Shown here: positions 1-64,000 of the stretch, in pieces
Layout of the letters: every line of letters starts with the position of its first letter
Numbering within the stretch: the stretch's first letter is position 1
Assembly (NCBI GenBank): GCA_028753945.1
Contig: JAPNXP010000002.1
Coordinates: forward strand, 3,286,001 to 3,350,000
Reading direction: 5' to 3'
From: Hexactinellida sp. DTS-2022
Lineage: Eukaryota; Porifera; Hexactinellida
Length of the DNA stretch: 64,000 nucleotides
Position numbers and translations under genes: made by a program
Notes under the pieces: generated by a model
Seen by the model: only the letters and a program-made list of their open reading frames with translations
The model's database searches: none
What the model was told of the DNA's origin: nothing

Positions 1-539
1 TTCTCTGCCATGTGTTTTTCTTTATAACCTACCCTACTAAACTAGTTATACACTTAACTTCTGCACTGAAATTAATGGACAATAAAATAATCAATAACCC
101 TGGCGAGTGAGTGAATGGATAGTAATATTGTATTACAACTAATTGTATTACAATAATAGAAAAAGCTATTAAGATTTCCATCCGCTCTCTATCTCTCTAC
201 TGTATTTTTGTGAAAGATAGAGAACTCATGTTATCCATAATCATTCCATAGTGCGCAGCCTTTAGTTAATTGCACGAGTTAATTCGACATCAAATCTATT
301 TTGCATGAATTTCGACATCATTGCGAATAATTAATTTAAATATATAATTTTTCGGCGGTGTACGAATACTTTTGGAAGGGCACTATATAGTTCGGATAAT
401 AGAGATTGCACACATTTGAAAAAAAAAGCTCAAGAAAGCATGAGAGTATTTAGATTTTGAACGAGAGTATTTGGTTTGAACAATAATAGGACAGTAAAGT
501 AGCGGTATCCATAAAGAATATGTGCACCCCATCCTTGTG
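1..539. other. AT-rich non-coding sequence
   Basis: No supported gene, repeat or RNA was recognised here. The short open frames have low-complexity translations and no domain that I recognise. Confidence 0.5.
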
Positions 540-726
540 CTGGATGCGCCCTTGCAGCAGGCCCTAACTATGTATTTTAGCAGGGTACGCAGAGTTGAAA
601 TACTGAGGCGGTGGGGGCCCAACCTTTGTGCGACAACCGGGGCCTCAGCCGCGCTAACCGGGGCCTGAGCTGCGCTAACTGGGGCCTGGCCCCGGCTGGC
701 CCCCCCCCCCTGGCTACGCCACTGCT
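540..726. repeat. GC-rich repeat end, hAT-like
   Basis: A GC-rich island in AT-rich DNA. It ends rightward in 'ctggctacgccactg', the inverted form of a CAGTGGCGTAGCC-type terminus common among hAT-like elements. Inside, the phrase 'ggggcctgagctgcgctaac' recurs with small changes about three times. No clear left terminus or target duplication was found, so this is probably a fragment. Confidence 0.35.
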
Positions 727-758
727 GAACACCCCAAAGAATCTTTCTTGTAAAGGTG

Positions 759-999
759 AAAACATTAGTTTATATAGACTGTACAGGGAATCCCTGTATA
801 CTCGAATAGGAACAGAGTATTTACACAAAAAGAAAGCTGTATTTAGATGGTGTAGACATGTTTAGGTATTGTTAATAGACTCACAATCAATAATTTTTCC
901 CTAGCTAAAAATCCCAGTACAAATTTAAAAATCCCTGTACGGTGAGCCTAAATGGTCAAAATCCCTGTACTATACAGGGAAACCCTGTACGGTTGGCAG
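759..999 (+). repeat. Interspersed 'tccctgtac' repeat, copy 1
   Basis: A ~240-bp repeat starting near 'aaaacattagtttatata' and ending near 'ttggcag'. It contains several direct and inverted copies of 'tccctgtac', including near-palindromes of the form gtacaggga/tccctgtac. A closely similar copy lies inside the NLR pseudogene at 61088-61354. It has no coding capacity. The class is uncertain; it is probably a short non-autonomous DNA element. Confidence 0.7.
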
Positions 1000-1798
1000 T
1001 ATGGGATAGCTTCAAACGGACGCAATAGCTAATTGGATATGCTGATATTGAAACTGGCTATTATACATTTCTAAATAATTTAATTTTTGGTTTAGAATTG
1101 AATAAGCAACCCCGCTCGTAGGGCAGTGTAATTCACCGTGAAGTCATAGACACCGAAGGGCCCGTGGTATAAAACTCATTAATATTGTTGAAATAAAGAT
1201 AAGTAATACAACAGATAAATGAAATTTACCTAAGATACATTTATTTTCGAATAGCGATGTTTCCTCGAATATTAGGACAAAATAGTCCGATGAACAAAAT
1301 AATTCGATGACAAAATAATCCAATTTCGACTGTATTTGAAATTTGCATGTATTTATAGAGTCCAAACGTAGGCTGAGGGAATTCACTTAATTGATTTTCA
1401 TCCAATTAAATGGCAATATGCAATTCTATAATGCACACTTAGCAACTGATAGATACACTAAAATCAAATCATACTATTGAATGCTAGCTCAGAACTGATT
1501 GAGGAATTACAAGAACTACAGATTTGAAATTTGGCAGGTGTGGGCAATATTGTATTTAAGAAACATGTTTACATCGAAGAAAGCTATTCGCATCTTCCTT
1601 GACACAAGGTGGCAAATTGATTGACAAATAATATTCTAGTGTTGTCTATGTATGGATTAGAAGACATTCAATTGTCTCTATCAGTCGTTAAGTGTGCATT
1701 AAAGCATAGGCGCCATGTTTTCTGTATTCATTCAAAAGCTGGGGCAGGGGGTCATTTCCAAACCATTAAATACTTCTTGCCTTATTTCGACTATTGAC
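1000..1798. other. Non-coding, nothing recognised
   Basis: AT-rich sequence with no supported gene and no clear element ends. Confidence 0.4.
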
Positions 1799-2400
1799 CA
1801 GAAATGACGTGTTCAGCATACTTGTTTACCTATAATACTCGTTGAAAGCTAACTTCTAGGTTGTTTGGAATTTTCATTAATTTGGTAACTATTTTGTGTA
1901 AACAACAACAACAAATATTCATATTAGAAAATTTTAACCGCGAAAATCATGTTCAGCATTCTTGTTTACCTATAATACTCGTTGAAAGCTAACTTCTAGG
2001 TTGATTTTGAATTTTCATTAATTTGTTTACCTATTTGTGTAAACAACAGCAACAAATATTCATATTATAAATTTATAAACGCGAAATTCGAAATCAGCAT
2101 ACTTGTTTACCTATAATACCCGTTGAAAGCTAACTTCTAGGTTGATTTTGAATTTTAATTAATTTGTTAACCTTTTTGTGTAAACAACAACAATTATTCA
2201 TATTATAAATTTATAAACGCGAAATTCGTGTTCAGCATACTTGTTTACCTATTATAACATTTGTATACCCATTATAACATTCGAAAGTTAGTTTTTATCT
2301 CATATATAAATGCGGTTTCTATTCCCCCATCACTTTAATACAATCCGGACAAACAAACAAACAAACACACACACAGCAATCGAGATTTAATAATATAGAT
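1799..2400 (-). mobile_element. Helitron/Helentron-like non-autonomous element with internal tandem repeats
   Basis: A minus-oriented copy. Its 5' end at about 2400 reads 'tattaaatctcgattg' on the minus strand, followed by a GTTT/GT microsatellite and 'tccggattgtattaaagtga'. Then come about three to four ~140-bp monomers, each with 'gttgttgtttacacaaa' and a 'ttagctttcaacggg' segment. The same architecture recurs at 10612-11465. A 5' end, internal tandem repeats and hairpin-rich 3' ends elsewhere suggest a DINE/HINE-type Helentron relative. That class is inference. Confidence 0.55.
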
Positions 2401-2461
2401 ATTTTCGTCACTCTTCAGAGCCTAATCCATCAATTTGGTGGGAAATGGTACCTCTATTATA

Positions 2462-3005
2462 AACACACATCTATTCTATTGATGTTAGTTTGTTTATGTG
2501 TACGTTTGGCCAGATTTTGTTTAAGTGATGCTGGAATAGAAATCGCATTTATATATAACATTTGAAAAATGTTATAATAGGTAGACAATTATGCTGTTGG
2601 CGAAATTCCCTTTTTCATATTCTCATATGATTTTTTTTTTTTTGTACACAAATAGGTAAACAAATTAATGATGATCAAAATTAAACTATAAGTTAGCTTT
2701 CAAACGGTATTATTAGTAAACAATGATGCTGAACACCAATTTCGCATTTGACATTTTTAATATTAATATATATTATATTGTTGTTCTTGTGGTTACACAA
2801 ATTTGTAAACTAATTAATGAAAGTTCAAAATCAACTTATAAATTAGCTTTCAACGGAAATTATAATATAATTAATGGTAAACAAATTAATATTATGAAAA
2901 ATTGCAGAAATGGTGAGAATTAAGGCCGAAAATCGGATGTTAACTTGAAGTACGTTGCACCGATCCGTCCCAAAGAGACCGAGACCGAGGAACTCGTTTA
3001 GTATA
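2462..3005 (+). mobile_element. Diverged copy of the tandem-repeat Helentron-like family
   Basis: A plus-oriented, more diverged copy with the same order: a 'ttaagtgatgctggaataga' block, monomer remnants with 'gttagctttcaaacgg', then the 3' end 'ccgagaccgaggaactcg' at about 2977-2995. It sits head to head with the minus-oriented copy at 1799-2400. It has no coding capacity. Confidence 0.5.
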
Positions 3006-3514
3006 CTATACAAGTACATAAATCTCCAAAATTAATGACACAAAAAGAAAATTTTTGCCAATTTGTATTGTGGCCGGCACAGTTGTGGGCTATAGAAAAT
3101 TGGCCTAGAGATTCAAAAAGGTTCCGGAACACTAAATTAATCAATTCAAAATAAATGTATTTACTGTGATGTAGTTTTCTCGCCATTTCACAAAATAGTG
3201 CAAATATAATGTAAATATGTTAAATTATTTAGTGTTGAAAAGATTCCTTCACAATATATTTACATCTAAAAATGCTTACCTGTGATATGAAATTGAAAAG
3301 CTCTTCATCACTGCAGATATTTCCCAAAATTCGCTTGGAATAGAAAAATAATCCAATCCAAAGAAGGCTCGTTTCCAAATGCTGTTTGGTATGGATAGGT
3401 GTTAAATGTTGTATGATAGTTTGTGTTATATTTAATTTCACCCACATTAAATATTTTACACAACATTGTTCATTGTTATCTAACATCATTGCATATAATG
3501 CATCCTTCACTTCT

Positions 3515-5245
3515 CGTTCCAGAGAAATGGAAGTAAATAAGGAGATGCATAGTGAATACCGTGGACAATATGCTGCATATCTCGGACAATAAGAAAGAAA
3601 ATAATCCAAATTTAAACTTTCAAATCAACGAAAACGGGAAACGATCTGACAAATGAAAGTGGATACAGGGACAAATTTGAATTTTTGTGAGAAAACACCT
3701 GATATCGTCTCGTAAATGTAGGCGCACCGTTAGTCCATACTCCCACACCAAATCTCCAACATAAACTGTATTGATCAACGATATAATTTTTCAAAATTGA
3801 AAAAGATCTCAGAAATGGAAGTAGATAAGGAGATGCATAGTGAATAGCGTGGACAATATGCTGCAACATCTCGGACAAAAAGAAAGAAAGAAAATAAGTT
3901 TAATTACAACTTTCAAATCAACGATGATGGGAAACGATCTGACAAATGAAAGTCGATATAGGGACAAATATATATTTTTGTGAGAACCACCTAATATCGT
4001 CTCGTCAATGTAGGCGCACAGTTTGTCCATACTCCTACACAAAATCTCCTACATATTCCTTATTGATCAACGATGTAATTATTGATGATGGAACAGGATC
4101 TAAGTAATGGAAGTAGATAAGGAGGGAATAGTGAATAACTTGGACAACATGCTGCAACATCTCAGAAAAAAGAAAGAAAATTAGCCAAATTTTGACTTTC
4201 AAATCAACGATGATGGGACACGATCTGACAAATGAAAGTGAATATGGTGAGAATTTTAAATTTTTGTGAGAACCATCTAATATCGTCTCGTCAATGTAGG
4301 CGCACCGTTTGTCCATACTCCTACACAAAATTTCAAATATAATCCTTATTGATCAACGATGTAATTATTCACAATGTAAATGATTTGAAAAATGGAATTT
4401 GATAAGGAGATGCATAGTGAATCACGTGGACAATATGCTGCAACATCTCAAAAAAAATAAAGAAATTAATACAAATTTTGAATTCAAATCAACGATAACG
4501 GGCACGATCTGACAAATGAAAGTGGATATTGGGACAAATTTAAGTTTTTGTGAGAACCACCAAATATCGTCTCGTTAATGTCGGCGCACCGTCAGTCCAA
4601 ACTCCTATACAAAATCTCCAACATAATCCTGATTGATCAACTATTTAATTATATATAATGGAACAAGTTCTGAGAAATGGAAGTAGATAAGGAGATGCAT
4701 TGTGAATACCGTGGACAATATGCTGCAACATCTCGGATAAAAAGAAAGAAAGAAAATAAGCCAAATTTTAACTTTCAAATCAACGATGATGGGACACGAT
4801 CTGACAAATGAAAGTGGATATGGGGACAAATTTTAATTTTTGTAGAAAACTCCAAATTACTTCTCGTCAATGTAGGGGCACCGTTGGTCCATACTCCTAC
4901 ACAAAATTTCCAACATAATCCTTATGAATCAACGATTTAATTATATATAATGGAACAAGTTCTGAGAAATGGAAGTAGATAAGGAGATGCATAGTGCATA
5001 CCGTGGACAATATGCTGCACCATCTCGGATAAATAGAGAGAAAATATGCCATACTTTACTTTCAAATCAACGATTACGGGACACGATCTGACAAATGAAA
5101 GTGGATAAAGAGACAAATTTTGGAAAAGTTTCCAAGATAGTGCGAGGATTCTGACACTGAAATGGAAAAAAGCCAAAATTTGACATCTAAAGCAACGAAA
5201 ATAAGACTTCATCTGACAAATGTAATGGATAAAGTGACAATAATT
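3515..5245. repeat. Satellite array, ~290-bp unit, about 6 copies
   Basis: The phrase 'tttcaaatcaacg' recurs near 3617, 3908, 4195, 4482, 4775 and 5073, a period of about 287-298 bp. Each unit also carries 'acgatctgacaaatgaaag', 'tatcgtctcgtcaatgtagg' and 'aggagatgcatagtgaata'. Minus-strand open frames of about 60-97 residues look alike only because the DNA repeats. Frame length and reading differ between units, so I do not call them genes. Confidence 0.85.
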
Positions 5246-6087
5246 GAGTATTGAGGTTCAAATCTTGAATATATATAGGCCATTAGTAACAACAATTCCT
5301 GACTCATTAAAAAATGCATTTAATGGCCATAAGCAGCAAAGATTCTAAACTAATTCAAATAAGTTTATACAGGGCATTAGCTGCAGCCATAGATGCATAA
5401 ATTACTAACTCATTCAACTATGTATTAACCGGCCATTAGCTGCAGCAATTCATAACTCGTTTAAATATGTATATACAGGCCATTAGCTGCAGCAATTCAT
5501 AACTCATTCAAATATGTATACACCGACCATTTGCTGCAGAAATTCATAACTCATTAAAAAATGTAAATAGAGACCATTAGCTGCAGCAATTCAGGACTCA
5601 TACAAATATGTATGTAAATACCATTACCTGCAGCAATTCATAACTCATTCAAATATGTGATACAGGCGATAAGGAGTAGCATTTCATAACTAATTCAAAT
5701 AGGAATATACGGGCCTTTAGCTGGAGCATTTCATAACTCAATCAAATATGTATATTCTGGACATTAGCTGCTGCCATTCATAACTCATTCAAATATGTAT
5801 ATACAAGCCATTAGCTGCAGCATTTCATAACACATTCAAATATGTATATACAGGGAATTAGCTGCGGCCATTAGCTATAGTCATTCATAATTAATTCAAA
5901 TATGTATATACAGGCCATTAGCTGCAGCAATTCATAACTTATTCAAATATGTATATACAGATTATTGGCTGCAGCAATTTAAAACTCATCCAAATATGTA
6001 TACACATGCCATATGTTGCAGCAATTTATAACTCATTCAAATATGTTTATACAGGGCATTAGCTGCAGCCATTAGCTGCATAAATTA

Positions 6088-6505
6088 CACAATGTGACAA
6101 AAGATTTTTCCTGGCTATCAGTAGAAATATCTTAATTCCTTATACTCTAAAAGGATAGAATCTTGAGATAACAACATCAGGACTTTGATTTTACTCAATG
6201 AAACAAATTTCTTAATTTACAAATCTACAATAAAAAATCACTGGTATTATCAACTTTTTTTCCCATTAATTAGAAATATCATAGTGCAACATGAATATAA
6301 TGTCTCTGTACTAAAGCAATTCAAAAGTATAACAGCTGCATCAAAACTGAGACATTTCGGTAAATTTATTAATCTCATTGTCAACATGACAAAAGCAAAG
6401 TTAGAAGAGCAGAAAAGTAGTTTTGAATGCTTTACATGTGTAAGGAATTAGGAAATATCACTTGCAACCCAGGAACGAATTTTTTTAATATTTTGTCACA
6501 TTGTG
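6088..6505. mobile_element. 418-bp element in the minisatellite, TTA target duplication
   Basis: The ends are inverted repeats (CACAATGTGACAAAA on the left, its complement on the right), flanked by TTA at 6085-6087 and 6506-6508. Minisatellite resumes on both sides, which fixes the borders. A 3-bp TWA-type duplication fits PIF/Harbinger or a CACTA relative; the family is unresolved. The 88-residue open frame at 6185-6451 matches nothing I know and is probably chance. Confidence 0.75.
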
Positions 6506-6920
6506 TTATTAACTCATTCAACTATGTATTTACCGGCCATTAGCTGCAGCAATTCATAACTCGTTTAAATATGCATATACAGGCCATTAGCTGCAGCAAT
6601 TCATTACTCATTCAAATATGTATACACATGCCATATGTTGCATCAATTTATAACTTATTCAAATATGTTTATACAGGGCATTATCTGCAGCCATTAGCTG
6701 CATAAATTACTAACTCATTAAACTATGTATTTACCGGCCATTAGCTGCAGCAATTCAGAACTCGTTTAAATATGTATATACAGACCATTAGCTGCATCAA
6801 TTCATAACTAATTCAAATAAGTATTTACCGGCCATTAGCTGCAGCAATTCATGACTCGTTTAAATATGTATATACAGGCCATTAGCTGCATCAATTCATA
6901 ACTCATTCAAATATGTAAAT

Positions 6921-7644
6921 CAGTAATTCCTCGTTTCACGCGGTTTTTTTACGCTTTTTCGTTTTACGCGGAACAATTTTTTATGACCCAAATTTTTTAC
7001 GCGATCCTCAACTCGTTTTACGCGGTTTATCTATGATTTTCATACAATTAATTCTCTTTTTTATGGATATTTTCGATAATTTTTAAGATTAGTGGTAACA
7101 AAGCGGTTCTACATTTCCAAAAAACAAAAATGATGATTTACAGATAGTAAATAGTTAGGGATATGTATTTATCGTATAGTAAGTTCATCCAAATATATTA
7201 TTGGTCAAATTAATACATATTTGCTTCACTATTCACACTAGAGATACCCGGTTGTGGGAGGTACCCGAAGGTGTAGGGTTGCGGTATGAAGGGAATTTTA
7301 ATTCCCTTCACAACACAATTCCCTTTCTGTGGGAATTCCCAAGTATTCTCACAAGTTGGTTTCTATCAGGATTTCATAGGTTAAAATAATTTCCATTCAA
7401 AACGATATTGGAAATCATATGGGAATTCCCATGGGATTAACATACACACGGAAACCTTGGCTATCTGAGAGTTCCGGAAGTTGGATTTTTTAGTGTTTAA
7501 ACACTAGGTATTTAAAATTTTATTCGATGTTTATAATATTTGGAAACGCATCTATTGGTTTAATATGTGGTACTATGAGAAAGAACAGTTTTTTACGCGG
7601 GCTTTTCAAGGAACGCATCTACCGCGTAAAAAGATGGATACCTG
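6921..7644. mobile_element. 724-bp pogo/Tigger-type element in the minisatellite
   Basis: It starts CAGTAATTCCTCGTTTCACG and ends with the inverted form ...GGATACCTG. Several 'tttttacgcgg' and 'ttttacgcgg' motifs lie subterminally at both ends. Array units flank it directly, so the borders are firm. The right flank is TA; the left flank looks mutated from TA. The CAG...CTG termini and likely TA target fit pogo/Tigger-like non-autonomous elements. No transposase frame is present. Confidence 0.7.
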
Positions 7645-9862
7645 TACAAGCCATTAGCTGCAGCAATCATAACTCATTCAAATATGAATATACGGGCCTT
7701 TAGCTGGAGCATTTTATAACTCATTCAAATAAGTATATTTTGGACATTAGTTGCTGCCATTCATAATTCATTCAAATATGTTATACAGGCCATTAGCTGC
7801 AGCAATTCATAACTCATTTAAATATTTATATACAGACCATTACCTGCAGGCATTGATAACTCATTCAAATTTTTATACACAGTCCATTACCTACAGGCAT
7901 TCATAACTCATTCAAATATGGATATACAAGCCATTAGCTGTAGCATTTCATAACTCATTCAAAAATGTATTTACCGGCCATAAGCAGCAAAGATTCATAA
8001 CTCATTCAAATATGTATATACAGGCCATATGTTGCAGCAATTTATAACTCATTAAAATATGTATATACAGACCATTAGCTGTAGCAATTCAGGAATCATA
8101 CAAATATGTATGTACAGACCATTAGCTGTAGCAATTCATGACTCATTCAAATATGTGTATACAGGCATTAGTGCAACAATTCATAACTTATTCAAATATG
8201 TATATACAGCTTATAGGTTGCTGCAACTCATAACTCATTCAAATATGTATATACAGGCTATTAGCAGCAGAAATTCATAACTCATTCAAATATGTATCTA
8301 CAAGCCATTAGCTACAGCATTTCATAACTCATTCAAATATGTATATATATATAGGCCATTCGTAACAGCAATTCCTTACTCATTAAAAAATGCATTTACC
8401 GGCCATAAGCAGCAAAGATTTCATAACTCATTCAAATATGTACATACAGGCAATAAGCAGCAGCAATTCATAACTAATTCAAAAATATATTTACCGTCCA
8501 TAAGCAGCAAAGATTCATAACTCATTCAAATATGTATATACAGGCCATTACCTGCAGCAATTCATAATTCATTCAAATATGTTATACAGGCCATTAGCTG
8601 CAGCAATTCATAACTCATTCAAATATATCATACAGTCCATTACCTGCAGCCATTTATAACTCATTCAAATATGTATATACAGGCCATAGGCAGCAGAAAT
8701 TCATAAATAATTCAAAAATTTATTTACCGGCAATAAGTAGCAAAGATTCATAACTCATTCAAATACGTATATACAAGCCATTAGCTGCAGCATTTCATAA
8801 CACATTCAAATATGTATATATAGGGCATTAGCTGCGGCCATTAGCAGTAGCCATTCATAATTCATTCAAATATGTATATACAGTCCATTAGCAACAGCAA
8901 TTCATAACTTATTCAAATATGTATATAGAGATTATAGGCTGCTGCAATTCATAACTCATTCAAATATGGATATACAGGCTATTTGCAGCAGAAAATCATA
9001 ACTCATTCAAATATGTATATACAAGCCATTAGCTGCAGCATTCATAACTCATTCAAATATGTATATACAGGCGATAGGCAGTAGCATTTCATAATTCATT
9101 CAAACATGAATACACGGGTCTTTAGCTGGAGCATTTCATAACTCATTCAAAGATGTATATTCTGGACATTAACTGCTGCCATTCATAATTCATTCAAATA
9201 TGTATATACAGGCCATTAGCTGCAGCAATTCATAACTCATTTGAATATGTATATACAGGCCATTATAATGGCCTGTATATAGATATTCGAATGAGTTTGC
9301 TTGCTTGCTGCAGCTAATGCATTAGCTGCAGCAATTCATAACTCATTCAAATATGTATATTCAGGCCATTAGCTACAGCAATTCATATCTAATTCAAATA
9401 TGTATATACAGATTATTAGCTGCAGCAATTCATAATTAATTCAAATATGTATTTACCGGCCATTAGCTGCAGCAATTCATAACTCATTCAAATATGTATA
9501 CACAGACCATTAGCTGCAGAAATTCATTACTCATTAAAATATGTATATAGAGAACATTAGCTGCAGCAATTCAGGACTCATATCAATATGTATGTACAGA
9601 CCATTAGCTGCAGCAATTCATAACTCATTCAAATATGTGTATACAGGCATTAGCTCAGCAATTCATAACTCATTCAAATATGTATATATATAGGCCATTA
9701 GTAACATCAATTCATGACTCATTCAAATATGTGTATATACAGGGCATTAGCAGCGGCCATTAGCAGTAGCCATTCATAATTCATTCAAATATGTATATAC
9801 CGGCCATTAGCTGCAGCAATTCATAACTCATTCAAATATGTATATACAGTCCATAAGCAGAA

Positions 9863-10331
9863 TCAACTATCAAATTCCCCGGTCTGTGTGGATAAAAGCT
9901 ACTGTGCAGCTGCTAATACATTCGGAGGCCGAATTGTTTCATATAAATATGGTTTCTTGTTGGACATTTTGCGGAATAAATTGAATATTTTGAGACTGCT
10001 CGAATGTCATCGGTTACTTATTTACAGTCTGCTCCATATCAATGGGGACATTCACTTTCATACTATGTAAACCATGCTGTCTCTCTCTGCCTAGAGATCG
10101 TATATTCATAAATCATGCCTGGGAGAAATTAGTCTTTGCTCAACAGTAGTAAGATTCAGAATTGGGAAGGAATCTCTTTAAAGTTCATGCCACGACAGAG
10201 AGCTATCTTTGGTGTTTTGCCAGCTTTAATATTCATATTGCAATCTTTGCAGATGTATTGTGGCCTATTTGATTGCATACTGAACGCCTACGAGATTAAG
10301 TCAATAAAGAATATGTCTATTAATACCCAAA
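9863..10331. other. Non-coding, nothing recognised
   Basis: Unique-looking sequence right of the minisatellite. Two open frames of 60 and 86 codons (9888-10070 and 10136-10396) have no recognisable domain and run into a transposable-element end, so they are not called as genes. Confidence 0.4.
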
Positions 10332-10333
10332 TA

Positions 10334-10516
10334 CAGTCAACTTCCGTTATAACGAAATCCAAGCGACTTGTAACTCTTTCATTCGTTCTAACATGATAAT
10401 TGTTTTAAGCGGAGGAAAATAAAAGCATTTGATACTCTAGGGGAAATTAAAATCTTTGCTGTAAATGGTTATTTATTTCTATATCTAACTTATAACGGTT
10501 ATAACTGAAGTTACTG
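10334..10516. mobile_element. TA-type MITE (CAGTCAACTTCCGTTATAACG ends)
   Basis: Left end CAGTCAACTTCCGTTATAAC, right end the imperfect complement (...cggttataactgaagttactg). TA precedes the left end. The same 'GTTATAACG' terminus occurs at 22667, 26411, 29729, 29875 and 36856, defining a family of pogo/mariner-like MITEs. It is about 183 bp and non-coding. Confidence 0.65.
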
Positions 10517-10539
10517 TGAGTGTAAATTATATAACTTAT

Positions 10540-10612
10540 ATAATAGATATCATATATTCATATATATCATATTATATATATCATATCATATATATCAATA
10601 TCATATACATAT
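10540..10612. repeat. Simple ATATC/AT repeat
   Basis: Low-complexity runs of atatcatat units directly upstream of the Helentron-like copy. Confidence 0.8.
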
Positions 10613-11465
10613 CTATATTATTAAATCTCGATTGTTGTTTGTTTGTGTGTGTGTGTGTGTGTGTTTGTTTGTCCGGATTGTATTAAAGTGATGGGGGAAT
10701 AGAAACCGCATTAATATATGAGATATAAACTAACTGTCAAATGTTATAATTGGTAAACAAATGTTATAATAGGTAAACAAGTATGCTGAACACAAATTTC
10801 GCATTTATAAATTTCTAATATGAATATTTGTTGTTGTTTACACAAAAAGGTAACAAATAATGAAAATTCAAAATCAACCTAGAAGTTAGCTTTCAACGGG
10901 TATTATAGGTAAACAAGTATGCTGAACACGAATTTTGCGTTTTAAAATTTCTAATATTAATATTTGTTGTTGTTGTTTACACAAAATAGGTATCAAATTA
11001 ATGAAAATTCAAAATCAACCTAGAAGTTAGCTTTCAACGGGTATTATAGGTAAACAAGTATCCTGAACACGAATTTTGCGTTTTAAAATTTCTAATATTA
11101 ATATATGTTGTTGTTGTTTACACAAAATAGGTAACAAATTAATGAAAATACAAAATCGACCTAGATATTAGCTTTCAACGGGTATTATAGGTAAACAAGT
11201 ATGCTGAACACGAATTTCGCATTCTAAAGTTCTAATTTGAATCTTTATTGTTGTTGTTTACACAAACAGGTAAACAAATTAATGAAAATTCAAAATAACC
11301 CAGAAGTTTTCTTTCAACGGGTATTACAAGTATATAACTATGACAAATATTACTAACTATGTAATCATTTGTTTAGTGAGGAGTAAGGCCGCTAGGCGGC
11401 CGTTAACTTGAGATGCGTAGCACCGATCTGTCGCAAAGCGACCGAGACCAAAGGGCTCGTATATA
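10612..11465 (+). mobile_element. Helitron/Helentron-like element, fullest copy
   Basis: 5' end 'tattattaaatctcgattg', a GT/GTTT microsatellite and 'ccggattgtattaaagtgat'. Then four ~140-bp monomers, each with 'taggtaaacaagtatgctga' and 'ttagctttcaacgggtatta'. The 3' end at about 11389-11463 packs three short hairpins: gccgc..gcggc, gtcgcaaagcgac, and the gag/ctc arms of 'cgagaccaaagggctcg'. Other copies or pieces lie at 1799-2400, 2462-3005, 12324-12415, 29625-29728 and 51340-51600. It is non-coding, so mobilisation would need a partner in trans. The Helentron assignment is an inference from structure. Confidence 0.6.
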
Positions 11466-11925
11466 TATATATATATTACATACATTAATAAAATATGTAT
11501 GCTACATAGTAATTACAATATTGAATAAGTTGAATAAGTGTAAAACTGTCTAACCCGATACCCGTTTGGATAGGAAAAGGTAGGATTGGAAAATAGTCGG
11601 ATGTATAGTCCGACGCGAATTAGGATAAGGAAAAGTGTACGTTATGCTTAATTACGGATTATAGAGGGTCGGATTATCTGGTTCTACAGTATAAATATCC
11701 ATAAAGGTTGATTTCTAATGTAAGTCACATTTGACGTTAATTAAGTATTAATTTTCAAGATAATTAATGAATAAATTATGTACAAGACAGTGACACTTAT
11801 GTAAGGCAGGATAATTACAAATGATAATTATACTACTTAAAAATTAAACTTTGTCGCTAATTTTTTTCAAACTAATCTATGTGAGGGATATAAAACATAT
11901 AAATATAATCCATCGCAAACAATGT
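11466..11925. other. Non-coding, nothing recognised
   Basis: AT-rich sequence including a short TA run at the start. No gene or element end is supported. Confidence 0.4.
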
Positions 11926-12276
11926 AATATAATACGAAAATACTAATGACGTCCCTGATGGAAAAGCAGACTCAAACCCTAACCCTCCCACCGATACAGG
12001 TCCTAACCTTGGAACCGATATAAACCATAACCCTGGAACCGATACAGGCCATAACCCTACACACAGCTCAAACTCTAAAAAAGGAATAACAGAAATAGAG
12101 GCAGGAGAGGGGGGGGCTACTGTTAACCAACAGTTGGCGTTTAGGATTATGGACGTCTTGGACAAGGTGCTCAAGGTAATTTTCAATATCCATTGTAACT
12201 ATTATGGTACTTCATATTTCTTTTTCACTATTTTTAGCCAAAACAGTTTAAGAAGAAGAAGAAGAAGAAGAGATAG
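11926..12276 (+). pseudogene. Possible 3' exons of an unrecognised gene, repeat-rich
   Basis: On the plus strand a frame from about 11926 to 12177 encodes an Asn/Pro/Thr/Gly-rich stretch. A ~33-bp repeat in it gives PGTDTGxNP-like units, followed by the non-repetitive tail QQLAFRIMDVLDKVLK. It stops at a good donor (AAG|GTAATT at 12177/12178). The first acceptor downstream (TTTTTAG) opens PKQF followed by a lysine run and a stop at about 12274-12276, giving an intron of roughly 60 bp. Upstream the frame meets a stop near 11922 with no obvious acceptor, so only a C-terminal fragment is visible. A minus-strand frame over the same bases looks less gene-like. Function is unknown. Confidence 0.35.
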
Positions 12277-12323
12277 TGTAAATAGTAATAATTAGCATTT
12301 AAATAATCATAAGATTAATAATA

Positions 12324-12415
12324 CGAGCCCTTCGGTCTCGGTCGCTTCGCGACTTTTTTTCGTTCGTGTAGGGCACTATACGATACAATTAACGGCCGCT
12401 TCGCGGCCTTTCCCC
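12324..12415 (-). mobile_element. Detached 3' end of the Helentron-like family
   Basis: Reverse-oriented copy of the hairpin-rich 3' end: 'acgagcccttcggtctcggt' then 'cgcttcgcgac', and later 'ggccgcttcgcggcc'. No body of the element is attached. Confidence 0.6.
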
Positions 12416-12695
12416 CCAAAGCAATAATATTAATAATGAGTTCACCTGTGGCTAGTAAATTAGACACTATGACTTAATAACCCGTGCCTAAAATTCATTT
12501 TGGGTTGTTATTAGTTACTGTAATTTGTTTGGGAAATTATGTTATGTTAGTTATTCTCATTGCTCATTAGTTATTAATTATTAGTTAATTAATAGCTCAA
12601 TAATTCTTAAGGCTCTTCTCCCCTACTGAACCCCTAAACACCCCAATTTTTCGAAAAATCGAGGTCTTTCCTGAATGTTGCATATAATATATGTT

Positions 12696-13655
12696 TAAAT
12701 GCTTCTGCAAAGTTTGAGCAAATTCTATTCAATAAAAAACAAATTATGCCCAGCCAAAGTTTTCGTAATTTAGAAATCTCATTAGAAAAATCTCTGGGAT
12801 CAGCAAAACCTGACCCCAATTAATATAAGTTGGTAAGAACAGTGTCCATAGTAGAGCTCTGAACTGTAGTGGAATCAATAGGTAAATTTATTAGGTAGGG
12901 AGCTATGAAGAGTTTTTCCCATAAATAAAACATAAATATATGTAACACTAATAAAATAGGCCTATGATAAATGTTTGATAGCCAAAATTTGCGAAAATTC
13001 CGAAGGGATGACGTGTTATAAAGGAAGTTATAAGCATAATTTGTTATCTGGCTTCATAGCTCCCTACCAGGATACTTTATACAATTGATCAGTAAGCAAA
13101 TTAACTTAATATACAACCATAGCAGAATTATCGTAAAGTAACCTGTATAATTTACTATATGGAGCTTTGTATAGGAATCCATATAGTGCTATTTTTGTAA
13201 TTGTTGCTAAGGGAAAAGTATGCACACGCAAGTTGAGTTTAGAATATTCATAGAATCATTATGTGATGTAGTTTAAAAATAACAGTTAAAAACGAGTTCG
13301 CTCAGTGGGGACGGAGAGCCTTATCCGTCCCCACTGAGCGAACTCGTTTTTAATTTTCGCAAATTTTGGCTATCAAACATTTATCATAGGCCTATTTTAT
13401 TAGTGTTACATACATTTATGTTTTATTTATGGGAAAAGCTCTTCATAGCTCCCTACCTAATAAATTTACCTATTGATTCCACTACAGTTCAGAGCTCTAT
13501 TATGGACACTGTTCTTACCAACTTATATTAATTGGGGTCAGGTTTTGCTGATCCCCGAGATTTTTCTAATGAGACTTCTTCATTACGAAAACTTTGGCTG
13601 GGCATAATTTGTTTTTTATTGAATAGAATTTGCTCAAACTTTGCAGAAGCATTAA
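12696..13655. repeat. Large inverted repeat with ~300-bp arms
   Basis: Left arm ~12696-12999 and right arm ~13352-13655 are near-identical reverse complements (for example 'gatagccaaaatttgcgaaa' against 'tttcgcaaattttggctatc'). The spacer of about 350 bp includes the perfect hairpin at 13286-13353. The right arm stops at the TTAA where the next element begins. The open frame at 12634-12819 lies in the left arm and is not supported as a gene. Confidence 0.88.
13286..13353. repeat. Perfect 30-bp stem, 8-nt loop hairpin
   Basis: Bases 13286-13315 are exactly complementary to 13324-13353, around the loop gagcctta. The stem core is 'cgagttcgctcagtgggg'. No mismatch was seen over 30 pairs. It abuts the right arm of the larger inverted repeat. 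It could be the junction of two inverted element ends or a product of template switching. Confidence 0.93.
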
Positions 13656-14988
13656 GGCCAAACTATACTCAAGAATGATATTGAGATTATGATCTTTTTG
13701 GATAGTACCCTATAAAATAAACCAGCATTTAAAATTTCAGCTGTTTGTGACTCATACTTTCGAAGTTGTGACCTTTTTAGAGCTTAGGAATGTATGCATC
13801 ATCATCAAAAGCACAGTTTTCAAATGGACGATCATAACTTTTGGTCTAGATTTCACAGATTTGGTTCAATATGCTTGAAACCAAGTTTAAATGAATGAAT
13901 ACATATGTTCCTTTATAGAAATACGTTTTTTAACACTTCCGAAAAAAACTTTCAGAGTTACAGCACTTTGAAGTCAGATTTCTACCGCCAACCTATAACA
14001 TTTCGATGTTTGACAGTCAAAGACTGACTTCAATGGGCTGTTACTCTGAAAGTTTTTGTCGGAAGTGTTAAAAAACGTATTTCTATAATGGAACATATGA
14101 ATTCATTCATTCAAACTTGGTTTCGAACATATTGAACCAAATTTGTGGAATCTAGACCAAAAGTTATAATGGTAGGTTTTTACATACACCACTATTTTGA
14201 CACAAATCAAGTGAATTTATATGTTTATAACTATTTTGCAAATGCTTTCATCCGTTTTTCATTTGAGTTGGTAATAGTACATAGATGTGAATACAAAGTT
14301 AGTGCTAAGCTCTAGAGTTTATAGTTTTCGAGAAAAATATTTGAAAATCATCAAAAATGGGCACACTTTATGCCCATATATGGTCATTTGGAAAAATTGT
14401 GCGAGTTAGGGTCTCAAAATGTATTATTGAGGGATAGTAAACCGGGTATTGGGATCATTTTGCACTCAAAATTTTATTTATTGGTCTACGGGTTACTGAG
14501 ATTCAAAATAGAAAAGTGAAAGGACCACCCAATGAGTTGAAAGGTCAGAAAGTTTTAATTGCTTGAGCGTTCACAGTTTTTATCCTAATTGTTTGAAACC
14601 AAGTGTAAACTAATGAATATATATTCAATTTGGGAATGACCCTTGATCTAAACTCTACAATGCGAACTTTCAGAGTTCCAGCCCTTTGTAGTCTGACTTG
14701 GCACATTGACAATCCAAATCTGACTTTAAATGACTATAAATCAGAATTTTTCGATTAGAATGTTGAAAATTTTGGTTTAGATCCTAAGTATATATGCAAA
14801 GATACTATTGGATGAATAACAACGAATTTGATAGTAAATTATGGCAGTGCGAGCCTACAAACTTTTTAACCCATTTGAAAAAGTCACCCTCCATGATGTC
14901 CATCACATTCCAGGATCTTATAAAGGTCGCTACAGCAAAACTATGGGTCAGATTCACCTGAAATTTGAAATGTAGGTATACTTTACAG

Positions 14989-15986
14989 CAGTGTTTCTCA
15001 ACGTGGGCAATATCGCCCCCTAAGGGGCGATACGAGAAACGAAGGGGGCGATAAAACGGTTAGGGGCGATTGGGGGGCGACAAGACTGTAAGGGGGCGGT
15101 AGGGGGGCGATTTGATTCACTTTAGCTAGAATCTAGAAATTTACATGTTCATCATTTCGGCTATTCTTGACCTAATTAAATCCCGATCTGAAAAATCTTG
15201 AACTGGGCACAATCAAGGGCCTCGATACTGTGGGATCCTCGACCACCGAAATCAATGCATTCGTGCGAGAGCCTCATTTCTCTACCCAAATATTTTGTGC
15301 ACCTCATGTATTTATTTCCCCTGAAATCAATGATAAATTGTTGTCTTTAAATTATTTAGTTATACTCAATGTTATTTGATTTCTTCTTCTCTCCTAAGAA
15401 TTTTTCTCGCTCGCTACGCTCGCTCGGTTAAAAAATCCAGGTATTCTTAAATTAAGAGGAAATCAATTTATAATTTTATAAAAAGAAAAATTCCCGTGCT
15501 TCGCCCCCCGACCCAATCTGCTTTTTAAATCTACGCCCCTGGGACCATGCCCAACTTTCACACTAAACATGGTTGTCAAATGTAAATATAACGATAATAC
15601 CGTATTTTCCCGAATAAGCGCCTCAGTGCTTATTGATTTCATGGATTAAATTTGCACTCATTTTTTCATGAAATTTCCAGAAAATAATATTAAGGTGCAT
15701 TCTAATGGTACCCAGCGAGATTAAACATCCTATAATTGCCTAAATCACACCATTTCCATTGCAGTTATCATTTATTGGGAATAAATTTTAACATACAGAT
15801 AACATTTTTATAGAGCCGGCGCTTTTTTAAGCCCAGGCGCCTTTTTCGGGAAATACGGTTTATAACTTTATAGAATATCTGTCTTAGTTGCTTGGTTCTT
15901 TATTTATGTTAAAATTGTAGGGGGGCGATAAGCACTGGACCTATCCGCATAGGGGGCGATCGACCGAAAAAGGTTGAGAAACAATG
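14989..15986. mobile_element. hAT (Charlie-like) non-autonomous element, copy 1
   Basis: Ends CAGTGTTTCTCAACGTGGGC and ...GGTTGAGAAACAATG, flanked by a perfect 8-bp duplication ctttacag (14981-14988 and 15987-15994). The ends match the Charlie-type hAT pattern CAGTGNTTCTCAACC. Several 'ggggcgat' repeats lie near both ends. A TA-type MITE is nested at 15600-15858 and is also present in copy 2. It is 998 bp with no open transposase frame. Confidence 0.88.
15600..15858. mobile_element. TA-type MITE (CCGTATTT..CGAATAAGCGCC), nested
   Basis: Inverted ends 'ccgtattttcccgaataagc' and 'gcctttttcgggaaatacgg'. TA precedes the left end. It occupies the same internal place in the second hAT copy (45768-46025), so it was carried along by hAT amplification. 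Related ends occur near 28875, 29000-29075, 37455 and 44175. Confidence 0.75.
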
Positions 15987-16227
15987 CTTTACAGGGTACT
16001 ATCCAAAAACAATCGAATCTCAATTTATCTGACGAGCATTGTGGGGCCGTAATTTAAATTTTCGTCCGAAATTGGCTTTATAACAGGGAATTCCTGGGTC
16101 ACAGAGCCCTACTGACTTCAAATCTACTCAGAATTCAAAAAAAATTTGCCAGATTATTTACCAGTGTGTAACAAACAGGAAAACGAATTAAACTCATTTT
16201 CCCATTTGCAGTATAGTTTGGCCTTAA

Positions 16228-16754
16228 GGTTAAATTACGGCAGATTTACCCAAAAAAACACATCATTATTTGCTAAAGACCTGTACTGTGTGATCTATCA
16301 GATAGATCATCGTTATGGGCGGTTGGTGGGCGGTTTAGAATTTTGATAAGATCTAAATAAAAAAATTTGCGAACCGTTTGAAACCAAAAAATGAATAAAA
16401 AGGTCATCTTTTCATGCGAAATTTGATAAAATGCTTGATAAAAAAAATTCCAAGTCATAATTCAAAAATGTAGACCGTCTACCAACTCCTTACGCTTATA
16501 ATCTTCGAATATTCATTCTGATAACAAACATTGATGGGCCGCATTGCCAAATTACCGCATATTATCTACCACCACTTTTGGAAATCGCCCTATGGGAGAT
16601 TTGTATTAGCCAAATTTTGAAACCGACAAAAAATAAAAAGTATAATAGATAGGGTCATTTTCTTTTTTGTTTATTGATTTGTATCGTATAGGTATATATT
16701 TCTCACAATTACAGATTAATACAAGAACTTTCATTCACGTGGTGTAATTTAACC
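16228..16754. mobile_element. TTAA MITE 'GGTTAAATTAC', copy 1 (internally deleted)
   Basis: Ends GGTTAAATTAC and its complement, with TTAA on both sides (16224-16227 and 16755-16758). Compared with copies at 22770 and 33711 it lacks about 190 bp between 'acacat' and 'cattatttgc'. Its left TTAA is the same four bases that close the element at 13656-16223. Confidence 0.88.
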
Positions 16755-16758
16755 TTAA

Positions 16759-18900
16759 TACAATTTGAAATTCTAATCCGGACAGACGTCAGTTTTGGTA
16801 CTTATACGCCTTTTTTACAATGTATGTCCGTTTCAAAAATTTTAGTTTTCTTGCGCCGTTATTAAGGAAAAATTGTCTTATAAATATTGAAATTTTTAAT
16901 TTGTTTTCTACAAAATTCAGAATGATCAAAAACAAGAACAATTGTGAAGAGAATATTTTTTTAAATAATTTTCAAATTTTCAATTTTTTTATTTTTTTCA
17001 GAAAAGTGACCTCAAAGGTGAATTTTTTGAATTTTTTTCGGATTTTTTTCTTGGCATATTTTCGGACTTTATCTATTAACCGTAGACTGCAGGAGAGATT
17101 TTCTGGAAAATAGCATACCCTGTAGTTCATTGTATTTAATATTTAGAATCTATTAATTTGAAATCCAACAAGAGCACAATAATATCACAGTGGGCAAATA
17201 GGTGGAAGTAGCGCATTTTATTCATATCCACAGATCTCAGTAATATTGTCCTAATTGAATTCCTTATACTCTAAAACCGAGATAACCAAATTTGTGGATC
17301 TAAATTCCATCTAATTTTTCAGTAGTGATGTCCTGATGGAATGAATGTCAATTGATTGAGTTCCTGAAATATCTTTCGATATTTGTAATAACCACAGGAT
17401 ATATTGTTAAAATACCTTATTCAAACTAGTGATTGAAGGTAAACTCAGGTTTTTTAATTACAGTATAGGCTCATACAATCTATTTCAAATCTACAAGCCT
17501 TGATATTAGGTCGATTTTTTTGTATTAAAAAAACACTATATCATTGGATTTTACGGAGTTCGGACAAATCTTATTCTGCAGATAGAGTGTGGAAATATAT
17601 CGTGGGCATTCGTGGGCAAATGATGTTAAGTTTTTAAATTGAAGCTAGCGACACTAGCTTTAATTTATTATATTTTTAAAGGACGCGAAAATGCGCGACG
17701 GAGGTCCTCTATCTATGTCTAACCTAGTCACTAAATATTTTCAAAATATAGCAGTTTTGATGTTTATTTTAAAATTGATATATTTATATATTATATTTAT
17801 TAGCGAATACAATGAACTACTAGGAAGCTTTCAACTTACTTGGTGCTATTTTTCTGATTTCAATGACTCAACAACAATTACGAAAGTGGTGCTATTTCTA
17901 TGATATCAATGACTCAACAACAACTGCGAAAGTGGTGCTATTTTTGTGATATGAATACAACATTTTCAAACACATTTGGCTAGTATAAATGATGATAAAC
18001 CAGTGTAAATTGTATACTATATTTTCATACAAACAAGTTTCTACTCACTCATGTCTATCAAACCCCGATCAAAGAATTTCTCAAGTGCCATTCAGAAAAT
18101 AATAGTAAAGTTGTAAATTTGATCGAAATGAAAGTTTTGTAAATGAATATTGTATTTCAACACTATTAAAATCTTAAATACTGTCGGTGTTGCTTTTGAA
18201 TATTGAATTTTACATTAAAAAACCCCTGTCATGGGTTACAGATTTTCCCTTGGGGTCATGATTTCATTAGATATTTGGGTTCTTATAACCGGCATAAATT
18301 GCATAGGATATATGGTAGCCGTTTGCCAGTAGAATGTTCCTATATCCGACATCCACTTTATTTATACGTATTCAAATTACCTAATGGTAGTTAGTAAACA
18401 TTTGAACTAAAATTACAATTTACAAGGTTAATTAATTCATGAAATAAATATAGAGGGAGAAAGTAATGAAATTAGGAGTGAACTTTTATTCGCAGTAGAA
18501 GTCCTCAAAGGAACTCTATCCTTAACAAACATCTAACGGGCGGTATGGAAATGGTATGGAAAGGCCAAAACTGACAAACTGTAGTTAGAAATTTCAAAAA
18601 CATTGAATTAGTAAGTAAATTATATTTTGTTTAATAATCATCACATAATCATTAATGTTGCCTTTGTTAATGTGATTTCATGAAGCTATGAGATGAATAA
18701 GATTGGCTGAGCACTGGCTGAGCCAATCTTATGTGAATTGTTGGGAATTTAAATAGGTTACAATTATGTCATACATCAGTTTGGTGTGAATTTGTTCGAT
18801 ATCTTAACTGTCCGAGTCTGCCCGAAAAATACCCATAAATATAAATTAGCTATGAATAATACAGAGCAAACAAAATTAAATAACACACAGAGCAAACGAC
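16759..18900. other. AT-rich non-coding stretch with a small tandem duplication
   Basis: No supported gene. At 17841-17950 a 46-bp unit with 'tcaatgactcaacaacaa' is repeated about 2.3 times. The 97-codon frame at 16820-17113 translates to a Phe/Asn/Lys-rich low-complexity string. Confidence 0.5.
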
Positions 18901-18909
18901 TTTCACAAA

Positions 18910-19706
18910 CTATAAGTTAGTTCCAGTTCCAGGTCCATATTGCTCCCTCAGGCGCAGGAAGAGGAACAGCGGATCCTTTCTGCAGCCCAGAGTTATATGT
19001 ATAAACTTGATGTACAAAGTGAGCTCAGTCAGCTGTTCCGCGAGGCCGGCTAGTCCCCCCGAAGTGTGAAGTAGCGCCCGCTTGCGTACCACTTGGGAGC
19101 CGTGTCGGGAGTGGAACTGTGTCCGCAGCAGAGTAGTGTCCGCTTGGGGCACTGAGGGCAGGAGGGACAGGGCCTGTTGGTACTCATATGGCACTAGTTT
19201 GTTGTTGTTGACGATGTTATCTATCTCGGCAGCAGCTGATCGTAGAATTCATTTCCCTCGTGGTAGTCAAGGAACTCCTGCATCTTTGTTCCCCTCAGAG
19301 GTGTCGCGGTGTCCCCTGGGCCCCTCAGAGGTGTCGAAGTGTCCCACGAGTGGGAGCAGGGCTGGACCTGAAAGAGGACACACGACACCATGCGAATCGA
19401 CCTCATGTTACTGTTATAAGTGGCGTTAACAGTTTCTGAAATAATCGACGTGGTGTAGGTTTGTGGAATGGGAGAATTTGGTCTAACTCCAGCTAGCTCA
19501 AATTTATCATAAGTAATTTTTGGCTGCCAATCGTTAGGCCCACTGATATTTGGAGAAAATGCTTCACTGAAAGTGTCGACATAATCTTGAGTGGGGCTAG
19601 GTGTGACTTCAGCTGATGGTGAAGAGTGGGTTGGGGTGTAAACTTCCAGCGATAAACGCTCGCCTTTTGACACATAAAATTGGTATGCTTTTAGAATCCT
19701 TTCCAT
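18910..19706 (-). pseudogene. Unrecognised gene fragment, GC-richer than surroundings
   Basis: Read on the minus strand, 19706-19221 encodes a 161-residue frame with a Ser/Thr/Pro-rich part and a short TPLRG repeat, then EFLDYHEGNEFYDQLL. A second frame, 19233-18910, continues with AEIDNIVNNNKLVPYEYQQA and a conserved-looking helical tail ending in LFLFLRLREQYGPGTG. The two frames overlap at 'cagctgctgccgag', which looks like a single frameshift or sequence error inside one exon. Base composition and codon choice (many CTG, GCC, GAG) differ sharply from the flanking AT-rich DNA, as expected for constrained coding sequence. A plausible 3' splice site (ATATCTACAAG) lies just upstream of 19706. 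I recognise no family. It could be the last exon of a host gene or a captured fragment. Confidence 0.4.
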
Positions 19707-19929
19707 GCGTATTCTTGTAGATATTTTGGAAAGGTATATCTTCTAACCAACATGGTGGTTGTTGTTCTTTCTGTCCCCAAAAATGTCTTGATTTACCTGA
19801 TAATACAAAAAATATATTAGATTCGTTCAATTTTAAAATGCATCCTTGTTTGGCAACCTTTATTATTACCATAAATAATTATCCTCCCCAATTCTTGCCA
19901 ACTCTGCACTGTATAATAAATTAAACAGG

Positions 19930-20260
19930 GGCGTAGACTCGGGTTGGGGATTGGTAGGGCCATTGGGCCTGGGGCCTTATTCACTAAACTACTTAAACTT
20001 AAACTTAAACTTAAACTAAGTAAAACTAAGTGTAAACCAAGTAAATACTTAGTTTTCATCCCAAACTAAGTATTTACTTAGTTTACTTAGTTTTCGTTAA
20101 GTATTTTCAAGTTTATTCTACTTAAATAAAACTAAGTATTTACTTAGTTTTTGCTTAGTTTTTGCTTAGTTTTAATCCTAAAACTAAGTATTTACTTAGT
20201 TTACTTAGTTTTCATCCAAACTTAGTATTTACTTAGTTTACACAAAAATTCAGTTAATTG
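19930..20260. repeat. Short-unit array of cttaaa and acttagttt motifs
   Basis: It begins with four cttaaa-type units (about 19993-20018). It then runs through repeated 'aactaagtatttacttagtt' palindromes, so almost every segment can pair with its neighbour. It is probably a degenerate MITE interior or simple satellite. A GC-rich 'aggggcgtagac' hAT-like end lies just left, at about 19927. Confidence 0.75.
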
Positions 20261-20370
20261 TCATTTAAGGGCGATCTTGGTGTAAATTACACCACAATCT
20301 TTGTGACAATTTTTGGGTAAATTAAGTAATCACTAATACATAACAATTACTATTAAGTAATTAGTAGTTG

Positions 20371-20476
20371 GGGGGACCACTTTTGCAGGGGGACCAGTTT
20401 TGTTCAGTACCATGGATATTTGGCAAAACTGGTCCCCCCGGACCAGTATTGTAGGGGGGACCATTTTTGTCAAAAC
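20371..20476. repeat. GGGGGACC palindromic cluster
   Basis: The motif gggggacca occurs in both orientations. 'gggggaccagttttg' at about 20391-20405 pairs with 'caaaactggtcccccc' at about 20424-20439, and further copies lie on each side. It forms a nested hairpin and is probably a small foldback element. Confidence 0.7.
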
Positions 20477-20821
20477 AACGGTGATAAATTATTTCAGAAA
20501 TGTGTTTCTGAAGGCAACGACCCTAAGAGTGGTGGAAGTTTCCATTAAGCTCACTTCATTTTAGAGATATTCAAGTTTCGGTAGAATATAATAGGTGATG
20601 AGTCAGCATTTTCTATGTGCGTGTTGAGTGTTCACCATAACCAACGAACCAATTTGAAATATATAATTCACCAAATTGTGAAATATAATAGCGCCTAAAA
20701 CTGTTTTATGCATTCGTACATGACTGACATTTAAAATCAGTGGGAGCATGGCCTACTTAATATACGGCCGTGTATGTCACCGAGAAGGCCAACAAAATCG
20801 AAGGCCAGTTTATAAATTTAA

Positions 20822-21456
20822 TTCTAGGATAAACTATGCCTCCTATTGTTATTATTTGGCTTGTATATGGGGTAATCAACCATTGCGAGTCCAATGGAAC
20901 AACTTTTGAGAATCTCAGATTTGTGGTTAAGCTGTTTAGGCGCCATTTCATGGTGACGGTAATAATTTATGGTAAAATGAAAAAATTTAAATATCTTAAA
21001 TTTCATTTTCATCCTACTTTCTAATAATTTTATAATAGGAATACTAAATAGGGATATATTTCATACCACAAAGGTTACTAAATCACAAAATGGCGACATT
21101 GTAAACTTTTTAAAAAATTATAAAGCAACCACATGCTAAATTACAAGTGGTATCCGAGTTACAACTTACTATTTTCGTCCATAAAACGTATATAATTGCT
21201 GGTTTATACATATTCATACAAATTATATATTCGGAAAATGTAAACTAAGTATATTAGTAAATTATCTTCATTTTCTCTTAGTTCTTTGGACTCGAATTGT
21301 ATATTTTGTATATTTGTTGTGTCATCATTAAATGGCGCCTAAACAGCTTAACCACAAATCTGAGATTCTCAAAAGTGGTTCCATTGGAGTCGAAATGGTT
21401 GATTACCCCATATACAACCCAAATAATAACAATGGGAGGCATAATTTATCCTAGAA
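20822..21456. mobile_element. TTAA foldback element with ~135-bp inverted ends
   Basis: Ends TTCTAGGATAAA... with TTAA at 20818-20821 and 21457-21460. Arms of about 135 bp (20822-20957 and ~21325-21456) are near-identical inverses sharing 'gtttaggcgccatttcatgg'-type sequence. The overlapping open frames of 61-64 codons lie in the arms and are not supported as genes. The target duplication links it to the piggyBac/Kolobok group. Confidence 0.78.
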
Positions 21457-21589
21457 TTAAGTAAAAACAAAAACAACTATTACAAACAAACAGAATAAAC
21501 ATACTAAATTACTATAAACGAAACCTAATAATAAATACATAAACTAAATAAAAAAACACAACATTAAATAAATTATTATATTAACCCCA

Positions 21590-21775
21590 TCAATATCCCC
21601 CTCCTCCTCCACAACCCCCTCCTTCTGTCCTCCCTCCTCCTCCTCCTCCGGCTCATTCCCTCCCTCAGCAGTCCCCTTAATGTTAGTATTTCCCCATCCG
21701 TCCAATATTTCTTCTCCTCCCATGCCCTTCTCTCCCTTTCCCAATCCCTCCTCTCCCCTTCCCACTTTCTTAAAT
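21590..21775. repeat. Polypyrimidine tract (CCT-rich)
   Basis: About 180 bp of mostly C and T on the plus strand, with cctcctcctcc runs and 'ccctcctctccccttccc'. Minus-strand frames give Arg/Glu/Gly-rich strings from the purine run and are not genes. Confidence 0.85.
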
Positions 21776-21839
21776 AAAATAGTAATAAATATAACAGTAA
21801 CATTCAAATTATGTAGCTTTGTTAGCTATTACTTATAGT

Positions 21840-22140
21840 TATAAAGTTTTCATAGCCAACCTACGAAATTCTAATACACAGTGTCAATTACGTCAATTGC
21901 CAGCACTTACCTTATCTGATTACGATTAACAAAATAATACAAACAAAATATTTTAAACCAAATCTTTGTCAAGTTAAGTAAGTTTGTTACCTATTACTTA
22001 ATTAAAGTAAACTTTGTATTGCCCACAAACGAAAATATAATACACAGTGTCAATTACTTCAGTTGCCAACACATACTTTATCTGATTACGATTAACAAAA
22101 GAATACAAATAAACTATTTCTAACAAACTTTGTTGTTACG
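21840..22140. repeat. Partial ~165-bp direct duplication
   Basis: 'atacacagtgtcaattac' plus 'tatctgattacgattaacaa' occurs at about 21873-21933 and again at 22038-22098, a spacing of about 165 bp, with moderate divergence. Between 22140 and 22660 nothing is recognised. Confidence 0.7.
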
Positions 22141-23790
22141 AAATAAAAGATTTTTTAAAAATGTTTAAACCTTTATATTTCTCCTGAATTTCTATAATAT
22201 ATTCCTAGATTTCTGACGACTTATGGTTACTAGCCTACCAATATAATAGCTAAAAGAAATAATCACAACGATTAACTTATTTCTTAATGTATCATACTTA
22301 AACTTGGAGAATGTCTAGAAAGAGATATACATATATTTATAAGATCAGTAAAAGGTAAACTATTTTTTCAATCAGTTTTGATTGTATTAACCTATTATTA
22401 TTTTGGGGGCCTCCTCCTTTTCCCCACACAGCCGCCCTAACCTCTCCATCCATACAGTGGAAACCGCACATCTATAGCCATTCAATCGGACTCCATTTTA
22501 TAATTTAATTAGCCTTCGTTCGTATGTGTGTAACGACATAACAGAATGAGCATCGCATTGATGCGCCCTGATAATGCGGTTCCCAGTGTACAAAAAAAAC
22601 TCTCAAAGGAAAATAGGTTAATTAAGTTACAGTAAATTAATCAAACTATGAAATTAAACACTATTACAGTGAACTCCAAGTCGGCTATAAATCGGCTTAT
22701 AACAAAGTTAAATAGTCCGGACATCCTTATATTTAGTCAAATAAATTGATATATGTAATCTCTTTTTAAGGTTAAATTACGGCAGATTCACCCAAAAAAA
22801 CACATGAATTTAGTTTTGAAGGTGGGAGTTTGAATTTCACATATATGATGGAAGACATCATAGCTATATCGAAACTGAAAACGAAATCTAATTATCTTCT
22901 ATAAATTCGAAATTATTGGGATTGCAGTATTATGCTAATACAAAAGTCCCATAGGGGGATTTTTTCAGACTCCACCTGATAAGTGTGTGGTTTGCAAGAT
23001 CATTATATGCTAAAGACCTGTACTGTGGATCTATCAGATAGATCATCGTTATGGGCGGTTGGTGGGCGGTTTAGAATTTTGATAAGATCTAAATAAATAA
23101 TATTGCGACCTTTTGAAACCAAAAAATGAATAAAAAGGTCATCTTTTCATGCGAAATTTGATAAAATGCTTGATAAAAAAAATTCCAAGTCATAATTCAA
23201 AAATGTAAACCGTCTACCAACTCCTTACGCTTATAATCTTTAAATATTGATTCTGATAACAAACATTGATGGCCGCATTGCCAAATTACCGCATAATATC
23301 TACCACCACTTTTGGAAATCGCCCTATGGGAGATTTGTATTAGCCAAATTTTGAAACCGACAAAAAATAAAAAGTATAATAGATAGGGACATTTTCTTTT
23401 TGGTTTATTGATTTGTATCGTATAGGTATATATTTCTCACAATTACAGATTAATACAAGAACTTTCATTCACGTGGGGTAATAGGGTGGACCTCAAAAAT
23501 TTATTTTTAGAAAAATATATGGGCCACCCTCTGATTCTGTTAAGTTCTTTCGAAAAACGATTCACGTAAATTTTTAACCAGATAGGATTGCTTTTCGGGG
23601 TCGCTACCACCACAAATATTTGTGAACTCAGATATACAATGTATATCTGATATTATACATACTAAGTAACTCTCCTTTACTTACATAAACAATGAAAATT
23701 ATCTACTTGTTGACTATAGACAAAATAGAACACAATTTGAGACTATTAATATGATTTAATATGATAGATATGCAGAAAATAATACTAATC

Positions 23791-25998
23791 TTAGTCATCC
23801 AGAGTTTTTTTGAGGCAGTTAGCGTAACAGAGGCGATGATTACTAACTACTTGCAAGAGAAACTGTTTCTCCTCTTCATCGCAGGTATGTAATCTGTTGT
23901 ACTCAGTAATCAAAGAAACACCACGTTCCGCATTATCATTTACAACCTGTATATGTTCCACAATATCCTTCGCAACAATATATGTTGGATCTCCAATCCA
24001 TTCCCCAGGGTCTTTCTTTAAGAAAGTTGTCTCAAGTCCAATTCCTTCAAAAAAGCGTAATGTGTTAGAAGAAACAAAGTCTTCCAATTTGCTGTCCTGA
24101 ATATAATTTGGATTCACAATGGCTCTCTTAATTGGGTGTTCAAAATTAATCTTTTTCAACGCATTGACCATCTTCTCCTTTGTATTTGATGCCAATGTTT
24201 GGTCAAAAAACGCTAGTGCAACTAATTCCTCACTCAGATACCAAAGATGTCCCAAAAACTTTTTGACACTAACTCTTGAAACTTCTACATTCTGTGTTTT
24301 GTACTCTTCTAACTGCTTCAGAAAATTCAGATCTTGTGAGGGTGCTTGTGACGAAGATGTAGACAAGAACCAGGCCTTTACATAGACGCTGACAACGAAC
24401 ATACATATATTCTTCAGTCCAAACTCTTCCCTAGATGTAAGTTTGAACTGATGTCGATACAGCCATATCTTTAGACAATATATTGCCTTCGCCATCCATC
24501 TTGATCTGTGCAAGGCACCAGGAGCCATTATCCGAATACCACGTGGAGGTACTCCACCAAAATTTATTATTGTCAATTCCAAAAATTCTCTATAATCATC
24601 TCGGGGCTGTTTATTTAGTAGCTGCTGTTTACAAAAGTCTATCATTTCATCAGATAAATTATTTGCGTGATTTTGGGGGGTTACTTCCATTAGAGAAATC
24701 TCATAGTTATCTTTTGCAATGAACTTCCAGTATGCTTGGAATCGTTTAAATAACTGGATTTCTGGACCACTAGAAGGACCCATATATAGATTGAACACAG
24801 CTTCGAGAACAAGCTCATAAATATGGTGACGACAGGCAATGTGCAGTAGATCCTTACCAAGCTTCTGCTCAAGGAGTATACAAGCACCATTTCTATAACC
24901 AGTATTTGAGCTTGTAGTATCAAAACACATTCCCTTCACTTGGTCTATCACCTTCCAATCAACAATGGTGGTAGCTATCGCGCTTGACATGTTATCCCCA
25001 GTACCCGCATAAATCTTTGGAACAGCAAGCAATTGTTGAATACCAACTCCAGATACTAGAATTGGGAGACGATCAACAACTTCTTTTCCTATTATATCAC
25101 AAAGCATCTTTCCATCCCAATGTATTATCAAGGGTACAGTTGGATTAAACCCCTCCTTTAAGCCCTCTGCAATTTCTTTACGAAATTTGCTTCTTTCTCG
25201 GTGAATTGACATCCGATTACAAACGATATCTTTCAGATCGTGGCCTAGGCTCTTCGCGGTTGCTGCAATAATATATGTTGCACTACGATCGCTAACCTTT
25301 GTTCTGTCAAGAGCCCCTGCCAAACCACAATCCATAATATTTTTGGGTCTCTTTCGAATTGAATCGGGATAGTAAACATTTTCATCAGTGCTAGAATCTG
25401 AATCACAACGACTACTAGCGACTTCCAAAGTGCAATAACGTTGTTCATTCTTTCTTTTTCTTTTCTTCTCTCTTTCTATTTGATTTAGAATAGTGTTTTT
25501 TCTTTCCATTGATCTCTCTTCCATTTTTGAAAGTTTCATGTCAACTGAGCCCATGGACCCAATTCTCCCAAACTCTCTCTGTGCGAGAAGAAAAGCTTTG
25601 TCTTCTGGATTTGTGATCATTGTTAATGCATCTTGATGCGCAATGTCGAATAGATTATCAAGATCTGAAGTAAACAACACTTCTTTTTCAACCAATCCTT
25701 CTGACCTCTTTGCTGTATTTTCCTTATTTTTTTTCAGTTTCTGCCATGAGGTGAATAGCTTCTCGATGGATTTAATTACATGCTTTTTTTGACGAAAGGG
25801 GATTCTCGCCCGTTCCCAGAAGATTTGGAGAGCTTCGGCTACGATTGTCGAGCTCACACGAATGGTCTTTTTCAATGAAAGATGATTGTAAAAAAATACC
25901 GACATTACCTGACGTTTGGAAGGTAGTTTGGATCCTGTCAAATCCGATGATCTTGGCCCAATAAGCCAAATATTAGTAGTACTTCTTGAAGTTGCCAT
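23791..25998 (-). CDS. hAT-like DNA transposase, 735 residues, intact
   Basis: Predicted DDE/RNase-H-fold transposase that would excise and insert the surrounding element by acting on its TAGGGTGGACC ends in the nucleus. Visible features: a basic, Lys/Glu-rich N-terminal third (about residues 60-190, including REKKRKRKNEQR), suited to DNA binding or nuclear import. A candidate first acidic residue is D295 in LIIHWDGK and a second is D360 in GMCFDTTSSNTG. They are followed by a C-x2-H motif in IACRHHIYELV (about 389-392), then an RW motif in HRSRWMAKA (about 517). This order resembles hAT-family cores; the final catalytic Glu and the C-terminal dimerisation block were not pinned down. I recall a widespread animal protein family with the 'HWDGK' and 'GMCFDTTxSNTG' signatures. 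The start at 25998 follows a stop-free reading and lies 32 bp below a TATA-like box. No intron is needed. The 8-bp target duplication supports hAT over other superfamilies. Confidence 0.8.
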   Translation of the reverse strand: MATSRSTTNIWLIGPRSSDLTGSKLPSKRQVMSVFFYNHLSLKKTIRVSSTIVAEALQIFWERARIPFRQKKHVIKSIEKLFTSWQKLKKNKENTAKRSEGLVEKEVLFTSDLDNLFDIAHQDALTMITNPEDKAFLLAQREFGRIGSMGSVDMKLSKMEERSMERKNTILNQIEREKKRKRKNEQRYCTLEVASSRCDSDSSTDENVYYPDSIRKRPKNIMDCGLAGALDRTKVSDRSATYIIAATAKSLGHDLKDIVCNRMSIHRERSKFRKEIAEGLKEGFNPTVPLIIHWDGKMLCDIIGKEVVDRLPILVSGVGIQQLLAVPKIYAGTGDNMSSAIATTIVDWKVIDQVKGMCFDTTSSNTGYRNGACILLEQKLGKDLLHIACRHHIYELVLEAVFNLYMGPSSGPEIQLFKRFQAYWKFIAKDNYEISLMEVTPQNHANNLSDEMIDFCKQQLLNKQPRDDYREFLELTIINFGGVPPRGIRIMAPGALHRSRWMAKAIYCLKIWLYRHQFKLTSREEFGLKNICMFVVSVYVKAWFLSTSSSQAPSQDLNFLKQLEEYKTQNVEVSRVSVKKFLGHLWYLSEELVALAFFDQTLASNTKEKMVNALKKINFEHPIKRAIVNPNYIQDSKLEDFVSSNTLRFFEGIGLETTFLKKDPGEWIGDPTYIVAKDIVEHIQVVNDNAERGVSLITEYNRLHTCDEEEKQFLLQVVSNHRLCYANCLKKTLDD

Positions 25999-26029
25999 TG
26001 ATTATTATTACAAACAACTGATTGTGTGG

Positions 26030-26037
26030 TATTTATA
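26030..26037 (-). promoter_or_regulatory. TATA-like box upstream of the transposase
   Basis: On the minus strand TATAAATA lies 32 bp upstream of the ATG at 25998. Spacing would put transcription start close to the ATG, giving a very short leader. In AT-rich DNA this may be chance. Confidence 0.35.
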
Positions 26038-26578
26038 CGAAATATACGAATCCGTATACAGTAAGTGTTAAATGTATACACAACTGTTGTTTAGACAATA
26101 CATGTGCAGATCAATAAACCTGACAAATATAAACAAATACATGTTGCGGTAGAGACCTCTAAAAATGCTCATAATAGGTTAAAAATTCGAGAGTGCTATG
26201 TTATCGAGTTTTTGAAAATATTTATGGGGTGGCCCATTAAAAATTGCAAAATATTATTTTTTGGGTCCACCCTATGGGGTAATTTAACCCTAACGAAGAT
26301 ATTTCTTACCCCATAAATTTCTGAGTAATTAATTTTAATCAGCTTATAACAAATTTGGTGTATACAAATATTAAATCGATGTCCGCAATTCGTTATAACG
26401 GGAGTTCACTATACTTAATAATATACGATGTAACAAAGTTACATCGTCTATGGTGGACTTACTAAATAGAAACGAATTAATTACTTAGTATAAAGTATAT
26501 TAGTAGATAATTAAAAATGTTAACTCACTTGATTCCACAGATAATTTACCTACATACTAGTCGTCAGTCTTTTGCATC

Positions 26579-28819
26579 CTAGATCGTAGATAACAGCTCG
26601 TCTTTCGCCACTGGGGATGTGCCTTTGCAGGTCACGTTTCCATAATCTGGGCTCACCATGATTGGGATTGCGTTGCCTGAATAACCTCGAGCAGAGGTCC
26701 CCACAAAGTTCGATGTACCTTGCCTTTGAGCGCTTTCGATAGAGTGTTGTGAGCTGTTATTCAATCGTTTGGACATCATCTGAAATATTTCCATTTGTCT
26801 TGTAATTCGTGATCAGCATTGATACGACAGGTTGATAGTGGTCGAAGTAGTTTTGGATACAAAGGATGGCTGTAGGATTATCTGTGGCTCTGTGTAAACT
26901 CCAACGCACCTCGCGAATTAATGAGTCTTTCGTTGTGTAGAAGTTATTGGCAATGTATACATCGGCATCAAGAATAGCAGAAGCAGCATAAATTTCCACA
27001 TCTGTTCCCCAAATGGATTCACGATTCATAAGTCTTTGTGTGCTAAGGTATTCACACGGTGTCGTTCGTTTGGTTTTAAAATAAAATCCTAGTTCCTTGT
27101 TCCTTCACTGGCGATAAAGCGAGAGATGATGGAACGAAGATGTAGGTGACTGTTTTCACTCCCAGTAATTAATATGGATATGCATCGAAATAGACAATTA
27201 CCATCTCCTGCGATATGTTCCGAATCGCAAGGTTCAAAATCGCTAAGTAACTTCCCAACGCTATTAAATGGTTGTCTACAAACTGATTCAAATGAAATCC
27301 CCAACATATCGCATTTACTTCGCTGCCAATTTTCATCTATCACTGTGATCCTTGGGTCCATCGGTGTGTCGTAGGAATTACGAAGCGGAACTGCGTCGTG
27401 AAATGATTCCCATAGCATTGTGTTTAGATACTGCATTCCCTAAAATATTAATTTGTTTACCATTTAATAAATATAAGAATTATTATAATGTCACAACTTG
27501 CTTTAATATACTAAACAAACATACTAATTTAAATTGAATTGAGTTGTATGTCATACAACTCAAGTCAAAACTATCTACCAATACACTCATACAATGTATG
27601 AGTGTATTGGTAGATAGTTTTGACTTACCAGGAAATACAGTACTTTGTGTGTGTATCTAGCACGTTGGGTATCTGTATAGCTGGGGTAGAGATCTGATGT
27701 CCATCCGAGTATAATCTCCATAATATCTCTCTTCTACAATAAATGGGTAAAATGGTAATTTGTAGTTATCGTATGAATCATTGTTAATTAACTTACAACT
27801 TCCTCTTCTTTTCCGCCATCCAAATACTCGAATAACATCGTGTTGGGAGTGTAGCTGTGCGCTTTGTATAGCAAGTGGTCCAGCTCTTCATGTAGAGGAG
27901 TCATGAAGGTCTGCCCACGTATATTCTGCTTTAGGATTTCCTACAAATGACAACATTGTAATAAGAAAAATATTACGGAATGTTACAAATATTCTGGATT
28001 GACGTCAAAAGAAGGTGTAAAGCGAAAATAACAATGAGTGTCAATAAAGATTACACTAAATGAATTAGACTATAGATGTGAAACGGGAAGCTTACTTTTA
28101 AGTTATTAAGGTGTTGAAAAATAGATTCCGTAGAAATCCGAAGAGATTCTGGTACATCTAAAAAAGGAATATTTTACTATTAACACTATTTTATATTTTA
28201 AATAACAACTCAATCACAATGAATTTACCTGTGAGGTGTTGATTCCGTTGCTAGTATCGAGGCTTACTTTCTTCTTAGTATTCTTGGGACTAGAGGATCT
28301 TTCGAAGTAAGGTCTTGTGATATGGATTGGAATCTTTTTGTCCTTCTTCGTTCCTAATTCTGATTGAGAAATTATAACATGGCTTTATGTTGATTTCAAC
28401 ACCGTGTAAGGCCCGAGATGTTTCGTTTGCTTCTTTGTTTTGGGCATGTGTTTTATTTTGGGCATGTTGGTATAGATGATTTTATCACCCTTCTTTAGAG
28501 GTATCAGGATTGCCAACAGTGTGTCTTCTGGCGTAGATTCGCTTGCGAGGGCGACCCCTACGTTTCCGGTTTCGAAAACTGTCTGTGGCCTGAGATGCTA
28601 TGTCAAGTGAAAAAAAGGATTCCGAAATCCCCGGTGTTGATGGATGTATAGATGTTTGGGATGATGTTGGCGCAGGTGGAGGAGGTGCTTGTGAAGCGAT
28701 GGTAGCAACGGGGGGCTCGGTATCTGAAGGAAAGCTGTCCCGATCTGTTGAAATAGATTTGGGAATGAATCATCAGGCTCATTGAAAATATGTCCATCGA
28801 AGCTTGACTCGCTCGACAT
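26579..28819 (-). pseudogene. Broken, spliced GPY/F- and OTU-bearing relic (Gypsy-integrase or Ginger kin)
   Basis: A minus-strand fossil locus. Parts, in transcription order: a leader-like segment (28819-28598, beginning MSSESSFDG); a segment with a KKGDKIIYTN...TKHLGPYTVL pattern (about 28600-28385), the GPY/F module that ends Gypsy-type integrases and Ginger-type transposases; a basic segment (about 28350-28229); and short exon-like pieces at 27940-27797 and 27733-27629 with GT-AG borders in one phase. Last come the two parts of an OTU-type cysteine protease: the Cys side GDGNCLFRC near 27180, and the Trp-Gly and His side, IWGTDVEIYAAS and FDHYQPV, near 27000 and 26830. OTU domains cut ubiquitin chains; in transposon proteins their role is unclear. 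The locus as a whole is broken, with at least a couple of breaks, and no integrase catalytic core was found. Alternative: a host gene domesticated from such an element. Confidence 0.6.
27542..27626. repeat. Two adjacent perfect hairpins in a putative intron
   Basis: Bases 27562-27592 pair perfectly with 27596-27626 (31 bp, 3-nt loop aat). Just left, agttgtatg/catacaact (27542-27560) forms a second 9-bp stem with a 1-nt loop. The large hairpin overlaps the minus-strand donor GTAAGT at 27628-27623. Confidence 0.92.
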
Positions 28820-28864
28820 TATTAGTAAAGCTAATATTAAGAAAATATTATAATAAATATAAAG

Positions 28865-29080
28865 AATGAAGTACGGTAATACTCTGAAAAAGCACCGTGA
28901 ATTGAAATGCGCCGAAGATGTTATGTATTATTTGTCAACCTATTCAGTGAGGATATCATTGGTTTGGAGATTTCTGAACACAGTAACTGGGTTCAACTAC
29001 CGTAATGCTCTGAATAAGCGCCGGGGTTTCTCATCATGAAAAAAAGCGACCGGGCGCTTATTCAGGGAATTACGGCATAT
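28865..29080. mobile_element. TA-type MITE remnants (CCGTAAT..GAATAAGCGCC)
   Basis: 'ccgtaatgctctgaataagc' near 28999 and the inverse 'gcgcttattcagggaattac' near 29055 form one short pair. A related single end lies near 28873. They are kin of the nested MITE at 15600-15858. Confidence 0.55.
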
Positions 29081-29624
29081 GACTCAGAAACAATCCATAA
29101 ATCTGGTAGACTGGAGACCTTCATACCTAGATAGGAAGTCAACACCAGTTTCTTATCCTATCTTTGTTAGGACGAAAGAATAAATTAGTATAAATCGAAG
29201 AATTGTACAAAAGACTGTGGATGTAGTCTTACTATCTTAGAGTAATCAAAATCTTTTACGACGTATGTATAATAATTCTGGATAGAAGTACACATATATA
29301 CCACTCTGTTCTATTCATTTACACTTCTCTTATAGTCCACTAATATGCTTGCCCACTTCGGGCCATTTGCCCACTGATGGACTATTAGAGAAAATAATGT
29401 ACGTATATACTATATACTACTGTATATCTATATCTATAGTAGACCTTTCTAGTCCAAAACCATTGGGATATGAAAAAATCTAGGATTATCCTGGGTCTAC
29501 TGTATATATAGTACACTGAATACATCATTTCTCAAATACGTTAAAGGCAGAGTCAATAAAATGGCATTTGCAAGAAAAAATAAATACCCATTAGTTCATA
29601 CTTGAACACACTAATTTAGCAATT
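29081..29624. other. Non-coding, nothing recognised
   Basis: AT-rich sequence without supported genes or element ends. Confidence 0.4.
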
Positions 29625-29728
29625 TAGCAAAATTAATATTTGTTGTTGATTACAAAATAAGTAACAAACTCGAGAAATTCAAAATTAACCTAGAGACTAG
29701 CTACCAAATGCTAATATAGGTAAACAAG
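29625..29728 (+). mobile_element. Fragment of the Helentron-like monomer
   Basis: It contains 'aatatttgttgttgattaca' and 'taatataggtaaacaagca', matching one ~140-bp monomer of the family at 10612-11465. It is interrupted by the MITE that starts at 29729; further monomer-like sequence resumes after 29876. Confidence 0.55.
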
Positions 29729-29875
29729 CAGTGAACTCCCGTTATAACGAAGTGATAGGGGCTTCTTCGTTGTAAATTCAATACAAGTAGAGGAAAATAA
29801 ATGCATTTAGCATCATCTACTTTGCTATAAGGCGATTATTCGTTACATACAACTATATCATAACGGGAGTTACTG
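29729..29875. mobile_element. TA-type MITE (CAGTGAACTCCCGTTATAACG)
   Basis: 147 bp with inverted ends cagtgaactcccgttataac and ...ataacgggagttactg; TA follows the right end. Same family as 10334-10516 and the outer layer at 22667. It is inserted in a Helentron-like monomer. Confidence 0.75.
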
Positions 29876-29966
29876 TATGTATATTTTGGATTCTACATGT
29901 AAATTCCAAATATGAATATTTATTTATCTTTTACAAAATAGATAAACAAATTAGTGAAAAGTACAA

Positions 29967-30267
29967 CAGTACACCCTCGCTAATCCGAACAGAAGTGTTC
30001 CGTTTCAAAAGAAAATCTGTTCCGATTAGTGGAATAATTCGTTTTCTATAGGCCTCTATAAAATGACACCCCGATAACCTGAACCAAACTTGTCCAAACC
30101 TTCTTAATTCAAACAAAACATATACCGTAGTATACTACCTAAAATACTTATCTGAGACTTATTTTTGTATAATTCCAATCTAAAATACAAATATTTTTTT
30201 ATTTTTCCCCCAGTTTTATACGATAAATTATGTGGGGTCTCCTGTTCGGACTAGCGAGGGTGTACTG
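29967..30267. mobile_element. pogo/Tigger-type MITE (CAGTACACCCTCGCTAATCCG)
   Basis: 301 bp; left CAGTACACCCTCGCTAATCC, right inverse ...ggactagcgagggtgtactg, TA after the right end. Related single ends ('caccctcgtaatccgaacag') occur at about 30642-30662. No coding sequence. Confidence 0.75.
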
Positions 30268-30406
30268 TATAATGTATGTAAAGTGTTACCAATTTTAAAT
30301 TCAGAAATAAGTTTCTTCAGAATCTTGTCTTGCAAACATGAGTAAATTACACGTACCATTAGATAATTTATTCTATGGGAAGTAGTATATAGTGGAACAT
30401 TTATTC

Positions 30407-30604
30407 TCAAACATTTATTCTAGAATAAATGTTTGAGATGATGTTGGCACAGGTAGAAGACGTCCTTGTCCCATATCGGGAATTGGGGATTAGAAAATAC
30501 TGATCGAATATGTTGAAAGTGGCCTGCGAATTAATCAAACTCATTGAAATTTGAACATCGAAGTTTGACTCGTTTGACATGTTTTGTTTCCTTCCCACCC
30601 CCAA
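30407..30604 (-). pseudogene. Diverged duplicate of the relic's leader segment
   Basis: Minus-strand sequence here parallels 28640-28819: MSNESNFDVQI against MSSESSFDGHI, and shared DNA such as 'gatgatgttggc' and 'gacatcgaagtttgactcg'-like blocks. Only this leader portion is duplicated; the GPY/F and OTU parts are absent. It is a fossil fragment of the locus at 26579-28819. Confidence 0.6.
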
Positions 30605-30729
30605 CCCCCTAGAAAAAGTTTCCCAATTGAAGGCTCAAGGACACCCTCGTAATCCGAACAGTGGATATGCGACCTATCATATCTTGAAATTTGCATCCTT
30701 TCATTCAAATTGGCAAAAAATGTCGGCAA

Positions 30730-31021
30730 TATCTACAATATCCATCACCTATGTATGAAAGCCTAATAACACATTCACGTTTCTCGGTCGAAAGACATTA
30801 GTGGCTGAGGGCTTCGTTCAGTGAAGTTGATGTCACAGTTGGCCCTATGGAAGCCTGGCCACCTTAGATATCCAGGGCTGTGTTTTATCCAGGAGCGCCA
30901 TACGCATAGAGGCGTATAAATAGAGATATGTTTGCGTTTAGGAACGCGAAAACTGCCGAAAGTCCGCATAGAGTAATACAAAACTAAACTTTTAGCCGCA
31001 CAAATTTTATTATGTAGTGAC
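30730..31021. other. Non-coding, nothing recognised
   Basis: No supported gene. A short open frame at 30775-30981 on the minus strand has no recognisable features. Confidence 0.35.
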
Positions 31022-31471
31022 CATAGGCGCCAAGTTTGGGATTTTGGGGCGGCCGTCCCCTCCCAAATTGCTGATTGGGTGGGGGAGGCCCAGACAGGCC
31101 CAGACCCTCTATTTAGAGGGAACGCGATCAGATGCCCCGTATAAACTTTCCCCGACGGGGGGGGCTATTGACCCCTGCCTCCCCCCTAGCGCCACCCCTT
31201 GCGGGGAGCTGGGGGGGCTGGCGGTCACTGGGAGCGATTCCCGGCCCCGGACCTGTCGGTGGATTTAAATTTTTAAATGAAAGTGGTCCTTTTGAACGAC
31301 TAAGGGATGATAGAGGGTGAGAATTACGTTAGTTTACTCAATATATCCGGATTTTGTTTCTGAAAAAACAAATCTTGAGATATTAGTAAACCTCCCAGTA
31401 AGCCCACCCCCCCCCGTCCCCAAGTTTTCCCCCCCATCTTTGATTATATTTTCCAAAACTTGACACCTATG
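31022..31471. mobile_element. hAT MITE 'CATAGGCGCCAAGTTT', copy A
   Basis: 450 bp; ends CATAGGCGCCAAGTTTGG and inverse ...CCAAAACTTGACACCTATG, with a perfect 8-bp duplication gtagtgac (31014-31021 and 31472-31479). GC-rich interior with C/G runs. A shorter relative is at 48531-48849. The plus-strand open frames inside are GC-rich chance frames. Confidence 0.88.
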
Positions 31472-31479
31472 GTAGTGAC

Positions 31480-33009
31480 CTAGGAGTGTTCAATTCTAGT
31501 CCTGTATAATACCCTGATCCAGGGGGTTCTTCATGTTGCTTGGCAGGCTACTTATTCCCATATATATGACTGAGTAGTTACCTCATAATAGACTATCAAA
31601 CTGACTGCGCGTGTTGATGCAGTTGGCGACAGGTGAGGGGTTGAGTCGAGGCTGATTTGACTTTATCCTCGATCTCGTAGAGGAAAGGGTTTGCTTTATA
31701 AATAGTAGTGCAAGACGGAGCAGGTAGCAAACTGAGCTTTTTTTTTTAATTAGAAATATACTGGGAGAAGTAAGCTTTGGATTAATGTCGAAAGAGCTGT
31801 CTATTAATTGGGGAGTCAGAGGAACAGGAAGAATGGTAGGAGTATTAATCTCCAAGCCTCCAAAATACGCTCTGGCATCGATACTAAAAAAATCCAAGGC
31901 AGTGATTTAAAAACTGGGCCACTATACTATAGTATAGTCGGCCCAGTAAAAAGAAAATAATATGAATGTAGTGAAATTGTACCCAAGGGGGATCTTGTAA
32001 AACGTCCAAAATCATTAGTAAACAGAAGCTAAATTAAACTTTGTAGACCAAGAGACCACCCACAAAGAACAATTTATGAATAAAAGCATAAATTTATAAA
32101 TAGAATGTGTGCTCATTAGATCATTCATATAATCTAGGAATTATTTGCTAACAATATATTTTAAGATATATTATTGGATTCGGATCTAGCTATTTTTAGT
32201 GTCAGTCTATTGAAAGTTCTAAATTAAAATTGAATCAGAACATGATTCTATAGCGTTTAGAGCTAGAAAAGAAATACTAATAGAGTAATAAATAATTAAA
32301 TGTATAAAATCAGTCAGTACATCCATGTAGCTAAGTATAAAATATGTAACTAGAGTGGGTTATTCAAAATGTGGGATTAGTTTCTCCTTTGGGATAACAT
32401 TGAATGTTATGTTCTTTTAAACAGACCATAAATTGCAAATACAAGTGAAATTTTTTGATGGACCATGGATTAATATGTTGGTAAGGTAAATTGATGAATT
32501 TTGTCCTTAATTTTCAAAAATAATAAGCCTGAATACAAGCGTCAGGTTTCCTGCAAAATGCAAATTAGATAGAGTATAGTTTCCAATACAAAAAGTATTG
32601 ATATAGTTGCATGCTATTAGAAACAATTACTTAAGAAGCTCATTATTATTATAAGAAATTTGTTATTTTCAATTTCTATGAAAAAATATCGAAAAATGCA
32701 CTTTTTAATTACAGATTTTAGAGAAAAGATTATATAAACTAATTTATGATGCTGAGAGTTTATACTGCAAGTAAATTACTAATAACAAACACTGATTTTC
32801 CAAGCCAACACTACCAATCAAGAGTTTGGGTGAAAATTTAAGAAGGAAAACTTGAGAGGTTATCGAGAAATTGTACTAAAACGACCATCCATTATGAAAC
32901 TACAAAGTCTTGTAACTCAACTTCGAATAAACGAAATCGTTCAATATTTGAAACTCAATCTATTTGGCTTATAAAATGAGATCCTAAAAAATTCTGCAAA
33001 TAATGCAAA
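31480..33009. other. AT-rich non-coding stretch
   Basis: A minus-strand open frame of 104 codons (31583-31897) has no recognisable domain and no splice context that I can support. Otherwise no feature was recognised. Confidence 0.4.
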
Positions 33010-33204
33010 GAAAGAAAGATTATTCATTGCAAACAGACACGAATTCAATAAGTCAATCCTTAAGCCACGGTACAACGCTATCTTAGGGACTCTGCCATCT
33101 TTGATGCTAATGAGTCAGTTCTTACACACATACTCCATGTTGACTGTCTCATAGAGAAAAATCTAAATAGCAATCATTATAGATATTAAAAATTAAGAAA
33201 ATTT

Positions 33205-33250
33205 AAAATAATATATATACGTATATATATGCGTATATATATATATAATT
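33205..33250. repeat. TA/ATAT simple repeat
   Basis: Low-complexity 'atatatatacgtatatatat' run. Confidence 0.8.
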
Positions 33251-33710
33251 AATAACCGAAAATTATATATAATACCAACTTAATCAATAAATCATTTCCA
33301 AATAAATCTTATTATATTTAAGGATATTGATTATACAGTAATATCAATGGAGTATAATATAAGAGAATCCTTATATAGAGCTGAGCTTTGTATAGTTCAG
33401 ATTTTTCCCATACTAAAAGCCCAGGCTTACTTTCTAAAGGTCAATTTAAAAGCTTGGGGAAAACTGAACTTTCTCAGTGTCTGAATACACATACTGAAAA
33501 ACTGAACTCTACTAGAGCTGAGCTCTATATAAGTAATTTCATAATATAATTACCTGTTTGACGAAATCATGTTTGCACACATTCGTTGAAACAAGTTTTC
33601 TCTCTTAAGAATCACAAGTGTTTTCCTGAAATGGAGACTTCCACAGCAAGAACAAACAAAAGTTGGGCCTTCAGCTATCTCAGATAGATATTTGAGAATA
33701 ACCGACTTAA

Positions 33711-34430
33711 GGTTAAATTACGGCAGATTCACCCAAAAAAACACATGAATTTAGTTTTGAAGGTGGGAGTTTGAATTTCACATATATGATGGAAGACATT
33801 ATAGCTATATCGAAACTGAAAACGAAATCTAATTATCTTCTATAAATTCGAAATTATTGGGCTTGCAGTATTATGCTAATACAAAAGTCCCATAGGGGGA
33901 TTTTTTCAGACTCCACCTGATAAGTGTGTGGTTTGCAAGATCATTATTTGCTAAAGACCTGTACTGTGTGATCTATCAGATAGATCATCGTTATGGGCGG
34001 TTGGTGAGTGGTTTAGAATTTTGATAAGATCTAAATAAAAAATATTGCGACCTTTTGGAACCAAAAAATGAATAAAAAGGTCATCTTTTCATGCGAAATT
34101 TGATAAAATGCTTGATAAAAAAAATTCCAAGTCATAATTCAAAAATGTAAACCGTCTACCTACTCCGTACGCTTATAATCTTTAAATATTGATTCTGAAA
34201 ACAAACATTGATGGCCGCATTGCCAAATTACCGCATAATATCTACCACCACTTTTGGAAATCGCCCTATGGGAGATTTGTATTAGCCAAATTTTGAAACC
34301 GACAAAAAATAAAAAGTATAATAGATAGGGACATTTTCTTTTTGGTTTATTGATTTGTATCGGATAGGTATATATTTCTCACAATTACAGATTAATACAA
34401 GAACTTTCATTCACGTGGGGTAATTTAACC
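33711..34430. mobile_element. TTAA MITE 'GGTTAAATTAC', copy 3 (full length)
   Basis: 720 bp with ends GGTTAAATTAC and complement, TTAA at 33707-33710 and 34431-34434. The best-preserved copy of the family; copies 1 and 2 are at 16228 and 22770. It is inserted precisely in an exon of the Helitron-type relic. Only the ends, not the body, are shared with other TTAA elements here. Confidence 0.92.
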
Positions 34431-34735
34431 TTAAGCGCACCTTGCATAGTCCTATACCTATCTAACTCAGCTAGGTTGTGCTTCATTTTCTCTTTGGAGT
34501 CTATCCGTTTCTCGGTAACAAGCTTCAGCTGGCGTTCATTATATTTCGCCCTCTCAGCTCGATCCTTGCGCTTATCAGCAACAGCGGCATTATGTTTAGC
34601 TCTCTACGCTGGATCTTTAAGTTTATCTGCAACAGCGGCATTATGTTTAGCTCTCTCAGCTGGATCTTTAAGCTTAGCTCCAACAGCGGCAACTGTAGAT
34701 GTGCAAGAGTGCAAGTGTTTAACAGTATTCATAAT

Positions 34736-35039
34736 TATTACCAAATAGATATAAATAGGTATATTATTTCGCTACTAATGTGAATAATAAAATTTCAATC
34801 ATTAACTGTAAATGTGCAAGTCTTAGTGTTTTCACTACACTTGTGTGAAACATATCTTCACTGAAAAAAACTAACAGTAATTATCAAGCAACATAGTTTG
34901 TAATGTAATATCATATAGTACCTCTTATAGTATTCAGTGTACTTGGTGTATGGAGAAGATGGCTGGTTTAGACAAAAAAAACGTTAACTATTTTTAAGAA
35001 TTATCGATAACATTGACATCATTTCATAGTTAATTAATT
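34736..35039. other. Non-coding, nothing recognised
   Basis: AT-rich DNA between two transposon relics. Confidence 0.35.
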
Positions 35040-35640
35040 AAAAGGCATTCCTTGATGCGATTTCAAAATCGCCCATTGCATAGACTGGCTTAAAATCGAC
35101 GATCAACTCCCGAAGAGCTTATTGTACCATTGTATAGCGTTTCCGATTATTTGTCATTAGCACATGGACAGCGGGATGGCATGGTGGTTGATGTAAATAA
35201 AATTTTTAAAAGCTGATAGAACAATCTAGGAACTACGTTAAAGGTGGCATCAGATTAGATATCTTATGAACCATTTAGCATATTCAACATATAGCTGGAA
35301 CCAAATAGAATTGCTACCTGATCTGTGAGGCTAACTGTCTTTAATTGAATATTATTCTACTTGAATTTTCGAAAATATCCCTCAAATTCAAAGACATTCG
35401 AAGGTAGTTTCGCTTGTGAAATTCTTCTTCTCTTGTACATACTGCTCTCCAATTTTTTGTATGTCACAAAGGATTCTCCTTGAGATTCTCTACATGTTTC
35501 ATTAAACACTTCTCGAAGGTTAGAAGATGCTATTTCTGCTTTCCGCTATATTTGATTACTTAGGATTATCTCCTCATTGTTATTTGCCTCAGCTTCATGT
35601 TGTGCTCACATGAAAGTTCCAATAAATTTGAAAATTTAAT
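35040..35640 (-). pseudogene. MULE (Mutator-like) transposase relic
   Basis: Minus strand, in order: HEAEANNEEIILSNQI then, after a stop, KAEIASSNLREVFNETCRES and SFVTYKKLESSMYKRRRISQ (about 35630-35370). This is a pattern I associate with the segment after a FLYWCH zinc finger in animal MULE proteins. Next comes SDATFNVVPRLFYQL (about 35255-35210), the MULE 'D-x-TF..VP..F.QL' motif with the first catalytic Asp. Then, in other frames, 'NHHAIPLSMC' and 'VYAMGDFEIASRNAF' (about 35200-35045), the second Asp motif 'DFE.A..NA'. Several stops and at least two frame changes mark it as dead. The third catalytic residue, the zinc finger proper and the element ends were not found. Confidence 0.55.
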
Positions 35641-36624
35641 AATTTAATTGTGCATTTGCAAGAGTAAGTTCTAAATAAGGCACATTATATAAAGATAGAG
35701 CAATCATTTTCTCGAACTTTTACATATCGAAAACCATTGCAACCGAAATTCGTTGAGTTCAATTTCTTTCCTTCGATTGTAGTATACTCCATTGATGAAT
35801 ATGATATAAGTTGATTAATTAGTTCAAAAGTTGTTGGTACTAGAATACAGTTGAATTATTTTTAATCCTACCAAAATTCCCCCCTTACTCACAACTGCTT
35901 GGCTTCAAGTTTGACAAGATTATAACCCATTGATTTCTTTATCATTCTAGCTGGGTCGCCTATCTACATTTTCTGCATTTTAACTTGATGTCACATTCTT
36001 TTATAACTAATAGGAAGGAGCGCCCCCCCTGGGTTATAAGCGCCCCCCATATCGAAATATGTGGCGAGGCGCGCTCCCCCGAGGCGTCCAAAAAAACTTA
36101 ATTAATTATAACATTATAATGTTATATACTCTAACCTTGTAGACTCCCAAGGTGAGCATCCGCTTCTGAAGCTGGTCAACAATGTTCTGCACTGAAGAAC
36201 ATGCGATACAATGTCAACGCTTCTTCACTCTTATTTCTAAAACACTCTCATTCAGGCAACGGATGCTAGGTGTCATAATTCTGTTAATGGTCCATCCGGC
36301 TTCTTATTAAAATACCCGAATATCACTGTTGTTGAATTATACACCATCGTACAAGAATTCTCTAAACTGGTATTAATTTTTTTATACTATCATTGTTTGA
36401 AATTATTCATCTTCATTTCAAGATAAAAAAAGAATCCAAGGTGATTGATGATATTTAGATATATTTTTCAATTGGTAAAGTATATATCTGGGTTTAAATT
36501 GATGGCGCATAAGTATATACTCTATCGCCGCTTAAATTGCAATACCGAGATGACAAATCATTGTCTCGTCGCAGACGCCCCTTTAATTCCTTGTGACCCT
36601 CTTAACAGTAGACAGCCTCTAATC
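35641..36624. other. Mostly non-coding, with a small GC-rich repeat piece
   Basis: 36010-36090 holds 'ggagcgccccccctgggtta' and 'ggcgaggcgcgctcccccga', similar in style to the hAT element at 43286-43497 but without ends. The rest is AT-rich with no gene recognised. Confidence 0.45.
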
Positions 36625-36770
36625 CAGGGGTGCTCAAACTTTTAAATCTACGGGCCACTTTAAAAATTAGGCTCCGCCTTACGGGCCACAAATAATAGAT
36701 CGCCTCTGGCTTTAGTATTACCCGCGGGCCACAGCGAATGGTCTCGCGGGCCACCGTTTGAGCACCCTTG
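36625..36770. mobile_element. hAT MITE 'CAGGGGTGCTCAAACTTTT'
   Basis: 146 bp; ends CAGGGGTGCTCAAAC and ...GTTTGAGCACCCTTG. The 8-bp flanks ctctaatc/ctttaatc match at 7 of 8. Internal 'cgggccac' repeats are in inverted order. This end type is very common among animal hAT elements. Confidence 0.88.
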
Positions 36771-36853
36771 CTTTAATCGATCTCCATTTACCATTCTGTG
36801 AATTTCATTGCGTTCAAGACGAATGAAGTAAGTAGATCGAAACTTTAAATATA

Positions 36854-36990
36854 CAGTCAACTCTCGTTATAACGAAGTGCTCGGTGTTTGTTATAACCGG
36901 AGTAAAATCAATAGTTTAGAGCAGTGGTAATTAACCGGTGGGGAATTACCCACTAGTGGGAAATTGAGGATCCTCAGGTGGGGAATGGAG
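36854..36990. mobile_element. Element-end fragments (TA-type and hAT-type)
   Basis: 'cagtcaactctcgttataac' at about 36856 is a lone left end of the GTTATAACG MITE family. At about 36922 'cagtggtaattaaccggtgg' resembles a hAT left end. No right mates were found. Confidence 0.5.
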
Positions 36991-37124
36991 CTTCAGGCTA
37001 AAAAGTTAACAAATCATTAACAGTAGTTTGGAATGTTTTCTAGGAATTCAACCTGTTCAATTTATTGTCTTAAATTATACCTGTACATATTTTGAGATTT
37101 CTATGTTGTACTCTTACGTATGTT

Positions 37125-37235
37125 GCGGGGGTCCGCGCGGCGGTTCTCAGCGGGTATTCTCGCGAGGATTCTCGTGGGGGTCCTCGCGGCAGTTCTCTCG
37201 GGGGTTCTCTCGGGATCTCTGTAGTTTTTCTGTAG
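37125..37235. repeat. GC-rich ggttctc/ttctcgcg direct repeat
   Basis: Several degenerate copies of a unit near 'ggttctctcgggggttctct'. The Arg/Pro/Glu string read on the minus strand is repeat-derived. Confidence 0.7.
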
Positions 37236-37271
37236 TGATATCCGTTGTAAATTAGCAGGACCAGGGATACA

Positions 37272-37390
37272 AGCAGGGGCGCCGAACTTTTAAAAAAGTC
37301 CAAAACTGAGGGGGTCTCGAAACACACTTCCCAAGTTTGAGATGGTCCAATGCGGGTCACCCCCCCCCTCCCCCCCTCACTGACTCGTTC
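37272..37390. mobile_element. hAT-like end 'CAGGGGCGCCGAAC'
   Basis: A CAGGGGCG terminus followed by a C-rich stretch. It might be the left end of the hAT relic at 37859-40217 (whose right end is also CAGGGGCG-type) or a separate MITE. The 8-bp flanks (gatacaag; aatgcgac) do not match, so the pairing is unproven. Confidence 0.35.
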
Positions 37391-37454
37391 TGGAGATTTG
37401 TTAGGACTCTTATATACTTAATTAAAATTAGATTGGTAAAGCCATTTTGACATA

Positions 37455-37713
37455 CCGTATTTATTCGAATAGTAGCCTCTATTCGAATAATCGCCTACCT
37501 CCAATAATCGCCCCCCTAAAGTAGCAAATAAAAATTTATTACTGCTACCCGGAGTAAACATTTATACCTAATATAACTCACAATACGATTATCAACCGAT
37601 TATCATAAATAAATTGTAATAAAATGTGATATTCTAAAAAATTGCTCAAAATGATTGGTCCAAAAATGGAGTAAAAACAATAATCGCCTAGGCTACTATT
37701 CGAGTATATACGG
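37455..37713. mobile_element. TA-type MITE (CCGTATTTATTCGAATAGTAGCC)
   Basis: 259 bp; ends ccgtatttattcgaatag and inverse ...ctattcgagtatatacgg, flanked by TA at 37453-37454 and 37714-37715. Internal 'aataatcgcc' repeats near both ends. Distantly similar to the MITE at 15600. Confidence 0.85.
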
Positions 37714-37858
37714 TATTTATTGTAATTTCTATAGCAAAAGAAAAGTTTTCCTACCAATTTACTGAATAAGAGTAACTAAAATGAACAAAAAGGGAACTAT
37801 TTAGGTGTTTTAAGCGTGCTTACTTAATAAGCAGAGTAAATCAAATAAGTCAATGGGA

Positions 37859-39978
37859 TTAGTGAGTGTCTATATTTCTTGTGCACCATCTTAGAAACAC
37901 TTTGTACTCTGCTGCAAGAGCATTGCCCTGTATATCAGCATTTTCTTCTGATCCATAGAACTGTGCAAGCAATGTAATGTGAGGTGCTGCTAAGTCAGGA
38001 GATTGCAAGGCCTCTTTGTTGAATATTCCGAATGCTGTCACTACGTCACCTACTCTTCCAAGCAGTCTCTCCTGAAATTGGGAAGTAAGTTCATCGAGCA
38101 CAGCAAAGTACAATTCTCTTCTATAATAGGATTCGGGACACTCATCAGCCAGTCCAAGCATCTTTGTTCTTCTTCTTGTTGAACGTACTTCGATCCCGAG
38201 TTCAGCTGCTCTTTCAGAACATATATTGAATGCGACTGCAAACACCTGAATCGATATCATCTCACACAGTGTATCATACACACTCTCTGCAGTTGTTTTA
38301 AACTGAAGTAGATTTAACTTGGGAGCCTGCAAAAAGTTCGCAAATGGTTGTGTCACACCAAAAATCATTTTGGCTACATTAATAGAAAGGATGAACTCGA
38401 ATGTTCCTATATTAGAGAGGAGTCCATTAGCATCTGAAACTGTACTTCTGTCCATTCCTGGACTGGTACTGAGTTTCTCTAACGCTTCCAAAACGACAGG
38501 GTTCAGACACTGAAAGGATTCTAGAGCACTGAAATGAGAACTCCAACGTGTGTCTGACAATGATTGCAATCTCCGCTGCTTGGAACTAGAGGATATATTG
38601 GAGTTTTGTTTGCAATGTTCTAATACTGCTTTACGTTAGGCTCCGTTGAAGAATGTGTGACTAAACTGTAGAGTACCAAACATGTTGCGGATATAAGAGT
38701 TAAGCGAATGACTATTGCATAACACAAACAGTGCTCGGGGCTCCAGCTGTCTTAGCCGAGTCTGAACACCACTATATTTACCTGACATCACCGCCGCACC
38801 ATCATATGACTGACCCCGACAATCTGACAATGAAAGACCGAGCTCGCAAACAAAGGATTTTAACATTTCTGTTATAAATTTCAGCGTTGGTCACTTCCAG
38901 TGATTTGTACCCCATGAAACGTTCTGTTGGTTCACATGTATCTTCAGTGACAAACCGAAGCACTAGACTTGCCTGTTCAACACAGGAAATGTCCTTTGTC
39001 TCATCACACATAAGTGTATAATACTTTGCTGCTGTCAGCAGGCTTAAAATCTGCTCACGAATATCTTCTTCACACAGTGAAATTAGCTCATTCTACGTAG
39101 ATTTTGTTATGTACTGTGCATTTCTAGCTCCAGAAAAGAGGTGCTCATTCAGTAACGGATCATATCGAGCTTGGTGATTTTGAAATTCGATGAAATTCCC
39201 TCGGTTAAGGCTTTCTGAATCTTCTCTGTGTCCACGGAATGAAATATTTTGCCTTGCAAACAGCTCAAGAAGTTCTATGACACGTTACAGGATTGCTTTG
39301 TTTCTGAGAATTTTCTCATGGCTTTTTTATGCTGCCAATGCACTTTGCTTGTCAATTACTTCATCTATTGGCACACAACATTGAAGGTTTTCCAACTTCT
39401 CTAAACAAATTTGGTGTGATTCACTTTTTTCATGCTCACATAATTTCTGTAAACCCTTCCTCCAATTACTAACACCGTCCTCTGACCACTCCTTTGAATA
39501 ACGATATTTCCCTGACACTCCACTAGTCTCTAAGGCAAACAGAAAGCATGGCAAGCACATCATGGCATGCTTAACAGGTGAATAGGTCAACCACAACGAG
39601 TTACCTTTTCTCACGACTCGAGCGTTTTCATGTACCATGAAGATAGAAACGACCTATATTGTCCGGGGTAAATCTTTCCCGGGAAGTGTTTTCTAGGCAT
39701 ATTATTCACAGTTTGCTGAAAAGAAGGGCTAGAAACAAGAAAATGTCGATCTTGCTTACTTAACGGCTTTGGAAAAAGTCCCAAATACTTCTGAAATTTG
39801 TAGTGTCGTTATTACTTGTCATCTCGCTGTCAGCCATATTTCCGTGAATGTTCGACTGGGATAACTCAATTGAAATAGCCCCTCCCTTACAGGACTCACT
39901 ATCAGCAACACTATTGACACCTTGGTTGCCAAAGTATGTCAAAATTGATCCTGTTACTCGCATTCCTTTGGGTTCCAT
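37859..39978 (-). pseudogene. hAT transposase relic (TTF zinc finger, DUF4371-like, ZMYM1-type)
   Basis: Minus strand. Start segment MEPKGMRVTGSILTYFG (39978-39760). Then a TTF-type zinc-finger-like region (39638-39327) with LWLTYSPVKHAMMCLPCFLF and HEKSESHQICLEKL. Next YDPLLNEHLFSGARNAQYI followed by a stop (TAG near 39096), then LMCDETKDISCVEQASLVLR (catalytic-Asp region, to 38880). CRGQSYDGAAVMSGKYSGVQ and LCNSHSLNSYI (the C/N-x2-H motif) follow, to 38640. Finally DTRWSSHFSALES (RW motif) and a 236-residue frame ending at 37859. At least three frame breaks and one in-frame stop separate these blocks, so it is inactive. It is a different hAT lineage from the 735-residue protein at 23791. 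The hAT C-terminal dimerisation block seems cut short near 37859. Confidence 0.8.
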
Positions 39979-40139
39979 TTTGACTCGCTATATGTTTCAC
40001 TGTAGAGAGTTTGCTACTAGAATGATAATCATACAAAATAACTATAAATATTGTGGTAATAAATTAATCATAGCAGATTTAACATTTACAAAATAAAATA
40101 GAATAACTCCAGTTGTTATATCAATCTAATCAGATTGGA

Positions 40140-40217
40140 AAATCAAAAACTCTCATTTCCCTAAAATTTCAGGGGGGGGCTATAGCCTCCCTAGCCCCCC
40201 CCCTCTATCCGCCCCTG
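40140..40217 (-). mobile_element. Right-hand (5') hAT terminus of the relic
   Basis: On the minus strand it begins CAGGGGCGGATAGAGGGGG, the classic CAGGGGCGGAT hAT end, and lies about 240 bp upstream of the relic's first codon. It likely bounds that element. Confidence 0.6.
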
Positions 40218-40427
40218 AATGCGACGCATGTCGAGCGATTGCTATAGACTGCCCGCTCTGCTTGCTTCTTTAGCTGTTCAAAAAATACTTCCACCCGGAT
40301 GCCTCTGGCCCATTGCATCTTACGAAATAGCGTCGCTGCTTCGAATTCGTCGATTAGTTGATCGAGACTAGCACATAGCAACTCGAAGGCGTCTTCTAGG
40401 GTAGTTTCTTTGCATATATTAAAAAAG

Positions 40428-40512
40428 ACTAGGCGCTAGCGCCTAGGTACAAGGCGCCCGCGCCTAAGCTACTAAGCGCTAGCGCCTAAGTTACAAGGCG
40501 CTAGCGCCTAGT
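40428..40512. repeat. Cluster of four ggcgctagcgcc palindromes
   Basis: Four copies of the 14-bp palindrome aggcgctagcgcct or close variants (about 40431, 40452, 40473, 40496), spaced 21-23 bp. A GC-rich patch in AT-rich DNA. Confidence 0.9.
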
Positions 40513-40691
40513 ACGAATAGGAAAGTATGATACCGCAAACAACATTGTATTTATTGCGATTTACAACGAAGATTATAGGCTCTCTTGCTTTCAATAATAA
40601 GCGACATTTTTGCGATTACTTATTTTGGTAATATTTCAAATTCTTTAGACATTTGTAATAAATACTAGTAATAATATATATCAGATAGCAC

Positions 40692-41395
40692 ATGATGCGA
40701 CGTATGACAAAAATTAACTGTCGAGACATGTTAATTCAGGTTTGCGATCAATTCCACAAAATCACTGGAGAAAGTGTTGGTTTAACATACACCTGGGATG
40801 GCAGCCTTAATATTTTAGGTCCAGAGAAATTTCGTGGAACTATTGAAACAAATAAAATGCAGTTTGGAGTGGTTTAACTTTTCAACACAGCCAAATTCGC
40901 GACGCTAAATCGCTTCAAGATGAGGATATGTTAAATATACTACGGAGTAACGTTCTTTCATGTTAACCAGGGAAAACTCCGAAAAATTATTTCATGGGCT
41001 ACCAAAGGAAAAGCAGGTTAGTAAGAATAATTACGAACTCTCTTTCAAAAGTTGTATCATCTAGCAAATTATTTGCTAGACCTGTTAGTAAAAGTATAAA
41101 AATCGATGACAGCATGTCAGCGTCCAATAATTCTTTTTTTGTTAGTATAATGGATTCCCCTGAACGTCTGCAAATTAATACACCCAATTTTCTTTACTCC
41201 ACTTCACCCCTCATTTCTCACAATGATTTACACGAGTCCACCACTTCAAACCAAGTATTGGCTCTATCCATTAAAACTAGATGTCTAGAGGAATCAGCTA
41301 AACCCATGGAAATGCTGACAGATAACATAATTTTCGATTATTGCGTAAATTCTATTATCATAAATATATATCTTGATCAATTGTTCCAGGAATAG
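40692..41395 (+). pseudogene. Unrecognised coding-like remnant
   Basis: Two plus-strand frames: 40692-40877 (MMRRMTKINCRDMLIQVCDQ..., 61 residues) and 40994-41395 (133 residues, Ser/Asn-rich, ending in LTDNIIFDYCVNSIIINIYL). The last stretch faintly resembles the start of a Ulp1-type protease ('LTDxxIxxY'), but catalytic residues are not visible. The two frames are separated by stops. It could be a decayed transposon or host gene. Low certainty. Confidence 0.25.
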
Positions 41396-41706
41396 TTGTT
41401 TTTAACCATGATATGTTCCAACTCTGAGTTTCCAAACGGATATACAATACCTGAGTTATGATTTCATTATGTAATACATTTGGAGCTATTGTATATTGCA
41501 ATATACATTTCTACACTGGCTGCCATTGAGTATACTCGTACAACTATTCGTTCTGATTATGAGCATATCTATGCATCCTCTACTGAAATAAATTTGATGA
41601 AATATATTGTTGGTATAACACCGTCCCTTTCTATGTCTTAATTACAGTCGCATTTTAGCCACGTTCCCAAAGTACAAAAGCTATACAATGAATAGAAGTG
41701 TAAATA
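41396..41706. other. Non-coding, nothing recognised
   Basis: AT-rich sequence with no supported feature. Confidence 0.35.
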
Positions 41707-42088
41707 CCTTATCATAGGAAATTAACGCCATGAAATTAACGCGAATTTCTCCAAATCGCGTTAATTTCATGGAGCGTTAATTTCCATGACCTTAATTTCC
41801 TGCTACGTATTTAGTAAAAGTATGATGGATGACAAACTTCCGAGCTACAGATTTTCAGATGTGCAACTAGTTTGAATGGGTATACCATGTCTATCAAGTA
41901 GATTGGAAGCCTAGTTGGGCACAATAATAGTATTCAATATTGAGATAAATATTCCTGAAATTTTTTGATAAAATTTATTCGCGTTAATTTCATGTATTTG
42001 AAAATGTTCAGCTCCAAATCGCGTTAATTTCATGGAGCGTTAATTTCCTTCGCGTTAAATACATGGCGCGTTAATTTCCTATAATAAG
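41707..42088. mobile_element. TA-type MITE with gcgttaatttcatgg repeats
   Basis: 382 bp; ends CCTTATCATAGGAAATTAAC and inverse ...TAATTTCCTATAATAAGG, flanked by TA at 41705-41706 and 42089-42090. The phrase 'cgcgttaatttcatggagcg' occurs in each half, and inverted copies sit next to the ends, so the ends can fold locally. Confidence 0.85.
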
Positions 42089-42335
42089 GTAGGAGAATAT
42101 TCGAAAATATAAAATTGTGTCTCTGCTCTTAGGGCTCTACTATACGGGTCACTTAGCTATATAGGGAGATAAAATACTCAATTTTTGGTTCAATTGGGGC
42201 GATATTCAGCCTGTAGTTAAAGTGAATTGAGCATAGAGCCAAGAATAGCAAGGATTTCCAAAGTTATTAAGAATCACAAAAGCTTACCATAATTTCGTGC
42301 GACAGATTAATATTATTAACATTAATGGTTTGAAT

Positions 42336-42817
42336 CAGAGACGGAATCGGTCGGAACCTTGACCGGCCGGTCAAGATCTCTATACGATCTATTCGATATC
42401 ATAATATCACAATTTGTTTTGATTGAATCTGGCTCCAATACCCCTTGAGAGCTTAGTAGTCTTAAAGGAGGCTTCCTTAAATGGTCTATAGGCATTATAT
42501 TTATTCCGAAATTATATGACATGACACTACAGTAGATTCTTATTCTATTATTTATAAATTATTTCCAGCCAGAGGCAGAGTTAGGAAGGGGCAGGGGGGG
42601 GCATTTTCCCCCCTAATTTTAGGCTGTGAGGATAAAATCCTCATAGAGATTCCTTCTGAAACCCTTCTTCTCCCCCAGTGCCCCCCCATCCGAAAAATCC
42701 TGTATCTTCCTCTGTTGCTAGCTATGATTGACCTTTCGACCGGCCGGTCGGGTCGGGTCAAATTTCCAACTGCACCAGTCGGGTCGGGTCATGAAAATCC
42801 GACCGGTTCCATCTCTG
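42336..42817. mobile_element. hAT element 'CAGAGACGGAATCGGTCGG'
   Basis: Ends CAGAGACGGAATCGGTCGG and inverse ...CCGACCGGTTCCATCTCTG, with a perfect 8-bp duplication gtttgaat (42328-42335 and 42818-42825). 'ccggccggtc' and 'gggtcgggtc' repeats lie near the ends. A second hAT MITE is nested at 42570-42714. Confidence 0.92.
42570..42714. mobile_element. Nested hAT MITE 'CAGAGGCAGAGTTAGG'
   Basis: 145 bp with ends CAGAGGCAGAG and ...CTTCCTCTG. The flanks tttccagc/ttgctagc match at 6 of 8. G- and C-rich interior with an aggataaaatcct palindrome. Confidence 0.65.
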
Positions 42818-42825
42818 GTTTGAAT

Positions 42826-43211
42826 CTAGTATTTTAAACAAGAAAATATATCAATAGCCCAATTTGGTCAGATTCAATTTATAATTTCTATATTTTATGC
42901 GAAACTCAATATTGTCTATGGAATTTACTTTTACAATTTGTGGTGTCATTGTGGGATTGGGATTAATCAATTATAAAAATGAAGAAATGGGCCACAGCCA
43001 GACTAATTTATGCTGCACAACTAATTTCTTTAAAATTAATCCATTAATTCCGGAGAAATTAATTGTGAAGTGGTGCTCATTTTTCGCTACTAACTTCACA
43101 CTCGTATTCATATTACCCAGAACTCAAGTTTATTCAAATAGAGATAATAAAGTCCCATACATTATAGCAAAGTATAATTAATTGTATTACAGTGGATGCT
43201 GCAGTGGTGTA
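42826..43211. other. Non-coding, nothing recognised
   Basis: A 94-codon frame at 42897-43181 has no recognisable domain. No element ends. Confidence 0.35.
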
Positions 43212-43705
43212 CGCCTATGCGCTGAGACTCGGCAGAGCGAGGGTCCACTCCTCAGGCCCCGGGGCCGTGGCACTGTGATAATACTCAGTGGTGTTTTGCC
43301 AAAATAGAAGTGGGGGGGCGCTCCCTTTTCAAATTTAGAATACTTAGAAAACATAGGTGAAAACGGCCTCCAATAATGAATTCTAAGATAACAGAGAGGA
43401 AAGGGCGCCCCCTTTGGGATATAAGCGCCCCCCCCCCTGACGAAATAAGTGGGGGGGCGCGCGCGCCCCCCCGAGCCCCCCCCCCAAAACATCACTGATA
43501 ATACTACTTACGACAATGTGCTACATTTATATGGGATTAGTATTGCGATTACCAATAGAATACTTCTTGCTAATCCCACTATTTAACACTGTATATGTCA
43601 CAATTAGTTACAATCCAGACAATCTGTCTTGCGTTTCGAAGTTCGCACGTAAGGGCCCCCATCCTTTAGATCGCCGAGAGGCCCAGGCCCCTTCGTACGC
43701 CACTG
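43212..43705. mobile_element. Outer hAT-like element 'CAGTGGTGTACGCC'
   Basis: Ends CAGTGGTGTACGCC and inverse ...CGTACGCCACTG. The flanks share 'atgctg' on both sides, consistent with a slightly decayed 8-bp duplication. It contains a nested hAT MITE at 43286-43497 and GC-rich 'caggcccc' sequence near each end. Confidence 0.65.
43286..43497. mobile_element. Nested hAT MITE 'CAGTGGTGTTTTG'
   Basis: 212 bp; ends CAGTGGTGTTTTG and ...CAAAACATCACTG with a perfect 8-bp duplication ataatact (43278-43285 and 43498-43505). C/G-run-rich interior with 'aagcgcccccccccc'. Confidence 0.92.
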
Positions 43706-44581
43706 TATGCTGGTTATGCAAACATTCTATTGTAAAGACTCCTAGGCCCGTGAACAATTTGATGTGCAATACAATCACACATAATATACTTTAGTATACG
43801 CTACGCGACTGTACGAGCCACGTAGCATTTGTAAAGTGATACGACATTACTATATCACTTTTTTAATTGATTCCTTAATATTGCGGCTATATCTCACAAT
43901 GTTATAATGCTATGAGTATATTTGTTATTCTATCAATGTCCTATATAAGAACTTCGAATTATGCTGTATGTACCGTGTTGCTTCGAATCGGCGCAAGTTC
44001 AATAAAAATGGGATCGATATAATTGAGTTAAAACACATTAAAAGATAACTGAAGTGTAATTAAAGTTATTTGGAAATTACAGTTTATCTACTGCCGCTGA
44101 GAACCATTAGAACACAAGTAAATTATTTTCTGGATTTTCCCAATTTTCAAGATAAATTTAGCCCACGAGAACAATAAGCGCCGGGCACTTATTCGAAGCA
44201 ATTAGCATGGCCGAATTACCATTTAAGCTAACTAAGCTATAGCTTCGCATGTTTGTGGCCTCACAAAGTCTTAAGTAACTGCATTGATGCCCAATCCCAC
44301 TTAATTGATACTGTGAGGCCTGTACATATTATTGCTTTCTCATAGTAGGGGCGACTTGGCGTTACTAACTGGTATTTAGGGAGAGATGTTAATTCCCTCT
44401 TTTCAGTGCTTAGCTCCAGTTTTATTGTATTCGCCTCTTTTTTAAGCGAAATTACTATCCTTGGTTCCTCTCACCGCGATTTTTAGTTACACCCTATAAA
44501 ACTCATTGGGTAGTTCGTCCAACACTCATTTAGCTAGGGGCCTCAACAAACTTAGTCCGGCCCCCGAAACACGGTATATAG
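43706..44581. other. Non-coding, nothing recognised
   Basis: AT-rich. A lone MITE-like end ('aataagcgccgggcacttat') is at about 44174. No gene recognised. Confidence 0.4.
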
Positions 44582-44740
44582 CAGTGCAACCTTGATTATC
44601 CGAACTTCGATAAACCGAACACTTCGAACACACCTGATTGGTCCCACTGTAATTCCATAAACCCATTCAGCCTTAAATTATCTGAACTGTAAATCATCTG
44701 AACTGTAAATTATCCGAACATGTTTGACTGGTCCCAACTA
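44582..44740. mobile_element. pogo/Tigger-like fragment (CAGTGCAACCTTGATTATCCG)
   Basis: Left end CAGTGCAACCTTGATTATCC followed by several 'attatccgaac/attatctgaac' repeats. A right end with matching inverse was not found. Confidence 0.55.
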
Positions 44741-45155
44741 GTTAATAATCTCTTTTTTATTCTGCATTTGTAATACTTCATAAATACAATTCTTCTGTTC
44801 AATTAATTTATTGCTCATCCCAATACTAAATGTACAATATACCTTGTTAATACGTACACCAACTAGTTTTGCTGTTTCCAGGAATGTTCCAGGAATGTGA
44901 AGGTCATCATGAACGGTGTCTTTTTCAAATGTGATAAATAGTTTGTAGGCTCGAAATGTCTCAATTTGCTTTCAAATACGTTGTTATTCATACAATAGTA
45001 TATTTGAAAATGAACTTAGGGCGTAAAGCAAATCTTTCAACTTTCTAATATAAAAGTTCCGAGTTATAGGCATTTAAGTCCGATTTCGACTGCCAAGCTG
45101 CCAAGCCTGCTTCCAAGGGCTACACCTCAGAAAGTTTGCATTTCAAAGTTTTGAT

Positions 45156-46144
45156 CAGTGTTTCTCAACGTGGGCGATATCGCCCCCTATGGGGAGTTAC
45201 GAGAGTCGAGGGGGGAGATAAAACGGTTAGGGGCGATTGGGGGGCGATAAGACTGTAATGGGGCGGTAGGGGGGCGATATACTTTGTGTTTGATTTACTT
45301 TAGCTAGAATCTAGAAATTTACATGTTCATCATTTCGGCTATTCTTGACCTAATTCAATCCCGATCTGAAAAATCTTGTACTGGGCACCATCAAGGGCCT
45401 CGATACTGGGGGATCCTCGACCCCCGAAGTCAATGTATTCATGCGAGAGGCTCATTTCTCTCCCCCAATATTTTGTGCACCTCATGTATTTATCTCCTCT
45501 GAAATCAGTAATGTATTGTTGTCTTAAAATTATTTAGTTATACTCAATGTTATTTCATTTCTTCTTCTCTCCTAAATTTCTTCTCGTTCGCTACGCTCGG
45601 ACGTTTGTAAAATCCAGGTATTCTTAGAATAAGATGAAATCAATTAGTAATTTTATACAACAAAAAATCCTGTGGTTTGCCCCCCGACCCAATCTGCTTT
45701 TTAAATATACGCCCCTGGGCACCATGCCCAACTTTCACACTAAACATGGTTGTCAAATGTAAATATACCGTATTTCCCCTAATAAGCGCTGCGGCGCTTA
45801 TTGATTTCATTGTCAAAATTTGCCCTCATTTTTACATGAAATTTCCAGAAAATAATATTAAGCTGCATTCTAATGGTTCCCAGCGAGAGTAAACACCCTA
45901 TAATTTCCTAATCACAACAATTCCATTGCAGTTATCATTTATTGGGAATAAATTTTATCATACAGATACCATTTTTTTAGAGCCTGCGCATTTTTAAGCC
46001 CAGGCGCTTATTGGGGGAAATACGGTTTATAGAATATCTGTCTTAGTTGCTTGGTTATTTTTTATGTTACAATTGGAGGGGGGCGATAAGCACTGGCACT
46101 ATCCGCTAAGGGGGCGATCGACTGAAAAAGGTTGAGAAACACTA
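45156..46144. mobile_element. hAT (Charlie-like) non-autonomous element, copy 2
   Basis: Ends CAGTGTTTCTCAACGTGGGC and ...GGTTGAGAAACACTA; 8-bp flanks gttttgat/gtttagat match at 7 of 8. Collinear with copy 1 (14989-15986), including the nested TA MITE at 45768-46025. Non-coding. Confidence 0.88.
45768..46025. mobile_element. Nested TA-type MITE, second copy
   Basis: Ends 'ccgtatttcccctaataagc' and 'gcgcttattgggggaaatac'; same place in the hAT body as 15600-15858. Confidence 0.75.
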
Positions 46145-46700
46145 GTTTAGATCAAGGATTAATCCCTTACATGATATGTATTCTATGGTTTACACTCTGT
46201 TTCAAATAATTTGGACCAAATCTGTGACTGCTGCACCAAATAAACCTCGTTGACTTTTATCACTGTAATCTCATCGGGTGGTCCATTTTTTTATATTTTT
46301 TTATTCTCAGGCATCCGTCCACTTATAATTGAAATTTTGCGCGCAAAATGCTCGCAATACCCGACTTCCTATCAGTCGATAAAACTTTTCGTGACCCTAA
46401 CACGCACCATTTGCAAAATTATCCATATATGGGCATGTAATGTGCACATTTTTGAGGACGCAGCTAATTTATAACTCCTCAAATAATGACTCTAGAGCTT
46501 AGCACTAAATTTCCATCACATCCATGCACTATTGCAAACCTATTAGAAGAACAATTGAACCCATTATCCGAAAGTTTGCTAACTTATAAATTCAAAGGTT
46601 TACGCCCATAATAGTGTGAAAAGTAAATAAAAATATATTTACATTAGGTTCAACTATTGCAAATTTGGTCCAAATTGGTTGAAACCAAGTCTAAACTAAT

Positions 46701-47191
46701 GAAATATTCTTCCGAAAAGCACGCTAGTATCTATATAGTTTGATTCTACAGTATATCATATATACTAGTGCGCTTCGCTTGCTAGGTCTCTTTGGGGCAG
46801 AACCCAACCACATACCAACCGCTTTGGGGTTGGTGTATGGTTTATACACTTATAACATTGATTATAAAGCGTAAACAGGCCTAAATAGTCAAATTTAAAA
46901 ATGTGAAATTTAGTGATGACGTCATCATGTGCTAATGAGTTAGCATATTGGTGATCTGGTGTGACCAAGGTGTACGCATCATTAATGTGCATGTTCTATT
47001 AAATTTTCAGACTTTTATCTCTTAGAGTGCGCGAATTATGTGCGATTAAGTGAATTTTCAGGGATCTCGAAATGTGACAATGACGTCATAACTTGTCGAG
47101 GTGTGAGAAATTTTGAGTGATAACATCAAATTGTTGAAGGGTGCCAAAAGTTACCCCTATATGCCAAAAATCACATTTGGAGACTGGAAAC
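46701..47191. other. Non-coding, nothing recognised
   Basis: No supported gene; one 'cttcgcttgctaggtctctt' patch of the kind seen near repeat ends. Confidence 0.35.
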
Positions 47192-47195
47192 TTAA

Positions 47196-47892
47196 GGTTC
47201 AGGTATACTCTACAAATTTCGAATATTTGGATAAAATCCAAATCATTGTCTATTTCTCTTTTATTGCATTTTGGGATTGTATTGATACCAATGAGTACTC
47301 TCAAGAGATTTCTAAGAAAGATTCCTATTATTTTTCCAGTTTGACACACTTTGGTCATCTCAATCTAGGAATAATTGCTGTAATTTTTTTTTTCAAAAGC
47401 CGCTATCTCAAAACTAACATTTTCAGAATTGTGGAAGAAGTCATTTTTCAAATTTGGTCGTAGAATCAAAAACTCAACGGTTTCGGAGAGATCTCGTAAA
47501 GATACAACTTTTCAGTGCTACGATTTACCCTAATATGAATAGTTCATCTGTTTTTTGGATTTAGGATAAGGAAAATCTTCATTTGAAAATCGACATCACA
47601 TAAAAGTATTTGAAATCCAGAAAAATGTAGATATTCACAATTCCTGTACTCATAAGTTATATTACATCCAGCTAAACACATTTTATCAATAATATTCTTG
47701 GCATTGTTTATCTTTTCTGATTGAACTATTCCGCAAAAATGGTAAAATTAAAAAAAGTTTTTTCCTCTATTAGTTTATTTGCCTATATTATTGTATTTTT
47801 GGCATCCTGAGGATGAAGTAAATTCGCTGTAAAAAATTTTATTCATTCGGGTAAATACTTATGGTAGAAGTACTCTAGAGGATACCTGAACC
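47196..47892. mobile_element. TTAA element 'GGTTCAGGTATACTCTA', copy 1
   Basis: 697 bp; inverted ends GGTTCAGGTATACTCTA (right end slightly diverged), with TTAA at 47192-47195 and 47893-47896. Further copies at 53388-54262 and 55994-58070. The open frames inside (up to 116 codons on both strands) lack domains. TTAA targeting places it with piggyBac/Kolobok. Confidence 0.88.
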
Positions 47893-47896
47893 TTAA

Positions 47897-48530
47897 TGCT
47901 TTATCAATTTTTATAATTGGAGCCTCTCAGGCTCAATTTAAAACCCCCGAGATCGCGACGTTCCAGTCCTTTACTTAAGGAGTCTATGATTTAAATATCA
48001 AATTTCTGATCATTATGAGGCAATTTAAAATACAAATTCTGATTTAGATATGAACATTACATGGTCGAATTACTCTAGGTGTATAATTTCTAGTCATTAC
48101 GAATATTTAAAACAATTTGGCTGGTATGTACTGACAGGGATTAATTCAATTTGTACAGTAATTTATGCTGGGACAAAATTACTAATTGTAGGTCAAATAT
48201 AACTTAATATGTCTGCACACTCAAAATGTAGAGTTTTTGTTTTGTGTAATTTTACAGTTCCTATTCAAGCTCAGGGATTCTATACAGTCTCTAAATTCAA
48301 TATTTTCTCCTTTCCAAAGTGATTTATTTGATTTACGTCAACTAAAATGATAAATAACTTGCTAATATATCTTGCCACACACATTAAATACATAATACAA
48401 TGTCTTGGTTGGTGTAATTCCTCTTAATATAAGTGTACAGGAAACCGGTATACAAGCGACCGCAGTGAGCGATAAAATAATTGGCGCTGTCCAGGGATTT
48501 AGTAAGTGTACAGGGAAGTCGGTTGGCAGG
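47897..48530. other. Non-coding; 'tgtacaggga' motifs near the right end
   Basis: Mostly AT-rich. 48430-48520 has 'aagtgtacaggaaaccggta' and 'aagtgtacagggaagtcgg', distantly like the 'tccctgtac' repeat. A related patch lies at about 54775-54900. Confidence 0.45.
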
Positions 48531-48849
48531 CATAGGCGCCAAGTTTGGGATTTTTGGGGGGCTTGGGGGGCGCTCACCCCCATAAAGTTGATTGGGGGAC
48601 TGGGGATCACTGGGAGCGACCTCCCGGAACTTTCAGTGGATTGGATTTTTGTATGAAAGTGGTCCTTTTGATCGACCAAGGGATGATAGAGGGTGAGAAT
48701 CACGTTTGTTTTACTCAATATATCCAGATTTTGTTTCTGAAGAAACAAATCTGGAAATATTTAGCAAACCTCCCAGTGGCCCCCCCCCCAGACCCCCCCA
48801 AGTGGGCTCCCCAATCTTTGATTATATTTTCCAAAACTTGACACCTTTG
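48531..48849. mobile_element. hAT MITE 'CATAGGCGCCAAGTTT', copy B
   Basis: 319 bp; ends CATAGGCGCCAAGTTTGGGA and ...CCAAAACTTGACACCTTTG; flanks ttggcagg/ttggtaat match at 5 of 8, a decayed duplication. Shares its interior with copy A at 31022 ('gaaagtggtccttttgatcg', 'agggatgatagagggtgaga'). Confidence 0.8.
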
Positions 48850-50454
48850 TTGGTAATACCCATAAATAATATTACATACAGTGGATAGATGACCCTGTAT
48901 AAAATATAATATTATTCGGTCAGTTATTACCCCATAAATAATACTACATACAGGTATGGTTAGTTCGCTCTGGCCTGACGAGAGTAGGTTCAGCGGGTTG
49001 AATAAACCCAATTCAATTTATCTCAAATTGAAGTTCGTTTAGTTCGCTAGATCAATTCGTTCAGCCTGAATTCCTTAAAAGCCCTGCGTTCAATTAAAGT
49101 TCAATTCCAATCAGTTTAATTCCTTCAGAACCTTTCATTCCTTGATTTACTGTAGGTAAACTACTGTTACTGTCGACTTTGGTTAAAATTTAATTAATAC
49201 AAGCTGCTCGAGCGCTCTACGCGCGTTCTTACAACTTGCACTCGGGCCTGCGGGCCTCGCTTGTATTTAAAGCAGATACCTTTTCAAATTAAATGCCGGT
49301 TGTATTTTTAAATACATACTCCAATAGACATAATGCCAATTGAGTAATGTATGTGCATGATTGAGCTCAAACTGATTCTAGTAGCCTATAAAGATGTCGG
49401 TTATGTAACGAAAAATTAACAAAATTATATACCCCTCCCTACATCATGCTTTTTGCCATTTTGTAATAAAAAGGACGGGCTGTAATACTTACCCCTTGGC
49501 ATTACTTAAATTCAAAGGCCCTATACACTGGTTGATTATATTACGGGGGATCATATGGGTAATATTTAGGTGACCGCTAGTGACACACTAACAGTAATGC
49601 TATTGTTTCAGAGTAGGATTGTGCCCCCCTAAGAGTCTATTTATATCCGTGAGCCCTAGCCATAGGTATACTATATACGCATAAGGACATAAAAAATTAA
49701 TTGGGAAATACGAATCAGCGCCTGTATTGTTGAAAATTTATGCTAATTTTAACTGACAATTTTCTAGTTATTAACGCATGTCCGTCTATAATAATGAACC
49801 GACTCCAAATATAAAATTAATTTAAAAATCACTAAGGAACTGTACGACTCTGAGGACCCTGACTTCGGGATATGGAGAATTTATTGTATTGATTAGTAAT
49901 AATCTAATAGACACAATGGAATGTTAGAAATGTATGGGTAGACAGAGGGAACACAATAACTGATTGGATGAATGGACTTCATTTCGACCAATTAAATCAT
50001 AGTCTCAGATGGCATTATAGTAATAATTTATATGTATAATGCACAACACAATTGATAGAGGCACTGAAATCATTTATACGAATTGAATGCTAGCTACTAA
50101 TCCGCCCTGGAAAAACCTCGAATTTAATAGGCTAAAAGCTTTGTCACCTTTAGGGAGGGAAGATGTATTTATTTTTCTTAGATATTAGAATATGTTTCTA
50201 GATACACTATTTTCCATCCTTCTGCAAAATTTCCAGTCTGTAGCTCTTACCAGTTCATCAATTAATCCTGAACAAACAATAAAAAATAGAAAAACATGTC
50301 CGCAATTTAATATACGTGTGTACGATTTTTCGGTTAATTAGAATAACCGCTTAATTGGTTCAAGAGGCCTGGAACAAAAGTGTCCAAATTTAATCGGAGA
50401 GACTGAATTATTTATGGTGTAATTAACTCTGAATTGTTTGAATAGTTTATATAA
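48850..50454. other. Non-coding; small repeats only
   Basis: A duplicated 'taccc(c)ataaataatactac' phrase at about 48857 and 48929, an attc/agtt-rich segment at 49000-49140, and a short GC patch bounded by inverted aatacaagc/gcttgtatt at 49196-49267. No gene recognised. Confidence 0.45.
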
Positions 50455-50619
50455 AGTCGACTCCGCTTAATAGAGCCACCGGTTAATAGATTTCTTCGCT
50501 TAATGGGGACAATTTCTCAGGATTTATAGAACGGAATCACAGTTTGGCTTAAAATATTTTCGTTTGATAGATTTCTCAAGTAACTTGGTCCGAGGTGAAT
50601 CTATTAAGCAGAGTCGACT
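50455..50619. mobile_element. MITE 'AGTCGACTCCGCTTAATAGAG'
   Basis: Ends AGTCGACTCCGCTTAATAGA and inverse ...TCTATTAAGCAGAGTCGACT, about 165 bp. A partial copy lies at about 53057-53190, and related 'tctactctacttaatcgag' ends lie near 62120. Target duplication is not clear (TA likely). Confidence 0.7.
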
Positions 50620-50656
50620 AAATATTTGGAATATTCTCACTATAATGCAAACTATA

Positions 50657-50920
50657 ATCAGTGGCGTTACGAGATAAAGTTCCGCTCGAGGCAAGTGTGC
50701 AAAACTCCGCCTTCCGTAAAACACTAAGTTCATAGGCGTCGTAAATGCAAAGGTCAATCCTTCGGGCCGCCCGGAAATTCCGGGTAATGTCCGGGTAAAC
50801 TCCGAGTAAACTCGGAGTTTAGTGTTAGTAGCATAGGGACAATCCCTTCGGCCCGCCCGGACATTTCCGGGCACCCGGGCGGTTTACGACGCCTATGACT
50901 AAGTTGTTTCAAAACAAACA
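50657..50920. mobile_element. GC-rich hAT-like fragment 'CAGTGGCGTTACGAG' hosting a nested MITE
   Basis: A CAGTGGCGTTACGAG left end starts at about 50660. The nested MITE at 50731-50897 splits it. The right end was not found. The 116-codon minus-strand frame across it is GC-driven chance. Confidence 0.45.
50731..50897. mobile_element. hAT MITE 'CATAGGCGTCGTAAA'
   Basis: 167 bp; ends CATAGGCGTCGTAAA and TTTACGACGCCTATG with a perfect 8-bp duplication actaagtt (50723-50730 and 50898-50905). The interior is made of 'cccttcggcccgcccgg' and 'actccgagtaaactcggag' palindromes. Its outer bases match the 31022/48531 family. Confidence 0.93.
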
Positions 50921-51339
50921 AAACATTAGTGTCAGTAGTGTGTATGTATAAAAGTTAAGTTATCAAGTTTATTTTACATGTAGTACACAACGAATATATT
51001 AGAGCATTTGTTAGATAATTCAATTGGTGCAGCTCCCATCTAGTATTGTTCGCCGCGTTATAAGCGTTGACGTTTGCAGCCATTTTCGTTCAGCCTGTCG
51101 CGACCTTTTTTAGCTCATATCTTGAAATTATAATACTGTATTGATTCAATATGAAACGGCTCAAAGTATTCCCAACAATAATTTATACTCATACATTGAA
51201 GCTTCTAGCAGGATATTAACATTTGTAGATGCTTCAACATGGATGTTGACATAAAACGATATGTTAACTAAATAAAATAAAAATATTTTTGAATGTATAT
51301 TTTTATGGAGGTGTTAAACTCAACTATATAATTAGCTAA

Positions 51340-51600
51340 TAAAATACATAATTTATTTTTTATATTATAATATGAATATTATTGTTGTTGTTTACAAAAA
51401 GGTAGCAAATTAATGAAAATTCAAAATCACCCTAGAAGTTTGCTTCACGGGACTTATAGCTAAACATGTTAAAAGTATGGAAATGGGAGGGATTGATATT
51501 TTACTAAATCTATCTTCAATGGTTTAGTGAGGAGTAAGGCCGCATAACGGCAGTTAACTTGAGGTGCGTAGTACAGATCCGTCGCAAAGCCTCCTATTTA
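51340..51600 (+). mobile_element. Helentron-like copy, shortened
   Basis: One or two monomers ('attgttgttgtttacaaaaa', 'ctagaagtttgcttcacggg') then the 3' end 'gaggagtaaggccgc', 'gttaacttgaggtgcgtag' and 'gatccgtcgcaaagc'. It ends before the final hairpin. Confidence 0.6.
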
Positions 51601-52431
51601 AGGATCGACCCACACCTTCACTAATTTAGTCCCAATCAAATCCCAACTTATATCAGCTTTCGCCTTATCTATACTGATAACAAATCCGCAATCAAATTGA
51701 ATTCGAATAATATTCGCTCGAGTGATTGTGTATAGTTCCATATACGTAATATTAAATTCCTATACCAGATGATTTTATGTGCGCCCAAATTGAAAAAAAA
51801 TATTGATGATTAAGAGTTGTTTAGCCTTTGGTTATTATCTAAGTATATAAACAAAGAAATGTAGGCTATTTTGATAAGAATTCATATTGACAATATTGTT
51901 CAGTAACGCTTCAAAGTGAAACTATTCAAATTTCTATGATTATCTTGCATTTTTCTGATTCAAACACTTACAACAATTATTTTCATTTATTGTGAGTATC
52001 GTAACTAGCCTACATAGCTTGATCTATATATGATCTATATGCCTGAAGTCTAAAATTACTAAATACATTTAAGAATTTTTCTCAAAATGGGCGCATGTAT
52101 GTATAGGTTTTGACTTTGGAGAAAAATATCTGTTTATTTATATTATAATACTGTTTATCTATATATATACACTCCATTCAGCAGGAATCTTAAATAGTGG
52201 TTATATAGCAATGTTAAGTAAGTATTATGCAATGGTTTAATCTTAACTCCTATTTAATAAATAACAACTTAGAAGAGTTTATAACTGCAACTATTAATAA
52301 TCGATGATCACTGGGTAACTCGAATGGCAGGGGCGTATCGGGCAATTCACCTGGAGGATGTAGTCCTCAATCGGCGCAGATTTTTACAATATTTTTTCTT
52401 ATAGTATAAGATCCACTATTTTGAGGAAATA
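51601..52431. other. Non-coding, nothing recognised
   Basis: AT-rich. A lone hAT-like end 'caggggcgtatcgggc' lies at about 52328. No gene. Confidence 0.4.
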
Positions 52432-52439
52432 GAATACAG

Positions 52440-52761
52440 CAGGGTTTTTAATGCCGATCTTGGTGTAAATTTTGCACCAAATGTTTTGGAGTTATGTTGC
52501 AACTTTATCGTGTGTATACGCTAGTGTATATGCACAAATATGAAAATAGTCATTTTCGTGCATATACGCTAGTGTGCATGCATGCAGGCTAGAAACTTAG
52601 TGTGTATGCATGCTCACTAGCATGCATGCATGCGCACTAATCTTGCGTACACGCTGCAACAGTTACACCACGATTCGAGTCGGCCGAGGACGCTGCAGTG
52701 TTGAGTTACACCAAGGCCGCTGCTGAGTTACACCAAGGTCTCAACCATAAAAAAAACCCTG
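52440..52761. mobile_element. hAT MITE 'CAGGGTTTTTAATGCC' with alternating purine-pyrimidine core
   Basis: 322 bp; ends CAGGGTTTTTAATGCC and ...ATAAAAAAAACCCTG, flanks gaatacag/gaatacac matching at 7 of 8. Subterminal 'cttggtgtaaa' and 'ttacaccaaggt' are inverted. The core (about 52500-52660) is rich in TGTGTATGCATGC-type alternating steps. A related subterminal piece ('cgatcttggtgtaaattaca') is at about 20270. Confidence 0.88.
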
Positions 52762-52822
52762 GAATACACAGTATTGATTTATTTTAAAACATGGGTAAGA
52801 TCTTTACATGCATGCCTATATA

Positions 52823-53000
52823 CAGTAGAACCTCGTTAATACGAGCACCAACAGACGATAAAATTTTGTTAGCTTTATCCAGAGTTCATATTAACCGGAG
52901 TAAACCCCATTGTAGCTTGTAGGGACTTATTCTGTGGAACTGTTTGTCGTCTTATCCACGAAATGGTATTAACCGTGTTCGTACTAACGAGATTCTACTG
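52823..53000. mobile_element. pogo/Tigger-type MITE 'CAGTAGAACCTCGTTAATACG'
   Basis: 178 bp; ends CAGTAGAACCTCGTTAATAC and inverse ...GTACTAACGAGATTCTACTG, flanked by TA at 52821-52822 and 53001-53002. Internal 'attaaccg' repeats. Non-coding. Confidence 0.9.
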
Positions 53001-53387
53001 TAATATGGAAATATCCGTTGAATATAAGATAGGTATTGGTGTCGAATCTGTGGATTAAACGTAGTCGACTCGCTTTAGAGAGCCACCAGTTAATAGATTT
53101 CTCCGCTTAATCGAGTAATGTTTTCACAGGATTTAGTGCGGAATGACATTTTGGCTTAAAATAGAACTCGGTTGGCATGTAACCCCTCGGGAGATAAAAT
53201 TTGTGTATATTATCCAAGTGTATGTACTAACTGACTTTACAACATATTGAGATACACATAAATTTACTATTTGGTTAAAAAAATTTGTACTACTAAGCCG
53301 AAGTACGTAGTAACCGAGTTATATTGTAGTACATATATGTATACAAAATCAATTAACTCTGTAAATTGAAGTTTAATCAATGTTTAA

Positions 53388-54262
53388 GGTTCAGGTATAC
53401 TCTACAAAATCCCAAAATTTCGATAAACCCCAAACTATGGTAAATCTCGTTTTTATTGCATTTTCGGATTGTGTGGATACCCATGTGGACTTTGACGAAA
53501 TTTCAAAGAAAAATTCCAATTATTTCTCCAGTTTGACTCACTTCGAGTTTTGAAAGAAATATTGGGGTTCTGGTTTTGGTTGCCGGTTGCAGTATACCAT
53601 GGAAACTTGATAATTTCGGGACATTGCCACATATAGGTTTTATCTTATATTTGGATAGAACAGCATATATCGCATCTTAATTTCAAATATTATGGAAGAA
53701 TATTGAAAACTCTCAATGATACAGACTTTTTAGTGTCCTCTACCTAAGCCACTGCCATTGGGGACACTTTTCTTCAAACCTCGCTATCTCCAAACACAAT
53801 TATTGCCATTGCGGAAGTCATATTATGACTCATATACCACCTAGAAACAAAATCTCAACGGTTTTGGACAGATCTCAATTAGTTCTATCATATGAGTGTA
53901 GCGATTTCATTTGTAACTTTTATTTTAATTTTTATTTAATTTATTGATGATGAAAAAAGTGATGTCCACATTTATTGATGAAAAATTTGACTCATACGTG
54001 ATTAAAAGAATTCTTGCACTCATATGATAGTTTAGGAGTTTCTTAATGCAATGCAGCAACAATCTACTCCTAATCATTAGCAGGAAAAAACCTATCCGTT
54101 CCGCAAAATACGATTTTCTAGAAAAAATATTTTTCACTGAGTTACCTAGTTCGAATATTATTGCATTTTTGCCGGTTAGAAGATGAAGTAAATCCGCTGT
54201 AAAAAAATTAATTAATTCGGGTAAATAGTTTTGGTAGAAGTGCTCTAGAGTATACCTGAACC
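53388..54262. mobile_element. TTAA element 'GGTTCAGGTATACTCTA', copy 2
   Basis: 875 bp; both ends GGTTCAGGTATACTCTA, TTAA at 53384-53387 and 54263-54266. The right third ('gaagtgctctagagtatacc', 'gatgaagtaaatccgctgta') matches copies 1 and 3. The 118-codon minus frame at 53925-54281 runs through the terminal repeat and is not a gene. Confidence 0.92.
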
Positions 54263-54266
54263 TTAA

Positions 54267-55304
54267 TGCTGATATTCGCAATCAGCATAATATTTCCAGT
54301 CATTATAGGGGTCACATTATCATGTTTGGGAGGAAGGACAATCCTTACACGCTGGAATGTGATACATTCCATTCTCAAATATTGTTTCTATCCTATCGAG
54401 TGACCCATCTTTCTTCATCGCACAGTAATTTGAGAATAACTATGAGCATATAAACACTCTACGAGGTCATTTAACAAGTAATTGCGAGAGCGGGCTTTTG
54501 TCCGACACTTTCCGACAATTTTTGGCCGCCATCTTGAAAATATTAAAATTTCGTGATGCCTCCATTTCAATATCTTTTTATAATATATTTCTCTATGTCT
54601 GTGCCAATTTTCATGCTTGTATCAAAAATTGATCAATTTTAGTGCTATGCTGCCCCACTACACGCAGTCTATAATTTGATGTTTCTCCATCCCAAATTTG
54701 GTGAATTTGTTTCTTGACATCCACAATGACATGATAGTATACCTTTTGTCATGCAATGCTTGTGTCAAAAGTTGTGTGGTGCAATTCCTTTAGTATTTTC
54801 GCTAAACAAGCCAGCGTAGCGAGTGACAAAAATTATTTTAGGGCGTACAGGGATTTTGTCCAATGTACAAGGGAAATTAGAGCCCGGTAAAGGAATATGA
54901 CTCAAGTGCTTTTATCTAATTAGCATGAGATTCGTGCAATTGTGAAAAACCGAATGTCAAATGCCGCCCAAAGCGAGCCGCTGTGGGCTCGTGCCCCATT
55001 GCCCCCCTTTGTTGTGCCAACGCCTATTTAGATATTTTGTTGTACCTTTATCAGAATTGATCAAGATTATTTGACTTTGTTCCAATTAATTTGAATTTTC
55101 TATTAAGTGAGCACCCATTTCAACCCAATTTGTTGAGTTTGTCCCGATTAACTGGAGTTTGTCCCTGATTAACTGAAAATTTTCAGTATTAACTTCCATG
55201 GCAAGGCATTGGTTCTTAGGGGGTTGTCCCAATAATGCGGTTGTCCCAATTAAGAGGAAGCTACAGTATTAGCTATGTGACTTAAAAGCTAATAAATATA
55301 TCTA
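54267..55304. other. Non-coding with decayed element ends
   Basis: 55124-55280 contains several 'gtcccgattaactg' and 'gtcccaattaag' phrases, like the TA-type end at 63924, in both orientations and without clean borders. No gene. Confidence 0.45.
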
Positions 55305-55867
55305 CACTGGCCAGCCAAAAGTATTTGAACATTAGAGATTTCAATGCATACACAATACTCGTCTAGTAACTTATTAACGGCTATCTAAACTACTCTGAAA
55401 TTACTATAAATATCTTCTTATAGAGATACATCACAAAATATTATGATTTCAATATAATTTATAAAATATCCTTGAAGTGGCATAAGTGTTTCTGCCACGT
55501 GCCACTTGTGGCATAAGTGGCACAAATTGAAATGTTACTGTATCACTGTAGAAAATATTCGGATTGATTAGAAATTTTGCAATTAGAGTGATTAAACCAT
55601 GAGGAATTCAAATCTGCTATCAGAATTAATATATTAACATTGCATCTTAATGATCATAAATTAAATATTTAATTAGCTAATTAAATATTTAATGAGTTTA
55701 ACGCCTCCATAAAAATTTAAATTCGAAATTTTTCCTGTTTTATTATCCTTTACATATCGTTTCATGTAAATAGCCATTTTGTTGCATCTGCTAATGTTAT
55801 TATGCTGGTATAACTTCAAATGTCTGAATACAATTATTGCTGTTCTAATACTTTTGGCCGGTTAGTG
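55305..55867. mobile_element. Tc1-like MITE 'CACTGGCCAGCCAAAAGTATT'
   Basis: 563 bp; ends CACTGGCCAGCCAAAAGTAT and inverse ...ATACTTTTGGCCGGTTAGTG, flanked by TA at 55303-55304 and 55868-55869. Such 'CACTG..CCAAAAGTAT' ends are typical of Tc1/mariner elements. The interior is AT-rich with no transposase frame. Confidence 0.88.
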
Positions 55868-55993
55868 TACGTATCCATTGAACACTGTTTTAAAACAGCT
55901 ATCGTTATCAAATTTAAAAATTATAATTTGATAATTAGGTTATCATGAATTTTACGGAATGAATGAGGCCAAAATTTGGGGTTTGGGACTTAA

Positions 55994-58070
55994 GGTCCAG
56001 GTATACTCTAGAGCACTTCTACCAAAAGTATTTACCCAATTTAACTCAATTTTTTACAGCGTATATACTTCTTCTTCAGGATGCCAAAAATACAATAATA
56101 TTGGCATATATACTAAGAGAGGAAAAATATATTTTTTAATTTTACCACTATTGGGTAGAAGATCAATCAGCAAAGATTTACAAGACCAATAATATTATTG
56201 ATTGAATGTGTTTAGCTGGATGTAATAAAACTAATGAGTGCAGGAATTGTGAATATCTGGATTTTTCTGGATTTCAAATACTTTTATGTGATGTCGACTT
56301 TCAAATGAAGATTTTCCTGATCCAAAATCCAAAAAGCACATGAACTATCCATAATAGAATAAATCTCTGCACTCATTAGTTTTATCTTCACGAGATCTAT
56401 CCGAAACCGTTGAGCTTTTGATTCCACGACCAAAATTGACAAAATGACCTATTACACAAAACTGAAAATGTTAGTTTTGAGATATAGGCTTTTGAAATAT
56501 GAATATAAAATTTAGGTAAAGTATAGAGGAGGTAAACTAGTAAATTCACGTTGTTCATTCAAATTCTAACTCACTATGTGTATTGAAGTGAATTAGCCGC
56601 CGCCACAACCACTTGCACCTCCAAAGCCACTTCCGTTCTCCCTCCCAGTTTGGTATTTATCTCTTCACCCAACAAAAAGTTGACGTGACCCCACAATTGT
56701 TAGGAGCACTATTGGGATCCCAATCTAATTCTCCACCCAATAACCACGGCCCTGCGCATTCAATAGTGTTCATTTCAATTTAAATTTGAAATTATTCCTC
56801 AATTATCCCTATATTGAACACAAAATTCTAAATTACACCTGTGCCGAGAGCATTTTCGTAGTAATTGCAATTATTTCCATAAAATTTCCAAATCGAACTA
56901 CCAAAAGTCTAAAATTACACCTGCGCAGACAGTAATTCCCTTTGTATTTTGATTATTCGTATATGAAGCCCTATATTTACCTAACAAACCAAAATTACAC
57001 CTGTGCCGACATTAAAATCCTTTATATTTGCAATTATTCCAATATAAACCTATAATGAACTACCAAAAATCAAAAATTACACCTGTACCGACATCAATTT
57101 CCCTTATATTTGCAATTATTTCAATATAAATACTATATTGAACTACCTAAAATCAAAAATTACACCTGTACCAAAAGCAATTATATTTGTATTTGCAATT
57201 ATTCCTATTTAAATCCTATATTGAACTACCTAAAATCAAAAATTACACCTGTACCAAAGGCAATTATATTTGTATTTGCAATTATTCCTATATAAATCCT
57301 ATATTGAACTACCTAAAATCAAAAATTACACCTGTACCAAAAGCAATTTTATTTGTATTTGCAATTATTCTAATATAAATTCTATATTCAACTAACAAAA
57401 ATCAAAAATTACACCTGTGCCGACATCAATTTCCTAAATATTTGCAATTATTCCAATATAAATCCTATATTGAACTACCTAAATCAAAAATTACACCTGT
57501 ACAAAAGCAATTTTATTTTATTTGCAATTATTCTAATATAAATCCTATATTGAACTAACCAAATCAAAAATTACACCTGTGCCGACATCAATTTCCTAAA
57601 TATTTGCAATTATTCCAATATAAATCCTATATTGAACTACCAAAAATCAAAAATTACACCTGTACCAAAAGCAATTATATTTGTATTTGCAATTATTCCT
57701 ATATAAATCCTATATTGAACTACCTAAAATCAAAAATTACACCTGTACCAAAAGCAATTTTATTTGTATTTGCAATTATTCTAAAATAAATCCTATATTG
57801 AACTAACTAAAATCAAAAATTACACCTGTGCCAACAGCAATTTCCCTTTAATATTTTATTAATTTTTAATTTTTTTATTTTTTTATTTTTTTATTTATCA
57901 GAGACGAGGCCACGAAAATGTGTCAAACTTGAAAGATATATGGAATTTTTCTTAGAAATTTCTTGGGAGTACACATGGATATCAATACAATCCAAAAATA
58001 CAATAAAAACGAAAAAGACCTTTTTGGGGTTTTTTCGAAATTTTCCATTTTTCTAGAGTATACCTGGACC
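55994..58070. mobile_element. TTAA element 'GGTCCAGGTATACTCTAGA', copy 3, expanded
   Basis: 2077 bp; ends GGTCCAGGTATACTCTAGA and inverse, TTAA at 55990-55993 and 58071-58074. Both margins resemble copies 1 and 2. Its interior is enlarged by the ~83-bp array at 56770-57860. Confidence 0.9.
56770..57860. repeat. ~83-bp tandem array inside the TTAA element
   Basis: About 13 units built on 'caaaaattacacctgtacca' and 'tttgcaattattcctatata' and 'cctatattgaactac'. Two subtypes (acctgtaccaaaagc and acctgtgccgacatc) alternate in places. The 61-63-codon frames here are repeat-derived. Confidence 0.92.
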
Positions 58071-58415
58071 TTAACTTCCCCAATCCGAGGCCCAATTGTC
58101 TACGGCTACGACTTATTTAACTGGGTCTGACGCATAATTGTCTTAAACCTCGAACAAGCGATCAAAATAAGCAGAATGTGCTTTAGTTCAATAAAATTTG
58201 GCACAAACTAGAAAACATTGCCATTTCCGAAAATACGTATTCTATTGGCAATTTGGCTCTATAAATTCCAAAATACATTAATTGGAATTTTTAGCCAAAA
58301 CCGATTTGGTAAAACAAATTAAGCTTGTAGAATTGGTATAATCGCGCGATTGAGCTTCCAGTGTATCAACATTACGTTTATATCAACTATTTATAGGTTG
58401 ACCTATTTGTGAGCT
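58071..58415. other. Presumed 5' flank of the NLR pseudogene
   Basis: No promoter elements that I can defend. A possible upstream exon could lie here, but none was recognised. Confidence 0.3.
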
Positions 58416-61400
58416 ATGGATATCACGAGTTTAATTGCAATGAAGGAATTGTCAGCTAATCTGACTGAAGATGATATCATTCGAATACGAGAAGTGATTG
58501 GTATTCAGCTGGGCTCTGTGATAAAGTTACCACAGGAACTCAATTGCTTACAGCAATCAAGGGATGGAAACAGCACAATCCGCACCTGTTCTATCTGGTC
58601 CTACAGAGCATAAGACCCGACATGATAGCAGTAGCGAATAGACTGCCCTGGCTATGCGCATCTTCTCCCAGTGAATTTGAGTTCAGAGGAGAAGAACAGT
58701 CCATTAAATCCCTAATTGAATTGCTAAAGTCAGAAATAAAGAAAGACGAATGTTAGTTGATTTACATGCATATCGATACTGAGGCAGGGGAGAATATCGG
58801 ATTTGAAATGACGATTGAAAAACTGCTGGAAAACGATTTACTCCAAAAAGACCTCATAAACCTATCTACTCTGCTAGGAGGAATAGACCCAAGTGATATA
58901 GTCAATAAACTGGGACAATATTCAAAGGTATTCTCCGAATATCAAGAAGGGGAATTTGAAACTAAACTCAATCGAGAAATTAGTAAACAATTGAGAGAGA
59001 TGGCACAATGGGAGCAGAGACTGAAACAGTTCGCATTGATACAATATGGGAAAGTCAAACAAATGATAGGAAAAGATAAACCAGTCAGTCTATCAGAAGT
59101 GTACGTGGATCTGACAATACTAAAAGAGTTGCCAAGAGCTATTGACATGGAGGATGAAACGACGTGCAATGAAATTGCATACCTAAGGAAGATAGCCAAT
59201 AAAGAGGTTAAGATAATTCCAGTTGACTTCAAAGAGGAAATAACATTGTACAAACCAACAGTTCCAGAGATTTGGTGCATCATAGGCAACCCGGGTTGTG
59301 GCAAAACATTCCTAGCGAAGCGAATAGCACTAATGTTCTCCAGCAGCGAACTAGTCGACATCAAATACTCCATCTCAATACCAAGTCGAAACACTGACTG
59401 GCATGCTATGGAGGCCACACGATATGAAGAGAAGACAAAGGTAGATTCAAAGTTTATACAAAAGTGGTTTTGTCTAGGCTTGCCTGCTGGAACCAGTTGG
59501 TCAATTGATCTAGCCAAGCATCTAAGCCAATCAGATGGAGAGGGACTCTTGATTATAATAGACGGACTGGACGAGTTTCCGCAAAAGGTTCCCTTTGAAA
59601 AGACCTTCCTATGCTCTCTACTGAGCCGTCAATCCCTCACAAGATCAACAATAATTCTGACGAGTCGACCAGGCGCATGGACTAGCATATCCTCCGCAAA
59701 CGAACTGATCATAGACCGTTACTATCAGGTGCTGGGATTCTCCCCTGAGAATAGGGTTCTGTACTTCAAAAAAACAGATAACGAATGAGTAAAAACTGAA
59801 ATACTGTTGGCAGCTAATGGAGCGACATGACGAAATAATGCAAGTATCTCTAATCCCTGTAAACGCATCGTTATTCGCGGCACTACTGAAAGGAGAGGAT
59901 TCTACCCCCATTAACACGCTAACAAGCTCTACTATGAATTAGTACTGTACATCATCAGGAGAGAACTATTTAGAATGGGCCTAAAAGAATACTCTCGAGT
60001 CTCACGCATTTCAAACCTCCAAACAGACATAATAGCCTACCTGCATAGATCAGGATTCATAGCAATCTTCGGAGGGGCAAACTGAGATCTGGTATCGGAA
60101 GAGACAGTAACTCTCAATTTGGGACAGGAAGAATACCCATGCCAGTGCTTAGGTCTAGCTCACGAGCACTACCGAAAGGAATCCGTCGGACTTATGAAAC
60201 AAGTGTGGACATTTGTCCACTTGACTATGCAGGAGTTCGTATCTGCCCTATATTTAGAACACACTAACTGGATTAAGCAGTGCTACAGTGTTAGGTATAT
60301 CTCCCATTCCGAGGCTAACTACTCTCTGTTCAGAATGGTGCTCAGGTTCCTCTGTGGACTCCTGTCTGATAAAGCAGCTGCTCTTCTTTCCATCCTATAC
60401 AGGTAATTGACTCCTCAGCCCATTCAGCTTATCGATATGCCTATGAGCTATCAACTTAAGTACACTGGTTTGTATCACCATGATGGTTGGAATCTGTTCA
60501 CTAAATCTATTTCCAATTAGCCTCAATTTTGTCTGAAACTAACACAGATTCAATTCCATTTTGGTTCAATAACTTCAAACAACACTTTCCGATGCCAGTG
60601 TACCTGTATGTACGAGTATCCGTCTCTCCTAATGGATGGATTTGTTTTATTCAGACTCTCAAACTCGTTTGTCGAATTCAACTCATTTATATCGACACTA
60701 GTCTCATCAATCCAATTCAGTTCAAATCTTTAACACAGGAAATGGGAATCTGTTCTATTAATTTATTAGCATTACGCTTCGATCTGAAAGACTCCACTAC
60801 AGTCCTATCGTATACTGAAACAATTAGGGAGACAGGAATTAAGTCTAACACTAAAGTTAGTATTGAGCTATTCCAGTGTGATTTCAGTGCTGAGACAGGT
60901 GCAATTCTCTTTCCTACACCAACCAATCTGATTACCGACAGCTTGAGACTAACTTGGAATAAATATTCACATAAAGCTCTTCAGGAATTAACCAACCTAT
61001 TCTCTTCTATTCAATGCTTATGTGTTGAGACATCTTCATCTGGAACTAAATACGACACTATCATACCTGCCAACCTATTTGAGATATATCCCTGTACGAA
61101 GCTCCTATTTCCCCCAAAACATTAGTTTATATAGACTGTACAGGGAATTCCTGTATGCTCGAATAGGAACAGATTATTTAACGAAACAAAATGCTATATT
61201 TAGATCGTGTAGACAGGTTTAGGTATTAATAGACTGACAATCAATAATCTTTCCCTAGCTAAAAATCCCTGTACAAATTTAATAATCCCTGTACGGTCCA
61301 GCCAAAATGGTCAAAATCCCTGTACTGTACAGGGAATCCCTGTACATTTGGCAGATATGCACTATGTTTCCAGCTCTGTGTCAGGCGACACAATTAAGAG

Positions 61401-62068
61401 TATTACACCTCCATAACATTCCTTCTGAACACATTTCTAGCCTAACAGCTGTGCTACCTCAGTTCTCTAAGCTACAAGAGATTGGGTTCGATAAGTTCCC
61501 ACTGCTACCTGCCATTACTCATCTGTAAAATCTAACTTATCTACAGATACGACATGATACAACAGAAGACACAACTCTCTGTGATTATTTGTTAGAGATT
61601 ATTAATGGGAACAGACACTCGTTAAGAGGAATGGAATTGTGGAATTTGTATAGAATTGGATTGAATAATTGGAGTTTGCTTCTCAATTGTTTGGAACATT
61701 GCACTAATTTAGTTCAGCTAAAGCTATGGCTCATTACTCTACCATATAATGACTTCACTCACTGGAGTAGCGCTGTTAAACAAATGAAGTCAATAGTTGA
61801 ATTGGAATTCGTTAATAACTTCCTCTCTGACACAAGATTATTATCTCTCTATAAAGGCCTGATATACCATCCTGCTATTAGGAGTCTAAAGCTATTATAT
61901 GGCTGTAAGCTGACTTCTCTATCCTATGGGCATCTAGCTAACCTAATTCCAACTGTCTCACAGCTGGAGAGACTGATAGTCAGTAGACTTTCTGAACTTG
62001 ACAGAGATCCTATCTCATTACTCGAGGAAACAGCTGATGGGTTTGGTATTGAGCTTACGTTGTATTAA
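58416..62068 (+). pseudogene. NLR-type gene (death-fold-like, NACHT, LRR), decayed
   Basis: Relic of a cytoplasmic innate-immune receptor. Order: an N-terminal helical module (58416-58690; LSANLTEDDIIRIREVIG..., then LTAIKGWKQHNPHLFYLVLQ) resembling a DED/death fold; a linker; NACHT (about 59265-59690) with Walker A IIGNPGCGKTFLAKR, Walker B GLLIIIDGLDEFPQ and STIILTSRPGAW. Then winged-helix-like LYYELVLYIIRRELFRMG (about 59927), FVHLTMQEFVSALYLEH (about 60212, the conserved NLR 'FxHLTxQEFxxALYL' block), and LRRs to 62068 (LRVLHLHNIP, LVQLKLWLITL, IRSLKLLYG). Damage: a frameshift near 58545; an in-frame TAG at 58754; two frame changes between 59765 and 59927; TGA at 60083; a frame change before 60529; TAA at 61526; and a 267-bp repeat inserted at 61088. 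Introns could explain a little of this, not the in-exon stops. An expanded family with such domains is known in the sponge Amphimedon. This is not a functional copy. Confidence 0.85.
61088..61354 (+). mobile_element. 'tccctgtac' repeat, copy 2, inserted in the LRR region
   Basis: Flanked by ATAT at 61084-61087 and 61355-61358. Discounting insert plus one ATAT (271 bp) joins LFEI directly to CTMFPALCQATQ in one frame, so the borders are well supported. About 240 bp of it matches 759-999. Confidence 0.85.
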
Positions 62069-62990
62069 CTTATCATTTCTGCTAATAAGGTTTGTATTCA
62101 CTTTATTATCTGTTAATAAAGTCTACTCTACTTAATCGAGTGTCTTTGGTCCGAGGATAATATGACAAGATTGGGCGGAGAAGTAGATAAATCGAAAATC
62201 TATTATTTAGAGGTACCTATTTATTCGTATAAGTATAATGACAGAATATGAATAGAATATGCTAGAATATCTATATTATCTGCACGAGTGAAACATAAAT
62301 GCATTTAGGAGTCACAATGCATGTAGTGACAATCTAACCTCTTAATTAGTTTTGTCAGCGAATATTTTACAAATTAAAGAAAATATTGGCAATATTACCA
62401 AATTTAAACTTGAATAACATAACTTTAACTAAATTAACAGCTAATCTATTGTCTTTGCTAAAATATTTTGTATTTGCAACTATTATTCCATAAAATTTAC
62501 TCTATTAAGCAGTTGAGTCCATTAATCGGCGAAGTTGAATGCATTTGTATATCAACTTTATATAGTTTGTTGTTGTTACAACATTCTAAACCGAATTTCC
62601 TTGTAACTCTAAGTGATATTTAACTTCCAATAACAGTTCTAGAAGAGCTATTAACCACTGAATCTATATTTACCTAACAACTGTTATATAGATAGTTATT
62701 AGCCACTTGGTTAACCACTCCCTCTGTTTGATACCTTCTCTGTCTCCTCTAGACTACACCTCGTATTCCTCTCCTCTCCAGTCTCCCTCTCGTTCTCATC
62801 TGTTTATTCGTATTTGGAACTAACTTTAGTGTTTATTTGTGTATTCTCTTGTTTGTACTTATCAATAAACACTCTTTCAATTGAATTGTGTTCGATCTTA
62901 CTGAGTCTGCTTTCATTAATGCAATCCTTTACATAACTAAACTTTACATCTATGTACTTGAATCTGCTTAAATATCAGTTTTCACTTATA
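62069..62990. other. Non-coding with degenerate TA-type ends
   Basis: 'tctactctacttaatcgagt' near 62120 and 'ctattaagcagttgagtcc' near 62497 are inverse-like ends resembling the AGTCGACTCCGCTTAAT family, so 62115-62540 may be an old copy. No gene. Confidence 0.45.
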
Positions 62991-63075
62991 CAGTGAATTG
63001 CTTTATTAGCAACATTGCTCTATTAGCAACCAAATTTCATGCAAAATAGGAGGGGCTAATAAAGCAATTCCACTG
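62991..63075. mobile_element. Very short TA-type MITE 'CAGTGAATTGCTTTATTAGC'
   Basis: 85 bp; ends CAGTGAATTGCTTTATTAGC and inverse ...GCTAATAAAGCAATTCCACTG, flanked by TA at 62989-62990 and 63076-63077. Almost the whole unit is terminal repeat. Confidence 0.9.
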
Positions 63076-63923
63076 TAATTAAATCTAATTCCTTATATAG
63101 TATCTGTTTTGGGACTTACATACGAATTATTTCCATTATTTGCAACTTACTGAGTCTACTCTATAGAATACTTTAACAAAGGACTGTAAGCTGTCAGCTA
63201 GGGCCCTGGTACTTGGATCAATTGTGTACTTATTGATATTTCGTAATCCGCTAATGCTAGACACTGGAAATGTATTATTGTCTTACAGGAAGTCATATTT
63301 TGGGAGTCCATCAGTCATATTGCATCATCTCAAATATTTGTGGAATGTGATTTTTGCGGTTTTCACACCATTTCCATGTACGTATGGTAATAATCTCAAG
63401 TTCTCTACTTCATTTAGAGTTAGACATAAGAAATGTATTATTGTCGAATAGGAAGTCTATGGTCTACTCTAAAACAATCACTGGACTAAGTATACGTTAA
63501 TGCTAATGTAATCACCACACATTCCAAATCTATATATTGGATGGATTGGACGTGTTTTTGGCTATTAGAAAGAACCTATTTGACAGAACCAAACCCGTAT
63601 AAGCGAAATCTTAACATTTGCACGTTAACTCTAACTAACAGCATTACAAATGGTTTCACTGCCCATAACTCGATACAAATCCAATTCTAACTCAATTGTT
63701 ATTATTTGTAACAGCGACGTTAGTCACGAGAGCTCAAGTGTGGAATCTGAAGTTAATATAATAGCTGTTTCTCTGGGAATAGGCAGAGCATTAATCGCTT
63801 CTCAAACTTGGAAAGTGGAGCGAACCTAAATTTAATTGTAGCCAGCTTCCGTCGTCGTAAATGGAGCGCTCTTTTTCGGTTCCTTTGTACTATCAATAGG
63901 GGCATTATTCGTTAGAAACAATA
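63076..63923. other. Non-coding, nothing recognised
   Basis: AT-rich sequence. The 75-codon frame at 63224-63451 has no recognisable domain; a tandem-like echo ('tgctagacactggaaatgta'/'tagacataagaaatgtatta') was noted. Confidence 0.4.
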
Positions 63924-64000
63924 CAGTGTACTCCGCTTAATTGGGACACCGGTTAATCGGGACAGCCGCTTAATTGGGACAACTCCCCAAGAACAGAATC
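63924..64000 (+). mobile_element. Left end of a pogo/Tigger-type element, cut by the window
   Basis: Starts CAGTGTACTCCGCTTAATTG after TA, followed by repeated 'cgcttaattgggacaac'/'ggttaatcgggacagc' blocks. The rest lies outside the window. Confidence 0.65.

Follow-up and report, generated by a model that had tools for sequence, protein, structure and literature searches.

The hATm group is divergent and has been proposed as a fourth hAT family, a tree in PMC6004678 placing it within the hAT superfamily. In the passages of that paper that describe the group, its members have the ends TAGGGTG and CACCCTA, a target-site duplication (TSD) of 8 or 9 bp, and one transposase gene; more than 74 Repbase entries are attributed to it, and PF05699, the C-terminal dimerisation domain, is reported for hATm-6. 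In the giant isopod genome, hATm is among the classes listed as expanded (PMC9107163).

A second point of reference is Hermes of the housefly (PDB 8edg, 2bw3, and 4d1q), which has the same 8-bp TSD and the same D-D-CxxH-ER layout as the element described here. Hermes also carries subterminal repeats, two of which form a quasi-palindromic pair at its left end (PMC10368747); a possible counterpart in the present element is a mirrored inner motif.

The element lies in a 64,000-nucleotide stretch of a hexactinellid contig (the window, meaning the whole stretch that was analysed), and it is very probably, by mechanism as well as by group, a cut-and-paste DNA transposon that belongs to hATm within the hAT superfamily. 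It adds a good specimen to a known group and is no new kind; the group has been little studied. A paper on hATx-6, PMC8721813, reportedly mentions hATm once. The filing as hATm was made because the ends and the TSD match the description in PMC6004678, and it rests on that published description rather than on placement in a transposase tree; the likeness to hATm as described there extends to the TAGGGTG...CACCCTA ends, the TSD length, and the single transposase gene.

The element and the nest of repeats around it

The original prediction was of a perfect target duplication and matched termini at 23482-26274, and both were recovered by a scan for terminal inverted repeats (TIRs) and TSDs; the duplication is confirmed by paralogous empty sites as well. 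The best-scoring TIR/TSD pair of the 5.8-kb locus delimits exactly this interval, with 14 of the 16 terminal bases matching and a perfect 8-bp TSD, TGGGGTAA, which is one of the two lengths (8 or 9 bp) of hATm. The ends, TAGGGTGGACC and GGTCCACCCTA, are exact inverted repeats of 11 bp, and they reproduce the 5'-TAGGGTG and CACCCTA-3' termini of hATm exactly. The features of the locus are as follows:

22680-22769 and 26290-26874: older outer repeat hosting the TTAA repeat; at least 39 other copies at 93-99%
22770-23481, plus strand: left part of the TTAA-flanked host repeat, starting GGTTAAATTAC; TTAA at 22766-22769
23474-23481, no strand: left TSD TGGGGTAA (TIR/TSD scan; single copy at paralogous empty sites)
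23482-26274, minus strand (that of its gene): transposon of 2,793 bp, very probably hATm-type (TIR/TSD scan)
23482-23492, plus strand: left TIR TAGGGTGGACC, with imperfect similarity onward to about base 50
23521-23529, plus strand: left-end inner motif GGGCCACCC, mirroring the outer TAGGGTGG (by eye)
23791-25998, minus strand: transposase open reading frame, 735 aa, one exon; D295, D360, C389xxH392, R500-W501, E691-R692
26227-26235, minus strand: right-end inner motif GGGCCACCC (by eye)
26264-26274, minus strand: right TIR TAGGGTGGACC (TIR/TSD scan)
26275-26282, no strand: right TSD TGGGGTAA (TIR/TSD scan; empty sites)
26283-26289, plus strand: right end of the host repeat, TTTAACC; next to it, at 26290-26293, CTAA, which differs from the TTAA duplication by one base

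The insertion is shown independently by paralogous copies of the host repeat from which the element is absent and in which the target 8-mer is single. Seven such sites were read, of which two lie within the window, one near 16.7 kb and one near 34.4 kb, and the other five elsewhere in the genome; all seven are without the element, and six have exactly one TGGGGTAA, the site near 16.7 kb deviating with TGGTGTAA in its place. Other copies of the host repeat run via the single TGGGGTAA into TTTAACC, which is the sequence found beyond the element in the window.

The host repeat is itself a MITE-like, high-copy sequence of about 720 bp with a TTAA target duplication and GGTTAAATTAC ends, and two further copies lie in the window at 16262-16758 and 33707-34434. 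At least 39 other copies were found at 98-99% identity, with one at 91%, a count that is a lower bound since 40 of the 634 candidates were scored. The outer repeat runs uninterrupted across the site of the TTAA repeat in all four of its copies that were read. The locus is a three-deep nest, in which the outer repeat was followed by the TTAA repeat and then by the hATm element.

The transposase and its likeness to other hATs

The 735-codon frame, on the minus strand at 23791-25998, is unbroken, as had been claimed, and a TATA-like stretch was noted by eye upstream of its start codon. At the stop-codon frequency of the window, the chance that a start is followed by 735 stop-free codons is about 2e-21. 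It was also correctly described as the only long intact frame in 64 kb: in the list of open reading frames of the window, which counts ATG, GTG, and TTG starts, no other exceeds 350 aa, and the next two have 343 and 236 aa.

Searches of the Pfam, NCBIfam, and PDB sequences gave no significant match to the transposase. The lowest Pfam E-value among six proteins scanned was 0.024, and PF05699 was found in none of these six at E-values up to 1, whereas PMC6004678 reports it for hATm-6. A search of viral contigs and of bacterial and archaeal genomes found no relatives of the transposase. Members of the hAT superfamily have an RNase H fold with a helical insertion domain; single-sequence structure prediction of the window protein yielded no usable fold (mean pLDDT 34.8).

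The landmarks of the protein emerge from an alignment of five rows, comprising the window transposase and four relatives, with the row of L017 being without its N-terminus. D295, D360, C389, H392, R500, W501, E691, and R692 are invariant in all five rows, at identities down to 21%, and each of them has the arrangement expected of a hAT, in which CxxH lies after the second D and before the E of a putative DDE triad. The invariant ER motif lies 44 residues from the C-terminal end, E691 being assigned by motif and spacing and not by a significant alignment. The label "hAT-like" in the original prediction is borne out, and the ends and the TSD allow it to be narrowed to hATm. As to a BED finger, Pfam gave no match, and residues 1-260 contain no conserved Cys/His set in the five-row alignment. 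This finger is common in the hAT superfamily but is not present in all hATs, so that its absence is not disqualifying.

A profile made from the classical hATs of this genome matches Hermes with an E-value of 1.8e-42. Counted on the profile alignment, the conserved residues (D, D, CxxH, and the E of the SER motif) fall at Hermes positions 180, 248, 265-268, and 572; D180, D248, and E572 are the catalytic residues of Hermes. In the window protein the spacing is D-65-D-331-E, and 44 residues follow the E, the corresponding numbers in Hermes being 68, 324, and 40, whereas the second D is separated from CxxH by 29 residues (D360-C389) in the former and by 17 in the latter. The two systems differ further in that there is no detectable match between the protein sequences, the terminal sequences are different, and the window protein is without sign of a BED finger.

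The classical hATs of the same genome (at least 150 PF05699 matches) are found by Pfam models that miss the window protein, and the N-termini differ. Profile comparison with these classical hATs was not significant in the first run (E 0.55), nor when confined to the C-termini (E 0.52). When the divergent relative L058 and a further hAT, L056, were included and near-duplicate rows left out, the E-value was 0.0076, with D360 and CxxH in register in this one comparison; its score of 32.8 was reached by none of 150 column-shuffled profiles (the best scored 21.9), and the reversed profile scored 15.8.

Copies, relatives, and short elements

The genome (112 Mb, 18 contigs) has 16 homeodomain matches, which mark it as eukaryotic, and is presumably that of an animal. 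The whole element as a DNA query has nine matches in it. The closest, on C1, is full-length and has its own TSD, ATGCATGC, but is broken; compared over about 2,790 bases, it has 18 substitutions relative to the window copy (0.65%) and three small indels. Near-identical full copies, which the original prediction had proposed looking for, are represented by one full-length copy, although not an intact one. The claim of a recent insertion stands. The opposite picture, a lone, old, and diverged copy with no related short elements, does not hold as a whole because of the close C1 copy; its part concerning short elements does hold (see below).

The third copy, on C12, is decayed, with the TSD ACGTAGGT (by eye) and about 530 extra bases inside. 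Taken as an outgroup, it assigns 6 substitutions to the window branch and 10 substitutions plus all 3 indels to the C1 branch, with two substitutions (one of them coding) left unassigned and omitted. The window branch has five coding changes, of which four are silent and the remaining one is K/R. The C1 branch has eight, of which one is silent and another creates a stop at codon 122. The silent shares differ with a Fisher p of 0.032, on small numbers. This bias, small as the numbers are, suggests that function was maintained in the lineage of the window copy. Judged from the same comparison, the age of the insertion is at most that of the window branch, 6 to 8 substitutions in 2,793 bases.

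The transposase as a protein query matched at least 72 stretches of the genome in at least 38 places, with a 6-kb clustering limit. Two pairs of relatives are nearly identical and open: L013 and L014 (99.85%, frames of 753 codons each) and L018 and L019 (99.56%, frames of 780 codons each). L058 (C11:7194500-7199800), which has an open frame of 741 aa at 21% identity and keeps the D, D, CxxH, RW, and ER landmarks, is possibly a sister lineage of hATm.

Twelve hATm elements were delimited, the ends and TSDs of L013, L014, L019, L022, and C12 being read by eye; L021, L025, L030, and L032 were left out, since no TAGGGTG pair flanked by a TSD was convincing in them. The TSD is of 8 bp in nine of the twelve and of 9 bp in two, and L018 has none. 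The ends are TAGGGTG with variants at one end, namely TAGTGTG (L013-L015), TAGACTG (L018, L019, and L022), and TAGGGAC (C12). The automatic scan ranked the true ends fourth in L002 and second in L016, and it returned none in L018. By eye, nine of the twelve show, about 40-52 bases inside each end, an often degenerate inner motif that mirrors the outer TAGGGTG and reads CCACCC, CACACCC, CATACCC, or similar; L013-L015 are without it. As a pattern, this two-part end is not enriched in the genome (17 sites versus 20 in the control), and 11 of the 17 sites are at hATm elements or near transposase-protein matches.

A search for short elements with the ends of the window element had also been suggested, and no derivative came to light, either with the whole element as query or in a partner search around its exact ends. 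None of the nine whole-element matches is a short paired-end copy. The exact 11-bp end occurs at 14 sites in the genome, versus 24 for the reversed control, and 5 of the 14 sit in the three long copies. Among the other nine, six are right ends, and a search reaching 1,500 bases from each site found a partner end for one.

This one site is an element of 405 bp on C13 (L051:1107-1511) with an 8-bp TSD, GTGTGGTT, and the ends CAGAGTGGACC and TAGGGTGGACC. At least 39 further copies of it, near full-length or partial, match at 87-93% (40 were scored). The pattern CAGRGTGGACC has 540 sites in the genome versus 38 in the control, and all 100 of the sites listed read CAGAGTGGACC. Ten copies of this family were fetched with their ends, and nine could be delimited, with an exact 8-bp TSD in seven, a match at 7 of 8 bases in one, and no TSD in one. 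A longer member of 2,457 bp, L109 (L109:22-2478, on C1; TSD ATCCTCAC), shares the ends and contains broken coding pieces, which are not among the hATm protein matches; two of the pieces had no Pfam match, and to us they look Mutator-like. Since L051 belongs to this abundant, separate family and its long member falls outside the hATm matches, the 405-bp elements were rejected as derivatives of the window element. Cross-mobilisation of the CAGAGTGGACC family, the ends of which agree with those of the window element at 9 of 11 bases, is possible but unsupported.

Mechanism, activity, and rival readings

On the strength of its landmarks, the 735-aa protein would be an RNase-H-fold DDE transposase with D295, D360, and E691 as the catalytic triad. 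It would recognise the TAGGGTG ends, possibly together with the inner CCACCC motif, excise the element, and then insert it with joins staggered by 8 bp. The chemistry of Hermes involves hairpins on the flanking donor DNA, and by analogy, excision here may take the same course. The mirrored inner motif may constitute a second contact, comparable with the subterminal repeats of Hermes (PMC10368747), although another kind of N-terminal domain would read it. A broader proposal, which is tentative and rather doubtful as a whole, would be that hATm transposases lack a BED finger, that a zinc-free N-terminal domain reads a two-part mirrored end (the outer TAGGGTGG and the inner CCACCC some 40 bases in), and that the window copy is an active source. 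If this were true, hATm elements would be hATs with a distinct mode of end recognition.

The chances that the window copy is active today seem roughly even. It could instead be a complete hATm element that is inactive and has an intact frame only through the youth of its insertion, a reading to which we give somewhat less than even weight: the close sister is broken, the other copy is decayed, no short derivatives were found, and on a branch of just 6 to 8 substitutions, an intact frame is to be expected for a while without selection. This is countered by the silence of four of the five coding changes on that branch, by the perfect TSD, and by the nesting of the element in two other repeats.

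An affiliation to a separate superfamily, hAT-like only in the length of its duplication and in a few motifs, is improbable. It would account for the lack of a Pfam match and of a BED finger, and the profile similarity to classical hATs is weak and dependent on the comparison made; against it, D, D, CxxH, RW, and ER occur in the Hermes order at similar overall spacing, the profile score exceeds those of all 150 shuffles, and a tree in PMC6004678 puts the group inside hAT. Less credible still, to the point of being very improbable, is a domesticated transposase gene that has retained its transposon ends; the intact frame, the few copies, and the bias towards silent changes would agree with it, but the exact ends and TSD, the empty paralogous sites, the recent insertion within repeats, and the existence of a close sister that has its own TSD at a different site do not. 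The hATm reading leaves the general picture unchanged. It provides a clean and datable specimen, with an intact gene, exact ends, empty sites, and broken sisters, of a group missed by the Pfam library used, and hence a practical candidate for testing the mobility of hATm and the way in which ends are found by a hAT that has no BED finger.

Elsewhere in the window, the 343-aa open frame (58757-59788) contains an NTPase domain of the NACHT type (Pfam, E 2.5e-17) and may represent one exon of an NLR-type gene. The 236-aa frame (37859-38569, minus strand) has no Pfam match at E-values up to 0.01; it has a TRWSS motif that we find reminiscent of hAT/ZMYM-type transposases. Comparison of the window with itself revealed degenerate tandem-repeat arrays at 1808-3023, 3522-5120, 5257-9866, and 56772-57861.
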